The translations under genes were made by a program, and so were the position numbers. The notes under the pieces were generated by a model. That model saw only the letters and a list, made by a program, of their open reading frames with translations, was not told where the DNA came from and searched no databases. A stretch of 64,000 bases of DNA from Colwellia sp. MB02u-6 (GTDB lineage Bacteria > Pseudomonadota > Gammaproteobacteria > Enterobacterales > Alteromonadaceae). The stretch covers positions 1 through 64,000 of the forward strand of contig NZ_JACGVG010000034.1 of assembly GCF_014077095.1 (NCBI RefSeq), read 5' to 3'. Shown here piece after piece: positions 1-64,000 of this stretch. The first letter of the stretch is position 1. Every line of letters begins with the position of its first letter.

Positions 1-116
1 CTAGCGACAATAGCGACATGGCCCCACCTGATCCCATTCCGAACTCAGAAGTGAAACGTGTTAGCGCCGATGGTAGTGTGGGAGTTCCCATGTGAGAGTA
101 GGACATTGCTAGGCTT
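1..116 (+). rRNA. rrf: 5S ribosomal RNA, 5' end truncated by window
   Basis: The sequence matches the conserved bacterial 5S core (CCGAACTCAGAAGTGAAAC, then GCGCCGATGGTAGTGTGGG, then GAGAGTAGG). The terminal stem pairs CTAGC at 1-5 with GCTAG at 108-112. The 3' strand continues GGC (112-114), so two or three 5' bases lie just outside the window. The exact 3' end (114-116) is estimated. It is the distal part of an rRNA operon whose 16S and 23S genes would lie upstream of base 1. Confidence 0.95.
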
Positions 117-128
117 CTATTTAGAATA

Positions 129-148
129 CCCAGCCAAGGCTGGGTTTT
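129..148 (+). terminator. Hairpin with short T-run between 5S and tRNA-Tyr
   Basis: CCCAGC and GCTGGG pair across a four-base loop and are followed by TTTT. It could terminate or attenuate rRNA transcription, or serve as a processing hairpin if the tRNA is cotranscribed. The U-run is short, so full termination is not certain. Confidence 0.6.
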
Positions 149-157
149 CGGCCCTGT

Positions 158-242
158 GGAGGGGTTCCCGAGTGGCCAAAGGGATCAGACTGTAAATCTG
201 ACGGCTCAGCCTTCGGTGGTTCGAATCCACCTCCCTCCACCA
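158..242 (+). tRNA. tRNA-Tyr (GTA anticodon), CCA encoded
   Basis: An 85-base class II tRNA with a long variable arm. The acceptor GGAGGGG pairs with TCCCTCC (one G-T pair) and is followed by discriminator A and an encoded CCA. The anticodon loop reads CTGTAAA, so the anticodon is GTA. The T-arm is GGTGG TTCGAAT CCACC. The D-arm closely resembles the E. coli tRNA-Tyr sequence. It lies 42 bases after the 5S gene, so it may be the distal tRNA of the rRNA operon. Confidence 0.97.
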
Positions 243-250
243 CCATTCTA

Positions 251-280
251 AAACCCGTAACTTACGTTACGGGTTTTTTC
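251..280 (+). terminator. Intrinsic terminator after tRNA-Tyr
   Basis: AACCCGTAAC and GTTACGGGTT form a ten-base stem with a small loop, followed by an uninterrupted T-run. This is a canonical Rho-independent terminator for the rRNA/tRNA transcript. Confidence 0.93.
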
Positions 281-328
281 GTTTTATCTACCAATTAATC
301 ATATTTTTTAGAGCCTTGCCGCCGATAA

Positions 329-383
329 TTCTTCTTTTTGTATGTGAATTTTTACAAAAAGGAAGGATGAGAAGTGAATAAGT
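329..383 (+). repeat. Covarying hairpin repeat, copy 1
   Basis: CTTTTTGTA and TACAAAAAG pair around GTGAATTTT, followed by GGAAGGATGAGAAGTGAAT. The same layout (pyrimidine arm, TGT-GTGA-loop, TTTTTACA, purine arm, ATGAGAAGGGAAT-like tail) recurs at 424, 32990 and 33150. Paired arm bases differ between copies while pairing is kept. It lies in the 376-base gap between the tRNA terminator and rhlE. Confidence 0.6.
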
Positions 384-423
384 AAGCAATCAAGGCATAT
401 AAAAATACTTTTTTTTAGTGTTT

Positions 424-490
424 ACCTTCTGTAGTTCTCTTGCTTCTTTCCCTGTGAGATATTTTTTATTTTACAGGAAGGGAAGGAATA
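424..490 (+). repeat. Covarying hairpin repeat, copy 2
   Basis: It starts CCTTCTGTAGTTCTC, has CTTCCCTGTGAGAT, an AT-rich loop, then TTTTACAGGAAGGGAAGG. The arms CTTCCCTGT and ACAGGAAG pair, with an outer CCTTC/GAAGG pairing. It resembles the copies at 32990 and 33150 in both sequence and length. The rest of the gap (491-656) holds the presumed promoter and leader of rhlE; I see only a weak TATACT at 594-599. Confidence 0.6.
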
Positions 491-656
491 CTTAAGACAC
501 TAAAGGACAGCCTAGCTTTGCCTTCCCCATTAGTATAAATTTAGTTGCTGTTTATGATAGAAGAGTAAGCACTTTCATTGCACTAAAGCCGTCTATACTG
601 TATTCTGCATCGCCGTTTGACATTGGATCAAACCAACAGCGAGAAGAGAATATTCT

Positions 657-2024
657 ATGAGTTTTACCGATTTAGGTTTATCTGCACCCATTCAAAAAGC
701 CATTGCGGAAAAAGGTTACGATACGCCATCACCTATCCAAGCTCAGGCTATTCCTGCCGTGCTTGATGGTAAAGACGTTATGGCTGCTGCGCAAACGGGT
801 ACAGGTAAAACAGCCGGTTTTACTTTACCTATTCTTGAGCTGTTATCAAAGGGCGATAATGTCCGTCCAAACCAGGCTAGAACGCTTATTATCACTCCAA
901 CTCGCGAGCTTGCGGCACAAATTGCTGAAAACGTAGAAATGTATGGTAAATACTTACCATTGAAATCTACTGTAGTCTTTGGTGGTGTTAAAATTAACCC
1001 ACAAATGCAGCGCTTGCGTCAAGGCGTTGATATTCTGGTCGCAACTCCTGGGCGTCTACTCGATTTGTATAATCAAAAAGCGGTGCGATTTAATCAATTA
1101 GAAATTTTGGTGCTTGATGAAGCAGATAGAATGCTGGATATGGGTTTTTTACGTGATATTAAGAAAATTTTATCTTTGTTGCCAAAAACACGTCAAACAC
1201 TATTATTCTCCGCAACATTTTCTCCCGATATTCGTGAACTCGCTAAAGGCATAGTCAATGATCCCGTTGAAATCTCCATTAGCCCAAAAAACACGACAGC
1301 TGAATCGGTTGAGCAATTAATTTATTCGGTTGATAAAAACAGAAAAGCAGCTTTACTGACGCATTTAATTCTAGAGAATGACTGGCAACAAGTTATCGTG
1401 TTTATGAAAACTAAACATGGCGCAAACAAATTAACTAAACAGTTAGATGCTGCAGGTATCAGAGCCGCTGCTATTCATGGCAACAAAAGTCAGGGTGCGA
1501 GAACTAAGGCGTTAGCACAATTTAAAGAGGGTAATATTAGTGTACTCGTTGCTACTGATATTGCGGCTCGTGGTATCGATATAGAACAGTTGCCACAAGT
1601 GGTTAATTTTGAATTGCCTAATGTACCAGAAGACTATGTGCATCGTATTGGACGTACCGGCCGAGCAGGTTCTACTGGCCATGCAGTATCTTTAGTCTGT
1701 GCTGATGAAATAGATTTACTTAACGATGTAGAACATGTCATACAAACACACTTGGCAAGAGAAGTAGTTGCCGGTTTTGAACCCGTACATGCCTTACCAG
1801 AGTCACGTAATTTACGCGCTTTAAAAGCGCAAAAGCCAAGAAAATTTAAATCAGAAAGTGTTGAACATAAAGATGGTCAACGCTCGGGTGAAAATGCTCG
1901 TGGTCATAAACCTACTGGAAAAAACAGACGTCATATCGGTAATAGCTCTGCTAGTAACCCTTATGGCAATAGCGATGGTAATGGTGGCGGACGTCGCCGC
2001 ATTAATCCTAATCCAAGTAAATAA
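657..2024 (+). CDS. rhlE: DEAD-box ATP-dependent RNA helicase RhlE
   Basis: A 455-residue cytoplasmic RNA helicase that uses ATP to unwind short RNA duplexes, in E. coli linked to ribosome maturation and RNA decay. All family motifs are present in order: Q motif (Q28), Walker A AQTGTGKT (45-52), PTRELA (81-86), TPGR (130-133), DEAD (154-157), SAT (185-187), ARGID and HRIGRTGR near residue 330. The N terminus closely matches E. coli RhlE ([18 protein letters not shown]). The last 55 residues form a basic Gly/Asn/Arg tail, as in RhlE. The ATG at 657 follows a purine-rich GAGAAGAGAA. It stands alone on the plus strand with a long leader containing two hairpin repeats. A second, diverged RhlE-type gene lies 1.5 kb downstream. 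Confidence 0.95.
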
Positions 2025-2077
2025 TGATAATAGCAACGGTAAAATAAACTTTTGCCGTTGCGGTTTAGTTGCTTAAC

Positions 2078-2521
2078 TTACTGCTGCGCTAGTAACTTAT
2101 CAAGATTGTTAGCAAAAGCTTGCCGATCACTTTGGCTAATAGGTGGCGCTCCACCTGTTTCAATACCACTAGAGCGCAGCGTATCCATAAAGTCACGCAT
2201 ATTCAGGCGTTGACGAATATTGGCCTCTGTGTAAAGCTCGCCTCTAGGGTTAAGTGCTAAGCAGCCTTTCTCGACGACTTCAGCCGCTAAAGGAATATCT
2301 GCTGTTATCACTAAGTCATTTGGTTCGGCTCGTTTAACAATTTCATCGTCAGCAACATCAAAGCCAGCACTCACTTGTACGAAGCTGATCACCTTAGACG
2401 GCGGTACTTTTAGGTAATGATTAGCCAATAATGTTGTGAGTGTTTGAGTACGCTCTGCGGCTCGAAATAAAATCTCTTTAATAACTACCGGACACGAGTC
2501 GGCATCAACCCAAATTTTCAT
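2078..2521 (-). CDS. YaiI/YqxD family protein (UPF0178, DUF188)
   Basis: 147 residues, the normal length for this family. The N terminus [16 protein letters not shown] carries the conserved DxDxCP signature, and later [10 protein letters not shown] and NPRGELY are the other family hallmarks. The fold is PIN-like and the acidic residues suggest metal-dependent nuclease chemistry, but no biological role is established. It is convergent with rhlE, with a gap of 53 bases and no clear terminator. On the minus strand an AAGGATAACC stretch just upstream of the ATG serves as the ribosome site. Confidence 0.9.
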
Positions 2522-2629
2522 GGTTATCCTTTAAATTTCAACTATGACTTAACGGGTGGTAATGTACCTCTAAACCGCAAGTATTGTAACCACTGTTAGC
2601 GCTAATTTTACTGATAAATAGGAAGCACC

Positions 2630-3106
2630 ATGAAGCAACCGCAACGCGATATAACCTTAAGATTTTTAGCTGAACCTCAAGACGTTAACTTTGGTGGAAA
2701 AGTTCACGGTGGCGCAGTAATGAAATGGATTGATTTGGCCGCTTATGCCTGTGCAGCAGGTTGGAGTGGTCGTTATTGTGTTACCGCGTATGCGGGTGGC
2801 ATTCGTTTTGTGGCGCCAATTCATGTTGGTAGCTTAGTAGAAGTTGAAGCGAAAGTGATTTATACCGGTAAGTCTTCCATGCATATAGCGTTGAAAGTAA
2901 ATGCCTGTGATCCTAAGTCATTAAATCGTCGACTCACTACGCATTGTATTGTAATTATGGTGGCTGTTGATCAGAATGGTCAATCTGAGCGTGTTCCTGA
3001 ATGGATACCTAAAACAGCGGCAGATAAAAAAGAGCATGACAGCGCAATAAAGTTAATGGAAATGCGGAAAAACATCGGCGAAGAAATGCAAATTTTTGTA
3101 GAATAG
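2630..3106 (+). CDS. Acyl-CoA thioesterase, hotdog fold (YciA/BACH-like)
   Basis: 158 residues forming a single hotdog domain. The pattern NFGGKVHGGAVMKWIDLAA (about 21-39) is the catalytic signature of YciA/brown-fat-type acyl-CoA thioesterases, which hydrolyse acyl-CoA to free acid and CoA. GGIRFVAPIHVGSLVEV is the central strand region. The C terminus (RVPEWIPKTAADKK) is typical of the longer cytosolic thioesterase group rather than of E. coli YciA itself, so no symbol is assigned. It follows the divergent yaiI-like gene across a 108-base promoter region and precedes the DUF2750 gene by 37 bases, so the two may be cotranscribed. Substrate chain length cannot be read. Confidence 0.88.
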   Translation: MKQPQRDITLRFLAEPQDVNFGGKVHGGAVMKWIDLAAYACAAGWSGRYCVTAYAGGIRFVAPIHVGSLVEVEAKVIYTGKSSMHIALKVNACDPKSLNRRLTTHCIVIMVAVDQNGQSERVPEWIPKTAADKKEHDSAIKLMEMRKNIGEEMQIFVE

Positions 3107-3143
3107 CGCCGCCATTTAAAAATAGTTTTCATCAGGAGTTCAT

Positions 3144-3533
3144 GTGTTAGAGCCAGAAAAAATCAAACAAATATTACAGATGGATGACGCGCAGCGCGCT
3201 GTTTACTTTATCAATGAAGCGGTCAGCCAAAACGAGTTATGGATCTTAACGGATGAGCATGGCTGTGTAATGCTAAACACCGAAGAAGAGGACTGTGTAC
3301 CGGTTTGGCCGAATAAAGAGTTTGCCCAAGCTTGGGCTACTGATGGTTGGCAAGCCTGCCAACCTGAAGCGATTTCTTTAAACAAATGGTTTAGTCGTTG
3401 GAGTACGGGTTTAGCGGATGACGAACTCGCTATTGTGGTGTTTCCAAGCCAAGACGAGCAAGGCTTAGTATATTACCCTGATGAACTTGAGTATGAACTT
3501 AAACAAAAACAACATTCGATTAATAAGCGATAG
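3144..3533 (+). CDS. DUF2750 domain protein
   Basis: 129 residues with the DUF2750 pattern: an N-terminal QRAVYFINEAVSQNELWIL segment, then VWPNKEFAQAW and a conserved acidic C-terminal end. The function is unknown. The start is GTG at 3144: the nearby ATG at 3142 is out of frame and hits a stop after two codons, while AGGAG at 3134-3138 is correctly spaced for GTG. It ends six bases before the next helicase gene, so the two are very likely cotranscribed, an arrangement that hints at a link to RNA metabolism but does not prove one. Confidence 0.85.
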   Translation: MLEPEKIKQILQMDDAQRAVYFINEAVSQNELWILTDEHGCVMLNTEEEDCVPVWPNKEFAQAWATDGWQACQPEAISLNKWFSRWSTGLADDELAIVVFPSQDEQGLVYYPDELEYELKQKQHSINKR

Positions 3534-3539
3534 ATCATC

Positions 3540-4796
3540 ATGAGTTTTTCGTCCCTAGCATTAGATAAGTCACTTACCGATGCCGTCAAAGCCTTAGGCT
3601 ATGATCAGCCAACGCCGATTCAACAGCAAGCCATTCCGGCTATTTTAGCCAATAAAGACATTATGGCTGGAGCTCAGACTGGTACCGGTAAAACTGCCGC
3701 CTTTGCTTTACCTATTCTGCAACGTTTAAGCGAGAATATTCCAGCACAAAGGCCGATTAGAGCCTTGGTATTAACACCGACGCGTGAACTTGCGCAGCAA
3801 GTGTATAAAAGCTTTGTTAGTTATGCTGAAAATACTGAGCTAAATATTGCGGTGGCTTATGGTGGTGTCAGTATTAAACCCCAAATTGAAGCCATTGAAC
3901 AAGGCGCTGATATATTAATTGCCACCCCTGGCCGGTTGTTAGACCATATTGTTAATGGCAGTGTTTTGTTAATTCACCTTGAAACTATTGTTTTTGACGA
4001 AGCTGACCGTATGTTAGATATGGGCTTTAAGGATGAAATTGACCGTATTTTAAATCGTCTACCGCCAAAGCGTCAGACTTTATTGTTTTCAGCGACCTTT
4101 GATGATGCCATTTTCAAACTCAGTAAAACCTTACTTAATGATCCAGAACTTATTGAAGTCAGTGAACGTAATACCGCAGCAACAAAAGTAGAGCAAATTG
4201 TTTATACTGTCGATAGCGACCGAAAACGTGAGCTTACTTCATTTTTAATTGGTTCCAAAAACTGGCAACAAGTGCTTATTTTTACTCGCACGAAACTGGG
4301 CGCGGATGAACTAGCAAAAGAAATGTCAAAAGATGGTATTAAAACCCAATCTATTCATGGTGACAAATCACAAGGTGCGCGTGATAAAGCCTTAGCAGAA
4401 TTTAAAGCAGGTAAAACTCGCGCCTTAGTCGCGACAGACGTTGCCGCGCGTGGTATCGATATTAGCGACTTACGTTATGTGATCAATTATGAACTACCCT
4501 ATATTGCTGAAGATTACATTCATCGTATTGGCCGCACTGGACGAGCAGGTAATGAAGGCTTAGCTATTTCTTTAATGAGTCCATCAGAAACCTGGTTGCT
4601 AGAAGCGGTAGAAAAAGTGTTAGATACTCGCTTAATGCAACAATGGCTACCAGGTTATGAGCCAGATTTAACTAAAACTGACCCACCAGCCCGTAAAAAC
4701 ACCTTAGGGCAGCAAAAAAAGCATGGTCGACAAAAGGCCTTTGGCGATAACAGTAAAGCTAAGTTGAATAAGCCGCATAAGTCACGTAAACGCTAA
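3540..4796 (+). CDS. DEAD-box RNA helicase, RhlE-type paralogue
   Basis: 418 residues with the complete motif set: Q motif, [38 protein letters not shown]. It is about as close to E. coli RhlE as the first copy in the core, but the tail is shorter and lysine/arginine-rich (last 50 residues) rather than Gly/Asn-rich. The role is ATP-dependent RNA remodelling. It begins six bases after the DUF2750 stop and has no strong ribosome site of its own, which suggests translational coupling. A 35-base palindrome follows the stop. RhlE paralogues are common in Alteromonadales; which one is cold-induced cannot be told here. Confidence 0.93.
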   Translation: MSFSSLALDKSLTDAVKALGYDQPTPIQQQAIPAILANKDIMAGAQTGTGKTAAFALPILQRLSENIPAQRPIRALVLTPTRELAQQVYKSFVSYAENTELNIAVAYGGVSIKPQIEAIEQGADILIATPGRLLDHIVNGSVLLIHLETIVFDEADRMLDMGFKDEIDRILNRLPPKRQTLLFSATFDDAIFKLSKTLLNDPELIEVSERNTAATKVEQIVYTVDSDRKRELTSFLIGSKNWQQVLIFTRTKLGADELAKEMSKDGIKTQSIHGDKSQGARDKALAEFKAGKTRALVATDVAARGIDISDLRYVINYELPYIAEDYIHRIGRTGRAGNEGLAISLMSPSETWLLEAVEKVLDTRLMQQWLPGYEPDLTKTDPPARKNTLGQQKKHGRQKAFGDNSKAKLNKPHKSRKR

Positions 4797-4810
4797 AGCA
4801 ATAAATGAGT

Positions 4811-4845
4811 TTATTCTACTTATGATGACATCATAAGTAGAATAA
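4811..4845. terminator. 35-base near-perfect palindrome at convergent gene ends
   Basis: TTATTCTACTTATGATG is followed by one base and its exact reverse complement. The 17-bp stem sits between the stop codons of the plus-strand helicase and the minus-strand hydrolase. There is no long T-run, but position and symmetry fit a bidirectional terminator or mRNA 3'-end stabiliser. Confidence 0.6.
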
Positions 4846-4980
4846 CATTGATATCGTGATCTTAAATGATCACTCGTTATTGCATTAGCTTAAGTCCTAG
4901 CATTGGTGTGCGTTTGTTGAACGTTGTTTAGCTTTGCTCTTGAACTTAGGTAAATTAAATTGAAGTAAGGTAAAGGCAGG

Positions 4981-6108
4981 CTAGGTTAAGCGCCAAACTT
5001 GTGCTGATTTGCACTTTCTTTTACGTGCGCTGTCATCGTAAGCAAGATCATCAATACTTTGTCTAATATCTTCATTAACCGTGGCCCATAAATAATAACT
5101 ATGCTCGGTGACGCCTCGAACAATATCAGAGCAGTTGACTTGGCTGATTTTATTGTGCAATTGCAAGGGTCGTGCTGTGCCATTATGGCCTAACCTATCG
5201 GTATTGCCTTTAGTGTAATCAGAAATATACATGGCTAAATCACCATTATTGTAATAAACCGTTACATGCCTGGCTAATCGATGTAAATTAACCATAGGTC
5301 GTTCATCTTCAAAAACATTATCATCAATATCGGGCGCACACATAAATATATGCTGAAATAATTGTGGAAATTTTTTGTGGTCATTGCGCTTATCTATTGA
5401 AACGAGGGCATGTTGTAAAACATAATTACCCATTGAGTGGCACAGTAAGTGTAGTTGTTGACCACACTCATTTATCGTCGGATCATGATGTTTAGGTCTG
5501 AGTGTCATCAGAAAGTCGCGTAATTTAAGAAATCCTCTCGCTACCGCTACGCTTGAGTCTCTAGCATCGTTACGATCAGATAGATAAGCTTTATTTTTCA
5601 CCATAGCGCCGTTTGAAGGCCAAGTAAAAAGAAACACGCTAGTATCTTTTAAGTTGTCATTATTTTGAGAGTGTCGGTTTAACATTAACTCTAATGCCAT
5701 GGCAGAGGCGACCGCTTCAAACCAGTCAACATTAAAACCATGAATGAAAACCACCAAATCGCGTTTGCGTTCCATTTGTTTCTTGAGCTCATTAAAAGCC
5801 ACTGTGGAAGCCAGAGGTGAATTTGTGGCATTGGTGAGGTTTTCTGGTTCTACAAAAGCAGTAATAAGATTTTTTTTACGTAATTTTTTCTCAATATAGC
5901 CTGATAGGCTTTCACCATCACCGTGGCGACTATTGACTTTATCATTCAGGTAATCGGTTACTTTATTAGCACTAACTTCAACCGTGACTCGACCAAAACG
6001 TAAGTTATTAGGTCGGTCAGCACTAAAATCTTGTCCATAACTGTCGGGAGCCCAACGTTGACCTAAGTGATTTCTGTTAGTGGCATAATGTAGCGTTAAG
6101 GTGAGCAT
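4981..6108 (-). CDS. Alpha/beta hydrolase of the DUF900 family
   Basis: 375 residues. The central part holds LVVFIHGFNVDW (about 138-149), the oxyanion-side HG motif of DUF900 proteins, and LHLLCHSMGNYVLQHAL, the nucleophile elbow with catalytic serine in HSMGN. FMCAPDIDDNVF contributes the acid-loop region. The closest described relatives are uncharacterised esterase/lipase-like proteins; the substrate is unknown. There is no signal peptide, so it is probably cytoplasmic. A CAGGATG ribosome site precedes the ATG. It is monocistronic and convergent with the helicase. Confidence 0.85.
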   Translation of the reverse strand: MLTLTLHYATNRNHLGQRWAPDSYGQDFSADRPNNLRFGRVTVEVSANKVTDYLNDKVNSRHGDGESLSGYIEKKLRKKNLITAFVEPENLTNATNSPLASTVAFNELKKQMERKRDLVVFIHGFNVDWFEAVASAMALELMLNRHSQNNDNLKDTSVFLFTWPSNGAMVKNKAYLSDRNDARDSSVAVARGFLKLRDFLMTLRPKHHDPTINECGQQLHLLCHSMGNYVLQHALVSIDKRNDHKKFPQLFQHIFMCAPDIDDNVFEDERPMVNLHRLARHVTVYYNNGDLAMYISDYTKGNTDRLGHNGTARPLQLHNKISQVNCSDIVRGVTEHSYYLWATVNEDIRQSIDDLAYDDSARKRKCKSAQVWRLT

Positions 6109-6433
6109 AGAAACATCCTGTAAAATTAAATTAAATTAAACTAGAATAATTGTAGTTAAGATATTCTTGCTCACAAGCTACTTAGATCACTATGTTGGTC
6201 TTATACGTTGAAAACCTTGCTTTAGCGTGGCATTGTCATAATTACTGTTTAATATTTTAATGCAGATAGAACAAGTTGAGCCATGACTCCAAGGCCACAA
6301 AATAAAAGCTAGGGCGGGTGTTTTTTGAAAAGTTGGCTGAGTAAAAATAAATTGGTTTTTATTTGGGTTTATTTATTTAAGCAAGTAATTAGGTGAGCAT
6401 TAAGTTAAATGATTTAAAAATACCTAGGTATTT
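6109..6433. other. Intergenic region, no confident gene
   Basis: It must contain the minus-strand promoter of the DUF900 gene. One minus-strand frame stays open for about 60 codons but has no plausible start codon or ribosome site. No RNA gene or repeat recognised. Confidence 0.4.
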
Positions 6434-6646
6434 TTAAGACTTGTTGATCACGTGGTTAAAGTTGAATTTATCGATGCAGTTTTTACAGATACATGATTTT
6501 CCAGATAAGGCGGGTGGCACTTGTGTCAATAATGCGCGTTTAACATCACGGCTTACGCACCAACAAGGTTCATTATCTTTGACCGTACATAAATTTTTTT
6601 GTTGGCATAAAGGGCATTGGCTGGTATCAAGGGCAGGCATTAGCAC
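6434..6646 (-). CDS. Cysteine-rich CWC family small protein
   Basis: 70 residues with the Cys-rich CWC pattern: CPLCQQKNLC, then PCWC, then CICKNCI. The four CxxC-like pairs suggest one or two bound zinc ions. Proteins of this family are short, cytoplasmic and of unknown function. The opposite strand also has an open frame of similar length, but the cysteine spacing identifies the minus-strand frame as the real one. It stands alone, with divergent topB 274 bases away. Confidence 0.75.
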   Translation of the reverse strand: MLMPALDTSQCPLCQQKNLCTVKDNEPCWCVSRDVKRALLTQVPPALSGKSCICKNCIDKFNFNHVINKS

Positions 6647-6919
6647 TATTGCTCTAGATTAAGATTATTAAGCTTAAAAATAGCATAACTTCACTAACAG
6701 TAAAATATTTAGTGGTAAATTTTAGGCGCTGTTGTCGTTAATGGTTGGTTCTTAGGTAAAATTACTTGGTTAAGCACTTGTAATAGCCGAGACTGCTGGT
6801 TAGTCGCGCTAGAGAAAGTTATTAATAAGTAACTTTTTCTTAACTGTATAAATAAACAGTTTTAAATGCTAGGCTGTCTAAAACATCAGCAGCCTTTGCT
6901 CTACAGATAAGCATTCATC

Positions 6920-8866
6920 TTGAAATTATATATCGCCGAAAAACCAAGCTTAGGTCGGGCAATTGCCGCCGCATTGCCAAAACCTCAAAAGAATCATCAA
7001 GGCTATATCGCACTGGCCAATGGTGACGTAGTCAGTTGGTGTATTGGTCATATTCTTGAACAAGCGAACCCTGAAGATTACGATCCCGCATTTAAAAAGT
7101 GGCAAATGGCCCATTTACCGATTGTGCCGGAGCAATGGCAACTAAAACCTAAAGCACAAACTCGGTCACAGCTTACCGTGTTACGAAAACTGGTTAAGCA
7201 AGCAGATGAAATTATTCATGCGGGTGATCCTGACAGAGAAGGCCAACTGTTAGTTGATGAGGTTATTGATTTTTTCAAGGTATCAGCAAAGAAGAAGCAA
7301 AATACTAAGCGTTTGTTAATTAGTGATTTAAATCTGCCCGCAGTGCAAAGATCGCTGGCTAACTTACAAAGTAATCAATTGTTTATGCCCTTATCAATTT
7401 CTGCTTTAGCGCGCTCAAGAGCAGATTGGCTATACGGTATTAACTTAACACGAGCTTATACCTTACAAGGGCAAAAAGCTGGCTTTAATAGCGTGTTATC
7501 TGTGGGTAGGGTACAAACGCCAATTTTAGGTTTAGTCGTGCGACGCCAACAAGAGATTGACCATTTTGTCGCGAAAGACTTTTATGATGTGCACGCACAC
7601 TTAGAAACCAGTAACCAAGCGCAATTCATTGCAAAGTGGCAACCTAGCGAGGCCTGCCAACCGTATATGGATGAAGAAGGCCGCGTGCTTAATCGTGCTT
7701 TAGCTGAAAACGTTGTCCGTCGTATTGACCATAAAACCGCTGAAGTAAGCTCAGTGATTGAGCAGCAGAAAAAGCAAGCAGCCGCATTGCCTTATAGTTT
7801 ATCAGCACTGCAAATTGACGCGGCAAAAATATACTCATTGAATGCGAAGTTGGTATTAGATGTCTGTCAGGCATTGTATGAAAAGCATAAGCTTGTGACT
7901 TACCCTCGTTCTGATTGTCGCTATTTACCCAATGAACATCATGCTCAGGCTAAAGGCATTATTGCCATGTTAGCCAGCGCTGATGATGACTATGGCAAGT
8001 TTGCGCAAGGTGCTAATAGCGCGTTAAAAAGTAAAACCTGGAATAACGCCAAAGTAACAGCTCATCATGCCATTATTCCGACCGAGAAATCAGCGAACAA
8101 GTTGTCGTTGAACCCATTTGAAAAGAAAATTTATTTTCTGATTGTTCGGCAATATTTAGCACAGTTTTATCCGCCATACCAATATAACCAGTGTCGGGTT
8201 GAGCTGCTCATTGCGGGGGGTAAATTCTTAGCTAATGCTAAAACCCCGATTGCACAAGGTTGGAAGGTGTTATTTCAGCGTGCAAAAAATAAGCCTGACA
8301 ACACAGCACAAGATAATGACGAAAAGCTTAATAATCAACTATTGCCAAAATTAGTTAAAGGCGAGCAAATACACTGTCGTCATGGCGAACTCATCAGCCG
8401 AATGACACAAGCGCCTAAGCCGTTTACTGATGCCAGTTTACTTAGTGCCATGACTGGCATTGCTAGGTTTGTCAGTGACAATGAGATAAAAAAACTTTTA
8501 CGAGAAAATGACGGTTTGGGTACCGAAGCAACGCGTGCCGGTATTATTGACTTATTATTTAAACGTGATTATTTGCAGCGCCAAGGCAAGAATATCAATG
8601 CCACAGTGATTGGCACATCACTGATCAATGCTTTGCCTGTTGCGGCTACCATGCCTGATATGACCGCCCACTGGGAAGCCACTCTGACTAACATTAGTGA
8701 GAAAAAAAGCCGTTATGAAGATTTAATTGCTCCTTTAACAGCGACTATAGCGCAGATGATTCAGCAGTCAGAGCAACAGTCATTTGCCCAATTACCCAAA
8801 GTGGCTTTTAAGCGTAAGTCAAAAGCCAAAAAGCCCAATACGTGGAAAAAAGCCGCAGTTAAATAA
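6920..8866 (+). CDS. topB: DNA topoisomerase III
   Basis: 648 residues against about 653 in E. coli TopB. It is a type IA topoisomerase that passes single strands and decatenates DNA. The Toprim domain opens LYIAEKPSLGR (3-13) and contains GDPDREGQ (102-109). The catalytic tyrosine is Y328 in TYPRSDCR, the same number as in E. coli by my count. The start is TTG at 6920: no in-frame ATG exists nearby and the protein begins exactly where the family does. The C terminus is short and lysine-rich with no zinc fingers. It is monocistronic and followed by a hairpin terminator shared with the convergent GNAT gene. Confidence 0.95.
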   Translation: MKLYIAEKPSLGRAIAAALPKPQKNHQGYIALANGDVVSWCIGHILEQANPEDYDPAFKKWQMAHLPIVPEQWQLKPKAQTRSQLTVLRKLVKQADEIIHAGDPDREGQLLVDEVIDFFKVSAKKKQNTKRLLISDLNLPAVQRSLANLQSNQLFMPLSISALARSRADWLYGINLTRAYTLQGQKAGFNSVLSVGRVQTPILGLVVRRQQEIDHFVAKDFYDVHAHLETSNQAQFIAKWQPSEACQPYMDEEGRVLNRALAENVVRRIDHKTAEVSSVIEQQKKQAAALPYSLSALQIDAAKIYSLNAKLVLDVCQALYEKHKLVTYPRSDCRYLPNEHHAQAKGIIAMLASADDDYGKFAQGANSALKSKTWNNAKVTAHHAIIPTEKSANKLSLNPFEKKIYFLIVRQYLAQFYPPYQYNQCRVELLIAGGKFLANAKTPIAQGWKVLFQRAKNKPDNTAQDNDEKLNNQLLPKLVKGEQIHCRHGELISRMTQAPKPFTDASLLSAMTGIARFVSDNEIKKLLRENDGLGTEATRAGIIDLLFKRDYLQRQGKNINATVIGTSLINALPVAATMPDMTAHWEATLTNISEKKSRYEDLIAPLTATIAQMIQQSEQQSFAQLPKVAFKRKSKAKKPNTWKKAAVK

Positions 8867-8910
8867 AGTCACGATTTTATTGTGTAACTAATAGTTGAAA
8901 AGAAAGCGAA

Positions 8911-8939
8911 TACTCGTGAATGAGTTATTTTCACGAGTA
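8911..8939. terminator. Bidirectional hairpin between topB and GNAT gene
   Basis: TACTCGTGAA and TTCACGAGTA form a ten-base perfect stem around a nine-base loop. It lies between two convergent stop codons (8866 and 8957). Confidence 0.65.
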
Positions 8940-8956
8940 GGCTAGATACGCTAGTG

Positions 8957-9583
8957 CTACAAGATAGTTTGCGGGCTAGCGATAAATACTTTAAAAGGTA
9001 AGGGTGCTTCCAACGCACTGTCATCTATAGCTAAATAACTAAAACCTGACCGCTCAAAGAACGCGCTTAATGCTTCAGTGCTTAACTCGTCTGCTGTTAA
9101 GTTCATGGCCTGATAATAGGCGGTGTTTTCAGGTGTTTCGCAGTCTTGTGCATCAACAAATAAACTCATTGGCATACACAGTGCCGAAATTGACTGCACT
9201 TTGCTGTAGTGTTGGGCAATTTCTTTTAGTAAAAATTTAGCAACACCCTGCTGACGATATGCGGGTAAGACACTAATAGCTTCAATTAAGATATGATCTT
9301 TGGCTTTAATATCAATTTTTACGTGTAACTTTTCGACTAAATCTGCCGCGACATTTTGTTTTTTAAAAAATAAATTTAATGGTACTTCCCAGTCTGTAGC
9401 ATCGTGCTGGCTTAATAATTCATAGCTTTCGTCAGCACCACGGTGCTTATTTAAAGTGATTATTTCAATTTCTGCTTTGGCAATGACTTGGTTTTCGTCA
9501 TTTTTAACATTAATTTCTTGTGCTAATTGCCAGTCAAAGGCACTTTTTATTTCTGGTTTATTAAATTCTATGGTTAAGTTCAT
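8957..9583 (-). CDS. GNAT family N-acetyltransferase
   Basis: 208 residues. The acetyl-CoA-binding motif A is visible as IEAISVLPAYRQQGVAKFLLKE (R-Q-x-G-x-A, about 99-120), and motif B as LSAFFERSGFSYL near residue 175. The first 90 residues are not a recognisable GNAT portion and may form an extra N-terminal domain. The acceptor substrate is unknown. The minus-strand start ATG at 9583 is preceded by a poor ribosome site. It is convergent with topB. Confidence 0.8.
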   Translation of the reverse strand: MNLTIEFNKPEIKSAFDWQLAQEINVKNDENQVIAKAEIEIITLNKHRGADESYELLSQHDATDWEVPLNLFFKKQNVAADLVEKLHVKIDIKAKDHILIEAISVLPAYRQQGVAKFLLKEIAQHYSKVQSISALCMPMSLFVDAQDCETPENTAYYQAMNLTADELSTEALSAFFERSGFSYLAIDDSALEAPLPFKVFIASPQTIL

Positions 9584-9984
9584 TATATTTCAGTGCTTAG
9601 CTTAACGGTGATATAGCACCGGATAACAAGCGACTGCCTTAAGTGGTTGGCACAGTAAATTTAAGGCAAAAATTTTGCGATTACTGCAGATTTTCATGCT
9701 CTGGCCCGTTTATACCACTAGTATGCCTGTCATACCAGCGTTTGATTTTTTAAGCGCTAGGCAACGAGAGGCTAATGTTTAAAAAGTATTGATGACAATT
9801 TTGCTTGATAAATGCGGCTTAAGAATATAATTTGAGCGATTACTAGTTGTTGCCATATTAAGCTGCTAATGAAAATCATATATTGCTGTCTTAGATAGTC
9901 CTGGCTAGCGAAAGGTAAATGCCTAACCCAGCATCTAATATCAAGCAATACAGCTAAAATAGCTTTTAAATACACCAAGCACTA
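9584..9984. other. Intergenic region, nothing certain
   Basis: It contains two open frames shorter than 70 codons with no family resemblance and no ribosome site. No RNA gene seen. The right edge leads into the promoter of the DUF3297 gene. Confidence 0.4.
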
Positions 9985-10013
9985 TTGAGGGGAATGCTTA
10001 TATTGCCTACAAT
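9985..10013 (+). promoter_or_regulatory. Predicted sigma-70 promoter of DUF3297 gene
   Basis: TTGAGG (9985-9990) and TACAAT (10008-10013) are separated by 17 bases, near-consensus for sigma-70. The start codon lies 33 bases downstream, leaving a short leader. Confidence 0.65.
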
Positions 10014-10045
10014 AGCGCACTTTTTATTTACTACAGGTCACCAAC

Positions 10046-10294
10046 ATGAATGACACTAAATCGCTACCCGCTTTACCCGATCGTCTTTCGATCAATCCCC
10101 GTAGCCCACATCATGTGGCAGAAATTTTTGAGCATGATATTGGTATTACGCTCAACGGCAAAGACCGTTCAGATGTCGAAGAATATTGCATTAGTGAAGG
10201 CTGGGTAAAAGTCGCCACACACAAAGCATTAGATCGTCGTGGACAGCCACTTTTGATGAAGGTAAAAGGCACTGTTGAAGCGTTTTATCGTTAA
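10046..10294 (+). CDS. DUF3297 family protein
   Basis: 82 residues, the full family length. The pattern LPDRLSINPRSPHH at the N terminus and the IGITLNGKDRSDVEEYCISEGWV core are diagnostic of DUF3297, a small conserved cytoplasmic protein of unknown role in gammaproteobacteria. CAGGT serves as a weak ribosome site nine bases before ATG. It is monocistronic, with its own promoter at 9985. Confidence 0.88.
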   Translation: MNDTKSLPALPDRLSINPRSPHHVAEIFEHDIGITLNGKDRSDVEEYCISEGWVKVATHKALDRRGQPLLMKVKGTVEAFYR

Positions 10295-10555
10295 TAACTA
10301 TTAATAAAAAGTTGATAACCTGAAAGCCTCGTCCAAGTCATATTGAATGAGGCCAATTATTATCGACACTATCAAAGTAATATAAATTGATATCCCAAGC
10401 TCTGCTATCGGCTTTGAGGGCTATGAGTTAAATCGTCCATAGTTAATTAATCTATTTTCAAGTTATGTTTAGTCACACTTTATCTTTTGGCATGATAACG
10501 TTGTTCAGATGTTGAACGAATTATCGCAGAGCAATAACTTTTAAGTTAACGTTGT
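10295..10555. other. Intergenic region, nothing recognised
   Basis: Downstream of the DUF3297 gene and before the convergent terminator. No coding potential or structured RNA recognised on either strand. Confidence 0.4.
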
Positions 10556-10592
10556 AAAAAAAGAGTCGCTAATAATTAGCGACTCTTTTTTT
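10556..10592. terminator. Bidirectional intrinsic terminator
   Basis: GAGTCGCTAAT and ATTAGCGACTC form an 11-bp perfect stem with a one-base centre, flanked by a seven-base A-run on the left and a seven-base T-run on the right, so it works on both strands. It ends the minus-strand aldehyde dehydrogenase operon 30 bases after its stop. Confidence 0.93.
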
Positions 10593-10622
10593 AATGGATA
10601 GTTATAGTACAGATTACTTACG

Positions 10623-12032
10623 TTAAAGCTTAATAACCGCCATTTTATCCTGAGACATATCGTGCATGGTATAAGCGATACCACCGGTATTATAACCCGA
10701 TTGTTTACGTCCAGCGAAAGGCATCCAATCAACGCGAAAAGCCGTATGGTCATTCACCATTACTGCTGTAGCGTCCAATGCCTGTACTGCTTTCATTGCT
10801 ATATCAAGGTTTTTGGTAAACACCGAGGCTTGAAAGGCATATTCTAACGAATTAGCTTGAGCAATGGCTTGGTCAATATCGTCATAGCCATAGACACAAA
10901 CCACAGGGCCGAAAATTTCCATGGTAGAGACTTTGGCATCAACGGGGGGTTCAAGTAGCACTGTGGGTGCATAAGTGCTTTCACCCAGACGTTTACCGCC
11001 GGTGACTAGGGTTGCGCCTGCCAATACGGCTTCATCAACCCAGGCTTCGACCCGATCAACTTCTTTAGGACGAATAAGAGGGCCGCATTCGGTCGCTTCA
11101 TCAATAGCGTTGCCGACAATAATTTTTTCTGCGCCGTCAGCCAACATTTGTGCGATAGCCCTGGCTTGATCCCTAGGCGCAAAAATACGTTGTACAGACA
11201 CGCACACTTGTCCCGAATGATAAAAACCGCCTTTTAGTAAACTTGGGATCATCGCTGCAATATCGGCACTTTCTTCAATGATAACTGGGGCAACTCCGCC
11301 ATGTTCTAATGCACAACGTGTACCGGGTGCCAATTTAGCACGCAACATCCAACCTATTTTGGCTGAACCAATAAAACTGAAAAAGGCGACACGAGGGTCG
11401 GTGATCATTTTTTCAGAGATAGACGTTTCGCACATAATAAAACGGCACCACTGTGCCGGTAATCCGGCTTCATGTAAAATATCAACAAATGCTTTACAAG
11501 ATAATGGCGTATCTCGTGCAGGTTTAACTAGCACAGGACAACCGGCAGCTATCGCTGGCGCGACTTGATGGACAATTAAATTTAATGGATGATTAAATGC
11601 TGAAACAGCAACCACAACACCAATCGGCTCTTTGGTCGTAAAGGCGATTCTGCCCGCACCAGCTTGGGTTAAATCCATCGGAATTTGCGTACCGGTTAAT
11701 GTTGATATTTCTTTTGCACAAAGCTCTACGCCGTCAATAGCTCTAGTAACCTCCACACGCGCATCAACTAGCGGCTTTCCGCCTTCACTGGCGATTAAAA
11801 GCGCTAATTCATCTGCTCTTTGTGAAATCAATATCGCTGTTTTTTTGAGAATATTAATCCGCTCAAAGGCAGGAAGCCATTGCTGGCGGTCTTTAAATAG
11901 TTGCTGAGCAGTAGCTAAATCTTTGTCAATATCATCCCAGGTGACTAACGGTAAAGACCCTAAGTAAGTTTGATCATAAGGGTTAACAATATCGAACGTT
12001 TCAGCGCTTTTGCTTTTGTCTAATTCGGTCAT
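10623..12032 (-). CDS. NAD(P)-dependent aldehyde dehydrogenase
   Basis: 469 residues of the ALDH superfamily, oxidising an aldehyde to the acid. Visible landmarks are AFNHPLNLIVHQVAPAI (coenzyme domain), GSAKIG (nucleotide-loop equivalent), the catalytic glutamate in ALEHGG (usually LELGG), the catalytic cysteine in SGQVCVSVQR, and EIFGPVVCV near residue 390. It resembles lactaldehyde/glyceraldehyde-type ALDHs more than betaine or succinic-semialdehyde enzymes. It lies 59 bases after the ThDP-enzyme gene on the same strand and the terminator follows, so the pair is one operon. Coupling suggests it may oxidise an aldehyde made by the ThDP partner. Confidence 0.88.
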   Translation of the reverse strand: MTELDKSKSAETFDIVNPYDQTYLGSLPLVTWDDIDKDLATAQQLFKDRQQWLPAFERINILKKTAILISQRADELALLIASEGGKPLVDARVEVTRAIDGVELCAKEISTLTGTQIPMDLTQAGAGRIAFTTKEPIGVVVAVSAFNHPLNLIVHQVAPAIAAGCPVLVKPARDTPLSCKAFVDILHEAGLPAQWCRFIMCETSISEKMITDPRVAFFSFIGSAKIGWMLRAKLAPGTRCALEHGGVAPVIIEESADIAAMIPSLLKGGFYHSGQVCVSVQRIFAPRDQARAIAQMLADGAEKIIVGNAIDEATECGPLIRPKEVDRVEAWVDEAVLAGATLVTGGKRLGESTYAPTVLLEPPVDAKVSTMEIFGPVVCVYGYDDIDQAIAQANSLEYAFQASVFTKNLDIAMKAVQALDATAVMVNDHTAFRVDWMPFAGRKQSGYNTGGIAYTMHDMSQDKMAVIKL

Positions 12033-12091
12033 AATATGCTCTTTAATAAGTTAAAAGTCGCTTGCTAACAAGCCATATCAAAATAATAGTT

Positions 12092-13750
12092 CTATAGTAA
12101 ACACACCTTTTCTGCCAATTCATCAACTAATACTTTTTGATTTTCAGAGTAATCAACGGGTAGTTCGACCAGGTGAACTCCGCCAGCTGAAAAAGCATTT
12201 TCATAGGTAGCAATAATATTGTCAGCAGAAGTTATTCTATGACCAGTTGCGCCATAACTTTCTGCGTATTTAATAAAGTCAGGATTGTTAAACTCTAAGC
12301 CCCAATCAGCAAAACCAGAACTGGTTTGCTTCCAACGGATCATGCCGTAAGCATTGTCATTTAACACGGTTACCACTAAGTTCAAGCCTAAACGAATGGC
12401 GGTTTCTAATTCTTGTGAATTCATCATAAAACCGCCATCACCACATATTGCCATTACGCGTCGGTCAGGATTTAGCATTGCAGCCATCATACCTGATGGC
12501 AGGCCTGCTCCCATGGTGGCAAGGGCATTATCAAGTAATACGGTATTGGGTTGATAAGCTTTATAGTTACGGGCAAACCATAGTTTATACATACCATTAT
12601 CTAAAGTGATAATATCTTTTTCGCCCATAACCTTGCGAATATCAGCTACAAAGCGTTGTGGAATAATAGGAAAACGCTCGTCATCTGCTCCTACTTCAAT
12701 ATGCTGCTCAATGGCGAGTTTTATTTTATCAAAATAGCTTCTATCGAACTCAACCTCTCCCATTAACTTATTTTTTAAGGCATTAACAGAAGCCGCTAAA
12801 TCGCCAATAATTTCTAATTGTGGAAAATAAACTTGATCAACTTGGGCTGATTTATAATTAATATGAATCACTTTCTTGGCGCCTTCTTCCATAAAAAATG
12901 GCGGCTTTTCAATAACATCATGGCCAATATTAATAATTAAATCTGCACGTTCAATGGCACAATGTAAATAGTCGCCTGCTGATAACGCTGCAGTACCTAA
13001 AAAGAGACTTGAGCGTTCATCAACTACGCCTTTACCCATTTGTGTAACAAAGAACGGAATACGTGTTGAGTGAACAAAGCTACACATTGCCTCTCGAACA
13101 TTTTGCCTATTTGCGCCAGCGCCAATGAGTATTAAGGGCATTTTAGCGCTTTTTATTAATGCTACCGCTTCTTCTAGGGCCAAATCATTAGGGCTAGCAT
13201 AAAGCCGTTTATGGGGGGGCATTACTCCTGGTGTACAATCTTCAGCCGCAATATCTTCGGGTAACTCTAAAAGCACCGCGCCTGGGCGTTCCTCTTCACA
13301 AAGGCGGAAAGCTTCGCGAACTAATGACGGAATAGTATCACCGTGGACAATTTGTTTAGACATTTTACAAATAGGATCAAACAAGCCAACTATGTCGATA
13401 ATCTGGAACTGGCCTTGCTTTGATTTTTTAATCGGCTTTTGTCCCGTAATCATAATTAAGGGCATACCCCCTAAGTGAGCATAAGCGGCAGGCGTTGCTA
13501 AATTTGTTGCGCCAGGCCCCAGTGTTGCCATGCAAACTCCAGCTTTGCCAGTTAGGCGACCATAAGTAGCAGCCATAAACCCAGCGCCCTGTTCATGGCG
13601 AGTTAAGACTAATTTAATGGATGATTTTCGTAAGGATTCGACCATATCCAAGTTTTCTTCTCCTGGTACGGCAAATATATGGTCTACCCCTTCAGCTTCC
13701 AGTGCTTGCACAAATAAATCAGATGCTTTTATCTTGTTATTCTCACTCAT
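12092..13750 (-). CDS. ThDP-dependent enzyme, acetolactate synthase (AlsS)-like
   Basis: 552 residues with the three-domain layout of acetohydroxyacid synthases and 2-oxoacid decarboxylases. The catalytic glutamate is in FAVPGEENLD (about 27-36), which matches catabolic AlsS. RHEQGAGFMAA and GVCMATLGPGATN follow. The ThDP-binding motif starts GDGGFMMNSQELETA and ends LNDNAYGM (about 425-460). It has no N-terminal targeting sequence and no small regulatory subunit gene beside it, both consistent with a catabolic enzyme. The neighbour is an aldehyde dehydrogenase, not an acetolactate decarboxylase, so the reaction may be decarboxylation or ligation of another 2-oxo acid. The acetolactate synthase name is a family label only. 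Confidence 0.85.
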   Translation of the reverse strand: MSENNKIKASDLFVQALEAEGVDHIFAVPGEENLDMVESLRKSSIKLVLTRHEQGAGFMAATYGRLTGKAGVCMATLGPGATNLATPAAYAHLGGMPLIMITGQKPIKKSKQGQFQIIDIVGLFDPICKMSKQIVHGDTIPSLVREAFRLCEEERPGAVLLELPEDIAAEDCTPGVMPPHKRLYASPNDLALEEAVALIKSAKMPLILIGAGANRQNVREAMCSFVHSTRIPFFVTQMGKGVVDERSSLFLGTAALSAGDYLHCAIERADLIINIGHDVIEKPPFFMEEGAKKVIHINYKSAQVDQVYFPQLEIIGDLAASVNALKNKLMGEVEFDRSYFDKIKLAIEQHIEVGADDERFPIIPQRFVADIRKVMGEKDIITLDNGMYKLWFARNYKAYQPNTVLLDNALATMGAGLPSGMMAAMLNPDRRVMAICGDGGFMMNSQELETAIRLGLNLVVTVLNDNAYGMIRWKQTSSGFADWGLEFNNPDFIKYAESYGATGHRITSADNIIATYENAFSAGGVHLVELPVDYSENQKVLVDELAEKVCLL

Positions 13751-14092
13751 AATTTTTCCTTTATCAGTCTGCAGACAATGATTTTAAAAATGTTTACTTA
13801 AGCACATTATCATTAAAAATACTGAAAAGTATCTGCAGGCGCATTAATAACAGAATAATTTTAGCGAGTAATAAGTTGCCAGCCTTTAAGTCCATTTTTC
13901 GACCTGCTCAGTTGTTACCTTTTATCTGGATTATCTTTTTGAATATTTAAGGAATTATTGTCAATATTGCTATAGGGATATTTCACACAGGGTTCATGAA
14001 CGCTAAGTAACAGGCTGGTTGTATTGCCTAACGAAACATTAATCAGAATGCGTAATGTATTGCTTGATTAGCTTCAATCACCCAAGTGATGA
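13751..14092. other. Promoter region of the ThDP/ALDH operon and non-coding gap
   Basis: Contains a ten-base perfect palindrome GTCTGCAGAC at 13767-13776, close enough to the minus-strand start to be an operator. No gene is recognised in the rest. Confidence 0.35.
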
Positions 14093-14461
14093 TCATGGCG
14101 TTAATAAAGTTGCCGGTATAAACCCAAACAGTAACACGGCAGTCGCTGGTAAAAACAACTGCGCAAGAGAGAATGTTTTTACCAGACCGTTCCAAGTCAA
14201 TCCGTAGCTTGAAAAACTAGCACCGGTTTTGTGGTTCAACAAAAAATGCCAAAGTAGAAACAGTGACATTAAAATAAACCCAGTAAGCAATGCCCACACT
14301 ATAACTTGAGTGGTAATATTTTCAGCGAATAAAGCCAATGCCTGCTAGCTTAGCGTTTCGTTGATTCCCTTAAATGGCAAAAGCGTTGTCGTGGGCAATG
14401 TGTTAAATATGAACGTGCCTAACCACCAACCTCGTCTGGTTAAACTGTTTAATTTAGGCAT
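14093..14461 (-). pseudogene. Decayed membrane-protein gene with in-frame TAG
   Basis: On the minus strand a frame opens with ATG at 14461 (MPKLNSLTRRGWWLGT), reaches TAG at 14347-14345, and continues in the same frame without another stop to 14093. The second part encodes 81 residues with two clear hydrophobic segments (VIVWALLTGFILMSLFLLW and LFLPATAVLLFGF). The two parts read as one membrane protein. I suspect the C-terminal membrane region of a multi-TM alpha/beta hydrolase, but that is a weak resemblance. Upstream of 14461 the frame is closed by another TAG. It is most likely a gene remnant; a live 81-residue membrane protein starting at 14338 is the alternative. Confidence 0.45.
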
Positions 14462-14854
14462 TGATGCTTTGTGAACTAAACATTGAAGCTGCACCAACTC
14501 TAGCTAAGACAGGTAAGATGGAGCATTGCCAATACTCCATCTTAAAATGATGACAAAACTTAAACTTTTATTAACTGTATTAAGTTAACTAGCGCCGCTG
14601 AATCATAACGGAGGCAGAAAATTAAGTATTATTTCCTTTGCGATAATAACCAACTAACAATCTGCTTTTATTATGAAACCATTGGGCGTTTTTATTTTTT
14701 GTGGGTCATAAATAGGGAAGAGTAATTTTCAGAAGGAAAATTAAAGCTGAAGGGCAGCATTAATTTATCCTTCAACAGTATTTATTAGCTTAGAACAGAC
14801 AAAAGTTATTCAATGAAACTCTGTTTTGCCTTGAAAATATTCATCTTATTACAA
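14462..14854. other. Intergenic region with one hairpin
   Basis: TAAGATGGAG (14514-14523) and CTCCATCTTA (14535-14544) form a ten-base stem around an 11-base loop, without a T-run on either strand. It may be the end of the decayed gene's neighbour or an mRNA end. No gene seen. Confidence 0.4.
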
Positions 14855-15616
14855 TTATCGTCTTATTTGATAACCACTTTTAAATATCCAAGTAACCGCT
14901 AATAAACACAAGGCTAAAAAGCCACCCATCACACAAAGACTTGTGATTAAACTTACATCAGCCACTTCATAAAAACTCCATCGAAAGCCACTAATTAAAT
15001 AAAATACCGGGTTAAATTGCGTTACGGTTTGCCAAAAAGGTGGCAACATACTGACAGAATAAAAAGTGCCTCCTAAGAAAACCAGTGGGGTAATAATAAT
15101 CAGTGGGATCACTTGTAGCTTCTCAAAATTGTCAGCCCAGATCCCAATAATAAAACCAAATAAACTAAAGGTAATGGCGGTCATCACTAAAAAGAATAAC
15201 ATCCAAAATGGATGGGCTATTTCAAGTGGCACAAAAAAGTGCGCGGTGGCTAAAATAATTAACGCTAATAACGTTGACTTAGTCGCTGCCGCACCCACAT
15301 AACCGAGTAACACTTCAAAAGAAGATACCGGAGCAGAAAGTAATTCATAAATAGTGCCGGTAAATTTTGGAAAATAAATACCAAATGATGCGTTAGAAAT
15401 ACTTTGGGTTAATAGTGATAGCATTATTAATCCCGGTACAATAAAAGCACCGTAGCTAACGCCACCTATTTCAGTGATACGAGAGCCAATCGCCGAGCCA
15501 AAAACCACGAAATAAAGTGAAGTAGAAATTACAGGAGAAATAATACTTTGAAAAATAGTGCGTTTAGTGCGAGCCATTTCAAATTTATAAATAGCCGCAA
15601 CAGCGTAACGATTCAT
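14855..15616 (-). CDS. ABC-2 type transporter permease (YadH-like)
   Basis: 253 residues, six predicted membrane segments of the ABC-2 fold. The signature region [22 protein letters not shown] and later [19 protein letters not shown]...[12 protein letters not shown] match the YadH/drug-resistance ABC-2 permeases. It forms the membrane half of an exporter with the ATPase encoded immediately upstream, the stop and start codons overlapping by four bases (ATGA). The exported substrate is unknown. Confidence 0.9.
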
Positions 15617-16539
15617 GTTGTTTCCTTTACTAATGAGACAAATATGTCTTCCAACGAGCTTTGGTCGGTTTTGATATCTTTAAAGGCAATACCGGCAACT
15701 GACAAATGCTGAAGTAAAACAGAAATTCCCGTGTGCTCTTCGGTGGTGTCATAACTATAAATTAACTGCAGCCCATTATTTTTAAGCTGTAAATTAAAAT
15801 CAGTCATATTGGCTGGTATTTCAGTTAAGGGTTCTTTTAAATCTAGGATCAATTGTTTGGTACCTAATTGATTCATTAACATTATTTTATCTTCAACCAA
15901 AATAAGTTGACCATTTTTAATCACGCCAATACGGTCTGCTATCTCTTCCGCTTCTTCAATATAATGGGTGGTTAAAATAATAGTGACGCCATCGTCACGT
16001 AATTGTCGTACCAATTGCCACATGTCTTTACGCAGTTCTACATCAACGCCTGCCGTGGGTTCATCTAAAAATAAAATAGTCGGTTCATGAGACAGTGCTT
16101 TAGCAATCATCACTCGGCGTTTCATACCGCCTGATAACTCGATGAGACGGCTATCTTTTTTATTCCAAAGTGACAATGATTTAAGTGTTTTTTCGATAAA
16201 AGCGGGATCAGGTTTTTTGCCAAATAAACCACGACTAAATGACACAGTAGTCCACACTGTTTCAAAGGCATCGGTGGTCAACTCTTGTGGCACTAAACCA
16301 ATAAGTCTCCGGGTGTGTCGGTAATCGCTAACAATATCTTTACCGTCAACGGTGATTTGCCCAGAGGTTGCATCAACAATGCCGCAAATAGCACTAATGA
16401 GTGTGGTTTTACCGGCACCATTAGGGCCTAACAAGGCAAAAATTTCAGCAGGTTTTATTGCTAAGTTAATATTATTAAGTGCTTGAAAACCACTAGCATA
16501 AATCTTATTAACATCGGTGATTTGAATCATTGGCTGCAA
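15613..16539 (-). CDS. ABC transporter ATP-binding protein (YadG-like)
   Basis: 308 residues, the same length as E. coli YadG. Walker A is GPNGAGKTT (about 39-47), the Q-loop is [14 protein letters not shown], the signature LSGGMKRR, Walker [13 protein letters not shown], and the H-loop [10 protein letters not shown]. The C-terminal [11 protein letters not shown] is a YadG-type ending. It powers the ABC-2 permease encoded next to it; the 4-base overlap indicates coupled translation. Transcription probably starts in the 472-base region shared with the divergent 17012 gene. Confidence 0.92.
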
Positions 16540-16609
16540 GATTATTTTCCGTCAAAATTTGAATGCTACTAAGGTATACGAGTTGCCCTATTGATAGCTA
16601 GGGAAATCA

Positions 16610-16729
16610 TTAAATTAACTGGCTAAATTTCTCTACGCGCTCCTCACTCTTACCACTAAAGGGTCGCTCTTTATCAAGCATAATTATGCCATCAAAGACT
16701 AAATCAGATGCCATAGCTAGCGTTTGCAT
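16610..16729 (-). CDS. Possible short ORF (39 aa) upstream of ABC operon
   Basis: The frame encodes MQTLAMASDLVFDGIIMLDK followed by a charged half (ERPFSGKSEERVEKF) and ends in TAA. The amino-acid mix looks coding, with codons like those of neighbours. However, there is no ribosome site and a stop lies directly upstream, so it may be the last part of a lost gene. I know of no family for it. It sits 70 bases before the ATPase start. The remaining bases of the 16540-17011 gap hold nothing else recognisable. Confidence 0.25.
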   Translation of the reverse strand: MQTLAMASDLVFDGIIMLDKERPFSGKSEERVEKFSQLI

Positions 16730-16980
16730 GCGTGATTACAAAGATAATTTCACCTTGGAAATACGCGATTAAAAAATAACTGCTCGCAACAGATAATAAA
16801 AAAAGTGCTAAAAAAACGATTGTATTTGTTCAATAAAAACTCAGTAACCTGGCTAGTTATTCATAGGAAGATGAATTTAATATATAAGAATATAGCGGTG
16901 CTTAAGTAAAGGTAATATAGGTATTGATAAGCTTAATTAATATGCGAAATTTTGTTATCATGACTACCTAGAGCTTAATA

Positions 16981-17020
16981 TTTATCTTTTAATGAAAAAA
17001 TTTATCTTTTAATGAAAAAA
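16981..17020 (+). repeat. Perfect 20-bp tandem duplication spanning the start codon
   Basis: Bases 16981-17000 are repeated exactly at 17001-17020. Each unit ends in ATGAAAAAA, so the start codon exists twice. Translation from the first ATG (16992) gives MKKFIF and stops in TAATG, overlapping the real start at 17012. Confidence 0.9.
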
Positions 17021-17776
17021 TTTATTTTAAAATCAATGGTGTTGTTTTTTTTAATGCTGCCTCAGCTAAAAGCATTTCAATATTCATCATCTATTGAAAA
17101 TACCACTTTTTACACCGAAAATTACCCCCCGTATAATTATATAGAAAATGATAAGCTTAAGGGGATTTCAGTAGATACATTAAAGGCGATATGGAAGCAT
17201 CTAGAGCTACCAGAACAAAAAATATTTTTAGTACCCTGGGTGCGTGGCTACAGATTTACCTTGAACAAAAATAATACCGCTTTATTGGCTATGTCTAGAA
17301 CTCAAGCTCGTGAACGTTTATTTAAATGGGTGGGGCCTTTATTTACCTCTACCTATGTATTAATGGCAAAAAAATCAAAAAACTTTAATTTTTCCAATTT
17401 AGGGCAAACTTTTGACCATACCGTTGCAACAGTGCAAGGTGATATTTCAGAAATATCACTGCAGCAAGTTGGTTTTCCCTCAACCAATATGGCAAAAGCG
17501 TCTCAATTAAAACAAGCCTTTCTAATGATGCAAGCTGACCGTGTCGACATGATTATTGTGGCTACTCATGGTTTTACCCATTTAGCGACACAACTTAAGT
17601 TTGATGCTAATGAATATGAACAGGTATGGTTGGTCAACAAAAATGCGAATTACTTGGCATTTAATATCAATACATCAGATAACGTCATAGAAACCTACCA
17701 AACCGCCTTTGATGAGATTGCCAAGCAAAGATTAAGTATTAAAGAGCATTATAAGTTATCTCAAGCTGATTACTAA
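17012..17776 (+). CDS. Periplasmic solute-binding protein, family 3-like
   Basis: 254 residues. Residues 1-21 form a signal peptide (MKKFILKSMVLFFLMLPQLKA). The mature part begins with TFYTENYPPYNYIENDKLKGISVD, the typical first strand of SBP_bac_3 proteins, followed by VPWVRGYR, and TVATVQGDISEISL in lobe 2. Such proteins bind amino acids or related small ligands; single copies without a permease, as here, are frequent in Alteromonadales and often act in sensing. The ATG at 17012 lies in a tandem duplication, giving a six-codon upstream ORF with an overlapping stop/start. Confidence 0.82.
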   Translation: MKKFILKSMVLFFLMLPQLKAFQYSSSIENTTFYTENYPPYNYIENDKLKGISVDTLKAIWKHLELPEQKIFLVPWVRGYRFTLNKNNTALLAMSRTQARERLFKWVGPLFTSTYVLMAKKSKNFNFSNLGQTFDHTVATVQGDISEISLQQVGFPSTNMAKASQLKQAFLMMQADRVDMIIVATHGFTHLATQLKFDANEYEQVWLVNKNANYLAFNINTSDNVIETYQTAFDEIAKQRLSIKEHYKLSQADY

Positions 17777-17929
17777 TGAGATGATTTTTCTGCCAGGGTC
17801 GTTTTTGCTGTTGGAAAAAACAAGTTAATCCCACCTAGGGTCACTAAAACTCAGGCTAGCTTAAAGCTGCTCTCCTCAAGCACGGTTTTGAAAAGCGATT
17901 GTTTTAGATTACCTAAGGCGATCTGAAAG

Positions 17930-17969
17930 AACTAGTTCAATAGACAACTTAACTTCCATTGAACTAGTT
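17930..17969. terminator. Inverted repeat between convergent genes
   Basis: AACTAGTTCAAT and ATTGAACTAGTT pair perfectly (12 bp) around a 16-base loop, just before the minus-strand stop at 17987. Likely 3'-end structure or bidirectional terminator. Confidence 0.55.
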
Positions 17970-17986
17970 ATATTATTAGCATTCAA

Positions 17987-19171
17987 TTAAACAGCTTGCC
18001 CGCAAGCCACGCCGCTGCTCCAGGCAAATTGGAAATTATAGCCGCCTAACCAACCGGTTACATCTATTGCTTCACCAATAAAATATAAGCCTTTGGCCTT
18101 CTTCGCTTCAAAGGTTTTTGATGATATTTCGTCAGTGTCTATACCGCCTAACGTCACTTCAGCTGTGCGATAGCCTTCAGTGCCATTGGGCTTTATTTGC
18201 CAGTGATGTAGATATTGGCCTAGGTAAGTAATTTCGTCATTACTGATTTGGTTAATGGCTTTATCAGAAATATCTTTTTGTTTTACTAAAGCTTCAATAA
18301 AGCGCTTGGGTAATACAGTTGAGAGCATATTTTTTAGTGACTTTTGTCCGCTGTTTTCACGCCATTCATTCATTAACTGATCAATGGGTGACTCTGGCAG
18401 TAAGTTAATAGTAACCGCTTGCCCTGAACACCAAAATGACGAAATTTGTAAGATGGCGGGGCCAGATAAACCACGGTGGGTAAATAAAATGTTTTCTTTA
18501 AATTTTGTGCCATCTTCACTGGTAACTTCAGTCGCTATGCTGATGCCTGATAACCCATCAAATTTTTGTTTGTCGTGATCGTGCAAGGTAAAAGGCACTA
18601 GTGCTGCGATTGTCGGCAATACCTTCAAGCCAAACTGTTCGGCAACTTTATAGCCAATTGGGCTGGCACCTAATTTCGGCATGGTTAAGCCACCTGAGGC
18701 AATAATTAATGATTCACATTGGTAGCTTTCATCAGCGGTAATGACTTCATATCCGGTCGCATTTTTGTTGACTGAGATTACTTCGCTGCGCATGGCAATA
18801 TCGACACCGGCCCATTCACATTCGGTCATTAAAATATCCACGATGTCTTGAGCACTGTTGTCACAAAATAACTGCCCTATGGTTTTATGATGATAATTAA
18901 GACCATGGCGGTCAACAAGCTCAATAAAGTCTTGTGCGCTATAACGGCTAAGGGCAGATTTTGCAAAATGAGGGTTTTGGCATAAGTAATTTTCTGGGCT
19001 GGCGTTTTCATTGGTGAAATTACAGCGACCACCACCAGAAATTAAAATTTTTCTGCCTGGTTTTTTACCCATATCAACCACAGTAACACTGCGGCCTCGA
19101 TAGCCCGCAGTGGCTGCTGCCATTAAGCCCGCGGCGCCGGCACCGATAATAACTACATCAGAAAATATCAA
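17987..19171 (-). CDS. NAD(P)/FAD-dependent oxidoreductase, YhiN/HI0933 family
   Basis: 394 residues. It opens with the FAD-binding Rossmann motif VVIIGAGAAGLMAA and the family-specific GRKILISGGGRCNFTN (about 40-55). Near the C terminus are LGGIDTDEIS and GLYFIGEAIDVTGWLGGYNFQFAWSSG, both diagnostic of HI0933-like flavoproteins. The reaction is not established for this family. It is monocistronic and transcribed away from the peroxiredoxin gene. The N-terminal start is fixed by the Rossmann motif. Confidence 0.92.
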   Translation of the reverse strand: MIFSDVVIIGAGAAGLMAAATAGYRGRSVTVVDMGKKPGRKILISGGGRCNFTNENASPENYLCQNPHFAKSALSRYSAQDFIELVDRHGLNYHHKTIGQLFCDNSAQDIVDILMTECEWAGVDIAMRSEVISVNKNATGYEVITADESYQCESLIIASGGLTMPKLGASPIGYKVAEQFGLKVLPTIAALVPFTLHDHDKQKFDGLSGISIATEVTSEDGTKFKENILFTHRGLSGPAILQISSFWCSGQAVTINLLPESPIDQLMNEWRENSGQKSLKNMLSTVLPKRFIEALVKQKDISDKAINQISNDEITYLGQYLHHWQIKPNGTEGYRTAEVTLGGIDTDEISSKTFEAKKAKGLYFIGEAIDVTGWLGGYNFQFAWSSGVACGQAV

Positions 19172-19349
19172 CGAAATACCCTTATTTATGCTTTAAAGGC
19201 CAGCATTATACGTGAGATAACGTACTAGTGCGATACCATAAAACGTGCTTGTTGCCCTCTAATATTCGTTGGCTTGCTTACTTAGCGTTGAGGTTATTTA
19301 ATTCCAGATTTATTTGTCTTGCTGTAACCTGTAAGCAACGACGGGTAAT

Positions 19350-19379
19350 AAAAAAGGGAGCAATTGCTCCCTTTTTTCT
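19350..19379. terminator. Palindromic intrinsic terminator after peroxiredoxin gene
   Basis: GGGAGCAA and TTGCTCCC form a self-complementary core flanked by a six-A run and a six-T run. It lies 21 bases past the minus-strand stop at 19401. Confidence 0.9.
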
Positions 19380-19400
19380 TTAACAGCAGATTAAATGCTT

Positions 19401-19874
19401 TTACAGCTGTTTGAGAATAGTTTCAGCATCACTGATTTCAAACTCTTGAGGCTTTTCAACGTTTAAGTTTGTTACCACACCATTGTCAATTACCATAGAA
19501 TAGCGTTGCGAGCGTAAGCCACCAAACGCTGCTGTGTCCATTTCTAGGCCTAGTGCTTTGGTGTAGCTGCCATCGCCATCAGCCAACATCATTAGGTTTT
19601 CAGCATTTTGTGCTTTACCCCAAGCTGACATTACAAAGGCGTCATTAATCGCGACGCATATAATAGCGTCAACACCTTTTGCTTTTAATTCATCAGCTGA
19701 TACCACATAGCCAGGTAAATGAGTTACCGAACAGGTTGGGGTAAATGCGCCAGGTACAGCAAACATTACCACCTTTTTGTTAGCAAAAAGCTCAGTAGTG
19801 TTGTGGGTGATCATCTCACCATCTTTTAATTCTTTAAGTTGCCCATCAGGCATAGTTGCATTTAATGTGATCAT
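19401..19874 (-). CDS. Peroxiredoxin, Prx5 (AhpE/thioredoxin-dependent) type
   Basis: 157 residues, the normal length of the Prx5 subfamily. The peroxidatic cysteine lies in AVPGAFTPTCSVTHLPGY (about 39-56), with PxxxTxxC intact. The conserved arginine is in LRSQRYSMVIDNG. It reduces hydrogen peroxide and organic peroxides, usually with glutaredoxin or thioredoxin. The preceding AATATTCC stretch gives a purine-rich AGGAATATT ribosome site on the minus strand. It is monocistronic with its own terminator. A glutathione reductase gene 4 kb away could supply reducing power. Confidence 0.93.
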   Translation of the reverse strand: MITLNATMPDGQLKELKDGEMITHNTTELFANKKVVMFAVPGAFTPTCSVTHLPGYVVSADELKAKGVDAIICVAINDAFVMSAWGKAQNAENLMMLADGDGSYTKALGLEMDTAAFGGLRSQRYSMVIDNGVVTNLNVEKPQEFEISDAETILKQL

Positions 19875-20103
19875 AATATTCCTATTGTTGTGGTTTATGA
19901 AGTACCAGAATTTTAACGCAGTACACAGATAATTTTTATCGTTTGTAGTATGGGTGCAGTATTTATAAAGCCATCAGTACTAGCTAAATAGATCTGCTTT
20001 GAGTGTAGAGTAATGCGATACACTGCGCACGTGAATGCATGAACAAAGACTATATATTTAAATATTCACCAACTTATAAAAGTTAAGTATTGGTATAGTT
20101 ATA

Positions 20104-20904
20104 TTAGTTTTTTTTTGGAATCGCTTGATTTACATAAACATCAAAGCGATTTTTTTTCATATTAATACTGGTTGATGGTGCTTTACCGGCTAGCGGTGGT
20201 GCATAGCTTGGGCGTTTAACTACAACACGATATTTGGCTAAGGCAATCGCGGGTGCTAGTAAGTTGTCAGCATCAAGGTCTTCACCTACTAGCGATTGAA
20301 ATACGCGCATTTCTTTTTTAACTGCGGCTGACTTCTCACGGTGCGGATACATAGGATCAAGGTAAATTACATCAGGCTGATGGGTTAACGGAATATCTGC
20401 AATCAATGACGAGCTAATTAAACTCATGCGCTCGGTAATATCATTAATTTCAGCGCTGAGTTTAGCGCGTTCTAAACCGTCTTCGAGTAAGGCGGCTACA
20501 ATTGGCATACGTTCCATCATGGTGACGTAACAACCTAAGGTCGCTAAAACAAAGGCATCACGGCCTAAGCCTGCGGTGGCATCAAGTACCTTGGGGGTAA
20601 AACCATGTTTTAAGCCCACCGCTTTAGCAATATCTTGACCTCGGCCACCACCAAATTTTCGCCGATGGGCGGTTGCGCCATCAACAAAATCAACGCAAAT
20701 AGCGCCAAGTTTTGGCTCATCAAGTTTACTCAGCTCTAAGCGTTGCATATTAATTTGTAAGGCAAACAGTAAGTGAGGATGATTTTTTATTGCGGCAATA
20801 TCACCGATATAATCAAGTTGCCATTTTTTGGCAATTTTTTTCGCCTTTTCGACGTCGACAGAATCTACGTAAGCAACAGCAATATTATTTAGCATCGATA
20901 ACAC
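20104..20904 (-). CDS. rsmJ: 16S rRNA m2G1516 methyltransferase RsmJ
   Basis: 266 residues, SAM-dependent methyltransferase acting on the small-subunit rRNA. Diagnostic segments match E. coli Rsm[29 protein letters not shown], the SAM loop [16 protein letters not shown] (about 121-136), [12 protein letters not shown] with the catalytic DPMYPH, and [12 protein letters not shown]. The start overlaps the end of the upstream gene by 20 bases, so the genes are translationally coupled. An alternative start is three codons later (MLNN). Confidence 0.95.
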
Positions 20905-21598
20905 CTTCTAAATGAACATGATTATCACCTGTCGCATAAGCAATTAAACGACTGAGTTGGCCGAGTGACAAGTCACACTGTGTTTGCCAGTCATTAAAGC
21001 TTGCTTGAATGGCACTTAAGCTAGATTTTGTTTGAATACCACCAGTAATAATGTCGTGAGCACGAAAATAAGCTTCCACATCTCGGCTGAGAACAAAGGT
21101 GTCTTTACCTAACGCGCGCAGAGCATAAGGCCCAGTATTGCCACCCAGGCGTTGACCGTGCTTTTTCAAATAAGCCCATAAGCCAATAATGTCAGCACTG
21201 GGCCACTGGGCAATAAACTCTGCAAAACTATGACCTTGTTGCTGCTGGTCAAAAATCATCAGGGCATTAGCTTTAATGGTTTTAACTTTATTAAAGTTAC
21301 GGATTATTTTAGGATCGCTGGCTTTTCGCTCCATCATTTCTTCTGGCATCATTAAGACTTTTTCAATAGTAAAATTGAAAAAGCTTTCTTCAAAATTGGG
21401 CCATTTATTTTCCACTACGCGCCAAACAAAACCTGATTGAAAGACCTTTTTACTGAACTCAGATAAAAATCTGTCGTCAGTTATTGTTGGTAATAAATGA
21501 TCTTGCTTACCTCGGCCTAATAATATATTAAGTTTAGCCGCACCGCCTTTGCGAGCAGCGGCGCGTTGATAAATATCGTCAAATTTTTCTAATGCCAT
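20885..21598 (-). CDS. 3-methyladenine DNA glycosylase I-like protein (Tag-like)
   Basis: 237 residues. The core resembles Tag: [22 protein letters not shown] (about 46-67) matches the helix-hairpin-helix glycosylase region that binds the flipped base, and [21 protein letters not shown] follows. The Tag-specific zinc residues (an N-terminal CGW-type cysteine, and the C-terminal His/Cys pair) are absent, so this is the zinc-free Tag-like group. The probable role is excision of alkylated bases; the precise substrate is inferred. It begins five bases before the prlC stop and overlaps rsmJ, so prlC-tag-rsmJ read as an operon. Confidence 0.8.
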
Positions 21599-21603
21599 TG
21601 TGA

Positions 21604-23646
21604 TTAACCTGTGATGCCACTGTGACGCAGTAAGGCATCTATATTGGGTTGTCTACAACGGAAGGCTTGAAAGAGTTCGCTTGGCTCTTTTGAACCGCCC
21701 ATTTCCAGTATATTGGTTAAAAAGTCATGACCCACGCTTTGGTTGAAAATACCTTCGTCTTCAAAGCGAGAAAAAGCGTCACTTGATAATACTTCGGCCC
21801 ACTTGTAGCTGTAATAGCCAGCGGCATAACCGCCACCAAAAATATGGCCAAAGCTGTGTTGAAAACGGTTGAAATCAGGCGCTTTAATAACGGCGTAGTC
21901 TTGGCGTACTTTATTTAGCACCTGCTGAATTTGGTCACCTTTTTCTGGGCAATATTCTGCATGCATTTTAAAATCAAACAAACTGAATTCAAGTTGGCGG
22001 ATCATTTGCATTGCGGATTGAAAGTTCTTGGCCGCTAACATTTTGTCGAGCTTGTCTTGCGGTAAAGCTTCATCAGTTTGGTAGTGACCTGAAATAAAGG
22101 CCAGTGCTTCTGGCTGCCAGCACCAGTTTTCTAAAAACTGGCTGGGTAGTTCAACCGCATCCCATGGCACACCGTCGATACCCGAAACACCCGCTGCGTT
22201 AATTTGCGTTAGCATGTGATGAATACCATGGCCAAATTCATGGAATAAGGTCACGACTTCGTCATGGGTAAATAATGCCGGTTTATCGCCGACTGGGCCA
22301 TTAAAATTACAGGTCAGGTAAGCAACCGGGTATTGAATATCGCCATTAGCTAGTTCACGACGGCCGACACAATCGTCCATCCAAGCGCCGCCACGTTTTT
22401 TTGAACGGGCGTATAAGTCTAAATAGAAGCTGCCTCGACGTTGCTGTTTGCTGTCAAAAACATCAAAAAACTTGACATCTTTATGCCAAGTATCTACCCC
22501 TTTACGTTCGCTGATATTTAAACCAAACAAGCGATGCACCACTTCAAATAAGCCAGTAACCACTTTGCTTTCAGGGAAATAAGGTCGTAGTTCTTCATCC
22601 GAAATAGCGTAACGCTCTTGTTTTAGTTTTTCACTGTAATAGGGTAAATCCCATGCTTGTAAATCACTTTGGGTAAAATTTTGTTTCGCAAAGGCGGTAA
22701 CTTCGACTAAGTCTTGTTCGGCTTGCGCTTTTGACTTAACCGCTAGGTCTTCTAAAAAGCCTAATACTTCATGACTGTTATTGGCCATTTTTGTTGCCAA
22801 TGATTTATCAGCAAAGCTATTAAATCCGAGTAAGTTGGAAATTTCATGACGCAAAGAAAGTAATTCCGCCATAATAGGGCTGTTGTCGTATTCACCACCG
22901 TTTGGCCCTATTTCAGAGGCGCGGGTAACATAGGCGCGATACATTTTTTCGCGTAGCGCTTGATTGTCGCAATAAATCATTACGGGTAAGTAACTGGGAA
23001 TGTCTAAGGTAAATAACCAACCGGTTTTTTCTTGTGCTTGTGCTAAAGCTTGTGCCGCTTCTTTGGCGCTTTCAGGTAAACCTGCTAAGTCTGCTTCATC
23101 AGTAATATTAACGCTAAAGGCTTGTGTGGCGTCGAGAATATTATTACCAAAAGTTGAGCTAAGTTCTGATAAGCGTGTGGATATATCACCGTAGCGCTTT
23201 TTATCTTTCTCGTTCAGTGCAATGCCTGAGAGTTTGAAGTCTTTTAAGGTGTTACTGATGACTTTTTGTTGTGCTGTGTTAAGTATTTTAAACGCTGCAC
23301 TGTCATGTAATTGCTGGTAGGCCGCGAATAATCCAGCGTGCTGGCCAACAAAGGTACCGTATTCAGATAAAAGTGGTAAACATGACTCGTAAGCATCGCG
23401 CAGCTTATCGCTATTGACCACTGAATTCATATGCGAAATGGGTGACCATAATTTACCTAACACATCATTTACTTCATCAATAGGGGCAACTAAATTGGCC
23501 CAAGTGAATTGTGTATTGTTTGCTAATACATCCTCAATCACTGTTTTACAATCTTTGATGGCTTGCTCAACCGCAGGTTTAACATGTTCTGGCTTGATTT
23601 TAGAAAATTGCGGCAGTGATGTCTTTTGTAATAATGGATTGGTCAT
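21604..23646 (-). CDS. prlC: Oligopeptidase A (M3 family zinc peptidase)
   Basis: I place the start at the ATG at 23646, giving 680 residues, the length of E. coli PrlC, and an N terminus MTNPLLQK..LPQFSKIKPEHV that aligns with E. coli PrlC. The open frame extends another 28 codons upstream to 23730, but that part has no homology. The zinc site HEFGHGIHHM lies near residue 465 with the third ligand in LENWCWQPEAL. It degrades signal peptides and other short peptides in the cytoplasm. It is the first gene of a prlC-tag-rsmJ unit. Confidence 0.94.
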   Translation of the reverse strand: MTNPLLQKTSLPQFSKIKPEHVKPAVEQAIKDCKTVIEDVLANNTQFTWANLVAPIDEVNDVLGKLWSPISHMNSVVNSDKLRDAYESCLPLLSEYGTFVGQHAGLFAAYQQLHDSAAFKILNTAQQKVISNTLKDFKLSGIALNEKDKKRYGDISTRLSELSSTFGNNILDATQAFSVNITDEADLAGLPESAKEAAQALAQAQEKTGWLFTLDIPSYLPVMIYCDNQALREKMYRAYVTRASEIGPNGGEYDNSPIMAELLSLRHEISNLLGFNSFADKSLATKMANNSHEVLGFLEDLAVKSKAQAEQDLVEVTAFAKQNFTQSDLQAWDLPYYSEKLKQERYAISDEELRPYFPESKVVTGLFEVVHRLFGLNISERKGVDTWHKDVKFFDVFDSKQQRRGSFYLDLYARSKKRGGAWMDDCVGRRELANGDIQYPVAYLTCNFNGPVGDKPALFTHDEVVTLFHEFGHGIHHMLTQINAAGVSGIDGVPWDAVELPSQFLENWCWQPEALAFISGHYQTDEALPQDKLDKMLAAKNFQSAMQMIRQLEFSLFDFKMHAEYCPEKGDQIQQVLNKVRQDYAVIKAPDFNRFQHSFGHIFGGGYAAGYYSYKWAEVLSSDAFSRFEDEGIFNQSVGHDFLTNILEMGGSKEPSELFQAFRCRQPNIDALLRHSGITG

Positions 23647-23824
23647 AAAATTCGCATGTTTGCTAGATGATGCTGTAGATGTAATGGCAGATAAGTCGAT
23701 AATCAAGGTGTAGCTTGCACTATTTAACATTAGCGCGACAAATTTGAAATTTAATCGTTAAATATTATGTCCTTTGCTGTCATAAAGAGGCAATAATGAC
23801 CGACATTGGCTGACATGCTTGAAT

Positions 23825-23880
23825 TTTGATGCTTTAAGTGCAATATAATCACTTTGATGTTTTAAGTGCAATATAATCAC
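23825..23880 (+). repeat. 28-bp tandem duplication with duplicated TATAAT, upstream of gor
   Basis: Bases 23825-23852 and 23853-23880 are the same 28-mer with one mismatch (C/T at position 8). Each unit carries GCAATATAATCAC, so a perfect -10 box is present twice (23844-23849 and 23872-23877). A possible -35, TTGAAT, lies at 23819-23824. Confidence 0.85.
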
Positions 23881-23894
23881 ATAGGAATAATAAT

Positions 23895-25247
23895 ATGACA
23901 CAACATTTTGATTACATTTCGATTGGCGCCGGCAGTGGCGGCATCGCTTCTGCAAACCGAGCTGCGCGTTTAGGCAAAAAAGCCGCCGTTATTGAAGCTA
24001 AGCATATTGGTGGCACCTGTGTGAATGTCGGTTGTGTACCGAAAAAGGCGATGTGGTATGCCGGACAAATTGCCGATGCATTACATTACGCGAATGACTA
24101 CGGTTTTAAAGCACCGTTGCAAAGCTTTGACTGGTCAAAGTTAGTAAAAAATAGAGAAGCTTATATTGAACGCATTCATGCAGCTTATGCGCGTGGCTTT
24201 GCCAGTAATGACGTTACTGTGATCAAGGGGTTTGCTAAGTTTGTTGATAAAAATACCTTAGACGTTGATGGGGTTTTATATACCGCTGACCATATTACCA
24301 TTGCAACAGGCGGACGCCCAAGTCGTCCCGATATTGAAGGATCTGAGCATGGTATTGACTCAGATGGCTTTTTTGCTTTAACCGAACAACCTAAAAAAGT
24401 GGCTGTGGTGGGAGCGGGTTATATTGCCGTTGAGCTTGCCGGCGTGTTGCATGCGCTGGGTAGCGAAGCTCATTTATTAGTACGTAAAGAAAAACCATTA
24501 CGTAATTTTGATGACATGCTGAGCGACACGTTAGTAGAGCAAATGGCCAAGCATGGTCCAAGACTACACACCCTAAGTGTGCCAACACGTGTTGAGAAAC
24601 ATCAGGATGGCAAATTAACCATTCATTTAGAAAATGGTAATAGTGTTGGCCCAGTAGACAGCTTAATTTGGGCGATTGGTCGTGAGCCAGCAACTGATAA
24701 TATTAATATTGCCTCAGCAGGTATTGAGCTTGATGAACGGGGTTTTATTCCCACAGATAAATATCAAAATACTGATGTTGATGGTATTTATGCCGTTGGT
24801 GATAATACCGGCCGAGCCCAGTTAACGCCGGTTGCCGTGGCTGCTGGACGTCGTTTATGTGAGCGTTTGTTCAATAATAAGCCCAATTCGTATTTAGATT
24901 ATTCCAATATAGCCACAGTGGTGTTTAGTCATCCGGTTATTGGTACGGTGGGTTTATCAGAAAAAGAAGCGTTAGAAGAGTATGGCGAAGCGCAAGTTAA
25001 GGTTTACAGCTCTCAATTTACCGCTTTATATCAAGCGATTACTGAAGATTATCGTGACCCTACTCGTATGAAATTAGTCTGCGTAGGTAAAGAAGAAAAA
25101 ATAGTGGGTATTCATAGCATAGGTTTTGGTAGCGATGAATTATTACAAGGCTTTGCGGTTGCCATGAAAATGGGCGCAACTAAGGCTGACTTTGATAATA
25201 CTGTGGCTATTCACCCAACTTCAGCAGAAGAATTTGTCACTATGTAA
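23895..25247 (+). CDS. gor: Glutathione-disulfide reductase
   Basis: 450 residues, as in E. coli Gor. It reduces oxidised glutathione with NADPH. FAD motif GAGSGGIAS (9-17), redox-active disulfide [13 protein letters not shown] (about 38-50), NADPH motif [10 protein letters not shown] (about 170-179), and the C-terminal [10 protein letters not shown] with the proton-relay His of the partner subunit. AGGA at 23883-23886 is eight bases before the ATG. The upstream region has a tandem duplication of the -10 element. A strong terminator follows at 25323. Confidence 0.97.
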
Positions 25248-25273
25248 TTCATTACGCTGTAGCTGATTACACT

Positions 25274-25300
25274 TTAGGTTATTAGGTTATTAGGTTATTA
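25274..25300. repeat. 8-bp microsatellite TTAGGTTA x 3
   Basis: TTAGGTTA is repeated three times plus a partial unit, between the gor stop and its terminator. It is non-coding and probably a slippage product. Confidence 0.8.
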
Positions 25301-25322
25301 AGCGTGTTTTTGCGTTAATTTA

Positions 25323-25360
25323 AACGCTGTATTCATCATAGGATACAGCGTTTTTTATTT
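25323..25360 (+). terminator. Intrinsic terminator of gor
   Basis: AACGCTGTAT and ATACAGCGTT form a ten-base stem around a ten-base loop, followed by TTTTATTTTT. Confidence 0.93.
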
Positions 25361-25465
25361 TTCAAAGGTTAAGTTGATCTATCTTCTTTTATGTCTAAAT
25401 ATTGGCTAGTCATTGTCTGCATATAAGATAAGGTCAATAACCCTAATACCTCAACAGCCAAGCTA

Positions 25466-26377
25466 ATGTTAATAAAGTATCAGCTCACATCTCAGTTCAA
25501 GTCGCAGCTCAACTATTGGTGGCTGGCCATTCGACCTAGCACCTTACTCGCCTCCATTGGACCCATTTTATTAGGCACAGCATTGGCGACCCGTGACGTT
25601 GACATTAACAAGGGCATATTTTTCTTAGCCTTAGTCTGTGCTATGTCACTGCAAATTGCGGTTAATTTAGCGAATGACCTTTTTGATAGTTTATCTGGGG
25701 TGGATAGCAAACAAAGAGTGGGACCGGTAAGAGTGGTGCAAGCGGGTTTAATCTCATTATCAGCGATAAAGCTTGGCTTAGCACTAATATGTACTGTGGC
25801 TATGCTTTCAGGATTTTATCTTACGGTTGAAGGGGGTTGGTCGATATTGGCTCTTGGCGTGTTGTCATTTTTAGGTGTGTTTGCTTACAGTGCCGGACCC
25901 TTTCCATTGGCGTCAAATGCTTTGGGTGAAGTTACCGTGTTAATTTTCTTTGGCTGGGTGGCAGTGCTGGGCAGTTATTATTTGCAAACGGGTACCCTTT
26001 CATTACTCGCCTTTGGCTTAGCCACCAGTGCAGGATTGTATAGCAGCGCTATTATGCTCGTGAACAATATTAGAGACATTGCTACGGATCAAGCGGTAAA
26101 AAAATACACCTTGGCGGTTATTCTAGGTGAACACAACGCAAGAGTTTTACTCGCTATGCTCATTACGGGTGCGTTAATTATTCATGCAATATTTGCCATA
26201 CAGGTATCGCCTATACTTTGGCTCACTACTATTTTACTTGTGGCGCCAAGTTATTATGTGATTAAAAAGGGCTTTACCTCGCAAGAATCGGCACTTAATT
26301 CATTATTAGCTAATATTGCTAAAGTAGGTTTTTTATATTGCTTTAGTGTCGCTTTGAGCTTGATTATATTTTTGTAA
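25466..26377 (+). CDS. menA: 1,4-dihydroxy-2-naphthoate polyprenyltransferase
   Basis: 303 residues, a UbiA-superfamily integral membrane enzyme with about nine hydrophobic helices. The prenyl-diphosphate motif is LANDLFDSLSGVDSKQRVGP (about 70-89), matching the NDxxD..GxDxxxRxGP pattern of MenA, and the second acidic motif is NIRDIATD (about 211-218). FFGWVAVLGSYYLQT matches the E. coli MenA equivalent. It attaches the polyprenyl chain to DHNA in menaquinone synthesis, which suggests anaerobic or microaerobic respiration. It is monocistronic; no other men gene lies in the window. Confidence 0.9.
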   Translation: MLIKYQLTSQFKSQLNYWWLAIRPSTLLASIGPILLGTALATRDVDINKGIFFLALVCAMSLQIAVNLANDLFDSLSGVDSKQRVGPVRVVQAGLISLSAIKLGLALICTVAMLSGFYLTVEGGWSILALGVLSFLGVFAYSAGPFPLASNALGEVTVLIFFGWVAVLGSYYLQTGTLSLLAFGLATSAGLYSSAIMLVNNIRDIATDQAVKKYTLAVILGEHNARVLLAMLITGALIIHAIFAIQVSPILWLTTILLVAPSYYVIKKGFTSQESALNSLLANIAKVGFLYCFSVALSLIIFL

Positions 26378-26657
26378 TAACGCTGTAACAGTGAGTGGAA
26401 AAATAGATGTACGATTTTGTCATATTTTGGCTTAGTAAAGCCCAAGATTAAATAAATTTTTACAACAATTAAATTTATTTAATTAAGCTAGCCCTTGTCT
26501 AATATAGCTTATGTTTTTTTGTTATTTATAGGTGTCATAAAACGGTAAAAATAGTTTAACAATTGTCTGGTAATGAGCTTTTTTTCTGGTAACCTCTTAG
26601 CTCGTTTATTTATGTTGTTCGTTAATTAAACAGCTAAATTTAAGCTGAGACATTTAT

Positions 26658-26666
26658 TTATCCACA
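26658..26666 (+). promoter_or_regulatory. DnaA box (TTATCCACA), site 1 upstream of polA
   Basis: Exact match to the consensus high-affinity DnaA box. It is followed by an AT-only stretch of about 30 bases (26667-26696). Confidence 0.6.
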
Positions 26667-26800
26667 TAATAAAAAAATAATAATAAATATTTTAAAAGGA
26701 TTTTAGACTTACCTTTTTATATCTAATACAAGCAGTTAAATAATAGTTGCCGTAAAGTTCGCCAGAGCTTTAAGGTTTTTCATTGTGGTTTTCAACATAC

Positions 26801-26809
26801 TTATCCACA
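26801..26809 (+). promoter_or_regulatory. DnaA box (TTATCCACA), site 2 upstream of polA
   Basis: Second exact consensus box in the same orientation, 143 bases after the first and about 100 bases before the polA start. The 530-base gap between menA and polA otherwise shows only AT-rich sequence and no gene. Confidence 0.6.
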
Positions 26810-26908
26810 ATTATTGCTAATTGATGCGCTTAAATATAATGAATAGCTAGAGACAATTTGCCGATTATGGCATGCTTAGCCAATCTTTCTCCCAGTTATA
26901 AAATTATC

Positions 26909-29653
26909 ATGCCAACTTCTGACCAATCACCGCTTATTTTAGTCGATGGTTCATCTTATTTATTTCGTGCTTATCACGTGCCATATTTGCAAGCTTTATC
27001 CACTTTAGACGGCCAACCTACCGGGGCTATTACTGGCGTTTTGAACATGTTCAGAAGTCTAAAAAAAGACTATCCCAATGGCAATATTGTGGCGATATTT
27101 GATGCCAAAGGGAAAACTTTTCGTAATGATATGTATGCTGAATATAAAGCTAATCGCCCGCCAATGCCGGATGATTTACGCACGCAAATTGCGCCAATAC
27201 ATGAAATTATTGTTGCCATGGGTTTGCCGCTGTTAGTTATTGAAGGCGTAGAGGCTGATGATGTCATTGGTACTTTATCGCATCAAGCAACCGCTTTAGG
27301 TATTGAAACCGTGATCTCAACTGGTGATAAAGATATGGCTCAGTTAGTTAACCCGCATGTGCGTTTAATTAACACCATGACCAATGTAGAAATGGATGAA
27401 GCCGGCGTTATTGAAAAATTTGGTGTGCGCCCTGATCAGATTATCGACTACCTTGCCTTGATGGGTGATAAAGTTGATAACATTCCTGGCGTTGAAAAGT
27501 GTGGACCTAAAACAGCGGTAAAATGGTTAACCGCACACCCTAGCTTAAAAGAAGTTATGGCACATGCTGACGACGTTAAAGGCAAAGTAGGTGAAAACTT
27601 ACGCACCGCTTTAGCACACCTGCCGCTTTCTTATGAACTTGCCACTATTAAGCTCGACGTTGACCTTGAGCAAAGCGTTGCTGAACTGCAACCTAAAGCA
27701 CCTGATACTGAAACATTAAGAACGCTTTACCAAAGATTTGAATTAAAACGGCTATTAACCGATTTAGACGCTGGCGATAGCAAAGCGGATACTGCAACGA
27801 CCCAAAGCAGCGAAACTGTTGCCGACTTGCCTGCTGACGTTGATACTGAATATGACATTATTCTTGATAAAGCCAGCTTTAATGTTTGGCTTGAAAAGTT
27901 ACGCGCTGCTGAACTGTTTGCTTTTGATACTGAAACCACCAGCGTTAACTATATGAAAGCTAAACTGGTCGGTTTATCATTTTGTATTGAAGCCGGAAAA
28001 GCCGCTTATGTGCCTCTAACGCATGATTATATTGATGCGCCAGGGCAGCTAGCACTCGATTGGGTGCTTGAGCAACTTAAGCCATTATTAGAGAGTGAAA
28101 CCTGCTGTAAAGTTGGGCAAAATTTAAAATACGATGCCAATGTACTCTCGCATTATAATATTGCCATGAAAGGCATTGCTTTTGACACTATGCTTGAGTC
28201 TTATTGTTTGAACAGTGTGGCAACGCGCCATAACATGGACGCGCTAGCAGAAAAATATTTAGCTTATAAAACCGTACATTTTGAAGATATCGCTGGTAAG
28301 GGCGCAAAGCAGTTAACCTTTAATCAAATTGAAATTGAAAAGGCCGGTCATTATGCTGCTGAAGATGCTGATATTACCATGCGTTTGCATCAAGCTATTT
28401 ACCCGCAATTAGCCAAAGTGAGTTCGCAGCTATCAGTTTTTACTGATATTGAGATGCCGTTACTGCCTGTACTTGCTCGTATGGAGCAACATGGGGTATT
28501 AATTGACTGCGATATGTTGGCTCAACAAAGCCAATCAATTGGTACACGTTTAGCGGAGTTAGAGATTGAAGCGCATAATCTTGCAGGTAAAAGCTTTAAC
28601 TTAAGCTCGCCTAAGCAATTGCAGGTAATTTTGTTTGAAGAGCTAAAAATACCGGTTATTAAGAAAACTCCTAAAGGTGCGCCTTCAACTGCAGAAGAAG
28701 TATTACAAGAATTAGCGTTAGATTATCCGTTACCGAAAGTGATTTTAGAAAACCGTGGCTTAAGTAAGTTAAAGTCAACTTATACCGATAAGTTACCGTT
28801 ATTAGTTGGGGCAACTACTAACCGTGTTCATACCTCTTATCAACAAGCGGTTACCGCAACAGGGCGTTTATCTTCGACTGATCCAAATCTGCAAAATATT
28901 CCTATTCGTAGTGAAGAAGGACGTAAAATACGTCTGGCTTTTATTGCTCCCCCTGAGCATAAAATTGTTGCGATAGATTATTCTCAAATTGAATTACGCA
29001 TTATGGCGCATTTATCTGACGACCCAGGCTTAGTTAAAGCGTTTTCTGAAGGCAAAGACGTGCATAAGGCAACGGCAGCAGAGATATTTGCCGTACCGCT
29101 TGATGAAGTCACTATAGATCAGCGCCGCAGTGCGAAAGCGGTTAACTTTGGTTTGATTTATGGTATGTCGGCATTTGGCTTAGCAAAACAACTTAATGTG
29201 CCTCGCCATACTGCACAAGCCTATATTGATAAATACTTTGAGCGTTATCCTAATGTTTCTCAGTATATGGAAGACACCCGTCAACAAGCCACTGAGACAG
29301 GTTATGTAGAAACTTTATTTGGTCGTCGACTGTATTTGCCAGACATTAAAGCAAAAAATGCCATGCGCAAAAAAGCGGCTGAACGTGCGGCTATTAACGC
29401 ACCCATGCAAGGTACTGCGGCTGATATTATCAAAAAAGCCATGTTGGCAGTTGATGCTTGGATACAAGCGCACAACGATCCTAGAATCAAAATGACCATG
29501 CAAGTACACGATGAATTAATTTTTGAAATTCACCAAGATATTGTTGAGAAAACTACAGCAACCTTGGTTGAAATTATGAATAATGCCATTACCATGAGTG
29601 TGCCATTAATTGCCGAAGCTGGCATTGGAGATAACTGGGAACAAGCGCATTAG
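26909..29653 (+). CDS. polA: DNA polymerase I
   Basis: 914 residues from ATG at 26909, where MPTSDQSPLILVDGSSYLFRAYH aligns with the E. coli start; the frame extends 17 codons upstream to 26858, an alternative start without homology. Domains in order: 5'-3' exonuclease (DADDVIGT-like EGVEADDVIGTL, GDKDMAQLV, MGDKVDNIPGV), 3'-5' exonuclease with FAFDTETTSV intact, so proofreading is expected, and polymerase with IAIDYSQIELR, KAVNFGLIYGM and MQVHDELIFE. It performs gap filling and Okazaki fragment processing. Two DnaA boxes lie in the upstream region. A long AT-rich hairpin and a terminator follow. Confidence 0.96.
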   Translation: MPTSDQSPLILVDGSSYLFRAYHVPYLQALSTLDGQPTGAITGVLNMFRSLKKDYPNGNIVAIFDAKGKTFRNDMYAEYKANRPPMPDDLRTQIAPIHEIIVAMGLPLLVIEGVEADDVIGTLSHQATALGIETVISTGDKDMAQLVNPHVRLINTMTNVEMDEAGVIEKFGVRPDQIIDYLALMGDKVDNIPGVEKCGPKTAVKWLTAHPSLKEVMAHADDVKGKVGENLRTALAHLPLSYELATIKLDVDLEQSVAELQPKAPDTETLRTLYQRFELKRLLTDLDAGDSKADTATTQSSETVADLPADVDTEYDIILDKASFNVWLEKLRAAELFAFDTETTSVNYMKAKLVGLSFCIEAGKAAYVPLTHDYIDAPGQLALDWVLEQLKPLLESETCCKVGQNLKYDANVLSHYNIAMKGIAFDTMLESYCLNSVATRHNMDALAEKYLAYKTVHFEDIAGKGAKQLTFNQIEIEKAGHYAAEDADITMRLHQAIYPQLAKVSSQLSVFTDIEMPLLPVLARMEQHGVLIDCDMLAQQSQSIGTRLAELEIEAHNLAGKSFNLSSPKQLQVILFEELKIPVIKKTPKGAPSTAEEVLQELALDYPLPKVILENRGLSKLKSTYTDKLPLLVGATTNRVHTSYQQAVTATGRLSSTDPNLQNIPIRSEEGRKIRLAFIAPPEHKIVAIDYSQIELRIMAHLSDDPGLVKAFSEGKDVHKATAAEIFAVPLDEVTIDQRRSAKAVNFGLIYGMSAFGLAKQLNVPRHTAQAYIDKYFERYPNVSQYMEDTRQQATETGYVETLFGRRLYLPDIKAKNAMRKKAAERAAINAPMQGTAADIIKKAMLAVDAWIQAHNDPRIKMTMQVHDELIFEIHQDIVEKTTATLVEIMNNAITMSVPLIAEAGIGDNWEQAH

Positions 29654-29685
29654 TGATATCAAAGAGGTATTGCTCTAATGTTTTG

Positions 29686-29733
29686 AACTTCAAATAAACA
29701 ATATTTTTTATTTAATATTGTTTATTTGAAGTT
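29686..29733. terminator. 20-bp perfect AT-rich inverted repeat after polA
   Basis: Two 20-base arms (29686-29705 and 29714-29733) are exact reverse complements around an eight-base loop. It starts 32 bases after the polA stop. It is strong as a hairpin despite the low GC and could protect the 3' end of the mRNA. Confidence 0.6.
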
Positions 29734-29798
29734 AATATCTTTGCTTCACGTTCTTATTAAATAATGCCGAGTGATCCCTTCATTGTGTGTTGTTATTC

Positions 29799-29825
29799 AG
29801 GCCTCTACTCAGAGGCCTTTTTTTA
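29799..29825 (+). terminator. Intrinsic terminator downstream of polA
   Basis: AGGCCTCT and AGAGGCCT form an eight-base stem with a four-base loop and a seven-T run. Its distance (145 bases) from the polA stop leaves room for a separate short transcript, but I find no promoter for one. The following 29826-30098 is non-coding as far as I can see. Confidence 0.9.
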
Positions 29826-30098
29826 CACCATTTTTCTATTATTCAATACTCCCTCATTCGAGCTATAAGACGGGTTTTGAATGAACTTAACTGTACTTGA
29901 TACGTTTATCTGTCTTAAGCCTAAGGCGTCTAAATTGCCTTAGGCGAGTAAGTGCAGGCACAAGCACTGTTGAACTTTACATTAAGCTAAAGCTCAACAG
30001 TGGAATAATATCAATTAGCTATTGTACTTATGCACAATGGCGATAAAATTAGATCCGCTTTACCAAATTTATATCATGATTGAATTGAGGAGAATATT

Positions 30099-32948
30099 TT
30101 GAAGAAATGGACGTTACCGCTTTTACTGACTTGTTTAGTCGCCTGTGAAGATACCGATAAGCTGCAAAGCCAAACACCTGATCGCATTATTGATGGCATC
30201 ACTTTTGTTGAGCAAGTGCGAACAGTAGCGAAAAAAACGGTGATCCCATATCAAAAATATGTTTTAGACAACGGGTTAACTTTGATTTTACATCAAGACA
30301 GCTCAGATCCTTTGGTTCATGTGGATATGACCTATCACGTTGGCTCTGGCCGCGAAGAAGTTGGTAAGTCAGGTTTTGCACATTTTTTTGAACATATGAT
30401 GTTTCAAGGCTCAGAAAATGTTGCTGACGACGAGCACTTTAAAATAGTCACTGAATCTGGTGGCACCATGAATGGCACTACTAACAGCGATCGCACGAAT
30501 TATTTTCAAACCGTGCCAGCGAACCAACTAGAAAAAATGTTGTGGCTTGAAGCTGACCGCATGGGATTTTTAGTTGATGCTGTGACACAAGAGAAATTTG
30601 AAATACAACGTGAAACAGTCAAAAACGAACGTGGCCAAAGTTACGACAATCGTCCTTATGGGCTTTTGCGAGAACGTGTTGCGGAAGCTATGTATCCTGC
30701 AGGCCATCCTTATTCATGGCAAACCATAGGTTATATTGACGATTTAAACCGGGTTAATGTTAATGACTTAAAAGCCTTTTTTTTGCGTTGGTATGGTCCT
30801 AATAATGCCACATTAACCATAGGCGGTGATCTTAATATTGCTGACACTTTGGCAATGGTGAGCAAATATTTTGGCACTATTCCTCGTGGCCCAGCAGTAA
30901 AAATGCCTGAAAAACCCAGCTTTATACTCGAGGCTGATCGCTATATTTCTATGGAAGACAATGTGCATTTACCTTTAGTGTATATGTCGTATCCAACGGT
31001 GAGTGTTAGGCATAAAGACGAAGCCGCACTAGATTTACTCTCGAGTATTTTAGGTGGGGGTAAAACCTCATTACTTTATAAAAACTTAGTTAAAAATCAG
31101 TTGGCTGTGCAAGCCTCGGTAAGTCATCCCTGTGCGGAACTCGCTTGTACTTTTAATATGTTAGCACTTCCACATCCAGCGTCAGGCAAGACCTTGGCAG
31201 ATATGGAAAAAGTGATTCGTGCTAGCTTACTTGAATTTGAACGCCGTGGTGTTGAAGATGATGACTTAATCAAAGCAAAAGCCGAAATGGAAGCTAGCTT
31301 TATTTTTGGTTTGCAAAGTGTAGCCGGTAAAGTTAGCCAACTGGCAGCGAATGAAACCTTTAAAGGCGATCCAAATTATATTGAGCAAGACATTGCCCGT
31401 TATGCCAAGGTCACCAAAGCTGATGTAATGCGTGTTTATGAAAAATATATCAAAAATAAACATGGCGTGATCATGAGCATAGTACCAAAAGGGCAAAAAT
31501 TATTAGTTGCTGCGCTAGATAATTTCACACCACCAACACGGGTTATCCCTGAACGTGCGATGACTTCAGATACCGACTTACAAGTGCGTAAAGCGCAAGA
31601 CGATTTTGACCGCAGCCTTATGCCGGTTGCTGGGGCAAATAAAGCTGTTGAAGTACCCAAAATGTGGCGCGAAACTTTTGCTAATGGTATGAAAATACTG
31701 GCAACACAAAGCAGCGAGACACCAACCACCTCAATGTTGATCAAAATCCCCGCGGGTCACTATTATGAAAGTAAAGAAAAGGCTGGCACAGCAGCACTTT
31801 TAGCCTCCATGTTAAATGAGTCTACCACCAAACGTAGCGCCGAAGACATGAGCAAAGCCCTGCAAAAACTGGGTGCTTCGGTTAGTATCTCAGCGGGTAA
31901 TGACTATTTAGCGATCAATATAAACACCTTAACTAAGCATATAGACGCTACGCTTGCCTTAGTTTATGAAAAATTAACCGTGCCGGCGTTTTTGCCAAGT
32001 GAATTTGAGCGTAATAAAAGCAATGCCATTCAAGGTGCTATTAATGGTAAAAAAGATGCCGGATATTTAGCGTCAAATGCTTATCGCCAGTTACTGCATG
32101 GCGATAATATTGCGGCAACTTCTAGTGCGGGTTCAGAAGCTTCATTAACTAATATCGAATTAGCCGATATCAAAGCACTTTATCAAGAGCAAGTTCAGCC
32201 AAAAGGCAGTGAAATAATATTGGTGTCAGATTTAGACCAAGGTGATATTTTGCAGTCTTTGAGTATTTTTAAAGCACTGACGGGCGCAGGCAAAGAGCTG
32301 TTATTAACCTTACCCGACTCAACTACCAAGCGAGGCGTTATTTATTTAGTAAATAAAGACAATGCCACGCAGGCTGCAATTCGTATTGGTAAACGTTCAC
32401 TTACTGAAGATATTACTGGTGAATACTATCGAGCTTACCTAATGAACTTTGCCTTAGGCGGGGCATTTAATAGCCGTATTAATCTAAATTTACGTGAAGA
32501 TAAGGGCTACACCTACGGTGCGCGTTCGTATTTTTATGGTGATAAATTCTCTGGCACCTATACCGCGAGCGCAGAAGTTCGAGCTAATGTAACAGACAAG
32601 TCAATTGTTGAGTTTGTGAAAGAAATCACCCACTATGCGGAGCAAGGGATTAATGATGAAGAGTTAGCTTTCATGCGCAACGCCATCAACCAAAAAGATG
32701 CGTTGAAATATGAAACACCGGGTCGTAAACTCGGCTTTTTAGCACAAATTTTAGAGCATGATCTCACCGCTGATTTTGTCAAGGAGCGCAATGACATTGT
32801 GGCTAATATCAGTAAAGCCGACATTAACGCTTTAGCGAAAAAGCATTTAGTTTTAAGCGAAATGCTAATGGTAGTAGTGGGCGACGCTAAGACCTTAAAA
32901 CCTCAGCTTGAAGCTTTAGGTTACCAAGTAATTAATTACGAAATTTAA
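30099..32948 (+). CDS. M16 family zinc metallopeptidase, lipoprotein
   Basis: 949 residues, the double-module form of pitrilysin-like peptidases. Residues 1-16 form a lipoprotein signal with lipobox LVAC, so it should be anchored to a membrane facing the periplasm. The inverted zinc motif HFFEH is at about 93-97 with the downstream glutamate in ETVKNERGQ. A second, inactive-type M16 half begins near residue 510 (ETFANGMKILATQ) and contains FNSRINLNLREDKGYTYGARS, the substrate-cleft RxxxGYxYG region. The start is TTG at 30099; AGGAG at 30088-30092 fixes it. It presumably degrades peptides in the envelope. Two hairpin repeats follow. Confidence 0.93.
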   Translation: MKKWTLPLLLTCLVACEDTDKLQSQTPDRIIDGITFVEQVRTVAKKTVIPYQKYVLDNGLTLILHQDSSDPLVHVDMTYHVGSGREEVGKSGFAHFFEHMMFQGSENVADDEHFKIVTESGGTMNGTTNSDRTNYFQTVPANQLEKMLWLEADRMGFLVDAVTQEKFEIQRETVKNERGQSYDNRPYGLLRERVAEAMYPAGHPYSWQTIGYIDDLNRVNVNDLKAFFLRWYGPNNATLTIGGDLNIADTLAMVSKYFGTIPRGPAVKMPEKPSFILEADRYISMEDNVHLPLVYMSYPTVSVRHKDEAALDLLSSILGGGKTSLLYKNLVKNQLAVQASVSHPCAELACTFNMLALPHPASGKTLADMEKVIRASLLEFERRGVEDDDLIKAKAEMEASFIFGLQSVAGKVSQLAANETFKGDPNYIEQDIARYAKVTKADVMRVYEKYIKNKHGVIMSIVPKGQKLLVAALDNFTPPTRVIPERAMTSDTDLQVRKAQDDFDRSLMPVAGANKAVEVPKMWRETFANGMKILATQSSETPTTSMLIKIPAGHYYESKEKAGTAALLASMLNESTTKRSAEDMSKALQKLGASVSISAGNDYLAININTLTKHIDATLALVYEKLTVPAFLPSEFERNKSNAIQGAINGKKDAGYLASNAYRQLLHGDNIAATSSAGSEASLTNIELADIKALYQEQVQPKGSEIILVSDLDQGDILQSLSIFKALTGAGKELLLTLPDSTTKRGVIYLVNKDNATQAAIRIGKRSLTEDITGEYYRAYLMNFALGGAFNSRINLNLREDKGYTYGARSYFYGDKFSGTYTASAEVRANVTDKSIVEFVKEITHYAEQGINDEELAFMRNAINQKDALKYETPGRKLGFLAQILEHDLTADFVKERNDIVANISKADINALAKKHLVLSEMLMVVVGDAKTLKPQLEALGYQVINYEI

Positions 32949-32989
32949 ACGAACGTAATGCTACTTAAGGCTGCCAATGGGTGGCCTTT

Positions 32990-33075
32990 TTACTTTCTGT
33001 AGTCCTGCTACTTATCTCCTGGTGAATTGTTTTATTATTTTTACAGGGAGGAAACAATGAGGAGGGATTAAGGGA
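32990..33075 (+). repeat. Covarying hairpin repeat, copy 3
   Basis: TTTCTGTAGTCCTG, then ATCTCCTGGTGAATTG, an AT loop, TTTTTACAGGGAGGAAACAATGAGGAGGGATTAAGGG. Same layout as the copies at 424 and 33150. A GGCTGCC/GGTGGCC hairpin with TTTTT at about 32968-32992, just before it, is probably the peptidase-gene terminator. Confidence 0.65.
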
Positions 33076-33149
33076 AGTTTAACGACAAGTTTTTAGCTGT
33101 CAGTTGTCAGTAAGTTAAAAGAAGTTTTAAGCTTGGTCTTGCTGTGCTT

Positions 33150-33228
33150 CTCCTTCTGTATTTCTCCTGTTTGTCTCCCTGTGAGATGTTTTTACAGAGA
33201 GGAAATAATGAGAAGGGAATGAGCAGGG
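33150..33228 (+). repeat. Covarying hairpin repeat, copy 4
   Basis: CTTCTCCTTCTGTATTTCTC, then GTCTCCCTGTGAGATG, TTTTTACAGAGAGGAAATAATGAGAAGGGAATGAG. CTCCCTGT pairs with ACAGAGAG and outer CCTTCT with AGAAGG. An open frame of 67 codons across it has no protein resemblance and is treated as non-coding. The rest of 32949-33344 holds nothing further. Confidence 0.65.
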
Positions 33229-33344
33229 CACTTATGGATTTCATGGTGGTGAGCTTTGCTTTAAGAACAAAAGTACTCGGTATTGGTAGTGGTTTGCAGG
33301 TAAAAAATTTAGAAATAGTGTGGGTTGATAGACAGCGCTGGAAA

Positions 33345-33378
33345 TAAGATTGTCAGTGCCTAGGCACTGACAATCTTA
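33345..33378. terminator. 34-bp perfect palindrome at convergent gene ends
   Basis: TAAGATTGTCAGTGCC, central TA, and the exact reverse complement. It lies 38 bases past the minus-strand stop at 33417 and downstream of the plus-strand M16 gene. Likely a bidirectional terminator. Confidence 0.65.
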
Positions 33379-33416
33379 ATTAAGGCAGTAAAATACTGGC
33401 TAAATTAGCGTTTGCT

Positions 33417-34928
33417 TTAATATTTTGCTGGTGTGGTTTTATTCGGTAAGGTGGCTTGCATAAACTCACGAAGATCTTGGTTAGACGCTTCTAAATCTTG
33501 ATAACGTAAATACATCATATGGCCACTTTTATAACCCTTAAATGATAATCTTTCCTGCATTTTACCACTTGGGTCAATTTGGGATAAGGTATATTTAGCA
33601 TCAAAATAGTTGGTGGCACCATCATAGTAACCTGACTGTATCATCACATTTAAGTACGGGTTTTGCGCCATCGCTAAACGTAAGTTTTCGCCCGTTTTAT
33701 TGTTGCTCCTATCCCAAGGATGCACATTACCGAACATATTGTATTTAAGGTCGGTTTTATAATTGAGCTCTTCACGCAAATAATAATTTATTGCCGGCGT
33801 AAAACTGTGCAACCAAGAGGTTAATTCGGCATTGTAATCAGGGCTGCTACCGGTAACTTTTTCATCGATACCTAAATAGCGAGAATCTAAACGACCAACG
33901 GTTTGTTCGCGATTACGAAGTATTTCTTTCCAAAAATAAGACGCTTCAATATCTAAGTTATTACGCAAGACTTCTTGTATCGATAAACCAGAATATCGAG
34001 CGACTTGTTCGGCGATGCGCTGCTTTTCATCTTGAGCAATAAAGCCACCTTTGGCGAGCGCGGGCAAGTATTGCTCAAGGGTGAATTTTTCAATTTCAGG
34101 TAGAATGTCTAATAGATCTTTATTTTGCAAGTCATCAGCAAGCGCTTTGTGGTACCAAGCGGTTGCGGCAAAATAAGGTAAACGATTGGCTGCTTTTACT
34201 GGACCATCACGTTTGATACCAATATCAGTGGGTGACACCAAAATAACGCCATTAAGGTACATCCACTGGCGAGATTGTAGTTCTAACGCTAAGCCTGCAA
34301 CACGAGTAGTGCCATAACTTTCGCCAATAAGGTATTTGGGTGACTGCCAACGATTATTGCGGGTAACAAAGGTGTTAATCCACTCTGCCAAGTATTTAAT
34401 GTCAGCATTTACGCCAAAGAACATTTTCTTTTGTGCTTCTTTTGACGGCATTTTACCTTCTTTATTTGGTAAAATTCGTGAATAGCCAGTATTGACTGGG
34501 TTAACAAAGACAATATCAGCGCTGTCTAAAATGGAGAAGTCATTAGTTTTTACACCGTATGGCTGTAATGGAAAACCTTCGCTGTCGACATTAAGTACGT
34601 TAGGGCCAGTATAAGCGACATGCATCCAAACAGATGCTGAGCCTGGACCACCATTAAATGAGATGAGCAATGGCCGAGTGGCTTTGTTTTTTACATTTGC
34701 GCGTTGATAATAGGTATAAAAAAGGCTGGCAGTAGGCTTGCCCTCTTCGTCCCAAACCGGTTGAGTACCGGTAGTGGCGGTGTAATCAAATTTCTTGCCA
34801 TTAACTTTTGTACTGTGAGTACTGGTGTTACTTTCATCAATGGAAATTTTGCGGTCAAACTCTGCATTTGCCAAGGGTGATAACATTAACAGTAGGCTAG
34901 CTAGCCTTATAAAATACTTAATGGTCAT
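33417..34928 (-). CDS. Serine carboxypeptidase-like protein, peptidase family S10
   Basis: 503 residues. A signal peptide (MTIKYFIRLASLLLMLSPLANA, 1-22) sends it to the periplasm. The substrate-binding signature is PLLISFNGGPGSASVW (about 82-97), the catalytic serine is in LIGESYGTTRVAG (near 200), and the catalytic histidine is in YKSGHMMYLR close to the C terminus. It releases C-terminal amino acids from peptides. AAGGACAATATT precedes the ATG as ribosome site. It is monocistronic. Together with the neighbouring M16 peptidase it suggests an envelope peptide-degrading capability. Confidence 0.92.
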   Translation of the reverse strand: MTIKYFIRLASLLLMLSPLANAEFDRKISIDESNTSTHSTKVNGKKFDYTATTGTQPVWDEEGKPTASLFYTYYQRANVKNKATRPLLISFNGGPGSASVWMHVAYTGPNVLNVDSEGFPLQPYGVKTNDFSILDSADIVFVNPVNTGYSRILPNKEGKMPSKEAQKKMFFGVNADIKYLAEWINTFVTRNNRWQSPKYLIGESYGTTRVAGLALELQSRQWMYLNGVILVSPTDIGIKRDGPVKAANRLPYFAATAWYHKALADDLQNKDLLDILPEIEKFTLEQYLPALAKGGFIAQDEKQRIAEQVARYSGLSIQEVLRNNLDIEASYFWKEILRNREQTVGRLDSRYLGIDEKVTGSSPDYNAELTSWLHSFTPAINYYLREELNYKTDLKYNMFGNVHPWDRSNNKTGENLRLAMAQNPYLNVMIQSGYYDGATNYFDAKYTLSQIDPSGKMQERLSFKGYKSGHMMYLRYQDLEASNQDLREFMQATLPNKTTPAKY

Positions 34929-35303
34929 AATATTGTCCTTAGGGTTAAGGCGTAATTTTTATTTTGTCTCTTGAGCCTACGTCAGCATTAAGAAAAAGTC
35001 ATAATTAAAAGTTAGAACGAGTATTTCTAGCGATTAATAACCTTAACCACTGATTAAAACGCGGCGTACTAAAATAAGGCTCGCCTATGTATTTAAATGA
35101 GTAAGTCAGTTTCAAAGCTTAATGATCACCTGTATGTCGGTATTTATCTTAAAGACGGTTAAATTTTATTTAACTTAATGGACTAAAGTCCACTCTATAT
35201 TAGGCCTACATTGAACCTGCATTGAACTTACAAAGTGACTACTTATGGTGCTGCGGTTTTAGGTTGTTTTTCTGTTGGGCGGACTTTAGTCCGTCAACTG
35301 TTA
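34929..35303. other. Intergenic region with paired GGACT..AGTCC palindromes
   Basis: GGACTAAAGTCC at 35180-35191 and its reverse complement GGACTTTAGTCC at 35281-35292 frame a 113-bp segment. Each is itself a short palindrome. The remainder is AT-rich and non-coding. Confidence 0.5.
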
Positions 35304-35339
35304 GTTTGACTACTTAAAGTCTTACTTAAGTGGTCAAAC
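35304..35339 (-). terminator. Hairpin downstream of hutD-like gene
   Basis: GTTTGACTACTTAA and TTAAGTGGTCAAAC pair over 14 positions with one mismatch/wobble. It lies 26 bases after the minus-strand stop at 35366. Confidence 0.6.
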
Positions 35340-35365
35340 TGTGCAAATTGCACCGGCCTAAAAAA

Positions 35366-35944
35366 TCAGGAGCAATGCGTTAGGTAAACAACAATAAGGT
35401 GTTCACCGCTCAGACTGGCGAAGTTGTTAGGTAAGTCGATTATTTTTACTAAGTGTTGAGCAGGTAAGGTGATGACTTCTTGGCTGTGGTTTAAGGTCAG
35501 TGTTGCGTCTTTGAATAAACTATAAATAAAGCACAGGGCGCTTGTTTCAAGTAAATAATTATTCACACTTTTTTGGCAGCTTACCTTGGTATTAAAGGCG
35601 GAAGTTTGGACGATAACATTAAAGTCGGTTATTTCATTAGTATGTAAGTTGCCAACGGTTTTATTGCCACCATCAAAAGTAGCCAGGTCTAATAGCTGGG
35701 TTAAACGGTCAATTTTATTATCATTGTGTTGTAGGTTGATTCCGTCTCCGTCAATTAAAATTAGGTTACGGGTATAGCCAGTAAAACTAGAGAAAACGCC
35801 ATCTTCAACCACACTTGCCATACTTAATCGCCAGTCGAAATGGTCTAAGCTGCCGCCTGGGTTTATCGCCATTTCAATGGTTTCTCCCTGACCATTCTTC
35901 CATGGTACGGTTTTAAATTGTGTGGGTTGAATAATTTCTATCAT
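35366..35944 (-). CDS. HutD/Ves family protein
   Basis: 192 residues. The N-terminal signature TVPWKNGQGETIEMAI and FDWRLSMASVVEDGVFSSFTGYTRNLILIDGDG are the diagnostic HutD/Ves stretches, a bicupin fold. HutD genes usually accompany histidine utilisation and Ves is cold-inducible in E. coli; neither biochemical role is settled. No hut gene lies near it. It is monocistronic, and divergent from the small outer-membrane protein gene. Confidence 0.9.
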   Translation of the reverse strand: MIEIIQPTQFKTVPWKNGQGETIEMAINPGGSLDHFDWRLSMASVVEDGVFSSFTGYTRNLILIDGDGINLQHNDNKIDRLTQLLDLATFDGGNKTVGNLHTNEITDFNVIVQTSAFNTKVSCQKSVNNYLLETSALCFIYSLFKDATLTLNHSQEVITLPAQHLVKIIDLPNNFASLSGEHLIVVYLTHCS

Positions 35945-36195
35945 CTTGTGAATCCTGATTAAAACTGCATATTCTGCTCATTATTTAGATCATAGCGTGA
36001 AACTGAACCCGATGTCTTTGGTAAATGAGGTTTATTTAGCGATCAGACTAAAGACATAACGTGTTACTTATTTTTCTGATTTAACCTGGACAAAATAATT
36101 GCGTAACGCAAGGCGCATTGTTAGCATGCGCGCTTTCTTATCTTCATTAACTCACTATTTAAACTCACTATTTAAATTAATAAAAGGATATTATT

Positions 36196-36693
36196 GTGTT
36201 TAAAAAATCTTTAATTGCACTTTCTTTATTGGTATTACCTTTAACAGTTTCGGCTAACTGGTCAGCTGGCGCAGGCTATGCAGACTTATCACCTGAAAAT
36301 CTTTCTTTAGGCGCTATTTATGGCGCTGTTGCTTATGAATTTGTCGAAGAGGGGAGTAAATTCTCATTAATACCTGAATTGCGCCTTGGTACCGGTATAT
36401 CTGATGATAAAAATCATAGTATTAAAGTAGAAGTTGAACGTTTTATGGCACTCTCTGTTCGTGGTCAATACAATGATGATAATGGTTTTTATGTTTATGT
36501 GATGCCGTCATATGCCAACTTAGATCTGAGAGCCAGTTTCCGTGGCACGTCTGTTAGCGATGATGAATGGGAGTTTGGTTTTGGTGCAGGTGTGGGTAAA
36601 AAACTGAACGAAAAAGTTAGCGTTGAAGCGTCTTTTGAACGTTATGACACTGATGTTGACATGATAACGGTTGGTTTTAAATACGCTTTTTAA
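36196..36693 (+). CDS. Small outer membrane beta-barrel protein
   Basis: 165 residues. Residues 1-20 are a signal peptide (MFKKSLIALSLLVLPLTVSA). The rest alternates aromatic/hydrophobic and polar residues, contains glycine-rich turns such as GFGAGVGKKLNEKVSVEASF, and ends VGFKYAF, the C-terminal aromatic signature recognised by the BAM complex. Size and layout fit an eight-stranded OmpA/OmpW-like barrel. The start is GTG at 36196, with AGGA at 36184-36187 correctly placed. The ligand and role are unknown. A terminator follows at 36799. Confidence 0.85.
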   Translation: MFKKSLIALSLLVLPLTVSANWSAGAGYADLSPENLSLGAIYGAVAYEFVEEGSKFSLIPELRLGTGISDDKNHSIKVEVERFMALSVRGQYNDDNGFYVYVMPSYANLDLRASFRGTSVSDDEWEFGFGAGVGKKLNEKVSVEASFERYDTDVDMITVGFKYAF

Positions 36694-36798
36694 GCGCTTA
36701 AATAAACGTTATTATTTAAAAGGGAAGTCATAGTGCTGCCCTTTTATGTTCAAGACGAACGATATGTCACGATCAAATGCGAAAGCGAGACTGAATAT

Positions 36799-36827
36799 AA
36801 AAAGCAGCGATTAACGCTGCTTTTTAT
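36799..36827. terminator. Bidirectional terminator between barrel gene and cytochrome c4
   Basis: AAAAAGCAGCG and CGCTGCTTTTT pair around ATTAA, with A-run and T-run flanks, so it works on both strands. An almost identical hairpin ends the next cytochrome gene at 37666. Confidence 0.92.
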
Positions 36828-36867
36828 AAATATTAACTTTTAAAAAGCTAATTAAATGGCTTAGGGC

Positions 36868-37488
36868 TTATTTTAATGACGATGCGTACTGCGACAGTGC
36901 AGTAATGTCTGCATCAGTTAAATTCGCAGCAACACCTCGCATCATACCATTAAGGTCATTATAACGTGAGCCATTACGAAATGCGTCTAACTGAATTTTT
37001 AAGTATTCAGCATTTTGGCCAGCAAGAGCAGGAAAACCAGCATTTGCCATGCCTTTACCATTAACACCATGACAGCCGGCACAAGCAGTAATTTCCATTT
37101 CGGCACTGCCACCTAAATAAAGTTTTTTACCTTTCGCATTAGCGATACCGTTGCCATCAGTGACTTTTTGATTGGCATAAAATGCTGAGATATCAGCCAT
37201 ATCTTGCTCACTAAGTGCCATTGCCATACCACCCATGATGGCGTTTACACGACCTGACTTACCACCAGAGGTCATGCCTAACTTAAATTCAGTAAGTTGC
37301 TTAACTAAGTAGTTAGCACTCTGCCCCGCTAACTTAGGGTACATAGGCACAAGACTATTACCGTCAGCACCGTGACAAGCAGCACACATGGCTGCTTTGC
37401 CTTTACCTGCTTCGGCATTGCCTTGCACTGCATTGGCAGTAGTGATTGCACTTAATCCTAATAAAACAGTAATGATAAATTTTTTCAT
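36868..37488 (-). CDS. Cytochrome c4 (diheme)
   Basis: 206 residues with a signal peptide (1-20, ending ITTANA). Two class I heme domains: CAACHG in the first and CAGCHG in the second, each followed by the P.LAGQ..YL..QL..F..G segment and a distal methionine. It carries electrons in the periplasm from the bc1 complex to terminal oxidases. It lies 245 bases downstream of the tetraheme gene on the same strand but is separated from it by two terminator hairpins, so it probably has its own promoter. A cytochrome c4 next to engB and polA is typical of Pseudomonas/Alteromonadales chromosomes. Confidence 0.95.
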   Translation of the reverse strand: MKKFIITVLLGLSAITTANAVQGNAEAGKGKAAMCAACHGADGNSLVPMYPKLAGQSANYLVKQLTEFKLGMTSGGKSGRVNAIMGGMAMALSEQDMADISAFYANQKVTDGNGIANAKGKKLYLGGSAEMEITACAGCHGVNGKGMANAGFPALAGQNAEYLKIQLDAFRNGSRYNDLNGMMRGVAANLTDADITALSQYASSLK

Positions 37489-37613
37489 TGATTTAGTCTC
37501 TGCTTGTCGTAAACACGATAAAGGGTTTACTTATAAAATTTGCTAAAATGTTGTTTTGGCATTCTACACGAATTTAATGGCTGTGAAATAATGTCATTAA
37601 AAAAATTAGTTAA

Positions 37614-37647
37614 TACCAGTACAGTAAATTTTTTTGCTGTACTGGTA
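37614..37647. terminator. Inverted repeat upstream of cytochrome c4 gene
   Basis: TACCAGTACAG and CTGTACTGGTA pair perfectly around a 12-base T-rich loop. It sits between the two cytochrome genes and could be part of the terminator pair or an operator for the downstream gene. Confidence 0.45.
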
Positions 37648-37665
37648 GCATAAAATCACGGCAAT

Positions 37666-37693
37666 AAAAAGCAGCGATAAACGCTGCTTTTTA
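37666..37693. terminator. Terminator after tetraheme cytochrome gene
   Basis: AAAAAGCAGCG and CGCTGCTTTTT around ATAAA, nearly identical to the hairpin at 36799. Lies 41 bases past the minus-strand stop at 37734. Confidence 0.88.
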
Positions 37694-37733
37694 TTGAGAT
37701 TAAATAGCTGACGTTAGCCCATGTTGACTAATA

Positions 37734-38966
37734 CTACTTCATTGACGCCATATATTTCGCTAACTCATCCATGTCGCTAGCTGTAAGCTTAGAAGCCACA
37801 CTGCGCATCATAGTGTTGTAATCGTTATAACGCTCACCATTTTTGAATTGCATTAATTGTGCTTTTAGGTAGGCTTCATTTTGGCCGGCGACAACGGGGA
37901 AACCTGCCTTATCGGCACCTTTACCGTTAACACCGTGACAAGCAACACAAGCAGTGATTTTACGTTTTGCATCACCACCTAGATAAAGTTTTTTACCAAT
38001 ATCAGAACCTTCCAAATCAGCAACAATAATTTTTTGAGCGGCAAAATAGCTGGCAATCTCTACCATGTCTTGCTCACTCAATGCTGATGCCATAGGCCAC
38101 ATAACCGCATTTTCGCGCGCACCCGATTTAAACTCTTGTAACTGTTTTACAAGGTAATCCGCATGTTGTCCTGCAAGTTTTGGGTAGATAGGAACAAGGC
38201 TGTTACCATCGGCGCCGTGACATGCAGTACAAGTTGCGGCTTTGGCTTTACCCGCAATAACTTCAGCCGTTACCGGAGCTGATGGCGCTACTCTACGTGA
38301 AACCACGTTAGCAACGGCCGCAGTGTCAGCAAAGTAAGCGGCCATGTCAGCAATATCATTGTTAGTCATGTTACCGGCAAATTGGTTCATGGCGTAGTTA
38401 ATGCGGTCTTTGTTTTTAAAATTCATTAACTGTGTGGCAATGTATTCAGGATGTTGATTGGCCAGGTTTGGATAAATTAATACCTTGCTGTTACCTTCGC
38501 TACCATGACAACCAATACATGAGGCAATATTGCGCGAAGGATCGCCTAATTCAAATAGGCTCTTACCCGCTGCAGGGTCAGGTACGTAAGCAGTAGGTGC
38601 TTTATTTGTCGCTGCGCTTGTACTTGCTTCAGTAGCGCTAGTATCTTGGCTTGCGCCATTACGCGGTAAAGCTGCAAAGTAAGCCGCCAGATCAGCCATG
38701 TCTTGTTCAGATAAACCTGCTGCCATTGAATACATTAATGAGTTTTCACGCTCACCTGATTTGAATGCTTTCAGTTGTACTACAATATAATCAGCATGTT
38801 GGCCTGCTAAATTAGGAAAGGTATCACTAATGCCAATACCATTTGCACCATGACAGCCAGCACAAGTAGCTGATTTAGCTTTACCTGCATCTGCGTCACC
38901 AGTGGCGGCTACAGCAATATTAATACTTAATAAGGTTATAATTAATGAAGTTAAAATATGTCTCAT
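37734..38966 (-). CDS. Tetraheme fused cytochrome c4-type protein
   Basis: 410 residues, twice the cytochrome c4 length. A signal peptide (1-20, ending NIAVA) is followed by four heme domains with CAGCHG, CIGCHG, CTACHG and CVACHG. Each is followed by NLAxQ/KLAGQ-xxYxxxQLxxFK and a conserved methionine before the LS/T..D(M/I) helix, so all four hemes can be His/Met-ligated. A Ser/Thr/Ala-rich linker (about 105-130) separates domains 1 and 2 and a Val/Pro-rich linker (about 220-235) separates 2 and 3. Domains 3-4 are closest to the neighbouring diheme protein, so the gene probably arose by duplication and fusion. Divergent from engB. Confidence 0.92.
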   Translation of the reverse strand: MRHILTSLIITLLSINIAVAATGDADAGKAKSATCAGCHGANGIGISDTFPNLAGQHADYIVVQLKAFKSGERENSLMYSMAAGLSEQDMADLAAYFAALPRNGASQDTSATEASTSAATNKAPTAYVPDPAAGKSLFELGDPSRNIASCIGCHGSEGNSKVLIYPNLANQHPEYIATQLMNFKNKDRINYAMNQFAGNMTNNDIADMAAYFADTAAVANVVSRRVAPSAPVTAEVIAGKAKAATCTACHGADGNSLVPIYPKLAGQHADYLVKQLQEFKSGARENAVMWPMASALSEQDMVEIASYFAAQKIIVADLEGSDIGKKLYLGGDAKRKITACVACHGVNGKGADKAGFPVVAGQNEAYLKAQLMQFKNGERYNDYNTMMRSVASKLTASDMDELAKYMASMK

Positions 38967-39100
38967 AGGAAAATTCTCAACATGCTTTTGTGTTTTTTAT
39001 TGAATACATTCAATAAGCCAGAAAAATCGGGGATATTATACACCATTAAGGGTATTGAGCGGCTTGTTTAATGAAAAAAATTGCCTAAATTCTAATACAA

Positions 39101-39131
39101 TTGCATCTTTAGTATAAAAAAACGATATAAT
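39101..39131 (+). promoter_or_regulatory. Predicted promoter of engB
   Basis: TTGCAT (39101-39106) and a perfect TATAAT (39126-39131) are 19 bases apart, slightly long for sigma-70, about 30 bases before the start codon. Confidence 0.5.
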
Positions 39132-39162
39132 GCGGTTTTAATTTATATCGTTGGATCTAATC

Positions 39163-39819
39163 TTGTCATCTACAGCCATTCATCTAAGCAAAGCGACTTT
39201 TACCCTTAGCGCACCTGATATCCGTCGTTTACCAGCCGATAGTGGTATTGAAGTGGCATTTGCAGGTCGCTCTAACGCAGGTAAGTCAAGCGCGTTAAAT
39301 ACCCTAACAAATCAAAGAGGCCTTGCACGGACCAGTAAAACACCGGGCAGAACTCAGTTGATTAACATTTTTGAAATTGCTGAAAATAAGCGCTTAGTTG
39401 ATTTACCGGGCTATGGTTTCGCTAAAGTGCCTATGGAAATGAAAAAAAAGTGGCAAAAAGCTTTAGGCGAATACCTAGAAAAACGCGAATGTTTGAAAGG
39501 TTTAGTGATACTGATGGATATCAGACATCCGTTAAAAGACCTTGATATGGACCTAATTCAATGGGCTGTAGACGGAGAGTTACCGGTGTTAGCCTTATTA
39601 ACCAAAAGCGACAAACTTTCTCAAGGCAAAGTCAGTGGGCAAGTACTTGCGGTCAGAAAAGAGCTAGCAGCATTAAATGCTAATATTAAAGTGCAGGCGT
39701 TTTCGTCATTAAAACGTACTGGCTCAGAGCAAGCAGACAAAGTAATTTGCGATTGGTTTCAAGATGAAAATCTGCAAGCCTTAAGTGAATTAGGTGAAGC
39801 GCCTTTAATCGAAGAATAA
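39163..39819 (+). CDS. engB: Ribosome biogenesis GTPase EngB (YsxC/YihA)
   Basis: 218 residues from TTG at 39163, chosen because GGAT at 39153-39156 is a properly spaced ribosome site; another in-frame TTG at 39151 would add four residues. G1 is [13 protein letters not shown]2 region [11 protein letters not shown]3 [12 protein letters not shown]4 TKSD and G5 SSLK. The match to E. coli YihA is close throughout ([22 protein letters not shown]). It is needed for 50S subunit assembly. Monocistronic, divergent from the tetraheme cytochrome gene. Confidence 0.95.
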
Positions 39820-40099
39820 AAATAGCCAGTTGAGCAATACATTACTCAACTGATTATATTGACATAACAACCTAATAAGTCACGCCATACAGGAAGTAGG
39901 GTCAGTTTTTTGTTCCAGACAAAAACTAAGTACCGATCTCCCTGTCGGCAATGTCGCGATCACATGGATGTGAAAGATTGACTATGCACAAGCCGCTCTT
40001 AGTCATTCATAGCTCCGAGGCCAAGACATCAGTCCTCGCCCTATCCGTTGGAATAAACAACTCTTATACAAAGTCTCTTAGGTCAGTTGCCTAGCCTTA
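39820..40099. other. Intergenic segment of unusual composition, possible mobile-repeat remnant
   Basis: From about 39896 the bases become more GC-rich than the surroundings. It opens TAGGGTCAGTTTTTTGTTCC, with GTTTTTTGT/ACAAAAAC pairing, and continues to about 40080 without coding potential. GGGTCAG ends are often seen on REP-like elements spread by IS200/RAYT transposases in marine gammaproteobacteria. No transposase lies nearby, so this is only a suggestion. Confidence 0.35.
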
Positions 40100-40594
40100 T
40101 TATTCAGGTAGCACCCAATCAGGTCTTGGGAAATGGCAAGTGTAGCCATTGGGCACCCGCTGTAAATAGTCTTGATGCTCTACCTCGGCTTGCCAAAAAT
40201 CACCAACGGGCTCAACTTCAGTAACCACTTTACCCGGCCACAAGCCAGAGGCATCGACATCAGCAATGGTTTTTTTTGCCATGGCTTTTTGCGCTGCGCA
40301 AGTATAATAAATTGCCGAGCGATAGCCAGTGCCTAGATCATTGCCTTGCCTGTTTTCTGTAGTAGGATCATGTATTTGAAAAAATAATTCTAAAATCTTT
40401 CGATACCCGATCACTGTATTGTCAAAGTAAATCTCAAGGCCCTCTGCATGAGTACCGTGGTTTCGGTAAGTCGCATTTTTAACATCGCCACCGGTATAAC
40501 CGGCAGAGGTTTTTGTGATGCCGGGTAATTTGCGAATTAAATCTTGCATACCCCAAAAGCAACCGCCAGCTAATACGGCTCGTTCAATAGTCAT
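40100..40594 (-). CDS. msrA: Peptide methionine sulfoxide reductase A
   Basis: 164 residues. The catalytic cysteine lies in the diagnostic GGCFWGMQ near residue 12, followed by GYTGG and the [14 protein letters not shown] segment (family: H.E). It reduces the S-epimer of methionine sulfoxide. It starts three bases after the msrB stop, so the two form an operon in the order msrB-msrA. There is no signal peptide. Confidence 0.96.
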
Positions 40595-40597
40595 ATT

Positions 40598-41041
40598 CTA
40601 TCCTTCTACTTGGGCTAAATAGGCTTCATAACCTGCAGCGCTCATATCGTCACGGTGAATAAATTTCAGTGAAGCTGAGTTAATGCAATATCGTAAGCCA
40701 CCTTGTGCTGTCGGACCGTCAGTAAATACATGGCCTAAATGACTATCACCATGTGCCGAGCGGACTTCTGTGCGCACCATGCCATGGTTTTCATCGCTAA
40801 GTTCACTAACATTATTGCTTTCAATGGGCTTAGTAAAACTAGGCCAGCCACAACCCGCGTCAAACTTATCAGCTGAGGCAAACAAAGGCTCACCCGAAAC
40901 CACATCAACATAAATACCCGGTGAGGTATTTTCCAATAACTCACCAGTCCAAGGCTGTTCAGTACCGCTTTCTTGTGTAACACGATATTGCTCAGCGGAT
41001 AACGCAGCAATAGCATCGTTTGATTTGGAATATTGTGACAT
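40598..41041 (-). CDS. msrB: Peptide methionine sulfoxide reductase B
   Basis: 147 residues reducing the R-epimer of methionine sulfoxide. [14 protein letters not shown] and the catalytic [11 protein letters not shown] near the C terminus are diagnostic. The CxxC pairs that bind structural zinc in many MsrB proteins are missing: the first site reads VVSGEPLF where VCGxPLF is usual, so this is the zinc-free type. AAGGAG sits seven bases upstream of the ATG. First gene of the msrB-msrA operon. Confidence 0.96.
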
Positions 41042-41329
41042 AAGATCTCCTTAGTGGTTTGATGGCGATTAATGATTTATTGCAGCAATAAATTAATGAA
41101 ATATGACTCTGCTCATTACCGCTTAATAATAGACCGGAAATGTCATGATTAATTCACCATAGTATTCAAACTATATTGAGCAAAAATTCGATATAACAAG
41201 GCTTACCTAAGTTAAAGCAGCCGACTAATGTAAACCTGCTATATTTAAGGGACGATAATCGCAAATTCGAGTTTACTGAGAAGTGCGTTGTTTAGTAAGC
41301 CTTGTCGAAATATTAACAAGGAAGATAAA

Positions 41330-41791
41330 ATGAACTTCAAATTAACCATAGCACTAATAGTCACGGTTACCGCTTTTAGCAGCTATGCTGAAAGTTGGAA
41401 TGAACAGCAAACACAAGTATGGAATATAGTTTTAGCTTCATATGCAGATATCGATAAACGTGATAATAATTGGACAGATAAATGGGTAACCGAAGACGCC
41501 ATGGTTTGGGGAAATAGTACCCCAATGCCTCGTGACCGAAGTGCAGTAAAACGATGGGAAAAATTCAGTTTTGAAGATGGTTCAACTAACAATGTTGCTG
41601 AATATAGCCCAACAGCCATTGTTGTTCATGGTGATACCGCCGTTGCACATTATTACTATTCTAATGGCACTACGGCTAAAAAAGGAGAGCAAAAGGTTAC
41701 TCATGGCCGTTGTAGTGATGTGTTAGTCAAAGATGGCAAAGTCTGGAAATTTGTCGCTTGGCATTGTGCTGATGAAGCGAAAAAATATTAA
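41330..41791 (+). CDS. Secreted NTF2-like (SnoaL/DUF4440-type) protein
   Basis: 153 residues from the ATG at 41330. AAGGA at 41318-41322 and the signal peptide MNFKLTIALIVTVTAFSSYA directly after this ATG support it over a start 14 codons upstream. The mature part has the cone-shaped NTF2-like pattern: an N-terminal helix (QQTQVWNIVLASYADIDK), then TEDAMVWGN and paired strands such as AIVVHGDTAVAHYYY and KVWKFVAWHCAD. Such domains either bind small ligands or act as simple enzymes; the role here is unknown. Confidence 0.8.
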   Translation: MNFKLTIALIVTVTAFSSYAESWNEQQTQVWNIVLASYADIDKRDNNWTDKWVTEDAMVWGNSTPMPRDRSAVKRWEKFSFEDGSTNNVAEYSPTAIVVHGDTAVAHYYYSNGTTAKKGEQKVTHGRCSDVLVKDGKVWKFVAWHCADEAKKY

Positions 41792-41882
41792 TTAATTCTG
41801 TTTGAAATTAACTCCTAGCTAATGTTGAGATGGGTCTTTTTGTTAATTTTTCAGGGTGAGAACAAAAGCTAAATTTTAGACA

Positions 41883-41970
41883 TAAAAAAACCGATGACTA
41901 AAAGGGTCATCGGTATGTAAGCTTGGGGAAGCTAGAATTCAAAATTAATACAACAGGTTCAAACGAGAAC
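41883..41970 (-). ncRNA. Candidate small RNA with own promoter and terminator
   Basis: On the minus strand TTTACT (42006-42001) and TATAAT (41982-41977) are 18 bases apart, predicting a start near 41970. About 88 bases later the transcript ends in ACCGATGAC, CCTTTTA, GTCATCGGT and a seven-U run, a textbook intrinsic terminator. There is no open reading frame of note. An upstream-proximal segment GTTGTTCTCGTTTGAACCTG is free to pair with targets. I do not recognise a known family. Orientation is opposite to the 41330 gene. Confidence 0.5.
41884..41914 (-). terminator. Intrinsic terminator of candidate small RNA
   Basis: ACCGATGAC and GTCATCGGT form a nine-base stem; the U-run is on the minus strand only. 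It could also stop readthrough transcripts entering the 41330 gene from the right. Confidence 0.88.
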
Positions 41971-41976
41971 AACTTC

Positions 41977-42006
41977 ATTATAGAGTAACAACTCTACAAA
42001 AGTAAA
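41977..42006 (-). promoter_or_regulatory. Promoter with overlapping palindromes for candidate small RNA
   Basis: TATAAT (41982-41977) and TTTACT (42006-42001), spacer 18. Two short inverted repeats overlap it: AGAGT..ACTCT at 41982-41996 and AGTAAAG/CTTTACT at 42001-42015, possible operators. From here to the transposase start (42338) no other gene is seen. Confidence 0.5.
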
Positions 42007-42194
42007 GCCTTTACTCTAAAATAGTTTATTTAAATCAAAAAAAGACAGTTTTAACTGTGTGGAGGTGTTATGAAAAATGAGGATGGTATCAATAAGTGAG
42101 AATTTAGGCACTGTGTAGCTATGCATAATACTTGAGTTAAGGGTAGGTTTAAGCTCATTGTTGCCGGTGGCGACTCGTATCTGAATATTCACTT

Positions 42195-44036
42195 TTGCCA
42201 GACACTGTGTGAAAATTTTTTGATCACCTTTTTATTTAAATTCCTGATAGTTATGATCAATCGGTCTTAACGTTCTCAACAAACATAAAATATTTTTACT
42301 ATACCTATTAGTAAGTTAATCTTTATTGGTAAGTATCATGTCAGGTTTTATTAAAGGTGTTAACCGCTCGCAATTTACCTTCTTTCCTGAATCTCTCAAT
42401 GACTTTGTTAATGCTGAAAATACCGTCAGAGTCATTGATGTGTTTATTGAAGTATTGGATTTAGCTGAGTTAGGTTTCACGGGTGCGATCACCAAATCTA
42501 CTGGCCGCCCTAAGTATCATCCTAGTATCATGTTAAAGCCTTATCTCTATGGATATCTAAATCGCGTTCAATCATTTCGAAGGTTAGAGATTGAAGCGAA
42601 TCGTAATGTTGAATTAATGTGGTTACTTGAATTGATTGGCTCCTGACTTTAAAACCATTGCTGATTTTAGAAAAAATAATGCTAAGGGGATTAAGCATGT
42701 TTGCCGAATATTCGTTCAGCTATGTCGACAACTTCACATGTTTGATGAAGGCGAGATTGCTATTGATGGCAGTAAATTTAAAGCCAGTAACAACAAAGAT
42801 AACAATTACACCCCAAAAAAAATGGCCTTTCATATTGAACGTGTTGAAAAGCATATTAGCAACTATTTAGAAAAACCAGACAGAGCAGATAAAGAGCAAC
42901 ATAGTCCTCAAAAAATCAAGGCAACTCAAGAAACCATTAACAACTTAAAACAGAAACTCGCTGAATTAAAAACATTAGAAAAAGAAGTTAAAGGCCACCC
43001 AGGAAAAAAAATATCGACCACGGATCCAGATTCAAGGTTGATGAAAACACAAGGTATGACGAGAGTGGTCAGTTACGACATACAAGTGCTATTGATACTA
43101 AGCATCACCTTATTGTTGCACATGAAGTGACCAACACGACTGACCGAAGACAACTTTGCCCTAAAGCTATCTTGGCTCAATACGCATTAAAAAGAAAAGA
43201 CCTATCGGTTATTGCTGATAAAGGCTACTTCAGTGGCCAAGAGATCAAAGATACTCAAGACGCTGGTATGATAACACTTGTACTAAAAGGCGATACTTCG
43301 GGTAGTGATAAGAAAGGCATATTTAACCGTTCAAAGTTTACATATGATAAAGCGAGTGATGTATATGTTTGCCCCAACAATAAGCAGCTAACGCCTGGAA
43401 AAACTAAGACAAAAAATCGTGATATATACCAAATTAATTACCGAGCAAGACTTAAAACCTGTCAAGAACGCTCATTGAGTTCTAAATGTACGAAAAGTTT
43501 GACCCCAAGAAAATTAACTCGATGGGAGCATCAAGATTGTATTAATAACATCGATAAATTAATGAAAAAACGGCCTGACCTCATGCTAATAAGAAAGCAG
43601 ACTGTTGAACATCCATTCGGCACTATTAAATGTTTGATGGGAATGACACATATACTCATTCGCTGATTCAAAAACGTTCGAACAGAGATGAATCTTGATA
43701 TTTTGGCTTATAACTTTAAACGAAGGTTAAGCAGAATGGGAAAGGAAGACTTAATAAACGCTATAAAGGTCACAATCTAGGGCTGTAGCCTTTTCTTTTT
43801 ATTTTTAATTGGACTCTCATCAAAAATAAAAAACTTATTGGTAGAATGTATTTTAAAATTATACAAACAACAATGAGTTTTTATATAGTCCGCTTAGCCA
43901 TTAAAAACATTCAACATAAAACGAGGAAAAGTAAGTGTGCGATTTTGAGTGCAATCTGTAGGTTTTTTGTGGTGATTTTATAAAAACTCAATTGAATGAA
44001 CTTTACTGGTTGTTTTTTGTGCACAGAGTGGAACAA
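42195..44036 (+). mobile_element. Degenerate IS1182-family insertion sequence (ends tentative)
   Basis: The core is the broken transposase at 42338-43780. Candidate terminal inverted repeats are TTGCCAGACACTGTGTGAAAA starting at 42195 and, reversed, TTGTTCCACTCTGTGCACAAA starting at 44036, identical at 14 of 21 positions. The span of about 1.84 kb fits the family. No target-site duplication is visible, so the ends may be wrong. It separates conserved chromosomal genes on the left from the gluconate and halogenase genes on the right. Confidence 0.4.
42338..43780 (+). pseudogene. IS1182-family transposase, inactivated
   Basis: The N-terminal third (MSGFIKGVNRSQFTFFPESL, HPSIMLKPYLYGYLNR) and the middle (APDFKTIADFRK, EIAIDGSKFKA with a DDE aspartate) and end (VEHPFGTIKCLMG with the DDE glutamate) are those of IS1182 transposases. 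Three lesions break it: a four-base duplication ATTGATTG at 42631-42638, a one-base loss near 43084-43086 (expected CAAAGTGCT, found CAAGTGCT), and an in-frame TGA at about 43664. Reading continues after that TGA as FKNVRTEMNLDILAYNFKR to the true stop at 43780. No functional enzyme can be made. Confidence 0.9.
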
Positions 44037-44131
44037 GATTAGGCAAAATATCAAACGTCAACTTTCAGATCTTAAAGCTGACATAATTTTTATTTCTAAG
44101 TCGTTATGGGGCAGAAAGTGAGATATAAATA
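43781..44131. other. Right flank of the insertion sequence, non-coding
   Basis: Contains the candidate right terminal repeat (44016-44036) and a hairpin GTCAACTTT/AAAGCTGAC at 44057-44082 that may end the minus-strand gluconokinase transcript. No gene. Confidence 0.4.
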
Positions 44132-44674
44132 TCACATAATAAAACGAATAGACTTTACTAGTAAGTTCTCAACAGGTTCCGCTGCACTTAATATCAACAA
44201 TGATAAATTTTCTTCAGGTTCAGCATTGATAGGCTCCATCGACGAGATTTGACTACTTAGCAATTGTGACGACATAAAATGCTCTTTCCTACTCTCTAAC
44301 CGTTGCTCAATTAAAGATTGCTCTGCATTAAGTAAGATTGCTACTCCATGATGATATGAGTCAAATATTGATTTTCTGTGTTGTTTTTTTAATCCTGAAT
44401 AGGCCAACACACAACTTTTATTTTGAGACGCAAAAAGGTTTAGTTGTTTACCAATACGTTTTATCCAAGGCTTTCTTTGCTTATCAGTTAAAGGGATACC
44501 TTGTGACATTTGTTTAATGGCGTCTTCACTATGAAAAGAGTCTGCATCTAAGAAGGTAATATTAAAATGATTAGCTACTTCTTTGGCTAGGGTTGTTTTT
44601 CCGCATCCGGACACACCCATAACGACTACCAAGATAGGTGATGGTTTATTTTTTATCTCATGACTGGTTAACAA
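44132..44674 (-). CDS. gntK: Gluconokinase
   Basis: 180 residues. P-loop MGVSGCGKTTLA (about 20-31), then FLDADSFHSEDAIKQMSQGIPLTD, the gluconate-binding segment of GntK, and PWIKRIGKQL. The usual CSALKxxYRD reads YSGLKKQHRKS here, a modest departure. It phosphorylates gluconate to 6-phosphogluconate for the Entner-Doudoroff or pentose phosphate route. It is divergent from the gluconate permease, with a shared 244-base regulatory region that carries repeated TGGTTGC sites. The C terminus is low in motifs (SSMEPINAEPEEN) but near normal length. Confidence 0.92.
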   Translation of the reverse strand: MLTSHEIKNKPSPILVVVMGVSGCGKTTLAKEVANHFNITFLDADSFHSEDAIKQMSQGIPLTDKQRKPWIKRIGKQLNLFASQNKSCVLAYSGLKKQHRKSIFDSYHHGVAILLNAEQSLIEQRLESRKEHFMSSQLLSSQISSMEPINAEPEENLSLLILSAAEPVENLLVKSIRFIM

Positions 44675-44701
44675 TATGAGTTTCCTTATCTCCTGTATGA
44701 C

Positions 44702-44809
44702 AGCGCAACCATTTTTCTTGATATTTTATAGTTAAAATAGCCACTTTAATAGAGCTTAGTTTATATCGTGGTTGCAATCGAACATATTGTTACATAGGAT
44801 GGTTGCGCT
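44702..44809. promoter_or_regulatory. Repeated TGGTTGC operator-like sites between gntK and permease
   Basis: AGCGCAACCAT (44702-44712) and ATGGTTGCGCT (44799-44809) are exact 11-bp reverse complements, and a third, weaker site TGGTTGCAAT lies at 44769-44778. All are in the divergent promoter region. They are good candidates for the binding sites of the GntR-like repressor encoded at 46370. Confidence 0.5.
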
Positions 44810-44918
44810 AGCAATAGTCATTGTTAATATCGGAAATAAATAATGACAGGTTTTTTATACAAATTATCACGATAAATTAGCAATCTAAATTTTTATAACG
44901 GTACTTATAAGGGATCTC

Positions 44919-46295
44919 ATGCAAGATATTATACAAACCCCAAGTCCATTTTTTTTACTATCTGTCGCCGCACTTTCAATCGTAGCACTACTATTACTGA
45001 TCATAAAATGTCGAGTTCATGCATTTATTTCCCTGATTTTTGTTAGTTTTTTTACCGCTGTTATTGCTGGCATTCCCAGTGAAGAAGTTGTGCCAACATT
45101 AATGAGTGGCTTTGGCGGTACCCTTGCATCAGTCGCCTTATTGGTTGGACTTGGTGCCATGATAGGGAAACTATTAGAAGTCTCAGGCGGTGCTCAGGTA
45201 CTAGCAGATAAATTGATAGGGAAGTTTGGTGCAAAAAAATCCCCGCTTGCCCTCGGCGTAACCTCATTGATATTTGGATTCCCAATATTTTTCGATGCGG
45301 GTTTAATTGTGATGATGCCAATAATTTTCAGTGTAGCTAATCGATTTGGTGGTTCTTTACTTATCTATGCGCTGCCTGCTGCCGGGGCATTTGCAGTAAT
45401 GCACGCTTTTGTTCCACCTCACCCAGGACCTGTTGCTGCCGCTGGTTTTCTTGGCGCGGATATTGGTCTTTTGTTAATGGTGGGATTACTGGTAGCGGTG
45501 CCAACATGGTATCTGGGCTCTTATTTGTTTGGTGTATACTCTGGCCATAAATTTCACATTTCACTGTCGAATATACTCCATTCCACAGAGTCGAACTTGC
45601 AACCGATTAAACTCCCTAGATTTGCAACAGTCATGTCAATACTTATATTACCTATGTTGCTTATATTTCTTGATACCGGCCTCAATACTTTAACAGCTGC
45701 CGGTATTATTGATGGATCGAACTCATTGACTAGGGTTTTGAGAATGATGGGGAAAACCCCCATTGCGTTACTTATAACGCTGTTAGTTTGTCTTTTTGTT
45801 TTTTCAAAAGACTACGGAATGAAAAAATTAGATAGCTTATGCAGTGAATCACTTGCACCCATATGTGGTGTTATTTTGATTACCGGTGCTGGAGGTATGT
45901 ATGGAGGAGTCTTACGCACCAGCGGAATTGGTGATGCCCTTGCTGGATTGTTTACAGATACAGGTATGCCGGTTATTGTGGCTGCGTTTGTTATTGCTAC
46001 TTGTCTTAGAGTTGCTCAAGGTTCAGCTACTGTGGCGCTTACTACCACCGCCGCACTTATATCCCCGATGGTGGCCTCGACAGTAGGTCTGTCATCGCTT
46101 GACCTTTGCTTCATTGTTATTGCTATCGCGGGTGGTGCAACTGTATTATCCCATTTCAATGATTCCGGGTTTTGGTTAGTAAGTCGTTTACTTGAAATGG
46201 ATGAAAAAACCACGTTAAGAACATGGACTGTTATGGAAACATTATTGGGAAGTATCGCCTTTTTAATTGTTTTGGTTTTAAGTTTTGTATTTTAG
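44919..46295 (+). CDS. Gluconate:H+ symporter, GntP family
   Basis: 458 residues with about 12 hydrophobic segments. Family hallmarks: GGTLASVALLVGLGAMIGKLLE, GFPIFFDAGLIVMMP, HAFVPPHPGPVAAAGFLGADIG (PPHPGP signature), and RVAQGSATVALTTTAALISP near the C terminus, ending HFNDSGFWLVS. It imports gluconate or a related sugar acid across the inner membrane. AAGGGA is five bases before the ATG. Divergent from gntK and followed 74 bases later by the repressor gene. Confidence 0.92.
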   Translation: MQDIIQTPSPFFLLSVAALSIVALLLLIIKCRVHAFISLIFVSFFTAVIAGIPSEEVVPTLMSGFGGTLASVALLVGLGAMIGKLLEVSGGAQVLADKLIGKFGAKKSPLALGVTSLIFGFPIFFDAGLIVMMPIIFSVANRFGGSLLIYALPAAGAFAVMHAFVPPHPGPVAAAGFLGADIGLLLMVGLLVAVPTWYLGSYLFGVYSGHKFHISLSNILHSTESNLQPIKLPRFATVMSILILPMLLIFLDTGLNTLTAAGIIDGSNSLTRVLRMMGKTPIALLITLLVCLFVFSKDYGMKKLDSLCSESLAPICGVILITGAGGMYGGVLRTSGIGDALAGLFTDTGMPVIVAAFVIATCLRVAQGSATVALTTTAALISPMVASTVGLSSLDLCFIVIAIAGGATVLSHFNDSGFWLVSRLLEMDEKTTLRTWTVMETLLGSIAFLIVLVLSFVF

Positions 46296-46369
46296 TATTA
46301 GACACCATAAATGTCATAACAACATATTAGCGCCAATGCGGTATTGAATTAAAAAATTTAAGGTTTTGT

Positions 46370-47425
46370 ATGTCTATTTCTACGGATAAATCACGAAGTG
46401 CTAAGAAAATAACGTTAAAAGACGTTGCGAAAAAAGCTGGGGTAAGCGCTATTACCGTTTCTAGAGTAGTAAATGACTATGCTGGAGTACGTGAAAATGT
46501 TCGTGAAAAAGTAGAAGCCGCAATTAGTGAACTTGGTTACATCCCTAACCGATCAGCCAGTATTTTAGCTTCATCACGTTCAAAATTAATTGGTGTTTTA
46601 ATTCCCTCATTATCTAATGTGGTATTTAATGATGTCTTACGTGGAATTTACGACATTACTGGCCCTGCGAATTATCAGGTGCTACTAGCAGATACTCATT
46701 ATTCACCAATAGAAGAAGAAAGATCAATACGTACTTTGCTTGGACAATCTCCAGAGGGCTTAATCGTCACTGGTGGTGAACAAACTGACGCCGCTAAAGC
46801 AATGTTAAAAGCCTCTGGTGTGCCTGTAGTTCAGATTATGGATAAGGTTGAATCGCCAATAGATATTAATGTTGGCTTTTCTCATTATGATGCAGGTGCA
46901 GCCGTTGCAGAGATGTTACTTGCAAAGTCATATCATAAAATTGGTTTTATTGGCGCCAGAATGGATCCCAGAACCTGTGACCGCTTGGCGGGTTTTAAAT
47001 CAGTACTAGCTGCGGCTGAGTCTTTAGATTTAAAACGCGTGATAACTAATCCACAACCCTCTTCTGTTGCCATGGGAACGGTTTTATTTAGAGAGTTGAT
47101 GGCGGCCACTGCTGGTGATTGTGATGCCGTTTTTTGTTGTAACGATGACTTAGCCTTGGGAGTATTGCATGAATGTAAAAAAATGCATATTAACGTACCC
47201 AGTAAATTTGGAGTGTGTGGGTTTAACGACATTGAAATGGCAACATATGCTGAACCTTCATTATCGAGCGTGAGTGTTAACCGATACAAAATGGGTAAGC
47301 AAGCCATGGAACTGATATTTGCGCGTTTAAATAACTCAGAAATTAGTGACAATGCACAGATAAACACAGAACAAAGTTATGTAAACACGGGGTTTGAATT
47401 ATTCATGCGTAATTCAACCGGATAG
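46370..47425 (+). CDS. gntR: LacI-family transcriptional repressor, GntR-like
   Basis: 351 residues. N-terminal helix-turn-helix ITLKDVAKKAGVSAITVSRVV (about 15-35), hinge ELGYIPNRSASILAS, and a periplasmic-binding-like core. The hinge and early core (GYIPNR..IL....S..IGVLIPSL.N.VF..VLRGI) and GFIGARMDPRT align closely with E. coli GntR, the gluconate repressor. It probably binds the TGGTTGC sites at 44702-44809 in the absence of gluconate. Located between permease and lactonase genes, it is likely cotranscribed with the permease. Confidence 0.9.
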   Translation: MSISTDKSRSAKKITLKDVAKKAGVSAITVSRVVNDYAGVRENVREKVEAAISELGYIPNRSASILASSRSKLIGVLIPSLSNVVFNDVLRGIYDITGPANYQVLLADTHYSPIEEERSIRTLLGQSPEGLIVTGGEQTDAAKAMLKASGVPVVQIMDKVESPIDINVGFSHYDAGAAVAEMLLAKSYHKIGFIGARMDPRTCDRLAGFKSVLAAAESLDLKRVITNPQPSSVAMGTVLFRELMAATAGDCDAVFCCNDDLALGVLHECKKMHINVPSKFGVCGFNDIEMATYAEPSLSSVSVNRYKMGKQAMELIFARLNNSEISDNAQINTEQSYVNTGFELFMRNSTG

Positions 47426-47508
47426 TGATGAAAAAGCGAAATAAATAATTCTTTAAACTAAACTAAACAAAACTAAACAAAACTATGTAATTTAACCAAG
47501 GTATTCTT

Positions 47509-48726
47509 ATGAGTTTTAAACTAACTAAACCCAAAAAAATCAAACTCGTTAGCGCTTTATGTATTAGTTTATTAGTTGTTTCTTGTGCTGATGACAATGT
47601 AATTCAGGTAGTTGTTCAAGCAACAAATAATAGCGTATCAAACGCTGTTATCAACTCTGTTTCTGACGCTAACGCACGCTATTGCTCCGCAGGCTCTGAG
47701 GATGTTCAGCTGGATTTAGCCAGTATAAAGCTGGTTCGTGAACAGAACATTCCATTGATGTATCAAGGTTATAACAATATAGAAGGTCCTGTTTGGTATA
47801 AAGGGGCATTGTATTATTCCAATATGGGTTCACATCAACCCGATGAAGATGACTTTGTATTAAGCAATCAAACAACCATTTGGCGTTGGGTACCGGGAAG
47901 TAAGCCACAAGTTTGGATGAAAGATAGTGAGGCAGGTACCAATGGCTTAGCATTAGACAGTAAAGGTAATTTAATCGTCACTCGTCAGCTTGATGGCTCA
48001 CTTTCGTCTATTGACTGGCATAGCAAAAAAATTACTCCCATGGTAAGTACATACCAAAATAAACGCTTTAATTCTCCTAATGATTTAACTATTGGATACG
48101 ACGATACCGTATATTTCACGGATCCAAATTGGAATACACCATCAAATATTAGTTTAGAAAGTGTCCAAGGTGGTGGTCAAGAAGGCTCAACTGCTCCTGG
48201 GCAAAGAATTTATCGAATGACAACAAATAGTACTGAAAAAGCTAGCGTTAAAGCAACTAAGGTCACTACTTTGGTACCTGCTCTTAGTGATAAACCTAAT
48301 GGCATTATGTTAACCCTTAATCAGCAACGATTAATCGTTGGCGGCTTGCAAGGTTTATGGGTATTTGATTTACATTCGGGGGAGGTTGCTAATCCTAAAC
48401 AACTGCTAAATACGCCAATTGACGGATTAGGTAAAGACTGTAGTGGCAATATTTATGTGACAACCACACGAGAAACGTCAGAAAGAAAAGATGGGCAAGT
48501 GGTCGTTATATTAGATAAACAACACAAGGAAGTGGGTATATTAAAAGTACCTGGTATTCATATTGTTACTAATATTGCTTTTGGCGGGGATGACCGAAAA
48601 ACACTTTTTGTGACAGGGTTAACCGCACCAATGGACGGGAATAAACTCCGTCAATGTGGTGATAAGGCTTGTTTAAAAGCTGGTATTTATACCACCAAAC
48701 TTAATGTACAAGGCTTTCCTTTTTAA
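47509..48726 (+). CDS. SMP-30/gluconolactonase-like lipoprotein
   Basis: 405 residues. The signal peptide ends in lipobox LVVSC (about 23-27), so the protein is a lipoprotein outside the cytoplasm. The six-bladed propeller core shows the SMP-30 metal site: EGPVW, GTNGLA, and SPNDLTIGYDDTVYFTDPNW. It should hydrolyse a sugar lactone such as gluconolactone to the acid. Placement after the gluconate permease and repressor fits supply of gluconate from lactones made in the periplasm. It is convergent with the AraC gene; the 57-base gap lacks a strong terminator. Confidence 0.9.
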   Translation: MSFKLTKPKKIKLVSALCISLLVVSCADDNVIQVVVQATNNSVSNAVINSVSDANARYCSAGSEDVQLDLASIKLVREQNIPLMYQGYNNIEGPVWYKGALYYSNMGSHQPDEDDFVLSNQTTIWRWVPGSKPQVWMKDSEAGTNGLALDSKGNLIVTRQLDGSLSSIDWHSKKITPMVSTYQNKRFNSPNDLTIGYDDTVYFTDPNWNTPSNISLESVQGGGQEGSTAPGQRIYRMTTNSTEKASVKATKVTTLVPALSDKPNGIMLTLNQQRLIVGGLQGLWVFDLHSGEVANPKQLLNTPIDGLGKDCSGNIYVTTTRETSERKDGQVVVILDKQHKEVGILKVPGIHIVTNIAFGGDDRKTLFVTGLTAPMDGNKLRQCGDKACLKAGIYTTKLNVQGFPF

Positions 48727-48783
48727 CTGTTTTTTAAAAGGGCATTAAATATAAGTATGTAACTACCTATGGGAATTGGCGTT

Positions 48784-49578
48784 TTACGCTAATTCAACAT
48801 TGACTGTTGTATTGTTATTTAATGTTTGATTCGACCAATGCTCATGGCGAAATGCGGAAGGGCTTCGATCGAATAACTTTTGAAACTGTCGACTAAAATA
48901 ACTGTGATCAGCAAAGCCCGTATCATTAGCAATAGTGGCAATAGCAATATTGGTTTCTATGAGTAAGCGTCGCGCATTTTCTAAGCGTACTTCATTGATA
49001 AACTGTGTAGGTGTTTGACGTAAATACTTTTTAAACCTTCGCTCTAGCGCACTTATAGACAAATGGGTGATATCAGCAAGTTCTTTCAAACAAATATTTT
49101 GCATATAGTTTTTTCGCACATAAGCAACAGGTGTCTTTAAGGCATCCATTCCAGATAGTGCGAGTGATGTTTTTTCTAAATGTCGTGATATACCATAAGA
49201 GCCAATAGGTTTTCCCTGCTCATCAAGCAAAGGACGTTTTGATGTAGTAAACCAAGCGATATCACCTGATGTAGTATTGTTCATCTCTAAGCGGTTATTA
49301 ACAACTTCGCCATGCATCACTTTCTGATCATCGACAGTAAACTGTTTAGCAAGATGAGCAGGAGAAAAATCAAAATCACTTAACCCGATAATTTGAACAA
49401 GTGACGTGACGCCAATATGCTCCAAAAAGAATTGATTTGCATAAACAAAACAGTTTTGTTCATCTTTTACCCAAAAAAGTACATCAGGCATCAGATCAAA
49501 CATTTCAATGATTTGTTTTACACTAAATTGATTAATAAACCTATCTACACAAGCTGCCGACATAGCCACCTTACTCAT
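48784..49578 (-). CDS. PAS domain-AraC family transcriptional regulator
   Basis: 264 residues in two parts. Residues 15-135 form a PAS domain (MFDLMPDVLFWVKDEQNCFVYANQFF...PIGSYGISRHL), a small-ligand or cofactor sensor. Residues 150-250 form the double helix-turn-helix of AraC proteins (ICLKELADITHLSISALERRFKKYLRQTPTQFINEVRLENARRLL and IATIANDTGFADHSYFSRQFQKLFDRSPSAFR). It is divergent from the TonB receptor gene. The two CCGATTT direct repeats 21 bp apart at 49655 and 58666 have the geometry expected for such a protein, so it is the best candidate regulator of the receptor and of the sugar operon. Confidence 0.9.
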   Translation of the reverse strand: MSKVAMSAACVDRFINQFSVKQIIEMFDLMPDVLFWVKDEQNCFVYANQFFLEHIGVTSLVQIIGLSDFDFSPAHLAKQFTVDDQKVMHGEVVNNRLEMNNTTSGDIAWFTTSKRPLLDEQGKPIGSYGISRHLEKTSLALSGMDALKTPVAYVRKNYMQNICLKELADITHLSISALERRFKKYLRQTPTQFINEVRLENARRLLIETNIAIATIANDTGFADHSYFSRQFQKLFDRSPSAFRHEHWSNQTLNNNTTVNVELA

Positions 49579-49650
49579 ACTTAAACATTGTTTTATTAGC
49601 GATTGAACACCTGAAGAAATTACAGTGTATGGGCTCAGTAAAAAAATTAC

Positions 49651-49723
49651 AACGCCGATTTTGTTGTATAAAAAACCGATTTACTCTTAACACTTCATTG
49701 AAAAACATCATTATAGTAAATAA
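49651..49723 (+). promoter_or_regulatory. Shared AraC-type operator/promoter module, copy 1
   Basis: 73 bases, 65 identical without gaps to 58662-58734. Two CCGAT repeats start at 49655 and 49676 (21 bp apart). TTAACA (49687-49692) and TATAGT (49712-49717) are 19 bases apart, in the same places in both copies. It points to the TonB receptor gene 300 bases downstream. The intervening leader (49724-50018) shows no gene. Confidence 0.8.
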
Positions 49724-50018
49724 TCACTTTTTATGCATATCTATACATTTAAGCTTGTCGTGCAAAGAGTGTTGATTTTTAAGCGTAAGTATATTTATTT
49801 GATTGAGAGTCAGTTCTAAATTGCAAATTGACTAGCGGAAAAATAAATTTCATTCGTCTTTATACATAGGAAAAGGAAATCTGGCGTTCAAGAAAACCAG
49901 GGGGAATAAGAAACAAAGTATAACAAAAAAACAGAAAGGTTTAGCTATAGACGAATGTAATAGCAGTATCGTATGCACTACACCTTGATAATAAAAAACT
50001 ATAATAGGCAACATAAGC

Positions 50019-53000
50019 ATGATGAACAATAATTATAAAACCTTTAATAAATCATTACTCGCCAAAACTATTAGTGTAATGCTTGGTACTTCAGTAATGG
50101 TGCCAGTGTTAGCAGAAGAAATTAAGACAGAAGAAGAAAAACTTGAAGTTATTCAAGTCACAGGTATGCGAGGCAGTTTATCTCAATCAATGAATGTTAA
50201 GCGTCAATCAACAGGTGTTGTTGATGCTATTTCTGCTGTGGATATGGGGCAATTTCCTGATACCAATCTCGCAGAATCTTTGCAACGTATTACGGGTGTA
50301 TCAATTAACCGAGTTAACGGTGAAGGTTCAGAAGTCACCGTACGTGGCTTTGGCGGTAACTTTAATTTAGTGACCTTAAATGGCCGTCAAATGCCAGCAG
50401 CAAACGTTGGTACTATTACGGGTAACCCACAAGATAAAGGTGCAGCAGGGACGAGTCGTTCATTTGATTTCTCAAACCTTGCCTCTGAAGGCGTAAGTGG
50501 AATAGAAGTATATAAAACAGGACGCGCTGCAGGTTCTTCTGGTGGTATTGGTGCAACAATCAACATTAATACAGTTAAACCACTTGAACAAAGCGAAAAT
50601 TCAACTTCTATTGGCGTTAAAGGCGTTAAAGATGAAAGTGGCGATGGTATCACGCCTGAAATAAGTGGTGTAACAACTTGGGTAAATGATGACTCAACTT
50701 TTGGTGTTTCATTATTTGGTTCATTCCAAGAACGTGACTCTGGCAGTCGACACATGAGTACTGAAGTGTACGAGTTGCGTACATATAATGGCGCAGAGGA
50801 TTTAGATTCTCTGACCATCCCAGGTGCTACCGTAGTAAATGAACCGACTATTGGTCAAATTCTAGCGATACCTAGTAATATTGGCTTAGGTACTAACCAA
50901 GATCATCGTGAGCGTACTAATGCGATGCTAACGTTGCAATATCAACCAATCGACGAGCTTAGATTGACCTTTGATGCAACATATGCAAAAAATGAGAAAG
51001 AATCTACATCACTTATCGATGGTATTTGGTTTGCACGTCAATTCAGCTCTGTTGAATTTGATGGTAACCCTGTAGTGTCTACACCGGTCAAGTTTTCTGA
51101 GACAGGTGGCGCAAATAACCAAGTTATTGGTAAAGATTTCTTCTTCCAAAATTTAGCGTTAGCAACAAAAGATGAATTAAAATCTTTTGGTTTTAATGCG
51201 GCTTATGAAGTAAATGATGACTTAAGCTTAAGTTTTGATGTTGCATCTTCAGAAGCAACAAGTGGTGGTGCTGGTCCTTTAGGATTAAACTCTGTTCGTT
51301 TTAATATGGCAGGTGCAACAGCTGGTTTTCAAACAGTTGACTTTACTCAGCCAATTCCTGCAGCAAGTATCTTAATTGAAGATTCACTAAAAGGTGGCAA
51401 CGGTAATGGGATTTTTGATAAAGCTGATGTTGGCTCTCAAGTCACACAAACCGATATGTCTAATCAAGTTTCAAATGTTGACCAATTCCGTATTGAAGGC
51501 CAATGGTTTGTTGATGACATTACTGTTGATTTTGGTGTTGGATATATTTCAACAGAAATGAGACAAACACGTCAAGCGTCAACTGACGCTTTAGGTGATT
51601 GGGGTGTAACAGCTCCAGGCGATATCCCAGAGGGTTTATTTGATCAAAGCTGTACAGCTTGTGCGTTTGAAGACCATGATATATCTGGCGTTGACGGTGC
51701 CGATACTCTTTCTCCAGGTGGTGCAACAATACCACTCGGTAGTGTTTCATTTAGTGGTGATCCAGTAGCACTTCTAAATGCAGTCGGTCCTGCCTATGGT
51801 GTATCTTTAGCGGGTCGCTCCATTAATACAGATGATGATAATACGGTTGAAGAAGACATTTTATCTGTATATGTTCAAGCGAATATGGATTATGACGTTG
51901 CTGATATGACATTAAATATCGTTGCAGGTTTACGTTACGAGCAAACAGATGTTACTTCATCGTCGAATCAATTTTTGCCTACACAAATAATTTGGGAAGC
52001 TGATAACGACTTTTTACCCGTACTAGGTGACACAGTAGAAACGATCAGAGACGAAAATGACTACTCTAACTTTTTACCAAGTATTGATTTTACGCTTAAC
52101 GTAAACGACGACATTAAGGCCCGTGCTTCTTTTAGTAAAACATTGGCTCGACCTTCTTATGATCAACTGTTTCAGTCTACGTCAATATCACCTCAACCCC
52201 GCATAACAGCATTGGGTGGTGTAGCAACTGGTAAATCAGGTAATGCACAGTTAGATCCACTTGAATCAACAAACATTGATTTATCTTTAGAGTGGTATTA
52301 CAGCGATTCAAGCCTAATTTCTATCGGTTACTATAGAAAAGACGTTGAAAACTTTGTGGGTATAGCGCAAAGTCAAAAAACATTATTTGGTTTACTCGAT
52401 GCGACTTCAGGTGCGGATGGTACTACTTCAGGTGACGCAATAGCAGCATTAAATGCAGGTGGTTATGATGTTAACGAAGTTAACTTATTTACCATGTCGG
52501 CAGTTTTACAAAATCCAGCTGACTTTCCTAATGGCGCTGCAGACTTTGAAGACCCTGGTGTAAATCCAAATTTTGAAGGTGAAGTGTTTGCTGCTTATGA
52601 TGTATTTGCACAAGCTGGTGATCCAGAATTACAGTTTCAAGTAACGGGTCCAGTTAACGATAAAAGTGCGGTGATCGACGGTTTTGAATTTGCATGGCAG
52701 CATTTCTTTGGTGAAACTGGTTTTGGCTATCAAGTAAACTATACTACCGTAAATGGTGATATTGGTTATGATAATGGTGGTTCTATCAATGTTGATCAAT
52801 TCGCATTGGAAGGTTTAAGCGATACGGCTAACGCCGTATTAATTTATGAAATGGACGGCTTTTCAACACGTATTGCTTACAACTGGAGAGATGAGTTTTT
52901 AAGTACGACTAATCGTGGTAAAGGTCCACGTAACCCAGTATATCTTGCGGAAGCTGAGCAAATCGATATTAACGTGAGTTATAGTCCACTTGAAGACTTA

Positions 53001-53129
53001 ACTGTAAGTTTAGATATTATTAACTTAACTGAAGAAGGTCTTCGTAAGTATGGTCGTAGTAAAAACAATATTTTCTTTGTTCAAGAAGCAGATAGACGTT
53101 TTGTGTTAAGTGCTAATTACAAATTTTAG
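50019..53129 (+). CDS. TonB-dependent receptor
   Basis: 1036 residues. A signal peptide ends near residue 32 (VPVLA), followed by a TonB box-like EVIQVTGMRGSL. The plug domain contains DTNLAESLQRITGVSINR, EVTVRGFGGNFNLVTLNGRQMP, and GIEVYKTGRAAGSSGGIGATINI; the rest is a 22-stranded barrel ending ADRRFVLSANYKF. The type is that of sugar-linked receptors of Alteromonadales and Caulobacterales (RGFG.NFN.VTLNGR..), not siderophore receptors. It presumably imports the glycoside handled by the genes downstream. Start is MM at 50019/50022. A hairpin and an intrinsic terminator follow, so downstream genes are partly uncoupled. Confidence 0.93.
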   Translation: MMNNNYKTFNKSLLAKTISVMLGTSVMVPVLAEEIKTEEEKLEVIQVTGMRGSLSQSMNVKRQSTGVVDAISAVDMGQFPDTNLAESLQRITGVSINRVNGEGSEVTVRGFGGNFNLVTLNGRQMPAANVGTITGNPQDKGAAGTSRSFDFSNLASEGVSGIEVYKTGRAAGSSGGIGATININTVKPLEQSENSTSIGVKGVKDESGDGITPEISGVTTWVNDDSTFGVSLFGSFQERDSGSRHMSTEVYELRTYNGAEDLDSLTIPGATVVNEPTIGQILAIPSNIGLGTNQDHRERTNAMLTLQYQPIDELRLTFDATYAKNEKESTSLIDGIWFARQFSSVEFDGNPVVSTPVKFSETGGANNQVIGKDFFFQNLALATKDELKSFGFNAAYEVNDDLSLSFDVASSEATSGGAGPLGLNSVRFNMAGATAGFQTVDFTQPIPAASILIEDSLKGGNGNGIFDKADVGSQVTQTDMSNQVSNVDQFRIEGQWFVDDITVDFGVGYISTEMRQTRQASTDALGDWGVTAPGDIPEGLFDQSCTACAFEDHDISGVDGADTLSPGGATIPLGSVSFSGDPVALLNAVGPAYGVSLAGRSINTDDDNTVEEDILSVYVQANMDYDVADMTLNIVAGLRYEQTDVTSSSNQFLPTQIIWEADNDFLPVLGDTVETIRDENDYSNFLPSIDFTLNVNDDIKARASFSKTLARPSYDQLFQSTSISPQPRITALGGVATGKSGNAQLDPLESTNIDLSLEWYYSDSSLISIGYYRKDVENFVGIAQSQKTLFGLLDATSGADGTTSGDAIAALNAGGYDVNEVNLFTMSAVLQNPADFPNGAADFEDPGVNPNFEGEVFAAYDVFAQAGDPELQFQVTGPVNDKSAVIDGFEFAWQHFFGETGFGYQVNYTTVNGDIGYDNGGSINVDQFALEGLSDTANAVLIYEMDGFSTRIAYNWRDEFLSTTNRGKGPRNPVYLAEAEQIDINVSYSPLEDLTVSLDIINLTEEGLRKYGRSKNNIFFVQEADRRFVLSANYKF

Positions 53130-53179
53130 ACTTTGATTAAATTTTTCAGTTCAATCAATTAGCTGAAGATATTTATTCG

Positions 53180-53229
53180 ATACCATTCCTCATATTTTAC
53201 GTTATAAAATTATTTATGAGGATTGGTAT
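53180..53229 (+). repeat. Long hairpin after the TonB receptor gene
   Basis: ATACCATTCCTCATA and TATGAGGATTGGTAT pair at 14 of 15 positions around a 20-base loop. With the terminator that follows it could stabilise the 3' end of the receptor mRNA. Confidence 0.6.
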
Positions 53230-53235
53230 TACCTA

Positions 53236-53272
53236 AGAATGAAACATGATATTAATGTTTCATTCTTTTTTT
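53236..53272 (+). terminator. Intrinsic terminator after the TonB receptor gene
   Basis: AGAATGAAACAT and ATGTTTCATTCT form a 12-bp perfect stem with a seven-base loop and a seven-T run. It lies between the receptor and SapC genes. Confidence 0.92.
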
Positions 53273-53336
53273 AAGGTCATTGTTCCTAGTAATTTATGGG
53301 GGTATGACACAACTTTATAATAAAGCGAAGTATGCG

Positions 53337-54062
53337 ATGAGCAATGCAATAGTCTTAAATAATGTAGATCATAAAGATATTAAGGTTGATACACGACCTG
53401 AATCTAACTTAAATGTAAATCGTTCATTGATATACGCTACTGAAATAGGCGAATTACATAAAGAATTCCCCTTGGTTTTTCACAAAAATTCTGAAACAGG
53501 GCTCACACAGTTACACGCGATATTGGGTTTGGAAAGAGATGAAAACCTGTTTATGGGTGATAATGGTTGGACAACTCGATTTGTACCCGCATTACTTGCA
53601 AGAGGCCCATTTAGTTTAGGCTATAAAAAAGCGATTAAAGAAAATAACGCGCAACAAGATCCTGTTATTTGCATTGATATGGAAGATACTCGGGTAAATA
53701 CCGATCAGGGTGAGAATGTTTTTCTTCAATTTGGTGGCGAAGCACCTTACCTAAATTATGTAAAAAAAGCACTGCAAACTATTGATCGTGGAATGCAATT
53801 TGATAAAACACTTTATACCCTAGTTAAGTCAATGGACTTGTTAGAACCCGTATCTATCAACATTAAACTCAGTAATGTAGAAGAAGTGAATTTCACTGAT
53901 TATTATACGGTTAACCAAGATAAACTCGCAAAACTCGATGGCGCTAATTTAGCTGAGTTGAACCAATATGGCGTACTAAGTTTGTTATATTTTGTATTGT
54001 CGTCGATGGGGAATTTCCAAACATTGATAGCGCTAAAAAATGCAAAATCTGCAATGTATTAA
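53337..54062 (+). CDS. SapC family protein
   Basis: 241 residues from ATG at 53337, where MSNAIVLNNVDHKDIKV matches the usual SapC family start; the open frame reaches back to 53280 but has no homology there. Other family segments are EIGELHKEFPLVFHKNSETGLTQLHAILGL, NLFMGDNGWTTRFVPALLARGPFSLGY and CIDMEDTRV. There is no secretion signal. SapC-like genes accompany TonB receptors and tryptophan-halogenase genes in many marine bacteria; the biochemical role is unknown (the name comes from a Campylobacter S-layer locus). It begins an operon with the cupin and halogenase genes. Confidence 0.88.
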   Translation: MSNAIVLNNVDHKDIKVDTRPESNLNVNRSLIYATEIGELHKEFPLVFHKNSETGLTQLHAILGLERDENLFMGDNGWTTRFVPALLARGPFSLGYKKAIKENNAQQDPVICIDMEDTRVNTDQGENVFLQFGGEAPYLNYVKKALQTIDRGMQFDKTLYTLVKSMDLLEPVSINIKLSNVEEVNFTDYYTVNQDKLAKLDGANLAELNQYGVLSLLYFVLSSMGNFQTLIALKNAKSAMY

Positions 54063-54104
54063 TCCTTTGTTAAAACGGTATATTCTAACTAACGAAGGAC
54101 GTGC

Positions 54105-55172
54105 ATGATGATAATTAACAATCAGCGTAAAACCGATACTAAAATGGTAGTAAAGGTGCTCGAAGGGATCACCCCTCAAACGATCCCTTATGATGAACTA
54201 TTTTCGCATAACCAGCCTATTATTTTAAAAGGGTTAGTCAAAGACTGGCCGTTAGTGCAAGCTGGACAAGAATCAGCTCAGCAATCCTCTAATAGCGTAA
54301 TGGCTCAACTCGAGCAGCATTACAATAAACGTCCATTACTTGTTTACAAAGCTCCCACTGAAAATAAAGCCCGTTTTGGTTACAACAAAAGCTGCACCGG
54401 TTTCAACTTCTCTAGTAACCGAAGCACCCTTTCCGAAGTTTTTGATGCTATACGTAACCAACTTAGCCAAGAAGAACATGATTATTTTTACATTAATTCA
54501 CTCAGATTTGATGAAGGGTTCCCTACGCTTAATCAAACGAATAAATTAGACTTTGATCATGCCGAATTTAAAAATAACCAACCGGTTTCAAAAATTTGGT
54601 TAGGCACAGAATCTGTTGCCGCCGCACATTTTGATCAACCCAAAAATATTGCCTGTTGCGTAGCAGGTAAAAGACGTTTCACTTTGTTTCCTCCAGATCA
54701 AATCAATAATCTATACCCTGGACCATTAAGTCCTACCCCTGGAGGTCAAGTGGTTACCTTAGCTGATCTCAGCAAGCCAGACTTTAGCCGCTTTCCACGT
54801 TTAAAAGAAGCGCTTGATAATGCCTATATTGCAGATCTTGAACCTGGTGATGGCCTATATTACCCCAGTATGTGGTGGCATGAAGTAGAAGCATTTGATC
54901 GTTTCAATGTCATGGTGAATTATTGGTGGATGGAAGCAGACCCTTATTTAGGCAGCCCAATGGATGCATTAATGCATGCCATGATGAGCATAAGAGATCG
55001 CCCAACAAAAGATAAAGAAGCATGGAAAGCATTATTTGATTACTACATTTTTGGTGATAGCGAAAATGTACGTGCACACTTACCGCCCGAAAGTCATGGC
55101 GCGTTAGCCAATATTGACGAAAATCAATCGAGACGATTGGGTGCCATGTTGAGAAATAACCTCAATCGCTAA
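54105..55172 (+). CDS. Cupin-like JmjC (cupin 8) domain protein
   Basis: 355 residues. The JmjC-type iron triad is visible: HFD in AAHFDQPKNIACCVAGKRRF (His and Asp near 185-187) and the distal histidine in SMWWHEVEAFDRFNVMVNYWW (near 263). The FPPDQINNLYPGP part is the fold's signature. It resembles 2-oxoglutarate/Fe(II)-dependent hydroxylases of the FIH/PASS1 group that often sit next to SapC and halogenase genes. AAGGA (54095-54099) serves either ATG at 54105 or 54108. The substrate is unknown. Confidence 0.88.
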   Translation: MMIINNQRKTDTKMVVKVLEGITPQTIPYDELFSHNQPIILKGLVKDWPLVQAGQESAQQSSNSVMAQLEQHYNKRPLLVYKAPTENKARFGYNKSCTGFNFSSNRSTLSEVFDAIRNQLSQEEHDYFYINSLRFDEGFPTLNQTNKLDFDHAEFKNNQPVSKIWLGTESVAAAHFDQPKNIACCVAGKRRFTLFPPDQINNLYPGPLSPTPGGQVVTLADLSKPDFSRFPRLKEALDNAYIADLEPGDGLYYPSMWWHEVEAFDRFNVMVNYWWMEADPYLGSPMDALMHAMMSIRDRPTKDKEAWKALFDYYIFGDSENVRAHLPPESHGALANIDENQSRRLGAMLRNNLNR

Positions 55173-55236
55173 TATTAAACTAACACAAAACTAAAATTAC
55201 ATTGGTGTTAATGCTTAAGCTAAGAGACAGAATATA

Positions 55237-56724
55237 ATGACCGATTCAAAAACTAAAGTAGTTATCGCTGGTGGTGGAACATCTGGTTGGCTTAGCGCAT
55301 ATAGCTTAGTATCTCGCCTTGGCAGTCTATTGGATATAACGCTAGTAGAATCTGATCAGATTGGCACTATTGGTGTAGGCGAAGCGACAATCCCTACCAT
55401 ACGAGCGTATCATCAATTAATTGGGATAGATGAACAAGAATTTATGTCTGCGACTCAAGCAACCTTCAAATTAGGTATTCAGTTTGAAAATTGGGGGCAA
55501 GCAGAAGACAGTTATTTTCACTCTTTTGGTGAAATTGGTCAACGCTCTTGGATGGCAGAATTTCATGAGTTTTGGATGGAAGCTAAAGCACAAGGGTTTG
55601 GTGGGAGCCTTGAAGATTACTGTCTTGAGCTAAAAGCAGCTAAAGCGAATAAATTTGCCAAACAAACAGGCAAAAAAAACATTAATTATGCTTATCATTT
55701 CAATGCAACCGCATATGCCACATTTTTACGGACTAAAAGTGAAATGGCAGGTGTTAAGCGTGAAGAAGGTTTTATAGAACAAATAAGCAAAGATGAAACT
55801 GGCAATATAACCTCACTGACCTTAGGCAATGGTAAAGAAATTACAGGTGATTTTTTTATTGATTGTACTGGTTTTAGAGCACTACTTATTGGAGAAAGTC
55901 TTGACGTTGGTTATCAAGATTGGAGTCATTATCTAGCGGCAGACAGTGCGATTGCTGTGCAAACAAAAGCAGTAGAAGAACCAATACCATATACAAAAGC
56001 TATGGCTCACTCCGCAGGCTGGCAATGGCGAATTCCCCTGCAAAACCGTGTCGGCAATGGTATTGTTTATAGCAGCAAATTTTTATCTGATGATGATGCT
56101 CGCACTACGTTAATGGGAAATCTCACTGGAGAACCAATCTCTGAGCCTAGACAACTTCGTTTTACTACGGGTCGACGCGAAAAAGCCTGGCATAAAAACT
56201 GTGTTGCTGTTGGTTTATCTAGTGGATTTTTAGAGCCATTGGAGTCAACCAGTATTCACCTTGTTACGACCGCCTTACTTCGACTCATGAAAATGTTTCC
56301 CTTTGGCGGTAATACAGTTTTACTGGCTAAACAATATAATCATGAGGTAAAGTTAGAAGCTGAAACCATTCGTGATTTTATCATTCTTCATTATCATTTA
56401 ACCGAGCGAGATGACAGCCCATTTTGGGATCATTATCGTTCCATGGAAATTCCTGAATCGTTGGCTCATCGAATGGCTATTTTTAAAGAAAATGGTTATG
56501 CATGGCTTGATGATATTGGCTTATTTAGAGTGGATTCTTGGGTGCAAGTAATGATGGGACAGGGCATTATGCCTGAGCAACATCATAAAGGTAGCTGTGT
56601 TCTGCCTACTGAAGGGTTAAAAGAGCAAATGACGGTACTCCGAAATAGGGTTGCAAACGCGGTTGCTCAATTACCACAACATTCAGACTTTATTAAAAAA
56701 TACTGTCCCGCTAAAAGTGACTAA
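55237..56724 (+). CDS. Flavin-dependent tryptophan-halogenase-like protein 1
   Basis: 495 residues. FAD-binding VVIAGGGTSGWLSAY (8-22) and halogenase motif GWQWRIP (near 266-272; family WxWxIP). By my alignment to PrnA, the lysine for hypochlorous-acid channelling is in ATFKLGIQF (near 75) and the glutamate is in SSGFLEPLESTSI (near 333), so both key residues are kept. Expected reaction: FADH2-, oxygen- and halide-dependent halogenation of a substrate, or a changed reaction on the same fold. Members next to TonB receptors are thought not to act on free tryptophan. It starts 64 bases after the cupin gene. Confidence 0.9.
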   Translation: MTDSKTKVVIAGGGTSGWLSAYSLVSRLGSLLDITLVESDQIGTIGVGEATIPTIRAYHQLIGIDEQEFMSATQATFKLGIQFENWGQAEDSYFHSFGEIGQRSWMAEFHEFWMEAKAQGFGGSLEDYCLELKAAKANKFAKQTGKKNINYAYHFNATAYATFLRTKSEMAGVKREEGFIEQISKDETGNITSLTLGNGKEITGDFFIDCTGFRALLIGESLDVGYQDWSHYLAADSAIAVQTKAVEEPIPYTKAMAHSAGWQWRIPLQNRVGNGIVYSSKFLSDDDARTTLMGNLTGEPISEPRQLRFTTGRREKAWHKNCVAVGLSSGFLEPLESTSIHLVTTALLRLMKMFPFGGNTVLLAKQYNHEVKLEAETIRDFIILHYHLTERDDSPFWDHYRSMEIPESLAHRMAIFKENGYAWLDDIGLFRVDSWVQVMMGQGIMPEQHHKGSCVLPTEGLKEQMTVLRNRVANAVAQLPQHSDFIKKYCPAKSD

Positions 56725-56780
56725 TTTACCAAAAGTAGATGTTACTTAGCGGAGCATAAATGATTAACAACTGAATTCAA

Positions 56781-58328
56781 TTGATATTAGAAGATAAAAT
56801 GAAAACGAGAATTGTGATTGTTGGTGGTGGTACAGCAGGTTGGTTAACGGCAGGTATTATTGCTGCTCGTCATTATATAAAAGATTCTCCAACACAGAAT
56901 ACTCAAGTTACCCTTGTGGAATCGCCAGATGTTAAAAATTTGGGGGTTGGTGAAGGCACATGGCCAACTATGCGAGATACCCTTCGCCAAATTGGCATTT
57001 CTGAGCGTGAGTTCCTCTCTTGTTGTGACGCGAGTTTTAAACAAGCCTCTAAATTTGTCGGTTGGTCTCAGGGGAAAAATGAGCATTATTATCATCCTTT
57101 TACGGCACCTTCCGGTTATGGTGCGTTAAGCATGGCTGATCACTGGTCAGCATCAACGAAAGATATAGATTTTGAACGTTGGGTTTGTGCACAAGGGGCT
57201 ATTTGTGACAAAAATCTAGCGCCTAAACTTCCACAAATGCCTGAATATGCTTTTAGTTTGAATTATGGCTATCACCTTAACGCAGGTAAATTTGTTAAAA
57301 TGCTTCATCAGCACTGTCTTGATAAGCTAGGGGTTAGTTATATACAAGGGCATGTTGAGCAGGTTCTACCTGCAGAAAATGGCGATATAGCTTCACTTAT
57401 ATTAACGAGTGGCGAGCAAATGTTGGGCGATTTATTTATCGACTGCAGTGGCTTTGCTGCTATTTTGATTGGCAAACATTATCAAGTCCCTTTTAAGTCA
57501 CAGCAACATATTTTGTTTAATGACACGGCATTAGCGGTTCAAGTCGAGCATGTTGATAATCAAACACCTATCGCTTCATGTACTGTCGCAACCGCTCAAA
57601 ACAGTGGTTGGATTTGGGATATTTCGCTGCAAAATAGACGAGGAATAGGTCATGTTTTTTCGAGCGATTTTACAACTTCAGAAAAAGCAGACGAGACGTT
57701 GTATAGGTATTTGAAAAACGATCCCTTTATTAATTCACAAAATATCACCTCTCGAAAAATTAAGTTTACTCCAGGTTATAGAGAAAAATTCTGGCATAAG
57801 AACTGTGTAGCTATTGGTGTTTCAGCGGGTTTTGTTGAACCTTTAGAAGCTACTGCTTTGGTATTAATTGAAAAATCAGCTGAGTGGATCAGTCAGCAAC
57901 TTCCGCGAGATGGCAGTGCTATGAAAGTTTTGGCGAAAAGGTTTAATCATTTAACCTTGCAAAGATGGCAAGAAATCATCGATTTTCTTAAGTTACATTA
58001 CCTACTATCGAAACGAACAGACAGTGCGTATTGGCAAGCGCATCAACAAGTAGAGTCAATTCCCGAAAGTTTACAGGAATCATTGCAACTATGGCGTTCA
58101 CAAGCTCCAGGGCTTTATGAGACAAATCAACGTTTTGAACTGTTTTCGTCAGCAAGTAAGCAGTACGTTTTGTATGGTATGGGCTTCAATACAATGAAAC
58201 AAACATTAGCTCAGAAAGAAGCTTCGTTAATAAAGCGTCTACTCAACGAAACGCGTAATACTACTGAGCAATTGTTCAATGCATTGCCAACGAACAGGGA
58301 GTTTCTCTCTAAAATAAGGCAAAAATAA
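56781..58328 (+). CDS. Flavin-dependent tryptophan-halogenase-like protein 2
   Basis: 515 residues; the frame opens at 56781, but MKTRIVIVGGGTAGW at 56799 (the seventh codon) is an equally plausible start. FAD motif GGGTAGWLTAG; WxWxIS in GWIWDISLQNRRG instead of WxWxIP; lysine in ASFKQASKFVGW; glutamate in SAGFVEPLEATAL, where the serine after the glutamate is alanine. It is clearly a diverged paralogue, only partly similar to halogenase 1. A tandem pair of unlike halogenases suggests two positions or two substrates. It ends the SapC operon. Confidence 0.9.
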   Translation: MILEDKMKTRIVIVGGGTAGWLTAGIIAARHYIKDSPTQNTQVTLVESPDVKNLGVGEGTWPTMRDTLRQIGISEREFLSCCDASFKQASKFVGWSQGKNEHYYHPFTAPSGYGALSMADHWSASTKDIDFERWVCAQGAICDKNLAPKLPQMPEYAFSLNYGYHLNAGKFVKMLHQHCLDKLGVSYIQGHVEQVLPAENGDIASLILTSGEQMLGDLFIDCSGFAAILIGKHYQVPFKSQQHILFNDTALAVQVEHVDNQTPIASCTVATAQNSGWIWDISLQNRRGIGHVFSSDFTTSEKADETLYRYLKNDPFINSQNITSRKIKFTPGYREKFWHKNCVAIGVSAGFVEPLEATALVLIEKSAEWISQQLPRDGSAMKVLAKRFNHLTLQRWQEIIDFLKLHYLLSKRTDSAYWQAHQQVESIPESLQESLQLWRSQAPGLYETNQRFELFSSASKQYVLYGMGFNTMKQTLAQKEASLIKRLLNETRNTTEQLFNALPTNREFLSKIRQK

Positions 58329-58661
58329 ATAGAGTTATTTATGAATCGATACTCATTTATTAAAATAAATTCTGGTTACCTTCGTTCAGTCTTTAGCTGA
58401 ATACTTGATCGATTTGATGATAACTTTTTCTGCTTCTTATAACTGTTTAAGAATAGTGGACACACCACAAAATCCCCCCAAAGTATCGCGACTATAAAGT
58501 CGATACGCTCAATTGCTTGGATCTGTTGAACAAGTAATATTTGCATCTAAGTATTATTCAATTTATATAAACACTAAAGTCCGTAAAAATAACTCATCAA
58601 AAGAAAGTAATTGATTGTCTTGTCTCTTTTTCAACAAATAAAAAACCAACAAAAAATAAAC
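58329..58661. other. Intergenic region with a hairpin, possible element remnant
   Basis: GTATCG-C-GACT and AGTCGATAC (58483-58506) pair around ATAA with one bulged base. AATAGTGGACACACC nearby (58453-58467) and the composition resemble insertion-sequence debris, but I cannot assign it. No gene. Confidence 0.3.
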
Positions 58662-58734
58662 AACGCCGATTTTGTTGTATAAAAAACCGATTTATTCTTA
58701 ACACAATATTGAAAAATGTCTCTATAGTAAATAA
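58662..58734 (+). promoter_or_regulatory. Shared AraC-type operator/promoter module, copy 2
   Basis: 65 of 73 bases match 49651-49723 without gaps. CCGAT repeats start at 58666 and 58687 (21 bp), TTAACA at 58698-58703, TATAGT at 58723-58728 (spacer 19). The Gfo/Idh gene starts 94 bases after TATAGT. The first 33 bases, which hold both repeats, are identical to copy 1. Confidence 0.8.
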
Positions 58735-58822
58735 ACAGTTCTAGTAGATGTTTTGGTTTTAAGTTTGAGCAAAATAGCGTGACTGCATAACCATAATATC
58801 TATTTAAAAAGAGTTAATTATT

Positions 58823-60049
58823 ATGCGTAAAATTAGAATGGGAATGGTGGGTGGTGGAAAAGGCGCTTTTATTGGCGCTATTCATCGTATAGCTGCACAA
58901 CTAGATAACCAAATTGAGCTAGTTTGTGGCGCGTTTAGTTCTGATCCTGACAATGCAGTTTCATCAGGTAAATCACTGTATTTAGATGAAGATAGATGCT
59001 ACCGCTCTTACCAAGAGATGTTTGAGACAGAAGCAAAGCTAAGTGATGATAAACGTATGGATATGGTGTCTATTGTCACGCCTAATCATCTGCATTTCCC
59101 TGTTGCTAAAATGGCCCTTGAATATGGCTTTCATGTGATGTCTGATAAACCGGCAACGGTTGACTTAGTTCAAACCTTGGCGTTGAAAGAAATTATTGAA
59201 CACACTGGGTTATTGTACGGCTTAACACATACCTACACGGGTTACCCTATGATAAAAGAAGCTAAAGCGCGCATTAAACATGGGCAATTGGGTAATATTA
59301 AAAAGGTTGTTGTTGAATATCCACAAGGTTGGTTAGCACATAAAAAAGATGAAGGCAGTAAACAGGCTTCATGGCGATTAGATCCTAAAAAGTCAGGGAT
59401 TAGCTGTTGTATGGGGGATATTGGCGTACATTCTGCCAACCTCGCAGAATACGTGACAGGTCTTGCGATAACGGAAATTTGTGCTGATTTATCGAGTAGT
59501 GTTACCGGACGAATACTTGATGACGACGGCACTGTATTGTTACGTTTTAATTCAGGTGCAGAAGGTGTTTTACTGGCGAGCCAAATCTCAGTGGGTGAAG
59601 AGAATAGTCTTAAATTACGTGTATACGGTGAAACAGCAAGTATTGAATGGTCACAACTTGAACCTAACAGTGTTTGGATGAAGTTTACAGATAAACCGAG
59701 TCAGTTGATTCGTGCCGGCGTTGGTGGAATGGATGCTATAACACAAGCAAACATGAGAACGCCTGCAGGTCATCCAGAAGGTTACCTAGAAGCATTCGCT
59801 AATATTTATACGCAGTTCTCATATCAAATACGCAGAAGATTATTCCCCAGCACGTGTAATAAAGAGACTAACGACCTTGTTAGCATTAATGACGCCGCTA
59901 TGAATGATGTCCCAGGCATAGAGTCTGCAGTAAGGGGTATGGCCTTTATTGAGAATGTTGTGGCTGCGAGTCAATCTGAATTGAAATGGCACCCTTTTTT
60001 ATTAGTACCACAAAACATTACTATTCCAAACAAACTAAAAAAAGCATAA
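58823..60049 (+). CDS. Gfo/Idh/MocA family oxidoreductase
   Basis: 408 residues. N-terminal Rossmann motif RMGMVGGGKGAFIGAIH and the family catalytic region HVMSDKPATVDL (DKP where EKP is common; lysine kept) and GDIGVHSANLAEYVTG with the catalytic aspartate/histidine pair. It is an NAD(P)-dependent sugar or inositol dehydrogenase/ketoreductase in the cytoplasm. It is the first gene of a five-gene unit and sits directly behind operator copy 2. In this context it could reduce or oxidise the 3-keto form of a glycoside. AAGAG precedes the ATG. Confidence 0.9.
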   Translation: MRKIRMGMVGGGKGAFIGAIHRIAAQLDNQIELVCGAFSSDPDNAVSSGKSLYLDEDRCYRSYQEMFETEAKLSDDKRMDMVSIVTPNHLHFPVAKMALEYGFHVMSDKPATVDLVQTLALKEIIEHTGLLYGLTHTYTGYPMIKEAKARIKHGQLGNIKKVVVEYPQGWLAHKKDEGSKQASWRLDPKKSGISCCMGDIGVHSANLAEYVTGLAITEICADLSSSVTGRILDDDGTVLLRFNSGAEGVLLASQISVGEENSLKLRVYGETASIEWSQLEPNSVWMKFTDKPSQLIRAGVGGMDAITQANMRTPAGHPEGYLEAFANIYTQFSYQIRRRLFPSTCNKETNDLVSINDAAMNDVPGIESAVRGMAFIENVVAASQSELKWHPFLLVPQNITIPNKLKKA

Positions 60050-60059
60050 GGAGAATTTC

Positions 60060-61124
60060 ATGGGAAAATCAATGAAAAAAATTAAAGGTCCCGCTATTTT
60101 CCTTGCACAATTCATTGGCGATGAAACTCCATTTAATGACTTACCATCATTATGTCAATGGGCTGCGGGGTTAGGGTATAAAGGTATTCAATTACCCACG
60201 GACCCTAAACTTATCGACTTATCGAAAGCGGCAATCAGTCAAAGCTATTGTGATGAAATAAAAGCGATAGTGGCTGAAGCTGGTTTAGAGATCACTGAGC
60301 TTTCGACACATCTTCAAGGTCAACTGGTCGCAGTACATCCTGCTTATGACAAAATGTTCGATGGTTTTGCACCTGAAGCGTTACGAAATAATCCTTCAGC
60401 TAGAACAGAATGGGCGATAGAACAACTGAAATGTGCGGCGAAAGCGAGTGAAAGACTCGGTTTAAAAGCTCATGCTACTTTTTCAGGTGCATTGTTGTGG
60501 CACACCTTTTATCCATGGCCACAAAGACCTCCCGGTTTAGTTGAATTAGGTTTTGAAGAATTAGCTAATCGCTGGTTACCTATTCTTGATGCATTTGATG
60601 AAGCGGGTGTTGACGTTTGTTATGAATTACATCCAGGTGAAGATTTACATGATGGCGCAAGCTTCGAACGCTTTCTTGAAGCGGTAAATAACCATCCTCG
60701 CGCTAATATTTTATATGATCCAAGTCACTTCGTTTTACAGCAACTCGATTACCTTGCTTTTATCGATATCTATCATGATCGAATTAAAGCCTTTCATGTT
60801 AAAGATGCCGAGTTCAATCCGTCAGGTCGCAGCGGTGTGTACGGTGGTTATCAATCTTGGCAAGATAGGCCAGGACGTTTTCGCTCCTTGGGCGATGGTC
60901 AAATTAACTTCAAAGCCATTTTTAGCAAACTGACTCAATATGGTTTTACGGGGTGGGCTGTGCTCGAGTGGGAGTGTTGTATTAAACATCCAGAAGATGG
61001 TGCTAAAGAAGGGGCGATATTTATTGCCCAACATCTTATTAATCCAACGGACAAAGCCTTTGACAATTTTGCTGCCGTAGCTACAGACAATAATGTTAAT
61101 AAAAGCCTTTTAGGGCTGAAATAA
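60060..61124 (+). CDS. Sugar phosphate isomerase/epimerase family (AP-endonuclease 2-like TIM barrel)
   Basis: 354 residues. The xylose-isomerase-like TIM barrel shows ALGYKGIQLP-type first strand (AAGLGYKGIQLPTDPK), ELSTHLQGQL, YELHPGEDLHDG, ILYDPSHFVLQ, KAFHVKDAEF and VLEWEC, with metal ligands Glu, Asp-x-x-His, His and Glu. Members isomerise or epimerise sugars and keto-sugars; related proteins hydrolyse 3-keto-glycosides. AAGGAG at 60048-60053 fixes the ATG at 60060; the gene follows the Gfo/Idh stop by 10 bases. Confidence 0.9.
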   Translation: MGKSMKKIKGPAIFLAQFIGDETPFNDLPSLCQWAAGLGYKGIQLPTDPKLIDLSKAAISQSYCDEIKAIVAEAGLEITELSTHLQGQLVAVHPAYDKMFDGFAPEALRNNPSARTEWAIEQLKCAAKASERLGLKAHATFSGALLWHTFYPWPQRPPGLVELGFEELANRWLPILDAFDEAGVDVCYELHPGEDLHDGASFERFLEAVNNHPRANILYDPSHFVLQQLDYLAFIDIYHDRIKAFHVKDAEFNPSGRSGVYGGYQSWQDRPGRFRSLGDGQINFKAIFSKLTQYGFTGWAVLEWECCIKHPEDGAKEGAIFIAQHLINPTDKAFDNFAAVATDNNVNKSLLGLK

Positions 61125-61136
61125 AAGAGCAAGACT

Positions 61137-62381
61137 ATGACTGTAAATAAAACAATAAGCGCAAAGAACTCATCCAGAATATTTACCATTTGTTGTTTAG
61201 CTTTGCTTGTTACTTCAATGACTTTTGCAATACGGGCAGGTATTTTAAGTCAACTAGGTGCTGAGTTTTCGCTTAACGATGGTCAGCTTGGTTGGGTAAA
61301 CGCCATGGCTTTTTTAGGTTTTCCTGTCGCTATGATGATAGGTGGGGCTTTATATAATAGCCTTGGAGCTAAAAAGTTACTGATAATTGCCTTTGTATGT
61401 CACTTAGCAGGTCTACTGTTAACTATATCAGCAGAAGGATTTTGGGGCTTACTCATTTCAACCTTCTTTATTGGTTTTGCTAATGGCGCAGTAGAAGCTG
61501 GTTGTAACCCATTAATTGCTGAAACGTATCCAGATAACAAAACTACAATGTTAAATAGATTTCATGTTTGGTTTCCTGGAGGAATCGTTGTAGGAGCGCT
61601 TATTTCAAAAGCGATGACCGATGCGAATTTAGGTTGGCAATTACAAATTGCGGTCATGCTAATTCCTGCCATTTTATATGGCGTGATGACGTTAAAACAG
61701 CACTTTCCAGAAATTGAACGTATCAAAGGCTCTACCCGTGACAATGTAAAAGCATTATTTTCACCGCTATTCATTTTTATGGCGATTTGTATGACATTAA
61801 CAACTACCGCCGAATTGGGCACACAGCAATGGATTGAAAGGATTTTGGGAGCATCAGGTGCATCTCCTATGCTAATCATGGCACTAATTACCGGATTAAT
61901 GGCTGTAGGACGTTATTTTGCAGGCCCAGTCATTCATCGTCTCAATCCTGTTGGCGTGCTTCTATTTTCTGCCATTGTTGCCACTGTGGGAATATATTCA
62001 ATGAGCATTGCTACTGGTTCAATGGTTTATTTTGCCGCAATATTATTTGCGATTGGCGTGATGTATTTCTGGCCAACCATGGTGGGATTTGTTGCAGAGA
62101 ACATTCCAGAAAGTGGTGCTTTAGGCATGTCGATGATTGGTGCTGCAGGCATGTTTGCCTTAAGTCTATGGAATCCTGTTATTGGTAGCTGGATAGACAG
62201 TGCGCGTGAAAGTGCCAATGCTTCAGTTATACCAGGCATAGATCCAGAGCTTGTAGCAGGCCAAAGCGTACTCGCTAATCTAGCTTTTTTCCCCGCGATA
62301 CTCATCATCGCTTTTACATTTTTATACTTATATATGAATAAAAATAAGTCACAGACTGTTGTGACTGCTGATATTAATTAA
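61137..62381 (+). CDS. MFS transporter (sugar type)
   Basis: 414 residues with 12 predicted membrane helices and the MFS loop pattern GGALYNSLGAKKLL (loop 2-3, near 73). NRFHVWFPGGIVVGALIS is typical of the FucP/NanT-like sugar MFS branch. It imports the sugar or processed glycoside across the inner membrane. It begins 12 bases after the isomerase stop, clearly part of the same operon. Confidence 0.9.
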   Translation: MTVNKTISAKNSSRIFTICCLALLVTSMTFAIRAGILSQLGAEFSLNDGQLGWVNAMAFLGFPVAMMIGGALYNSLGAKKLLIIAFVCHLAGLLLTISAEGFWGLLISTFFIGFANGAVEAGCNPLIAETYPDNKTTMLNRFHVWFPGGIVVGALISKAMTDANLGWQLQIAVMLIPAILYGVMTLKQHFPEIERIKGSTRDNVKALFSPLFIFMAICMTLTTTAELGTQQWIERILGASGASPMLIMALITGLMAVGRYFAGPVIHRLNPVGVLLFSAIVATVGIYSMSIATGSMVYFAAILFAIGVMYFWPTMVGFVAENIPESGALGMSMIGAAGMFALSLWNPVIGSWIDSARESANASVIPGIDPELVAGQSVLANLAFFPAILIIAFTFLYLYMNKNKSQTVVTADIN

Positions 62382-62403
62382 AAATAGGTTAGGGGGGGGG
62401 ATT

Positions 62404-63039
62404 ATGAATAATGATATTACATCAACATTAGTAACAACGAATGAAAAGTCCAGACGAAATTTTCTAAAGGGCTTCACTACTATGCTTGGCGGCATTACTG
62501 TTGGTTCACTATTAACAGGTAATGCTATCTCTGTTGCGATGGCCTATGTACCAAACAGTGACAGTATTTTAACTGACGGTAAAGTCTTTAATAAAAGCCA
62601 ATTAATGCTACTTAAACAAATATGCTCAATTGTTATTCCAAAAACAGATACTTTAGGCGCCGCAGAAGTTGATACTCATGGTTTTATTGATAATCAACTT
62701 TTTCATTGTCATACCAAAGAAGAACAAAAAACGGTGTTAGCATTATTAAAATTGGTTAATGAAAGTGCTAAAAAACAGTTATCAATGTCTTTTATGAAGC
62801 TAACGTCTGAGCAACAATTTCAACTGTTGAATGACTTTGATTTGGGACAACAACGTTTTAATCAAACTCAGCGTGACGATTTTAAGTTGTTAAAACAATA
62901 TATTTGTTTTGGTTATTACACTTCGGAAGTAGGGGCAACACAAGAGTTACGTTATGACCCAGTTCCGGGTGGCTTTCAAGGTTCAATTCCTTATAAAAAC
63001 TTGGACCCTTCATGGGCTACCAGAGGTTTATTTAATTAA
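62404..63039 (+). CDS. Gluconate 2-dehydrogenase subunit 3-like protein, Tat-exported
   Basis: 211 residues. A twin-arginine signal KSRRNFLKGFTTMLGG (about 17-32) precedes a hydrophobic stretch and AMA cut site. The mature part (FNKSQLMLLKQICSIVIPKTDTLGAAEVDTHGFID...YYTSEVGATQELRYDPVPGGFQG) is the gluconate 2-dehydrogenase subunit 3 family, the small partner that carries a GMC oxidoreductase out through Tat. The ribosome site is a run of nine G (62392-62400) three bases before the ATG, prone to slippage. Directly precedes the GMC gene. Confidence 0.9.
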   Translation: MNNDITSTLVTTNEKSRRNFLKGFTTMLGGITVGSLLTGNAISVAMAYVPNSDSILTDGKVFNKSQLMLLKQICSIVIPKTDTLGAAEVDTHGFIDNQLFHCHTKEEQKTVLALLKLVNESAKKQLSMSFMKLTSEQQFQLLNDFDLGQQRFNQTQRDDFKLLKQYICFGYYTSEVGATQELRYDPVPGGFQGSIPYKNLDPSWATRGLFN

Positions 63040-63121
63040 TAAGCCTTAGCTCAATGTATAGGAGTTAATCCCATAGAGTGCTTAACACCTCGGTCAGTCT
63101 ATTTGATATGAGATAATCATA

Positions 63122-64000
63122 ATGAAAGAACAAGTATATATAAATAAAACTAGTGAAGTTTATGATGCCATTGTTATTGGGTCTGGGATCTCCGGCGGTT
63201 GGGCAGCAAAAGAATTTTGTGAACGCGGTCATAAAACCCTAATGATAGAACGTGGCCGTGTTGTCGAGCATCGTAAAGATTACACCGGTGAAAATACACC
63301 AATGTGGAAGCAAGAACTTCGCGGGCGTGTCGATAATATTTTAGTCGATCAACAACATCATATTCAAAAGCAATGTTACGCTTTTGGTAATACCACTAAG
63401 CACTTTTTTGGTAATGACCGCGACCTACCTTACACCACCAAAAAAGGTACTGAATTTTCTTGGATACGGGCAAATCAGTTAGGCGGAAAATCTTTATTAT
63501 GGCATCGACAAACCTACCGTTTAGGTGAGTATGACTTCAATGCCAATAAACTAGATGGTCATGGAAATGACTGGCCAATTCGCAGCAAAGATATTGAAAA
63601 ATGGTATTCACACGTTGAGATACATGCAGGTATAAGTGGCTCTAAAGAAAATTTACCCAATTTACCTGACAGTGAATTTTTGCCTCCATTTGAAATGACG
63701 TCGCCAGAAAAAGCGATACAAGCAAAACTTGCTGAATTATACCCTGAACGCCCTTTAATTATGGGGCGTACGGCTCATTTAACTCAACCTTCAGAATTAC
63801 ATGTGTCACAAGGTCGAGTAAAGTGTCAGGCACGAAATGAATGCCATGCTGGTTGTTCTTACGGTGCTTATTTTTCTACGCAAAGCTCAACTTTACCAGC
63901 CGCGGCAAAAACAGGTAATTTACACATTGCGCCCAACAGTGTTGTGCATAGCCTTATTTATGATGAAAAAACTAATCGTGTTAAGGGTGTACGAGTCATT
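63122..64000 (+). CDS. GMC family oxidoreductase (partial, runs off window)
   Basis: 293 codons are seen, no stop. ATG at 63122; FAD motif DAIVIGSGISGGWAAKEFCERG (about 14-35), and RANQLGGKSLLWHRQTYRLG as the GMC flavin-binding second stretch. No signal peptide is present, so it would be co-exported with the Tat partner encoded upstream. The pair matches the layout of periplasmic glucoside 3-dehydrogenase or gluconate/sorbitol dehydrogenases; a cytochrome c subunit might follow beyond the window. It oxidises a sugar or glycoside alcohol group, passing electrons to the respiratory chain. Confidence 0.9.
   Translation, partial: MKEQVYINKTSEVYDAIVIGSGISGGWAAKEFCERGHKTLMIERGRVVEHRKDYTGENTPMWKQELRGRVDNILVDQQHHIQKQCYAFGNTTKHFFGNDRDLPYTTKKGTEFSWIRANQLGGKSLLWHRQTYRLGEYDFNANKLDGHGNDWPIRSKDIEKWYSHVEIHAGISGSKENLPNLPDSEFLPPFEMTSPEKAIQAKLAELYPERPLIMGRTAHLTQPSELHVSQGRVKCQARNECHAGCSYGAYFSTQSSTLPAAAKTGNLHIAPNSVVHSLIYDEKTNRVKGVRVI

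Follow-up and report, generated by a model that had tools for sequence, protein, structure and literature searches.

A PAS-AraC regulator and two near-identical 73-bp operator-promoters very probably form a two-unit local regulon in Colwellia sp. MB02u-6, in which the regulator would bind both elements and activate the uptake and the non-hydrolytic breakdown of glucosides. Sequence comparison shows the operator itself, the direct repeat that builds it, its restriction to two sites, and its association with PAS-AraC and with the genes of both units. The conserved pairing of regulator and operator is of a kind already known, and the regulon is newly outlined here.

In the window (the whole 64,000-nt stretch of DNA that was analyzed), positions 49651-49723 and 58662-58734 agree, ungapped, at 65 of their 73 positions, including all of the first 33 nt, and their flanks differ as the first-pass annotation had stated (29% identity over the adjoining 73 nt upstream, 36% downstream). 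The perfect match reaches 2 nt upstream of the 73-nt stretches, giving a longest exact repeat of 35 nt. This is far above chance, since the longest exact repeats in 30 simulated windows (first-order Markov) measured 14 to 18 nt. Each copy also contains the claimed pair of CCGATTT heptamers with a period of 21 nt, starting at 49655 and 49676 in copy 1 and at 58666 and 58687 in copy 2, and the claimed −35-like TTAACA and −10 TATAGT with an equal 19-nt spacer. The promoters so predicted lie on the forward strand at 49687..49717 for the TonB-dependent receptor (TBDR) operon (−35 at 49687-49692, −10 at 49712-49717) and at 58698..58728 for the Gfo operon (−35 at 58698-58703, −10 at 58723-58728).

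The scan of the complete genome that the first-pass annotation had proposed returned the exact pattern CCGATTT-N14-CCGATTT at two places in 4.01 Mb, both in the window (control pattern, 0), and a search with a 29-mer allowing up to 3 mismatches again found only two sites. A profile of 68 columns scored the two window sites at E = 2.5e-16 and 3.0e-16, followed by a partial match at E = 0.026; this search scored 150 of 3,748 first-look candidates, and weak sites may escape it. A wider regulon in this genome was rejected on these counts, and occurrence of the pattern at many unrelated genes, which had been named as grounds for doubt, did not materialize.

The two copies precede two sets of forward-strand genes. 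Unit 1, after copy 1, encodes a TBDR (TIGR01782; 50019..53129), a SapC-family protein (53280..54062), a Cupin_8 protein (54105..55172), and two Trp_halogenase-family flavoproteins, of which the first (55237..56724) has WxWxIP at residue 262 and in the second (56781..58328) no intact WxWxIP was found. Unit 2, after copy 2, encodes a Gfo/Idh oxidoreductase (58823..60049), a TIM-barrel protein (60060..61124), a major facilitator superfamily (MFS) transporter (61137..62381), a protein of the gluconate 2-dehydrogenase subunit 3 (G2DH3) family (62404..63039), and a GMC oxidoreductase (63122..64000, ending at 64846 beyond the window); next to the GMC gene, and outside the window, a second TIM-barrel gene occupies positions 64873-65805 of the contig. 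Gaps inside unit 2 measure 10 to 82 nt, and the gap ahead of it is 494 nt.

The structure of the operator was read from a logo of 86 sites, drawn from the 95 PAS-AraC loci of the family described below and filtered for strand, for a minimum of 10 box matches out of 14 and of 16 matches out of 28 overall, for full length, and for absence of duplicates. Half-site 1 reads CGCCGAWTTTRTYGCAT and half-site 2 reads AACCGAWTTTnTnTTAAC. In operator 1, half-site 1 (CGCCGATTT with the putative B-box TTGTATA, forward strand, 49653..49670) conforms to this logo, and half-site 2 (AACCGATTT with the putative B-box TTAAC, forward strand, 49674..49691) follows at a direct-repeat offset of 21 and overlaps the −35; in operator 2, logo and profile place the half-sites at 58664..58681 and 58685..58702 on the same strand. 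The heptamer columns are conserved partly because the sites were selected on the heptamers. Elsewhere in the logo, T+9 (0.99) and A+13 (0.98) lie inside the 28-mer that served as tie-break and filter, and C-2, G-1, T+30, T+33, A+34, and C+36 (0.88 to 1.00) all lie outside it. The B-box columns T+9/T+30 and A+13/A+34 agree at 0.88 to 1.00 in both half-sites and do not by themselves single out offset 21; self-similarity of the logo is 4.89 at offset 21 and 1.97 at the next best offset (83 of the 86 sites, three misfits left out). TTAAC occupies +32..+36, with T+33 and A+34 at 1.00, which fits a half-site 2 lying over the predicted −35, and the columns of a TAnnnT at +57..+62 are weakly conserved.

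By its sequence, each operator is a direct repeat, at 21 bp, of an AraC-type half-site made of CCGAWTT and a putative B-box, and the second half-site overlaps the predicted −35. An AraC-family layout next to the −35 had been claimed earlier; the direct half-sites at 21 bp stand, and the reading is refined in that TTAACA, previously taken as the −35 alone, probably doubles as the B-box of the second half-site, as indicated by the logo columns there. At araI1-araI2 of Escherichia coli araBAD, AraC likewise faces a direct pair of half-sites, each made of an A- and a B-box, with a 21-bp spacing and with the downstream half-site over the −35. The two systems differ in operator sequence and in their sensors, a cupin-type arm domain in AraC and PAS_4 here.

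The predicted binder of both operators, a designation based on Pfam and on the operators of orthologues, is a 264-aa PAS_4-AraC regulator encoded on the reverse strand at 48784..49578, divergently from and upstream of copy 1. Its Pfam matches are PAS_4 (1e-14), HTH_18 (1.2e-24), and HTH_AraC (5.5e-18); the protein has an AraC-type double HTH domain, and in the DNA the direct half-sites lie roughly two helical turns from each other. The PAS part matches PDB 6ugl, 6kju, 6ide, and 7dwm at E values of 9e-7 to 2e-5, chains that we take to be VqmA. The likeness to VqmA-type regulators is confined to the PAS part, the DNA-binding half being AraC here and not LuxR. This weak match suggests a small ligand, and the PAS domain is probably a sensor of some small molecule connected with the breakdown of glucosides. 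An AlphaFold model of the regulator (mean pLDDT, 56) was too poor for a guess at the ligand. In the titles and abstracts of the open-access literature that we searched, we found no description of this regulator or operator.

PAS-AraC orthologues (E ≤ 1e-60) occur in 89 of 295 family genomes, at 95 loci in 29 genera, and we scanned the 500 bp upstream of all 95 with a two-half-site matrix; five entries (G179, G280, G229, G228b, and G261) were excluded from matrix training, and all 95 loci were still scored. When the matrix was trained without the genome under test, 92 of the 95 loci scored above the maximum of 285 shuffles. The count was again 92 of 95, in 28 of 29 genera, when the whole genus was left out and the threshold was the maximum of 475 shuffles. 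A matrix built from 13 sites only, taken from the window's own genus and three other genera, recovered 76 of the 82 loci in the remaining genera. Every one of the 92 adjacent sites is oriented away from the regulator, the spacing being 21 bp in 90 and 22 bp in 2. Three PAS-AraC loci (G149b, G300, and G170) have no adjacent site, and the genome of each has one elsewhere. The heptamers alone, at 12 or more of 14 matches, were found at 67 of 95 loci versus 0.15 expected from shuffles, and the reversed pattern was found at none of the 95.

Operons of the pathway in genomes without the regulator served as a negative control. The gene for the hydratase of unit 2 (the TIM-barrel gene at 60060) occurs in 123 of the 295 family genomes, 37 of which have no PAS-AraC orthologue, and the operator is absent upstream of 36 of these 37 Gfo/hydratase operons. 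Their neighbors are LacI-family genes in 26 cases, other genes in 7, and diverged PAS-AraC genes (33 to 35% identity) in 4. The single positive (G150) lies beside one of the diverged PAS-AraC genes, and the other three operons beside such genes have a degenerate 22-bp version under the threshold. Where PAS-AraC is encoded elsewhere in the genome, 9 of 19 hydratase operons pass, three of the nine only a little above the null; these 19 are what is left of the 22 operons lying more than 4.5 kb from PAS-AraC once G000, G006, and G185 are set apart for a separate treatment of their copy 2. Split by neighbor, the same operons have the site in 0 of 7 LacI-flanked cases and 9 of 12 others, with G020 and G214 counted as misses because their 22-bp variant lies outside the matrix-scanned stretch. 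One genus mostly has 22 bp before its Gfo operon where this is not LacI-flanked. With 92 of 95 PAS-AraC loci positive versus 1 of 37 operons without an orthologue, we conclude from these comparisons that the site accompanies the regulator and that the pathway genes by themselves do not account for it. The link of PAS-AraC to the sites, which the first-pass annotation had marked as conjecture, gains comparative support in this way, as does its claim that the operator defines a regulon. The other observation it had set against the regulon, absence from orthologous loci, applies only to genomes lacking PAS-AraC, to LacI-flanked Gfo operons, and to a small number of further misses.

The same counts bear on a second candidate binder. 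A LacI-family regulator is encoded at 46370-47425, 2.2 kb from site 1, and many orthologous Gfo operons are flanked by LacI proteins, which could mean that the sites are LacI operators. We give this reading almost no credence. None of 33 LacI-flanked Gfo operons has the site (26 without a PAS-AraC orthologue, 7 with it elsewhere), a co-occurrence result on which LacI was rejected as the binder; the PAS-AraC loci of four genomes (G077, G099, G132, and G136) carry the site with no LacI match within the 15 to 20 kb examined; and the site is a direct repeat, unlike the palindrome expected of LacI operators. That LacI flanks the operon in 26 of 37 relatives without PAS-AraC, with the site in 0 of 26, looks instead like a natural replacement of one regulator by another.

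Two similar copies could also arise if the promoter had recently been duplicated or had undergone gene conversion, and their regulatory meaning would then be limited to shared descent. In line with such an event, 35 nt are identical between the copies, and within the genome they share 64 of 73 positions when framed as in the orthologue comparison, about as many as each shares with its nearest orthologue (65 and 66). We nevertheless consider it very improbable. In both G006 and G185 the two copies precede the orthologous genes, which disfavors a recent event, and conservation spans the operator across 28 genera. The flanks of copy 1 are 51 to 76% alike among G000, G006, and G185, versus 15 to 52% alike to copy-2 flanks; the downstream flanks of copy 2 agree at 65% between G000 and G185, and those of G006 at only 37 to 38%. 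The pair is therefore older than at least the divergence from G185 and, judged by where the genes stand, older than that from G006 too. Sequence comparison thus marks the copies as old and constrained, not recently duplicated. Gene conversion may still have homogenized the 33-nt core, since the likeness between the copies is about that between orthologues.

To see which genes the operator precedes in relatives, we searched 20 genomes, most of them picked because they contain the motif or the regulator, with a profile (model R1, with 44 of the 86 sites as its training set), scoring up to 150 first-look candidates per genome. At E < 1e-4 there are at least 31 sites, in 19 of the 20 genomes. Training had excluded 15 of the 31, and 13 of these 15 precede pathway or TBDR genes, among them the Gfo operons of G000, G006, G012, G138, and G185 and the TBDR cassettes of G079 (orthologous to that in the window), G127, and G154. 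The rest of the 13 precede G2DH3-GMC-isomerase genes in G099, where these genes stand apart from the Gfo part of the pathway; GMC-G2DH3 in G149; 3-keto-disaccharide hydrolase and GMC genes in G079 and G183; and a G2DH3 gene beside PAS-AraC in G154. Of the other two sites, one precedes a GntP-like permease gene in G149. The second (E = 1.3e-10) is in G276, which has no PAS-AraC at E ≤ 1e-60, and the genes after it are a GH5 gene and two AraC-type genes of other kinds. These two sites count against the proposed regulon, as do the three PAS-AraC loci with no adjacent site, the pass rate of only 9 in 19 where the regulator is encoded elsewhere, the 22-bp spacing in one genus, and the B-box columns, which alone do not pick out offset 21. 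The bare exact two-heptamer pattern occurs at 49 places in the 295 family genomes, not above its reversed-pattern control, which by eye is larger; its frequency was discarded as evidence, since the heptamers alone would mislead. Specificity resides in the spacer and B-box and in position, not in two heptamers alone. The exact 28-mer had no match in a search of genome contigs from which the window's own genome was perhaps left out.

The products of unit 2 point to a chemical route. The 60060 product is identical to PDB 8ro4, a 2-hydroxy-3-keto-glucal hydratase, at 257 of 349 positions (73.6%; E = 2e-185), and it is predicted to have this activity; the match does not name the source organism of the 8ro4 chain. 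The 58823 product clearly belongs to the Gfo/Idh family, its best PDB match (3v5n, E = 4e-99) being named only "Oxidoreductase," and by analogy it is predicted to be a 3-keto-glucose reductase. The GMC protein resembles fructose and glucose dehydrogenases, and with the G2DH3 protein, its presumed small subunit, it is predicted to oxidize glucosides, which makes it a candidate for their oxidation at C3. The second TIM-barrel protein, a candidate 3-keto-glucoside eliminase, has a generically named best PDB match (8tct, E = 4.5e-18). By inspection, the N-terminus of G2DH3 is Tat-like and that of the second TIM-barrel protein is Sec-like, which suggests that oxidation and elimination could be periplasmic, with import by the MFS transporter and then hydration and reduction inside the cell. 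Unit 2 probably encodes a non-hydrolytic, oxidative pathway for glucosides. An Agrobacterium operon for glucoside oxidation, elimination, hydration, and reduction includes a hydratase of this kind, a second isomerase-like eliminase, and a Gfo reductase (PMC10628242, section 7); PMC12101588 cites Kastner 2024 (Angew. Chem.). The Agrobacterium tumefaciens pathway (AtOGE, AtHYD, Gfo reductase) likewise has Gfo, two isomerase-like proteins, and an oxidizing enzyme in one operon; the operon here differs in its predicted GMC/G2DH3 oxidation with a Tat-like signal, in its transporter gene, and in its predicted PAS-AraC operator.

We infer from these data how the regulon would operate in terms of binding, dimerization, activation, inducer, and substrate. 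Inducer-bound PAS-AraC would bind each operator as a dimer, on two direct half-sites of 17 to 18 bp placed 21 bp apart, each with an A-box (CCGAWTT) and a B-box about 10 bp further on. Since the second half-site overlaps the predicted −35, a class II-type activator is most likely, one that would contact RNA polymerase and so offset a poor promoter with a 19-bp spacer. Because that half-site covers the −35, PAS-AraC might conversely act as a repressor until ligand releases it, and activation and repression are not distinguishable by sequence. We regard repression as unlikely, since an AraC-type protein whose direct half-sites reach over the −35 is usually an activator and the promoter, with TTAACA and its 19-bp spacer, looks weak. 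Activation by AraC at araI1 and araI2 (PMC4760080) and the definition of class II activators (PMC8811837) agree with this. As an activator, PAS-AraC would switch on unit 1 for outer-membrane uptake, with TBDR, SapC, cupin, and the two Trp_halogenase-family flavoproteins, and unit 2 for the oxidation, elimination, hydration, and reduction that would free glucose from glucosides without hydrolysis.

Through the operator that both units share, the cassette of TBDR, SapC, cupin, and "tryptophan halogenase" genes would be tied to oxidative glucoside catabolism. To our knowledge, the Trp_halogenase-family flavoproteins of such cassettes have no settled role. As a tentative and rather doubtful suggestion, they might act on the aglycone or the sugar during glucoside uptake, for instance of algal aryl glucosides, with PAS-AraC sensing an intermediate such as 2-hydroxy-3-keto-glucal. 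The host family consists mostly of marine bacteria. For a recently described route of glucoside breakdown, our analysis adds a precisely delimited operator and a regulator that is predicted to be dedicated to it, and by linking TonB-receptor/halogenase-like cassettes to a defined pathway it makes their role testable, with glucosides as candidate substrates.

Between the genes for the TonB-dependent receptor (TBDR) and SapC of the copy-1 cassette, the intergenic gap contains a hairpin of 13 pairs followed by a T run (window 53235-53267). This element could perhaps cause partial termination between the two genes. A second cassette of TBDR, Trp_halogenase-family and SapC genes lies immediately outside the window (L074; 69699-78221 of the same contig, C34), preceded by apparent sigma-factor and FecR-like genes, as named from their translations. 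The operator was not found at this second cassette in a genome profile search in which 150 of 3748 first-look candidates were scored.

Elsewhere in the window, DDE transposase matches occur in one of the frames at 42636-43666, directly preceding the GntP gene, and these frames are possibly an old insertion at the edge of the cluster. A tandem repeat with a 20-bp period (16980-17025) contains ATTTATCTTTTAATGAAAAAAT two or more times, the copies being offset by 20.

In genus g5, the operator upstream of the Gfo operon occurs in a variant form with 22-bp spacing (L224, L233, L235, L236, L238, L239 and L240), which is strong at some loci and weak at others. An orphan operator (L091:4682) is present in G276, a genome without PAS-AraC at the orthologue cut-off (E<=1e-60); two AraC-type genes distinct from PAS-AraC lie downstream, together with a GH5 gene, and G239, of the same genus, carries PAS-AraC and an isomerase gene at that place.

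Among the 37 family genomes lacking a PAS-AraC orthologue (37 operons, loci L186-L222), 26 have a LacI-family gene flanking the Gfo/hydratase operon, with the operator absent. These LacI-flanked operons apparently represent regulator replacement.
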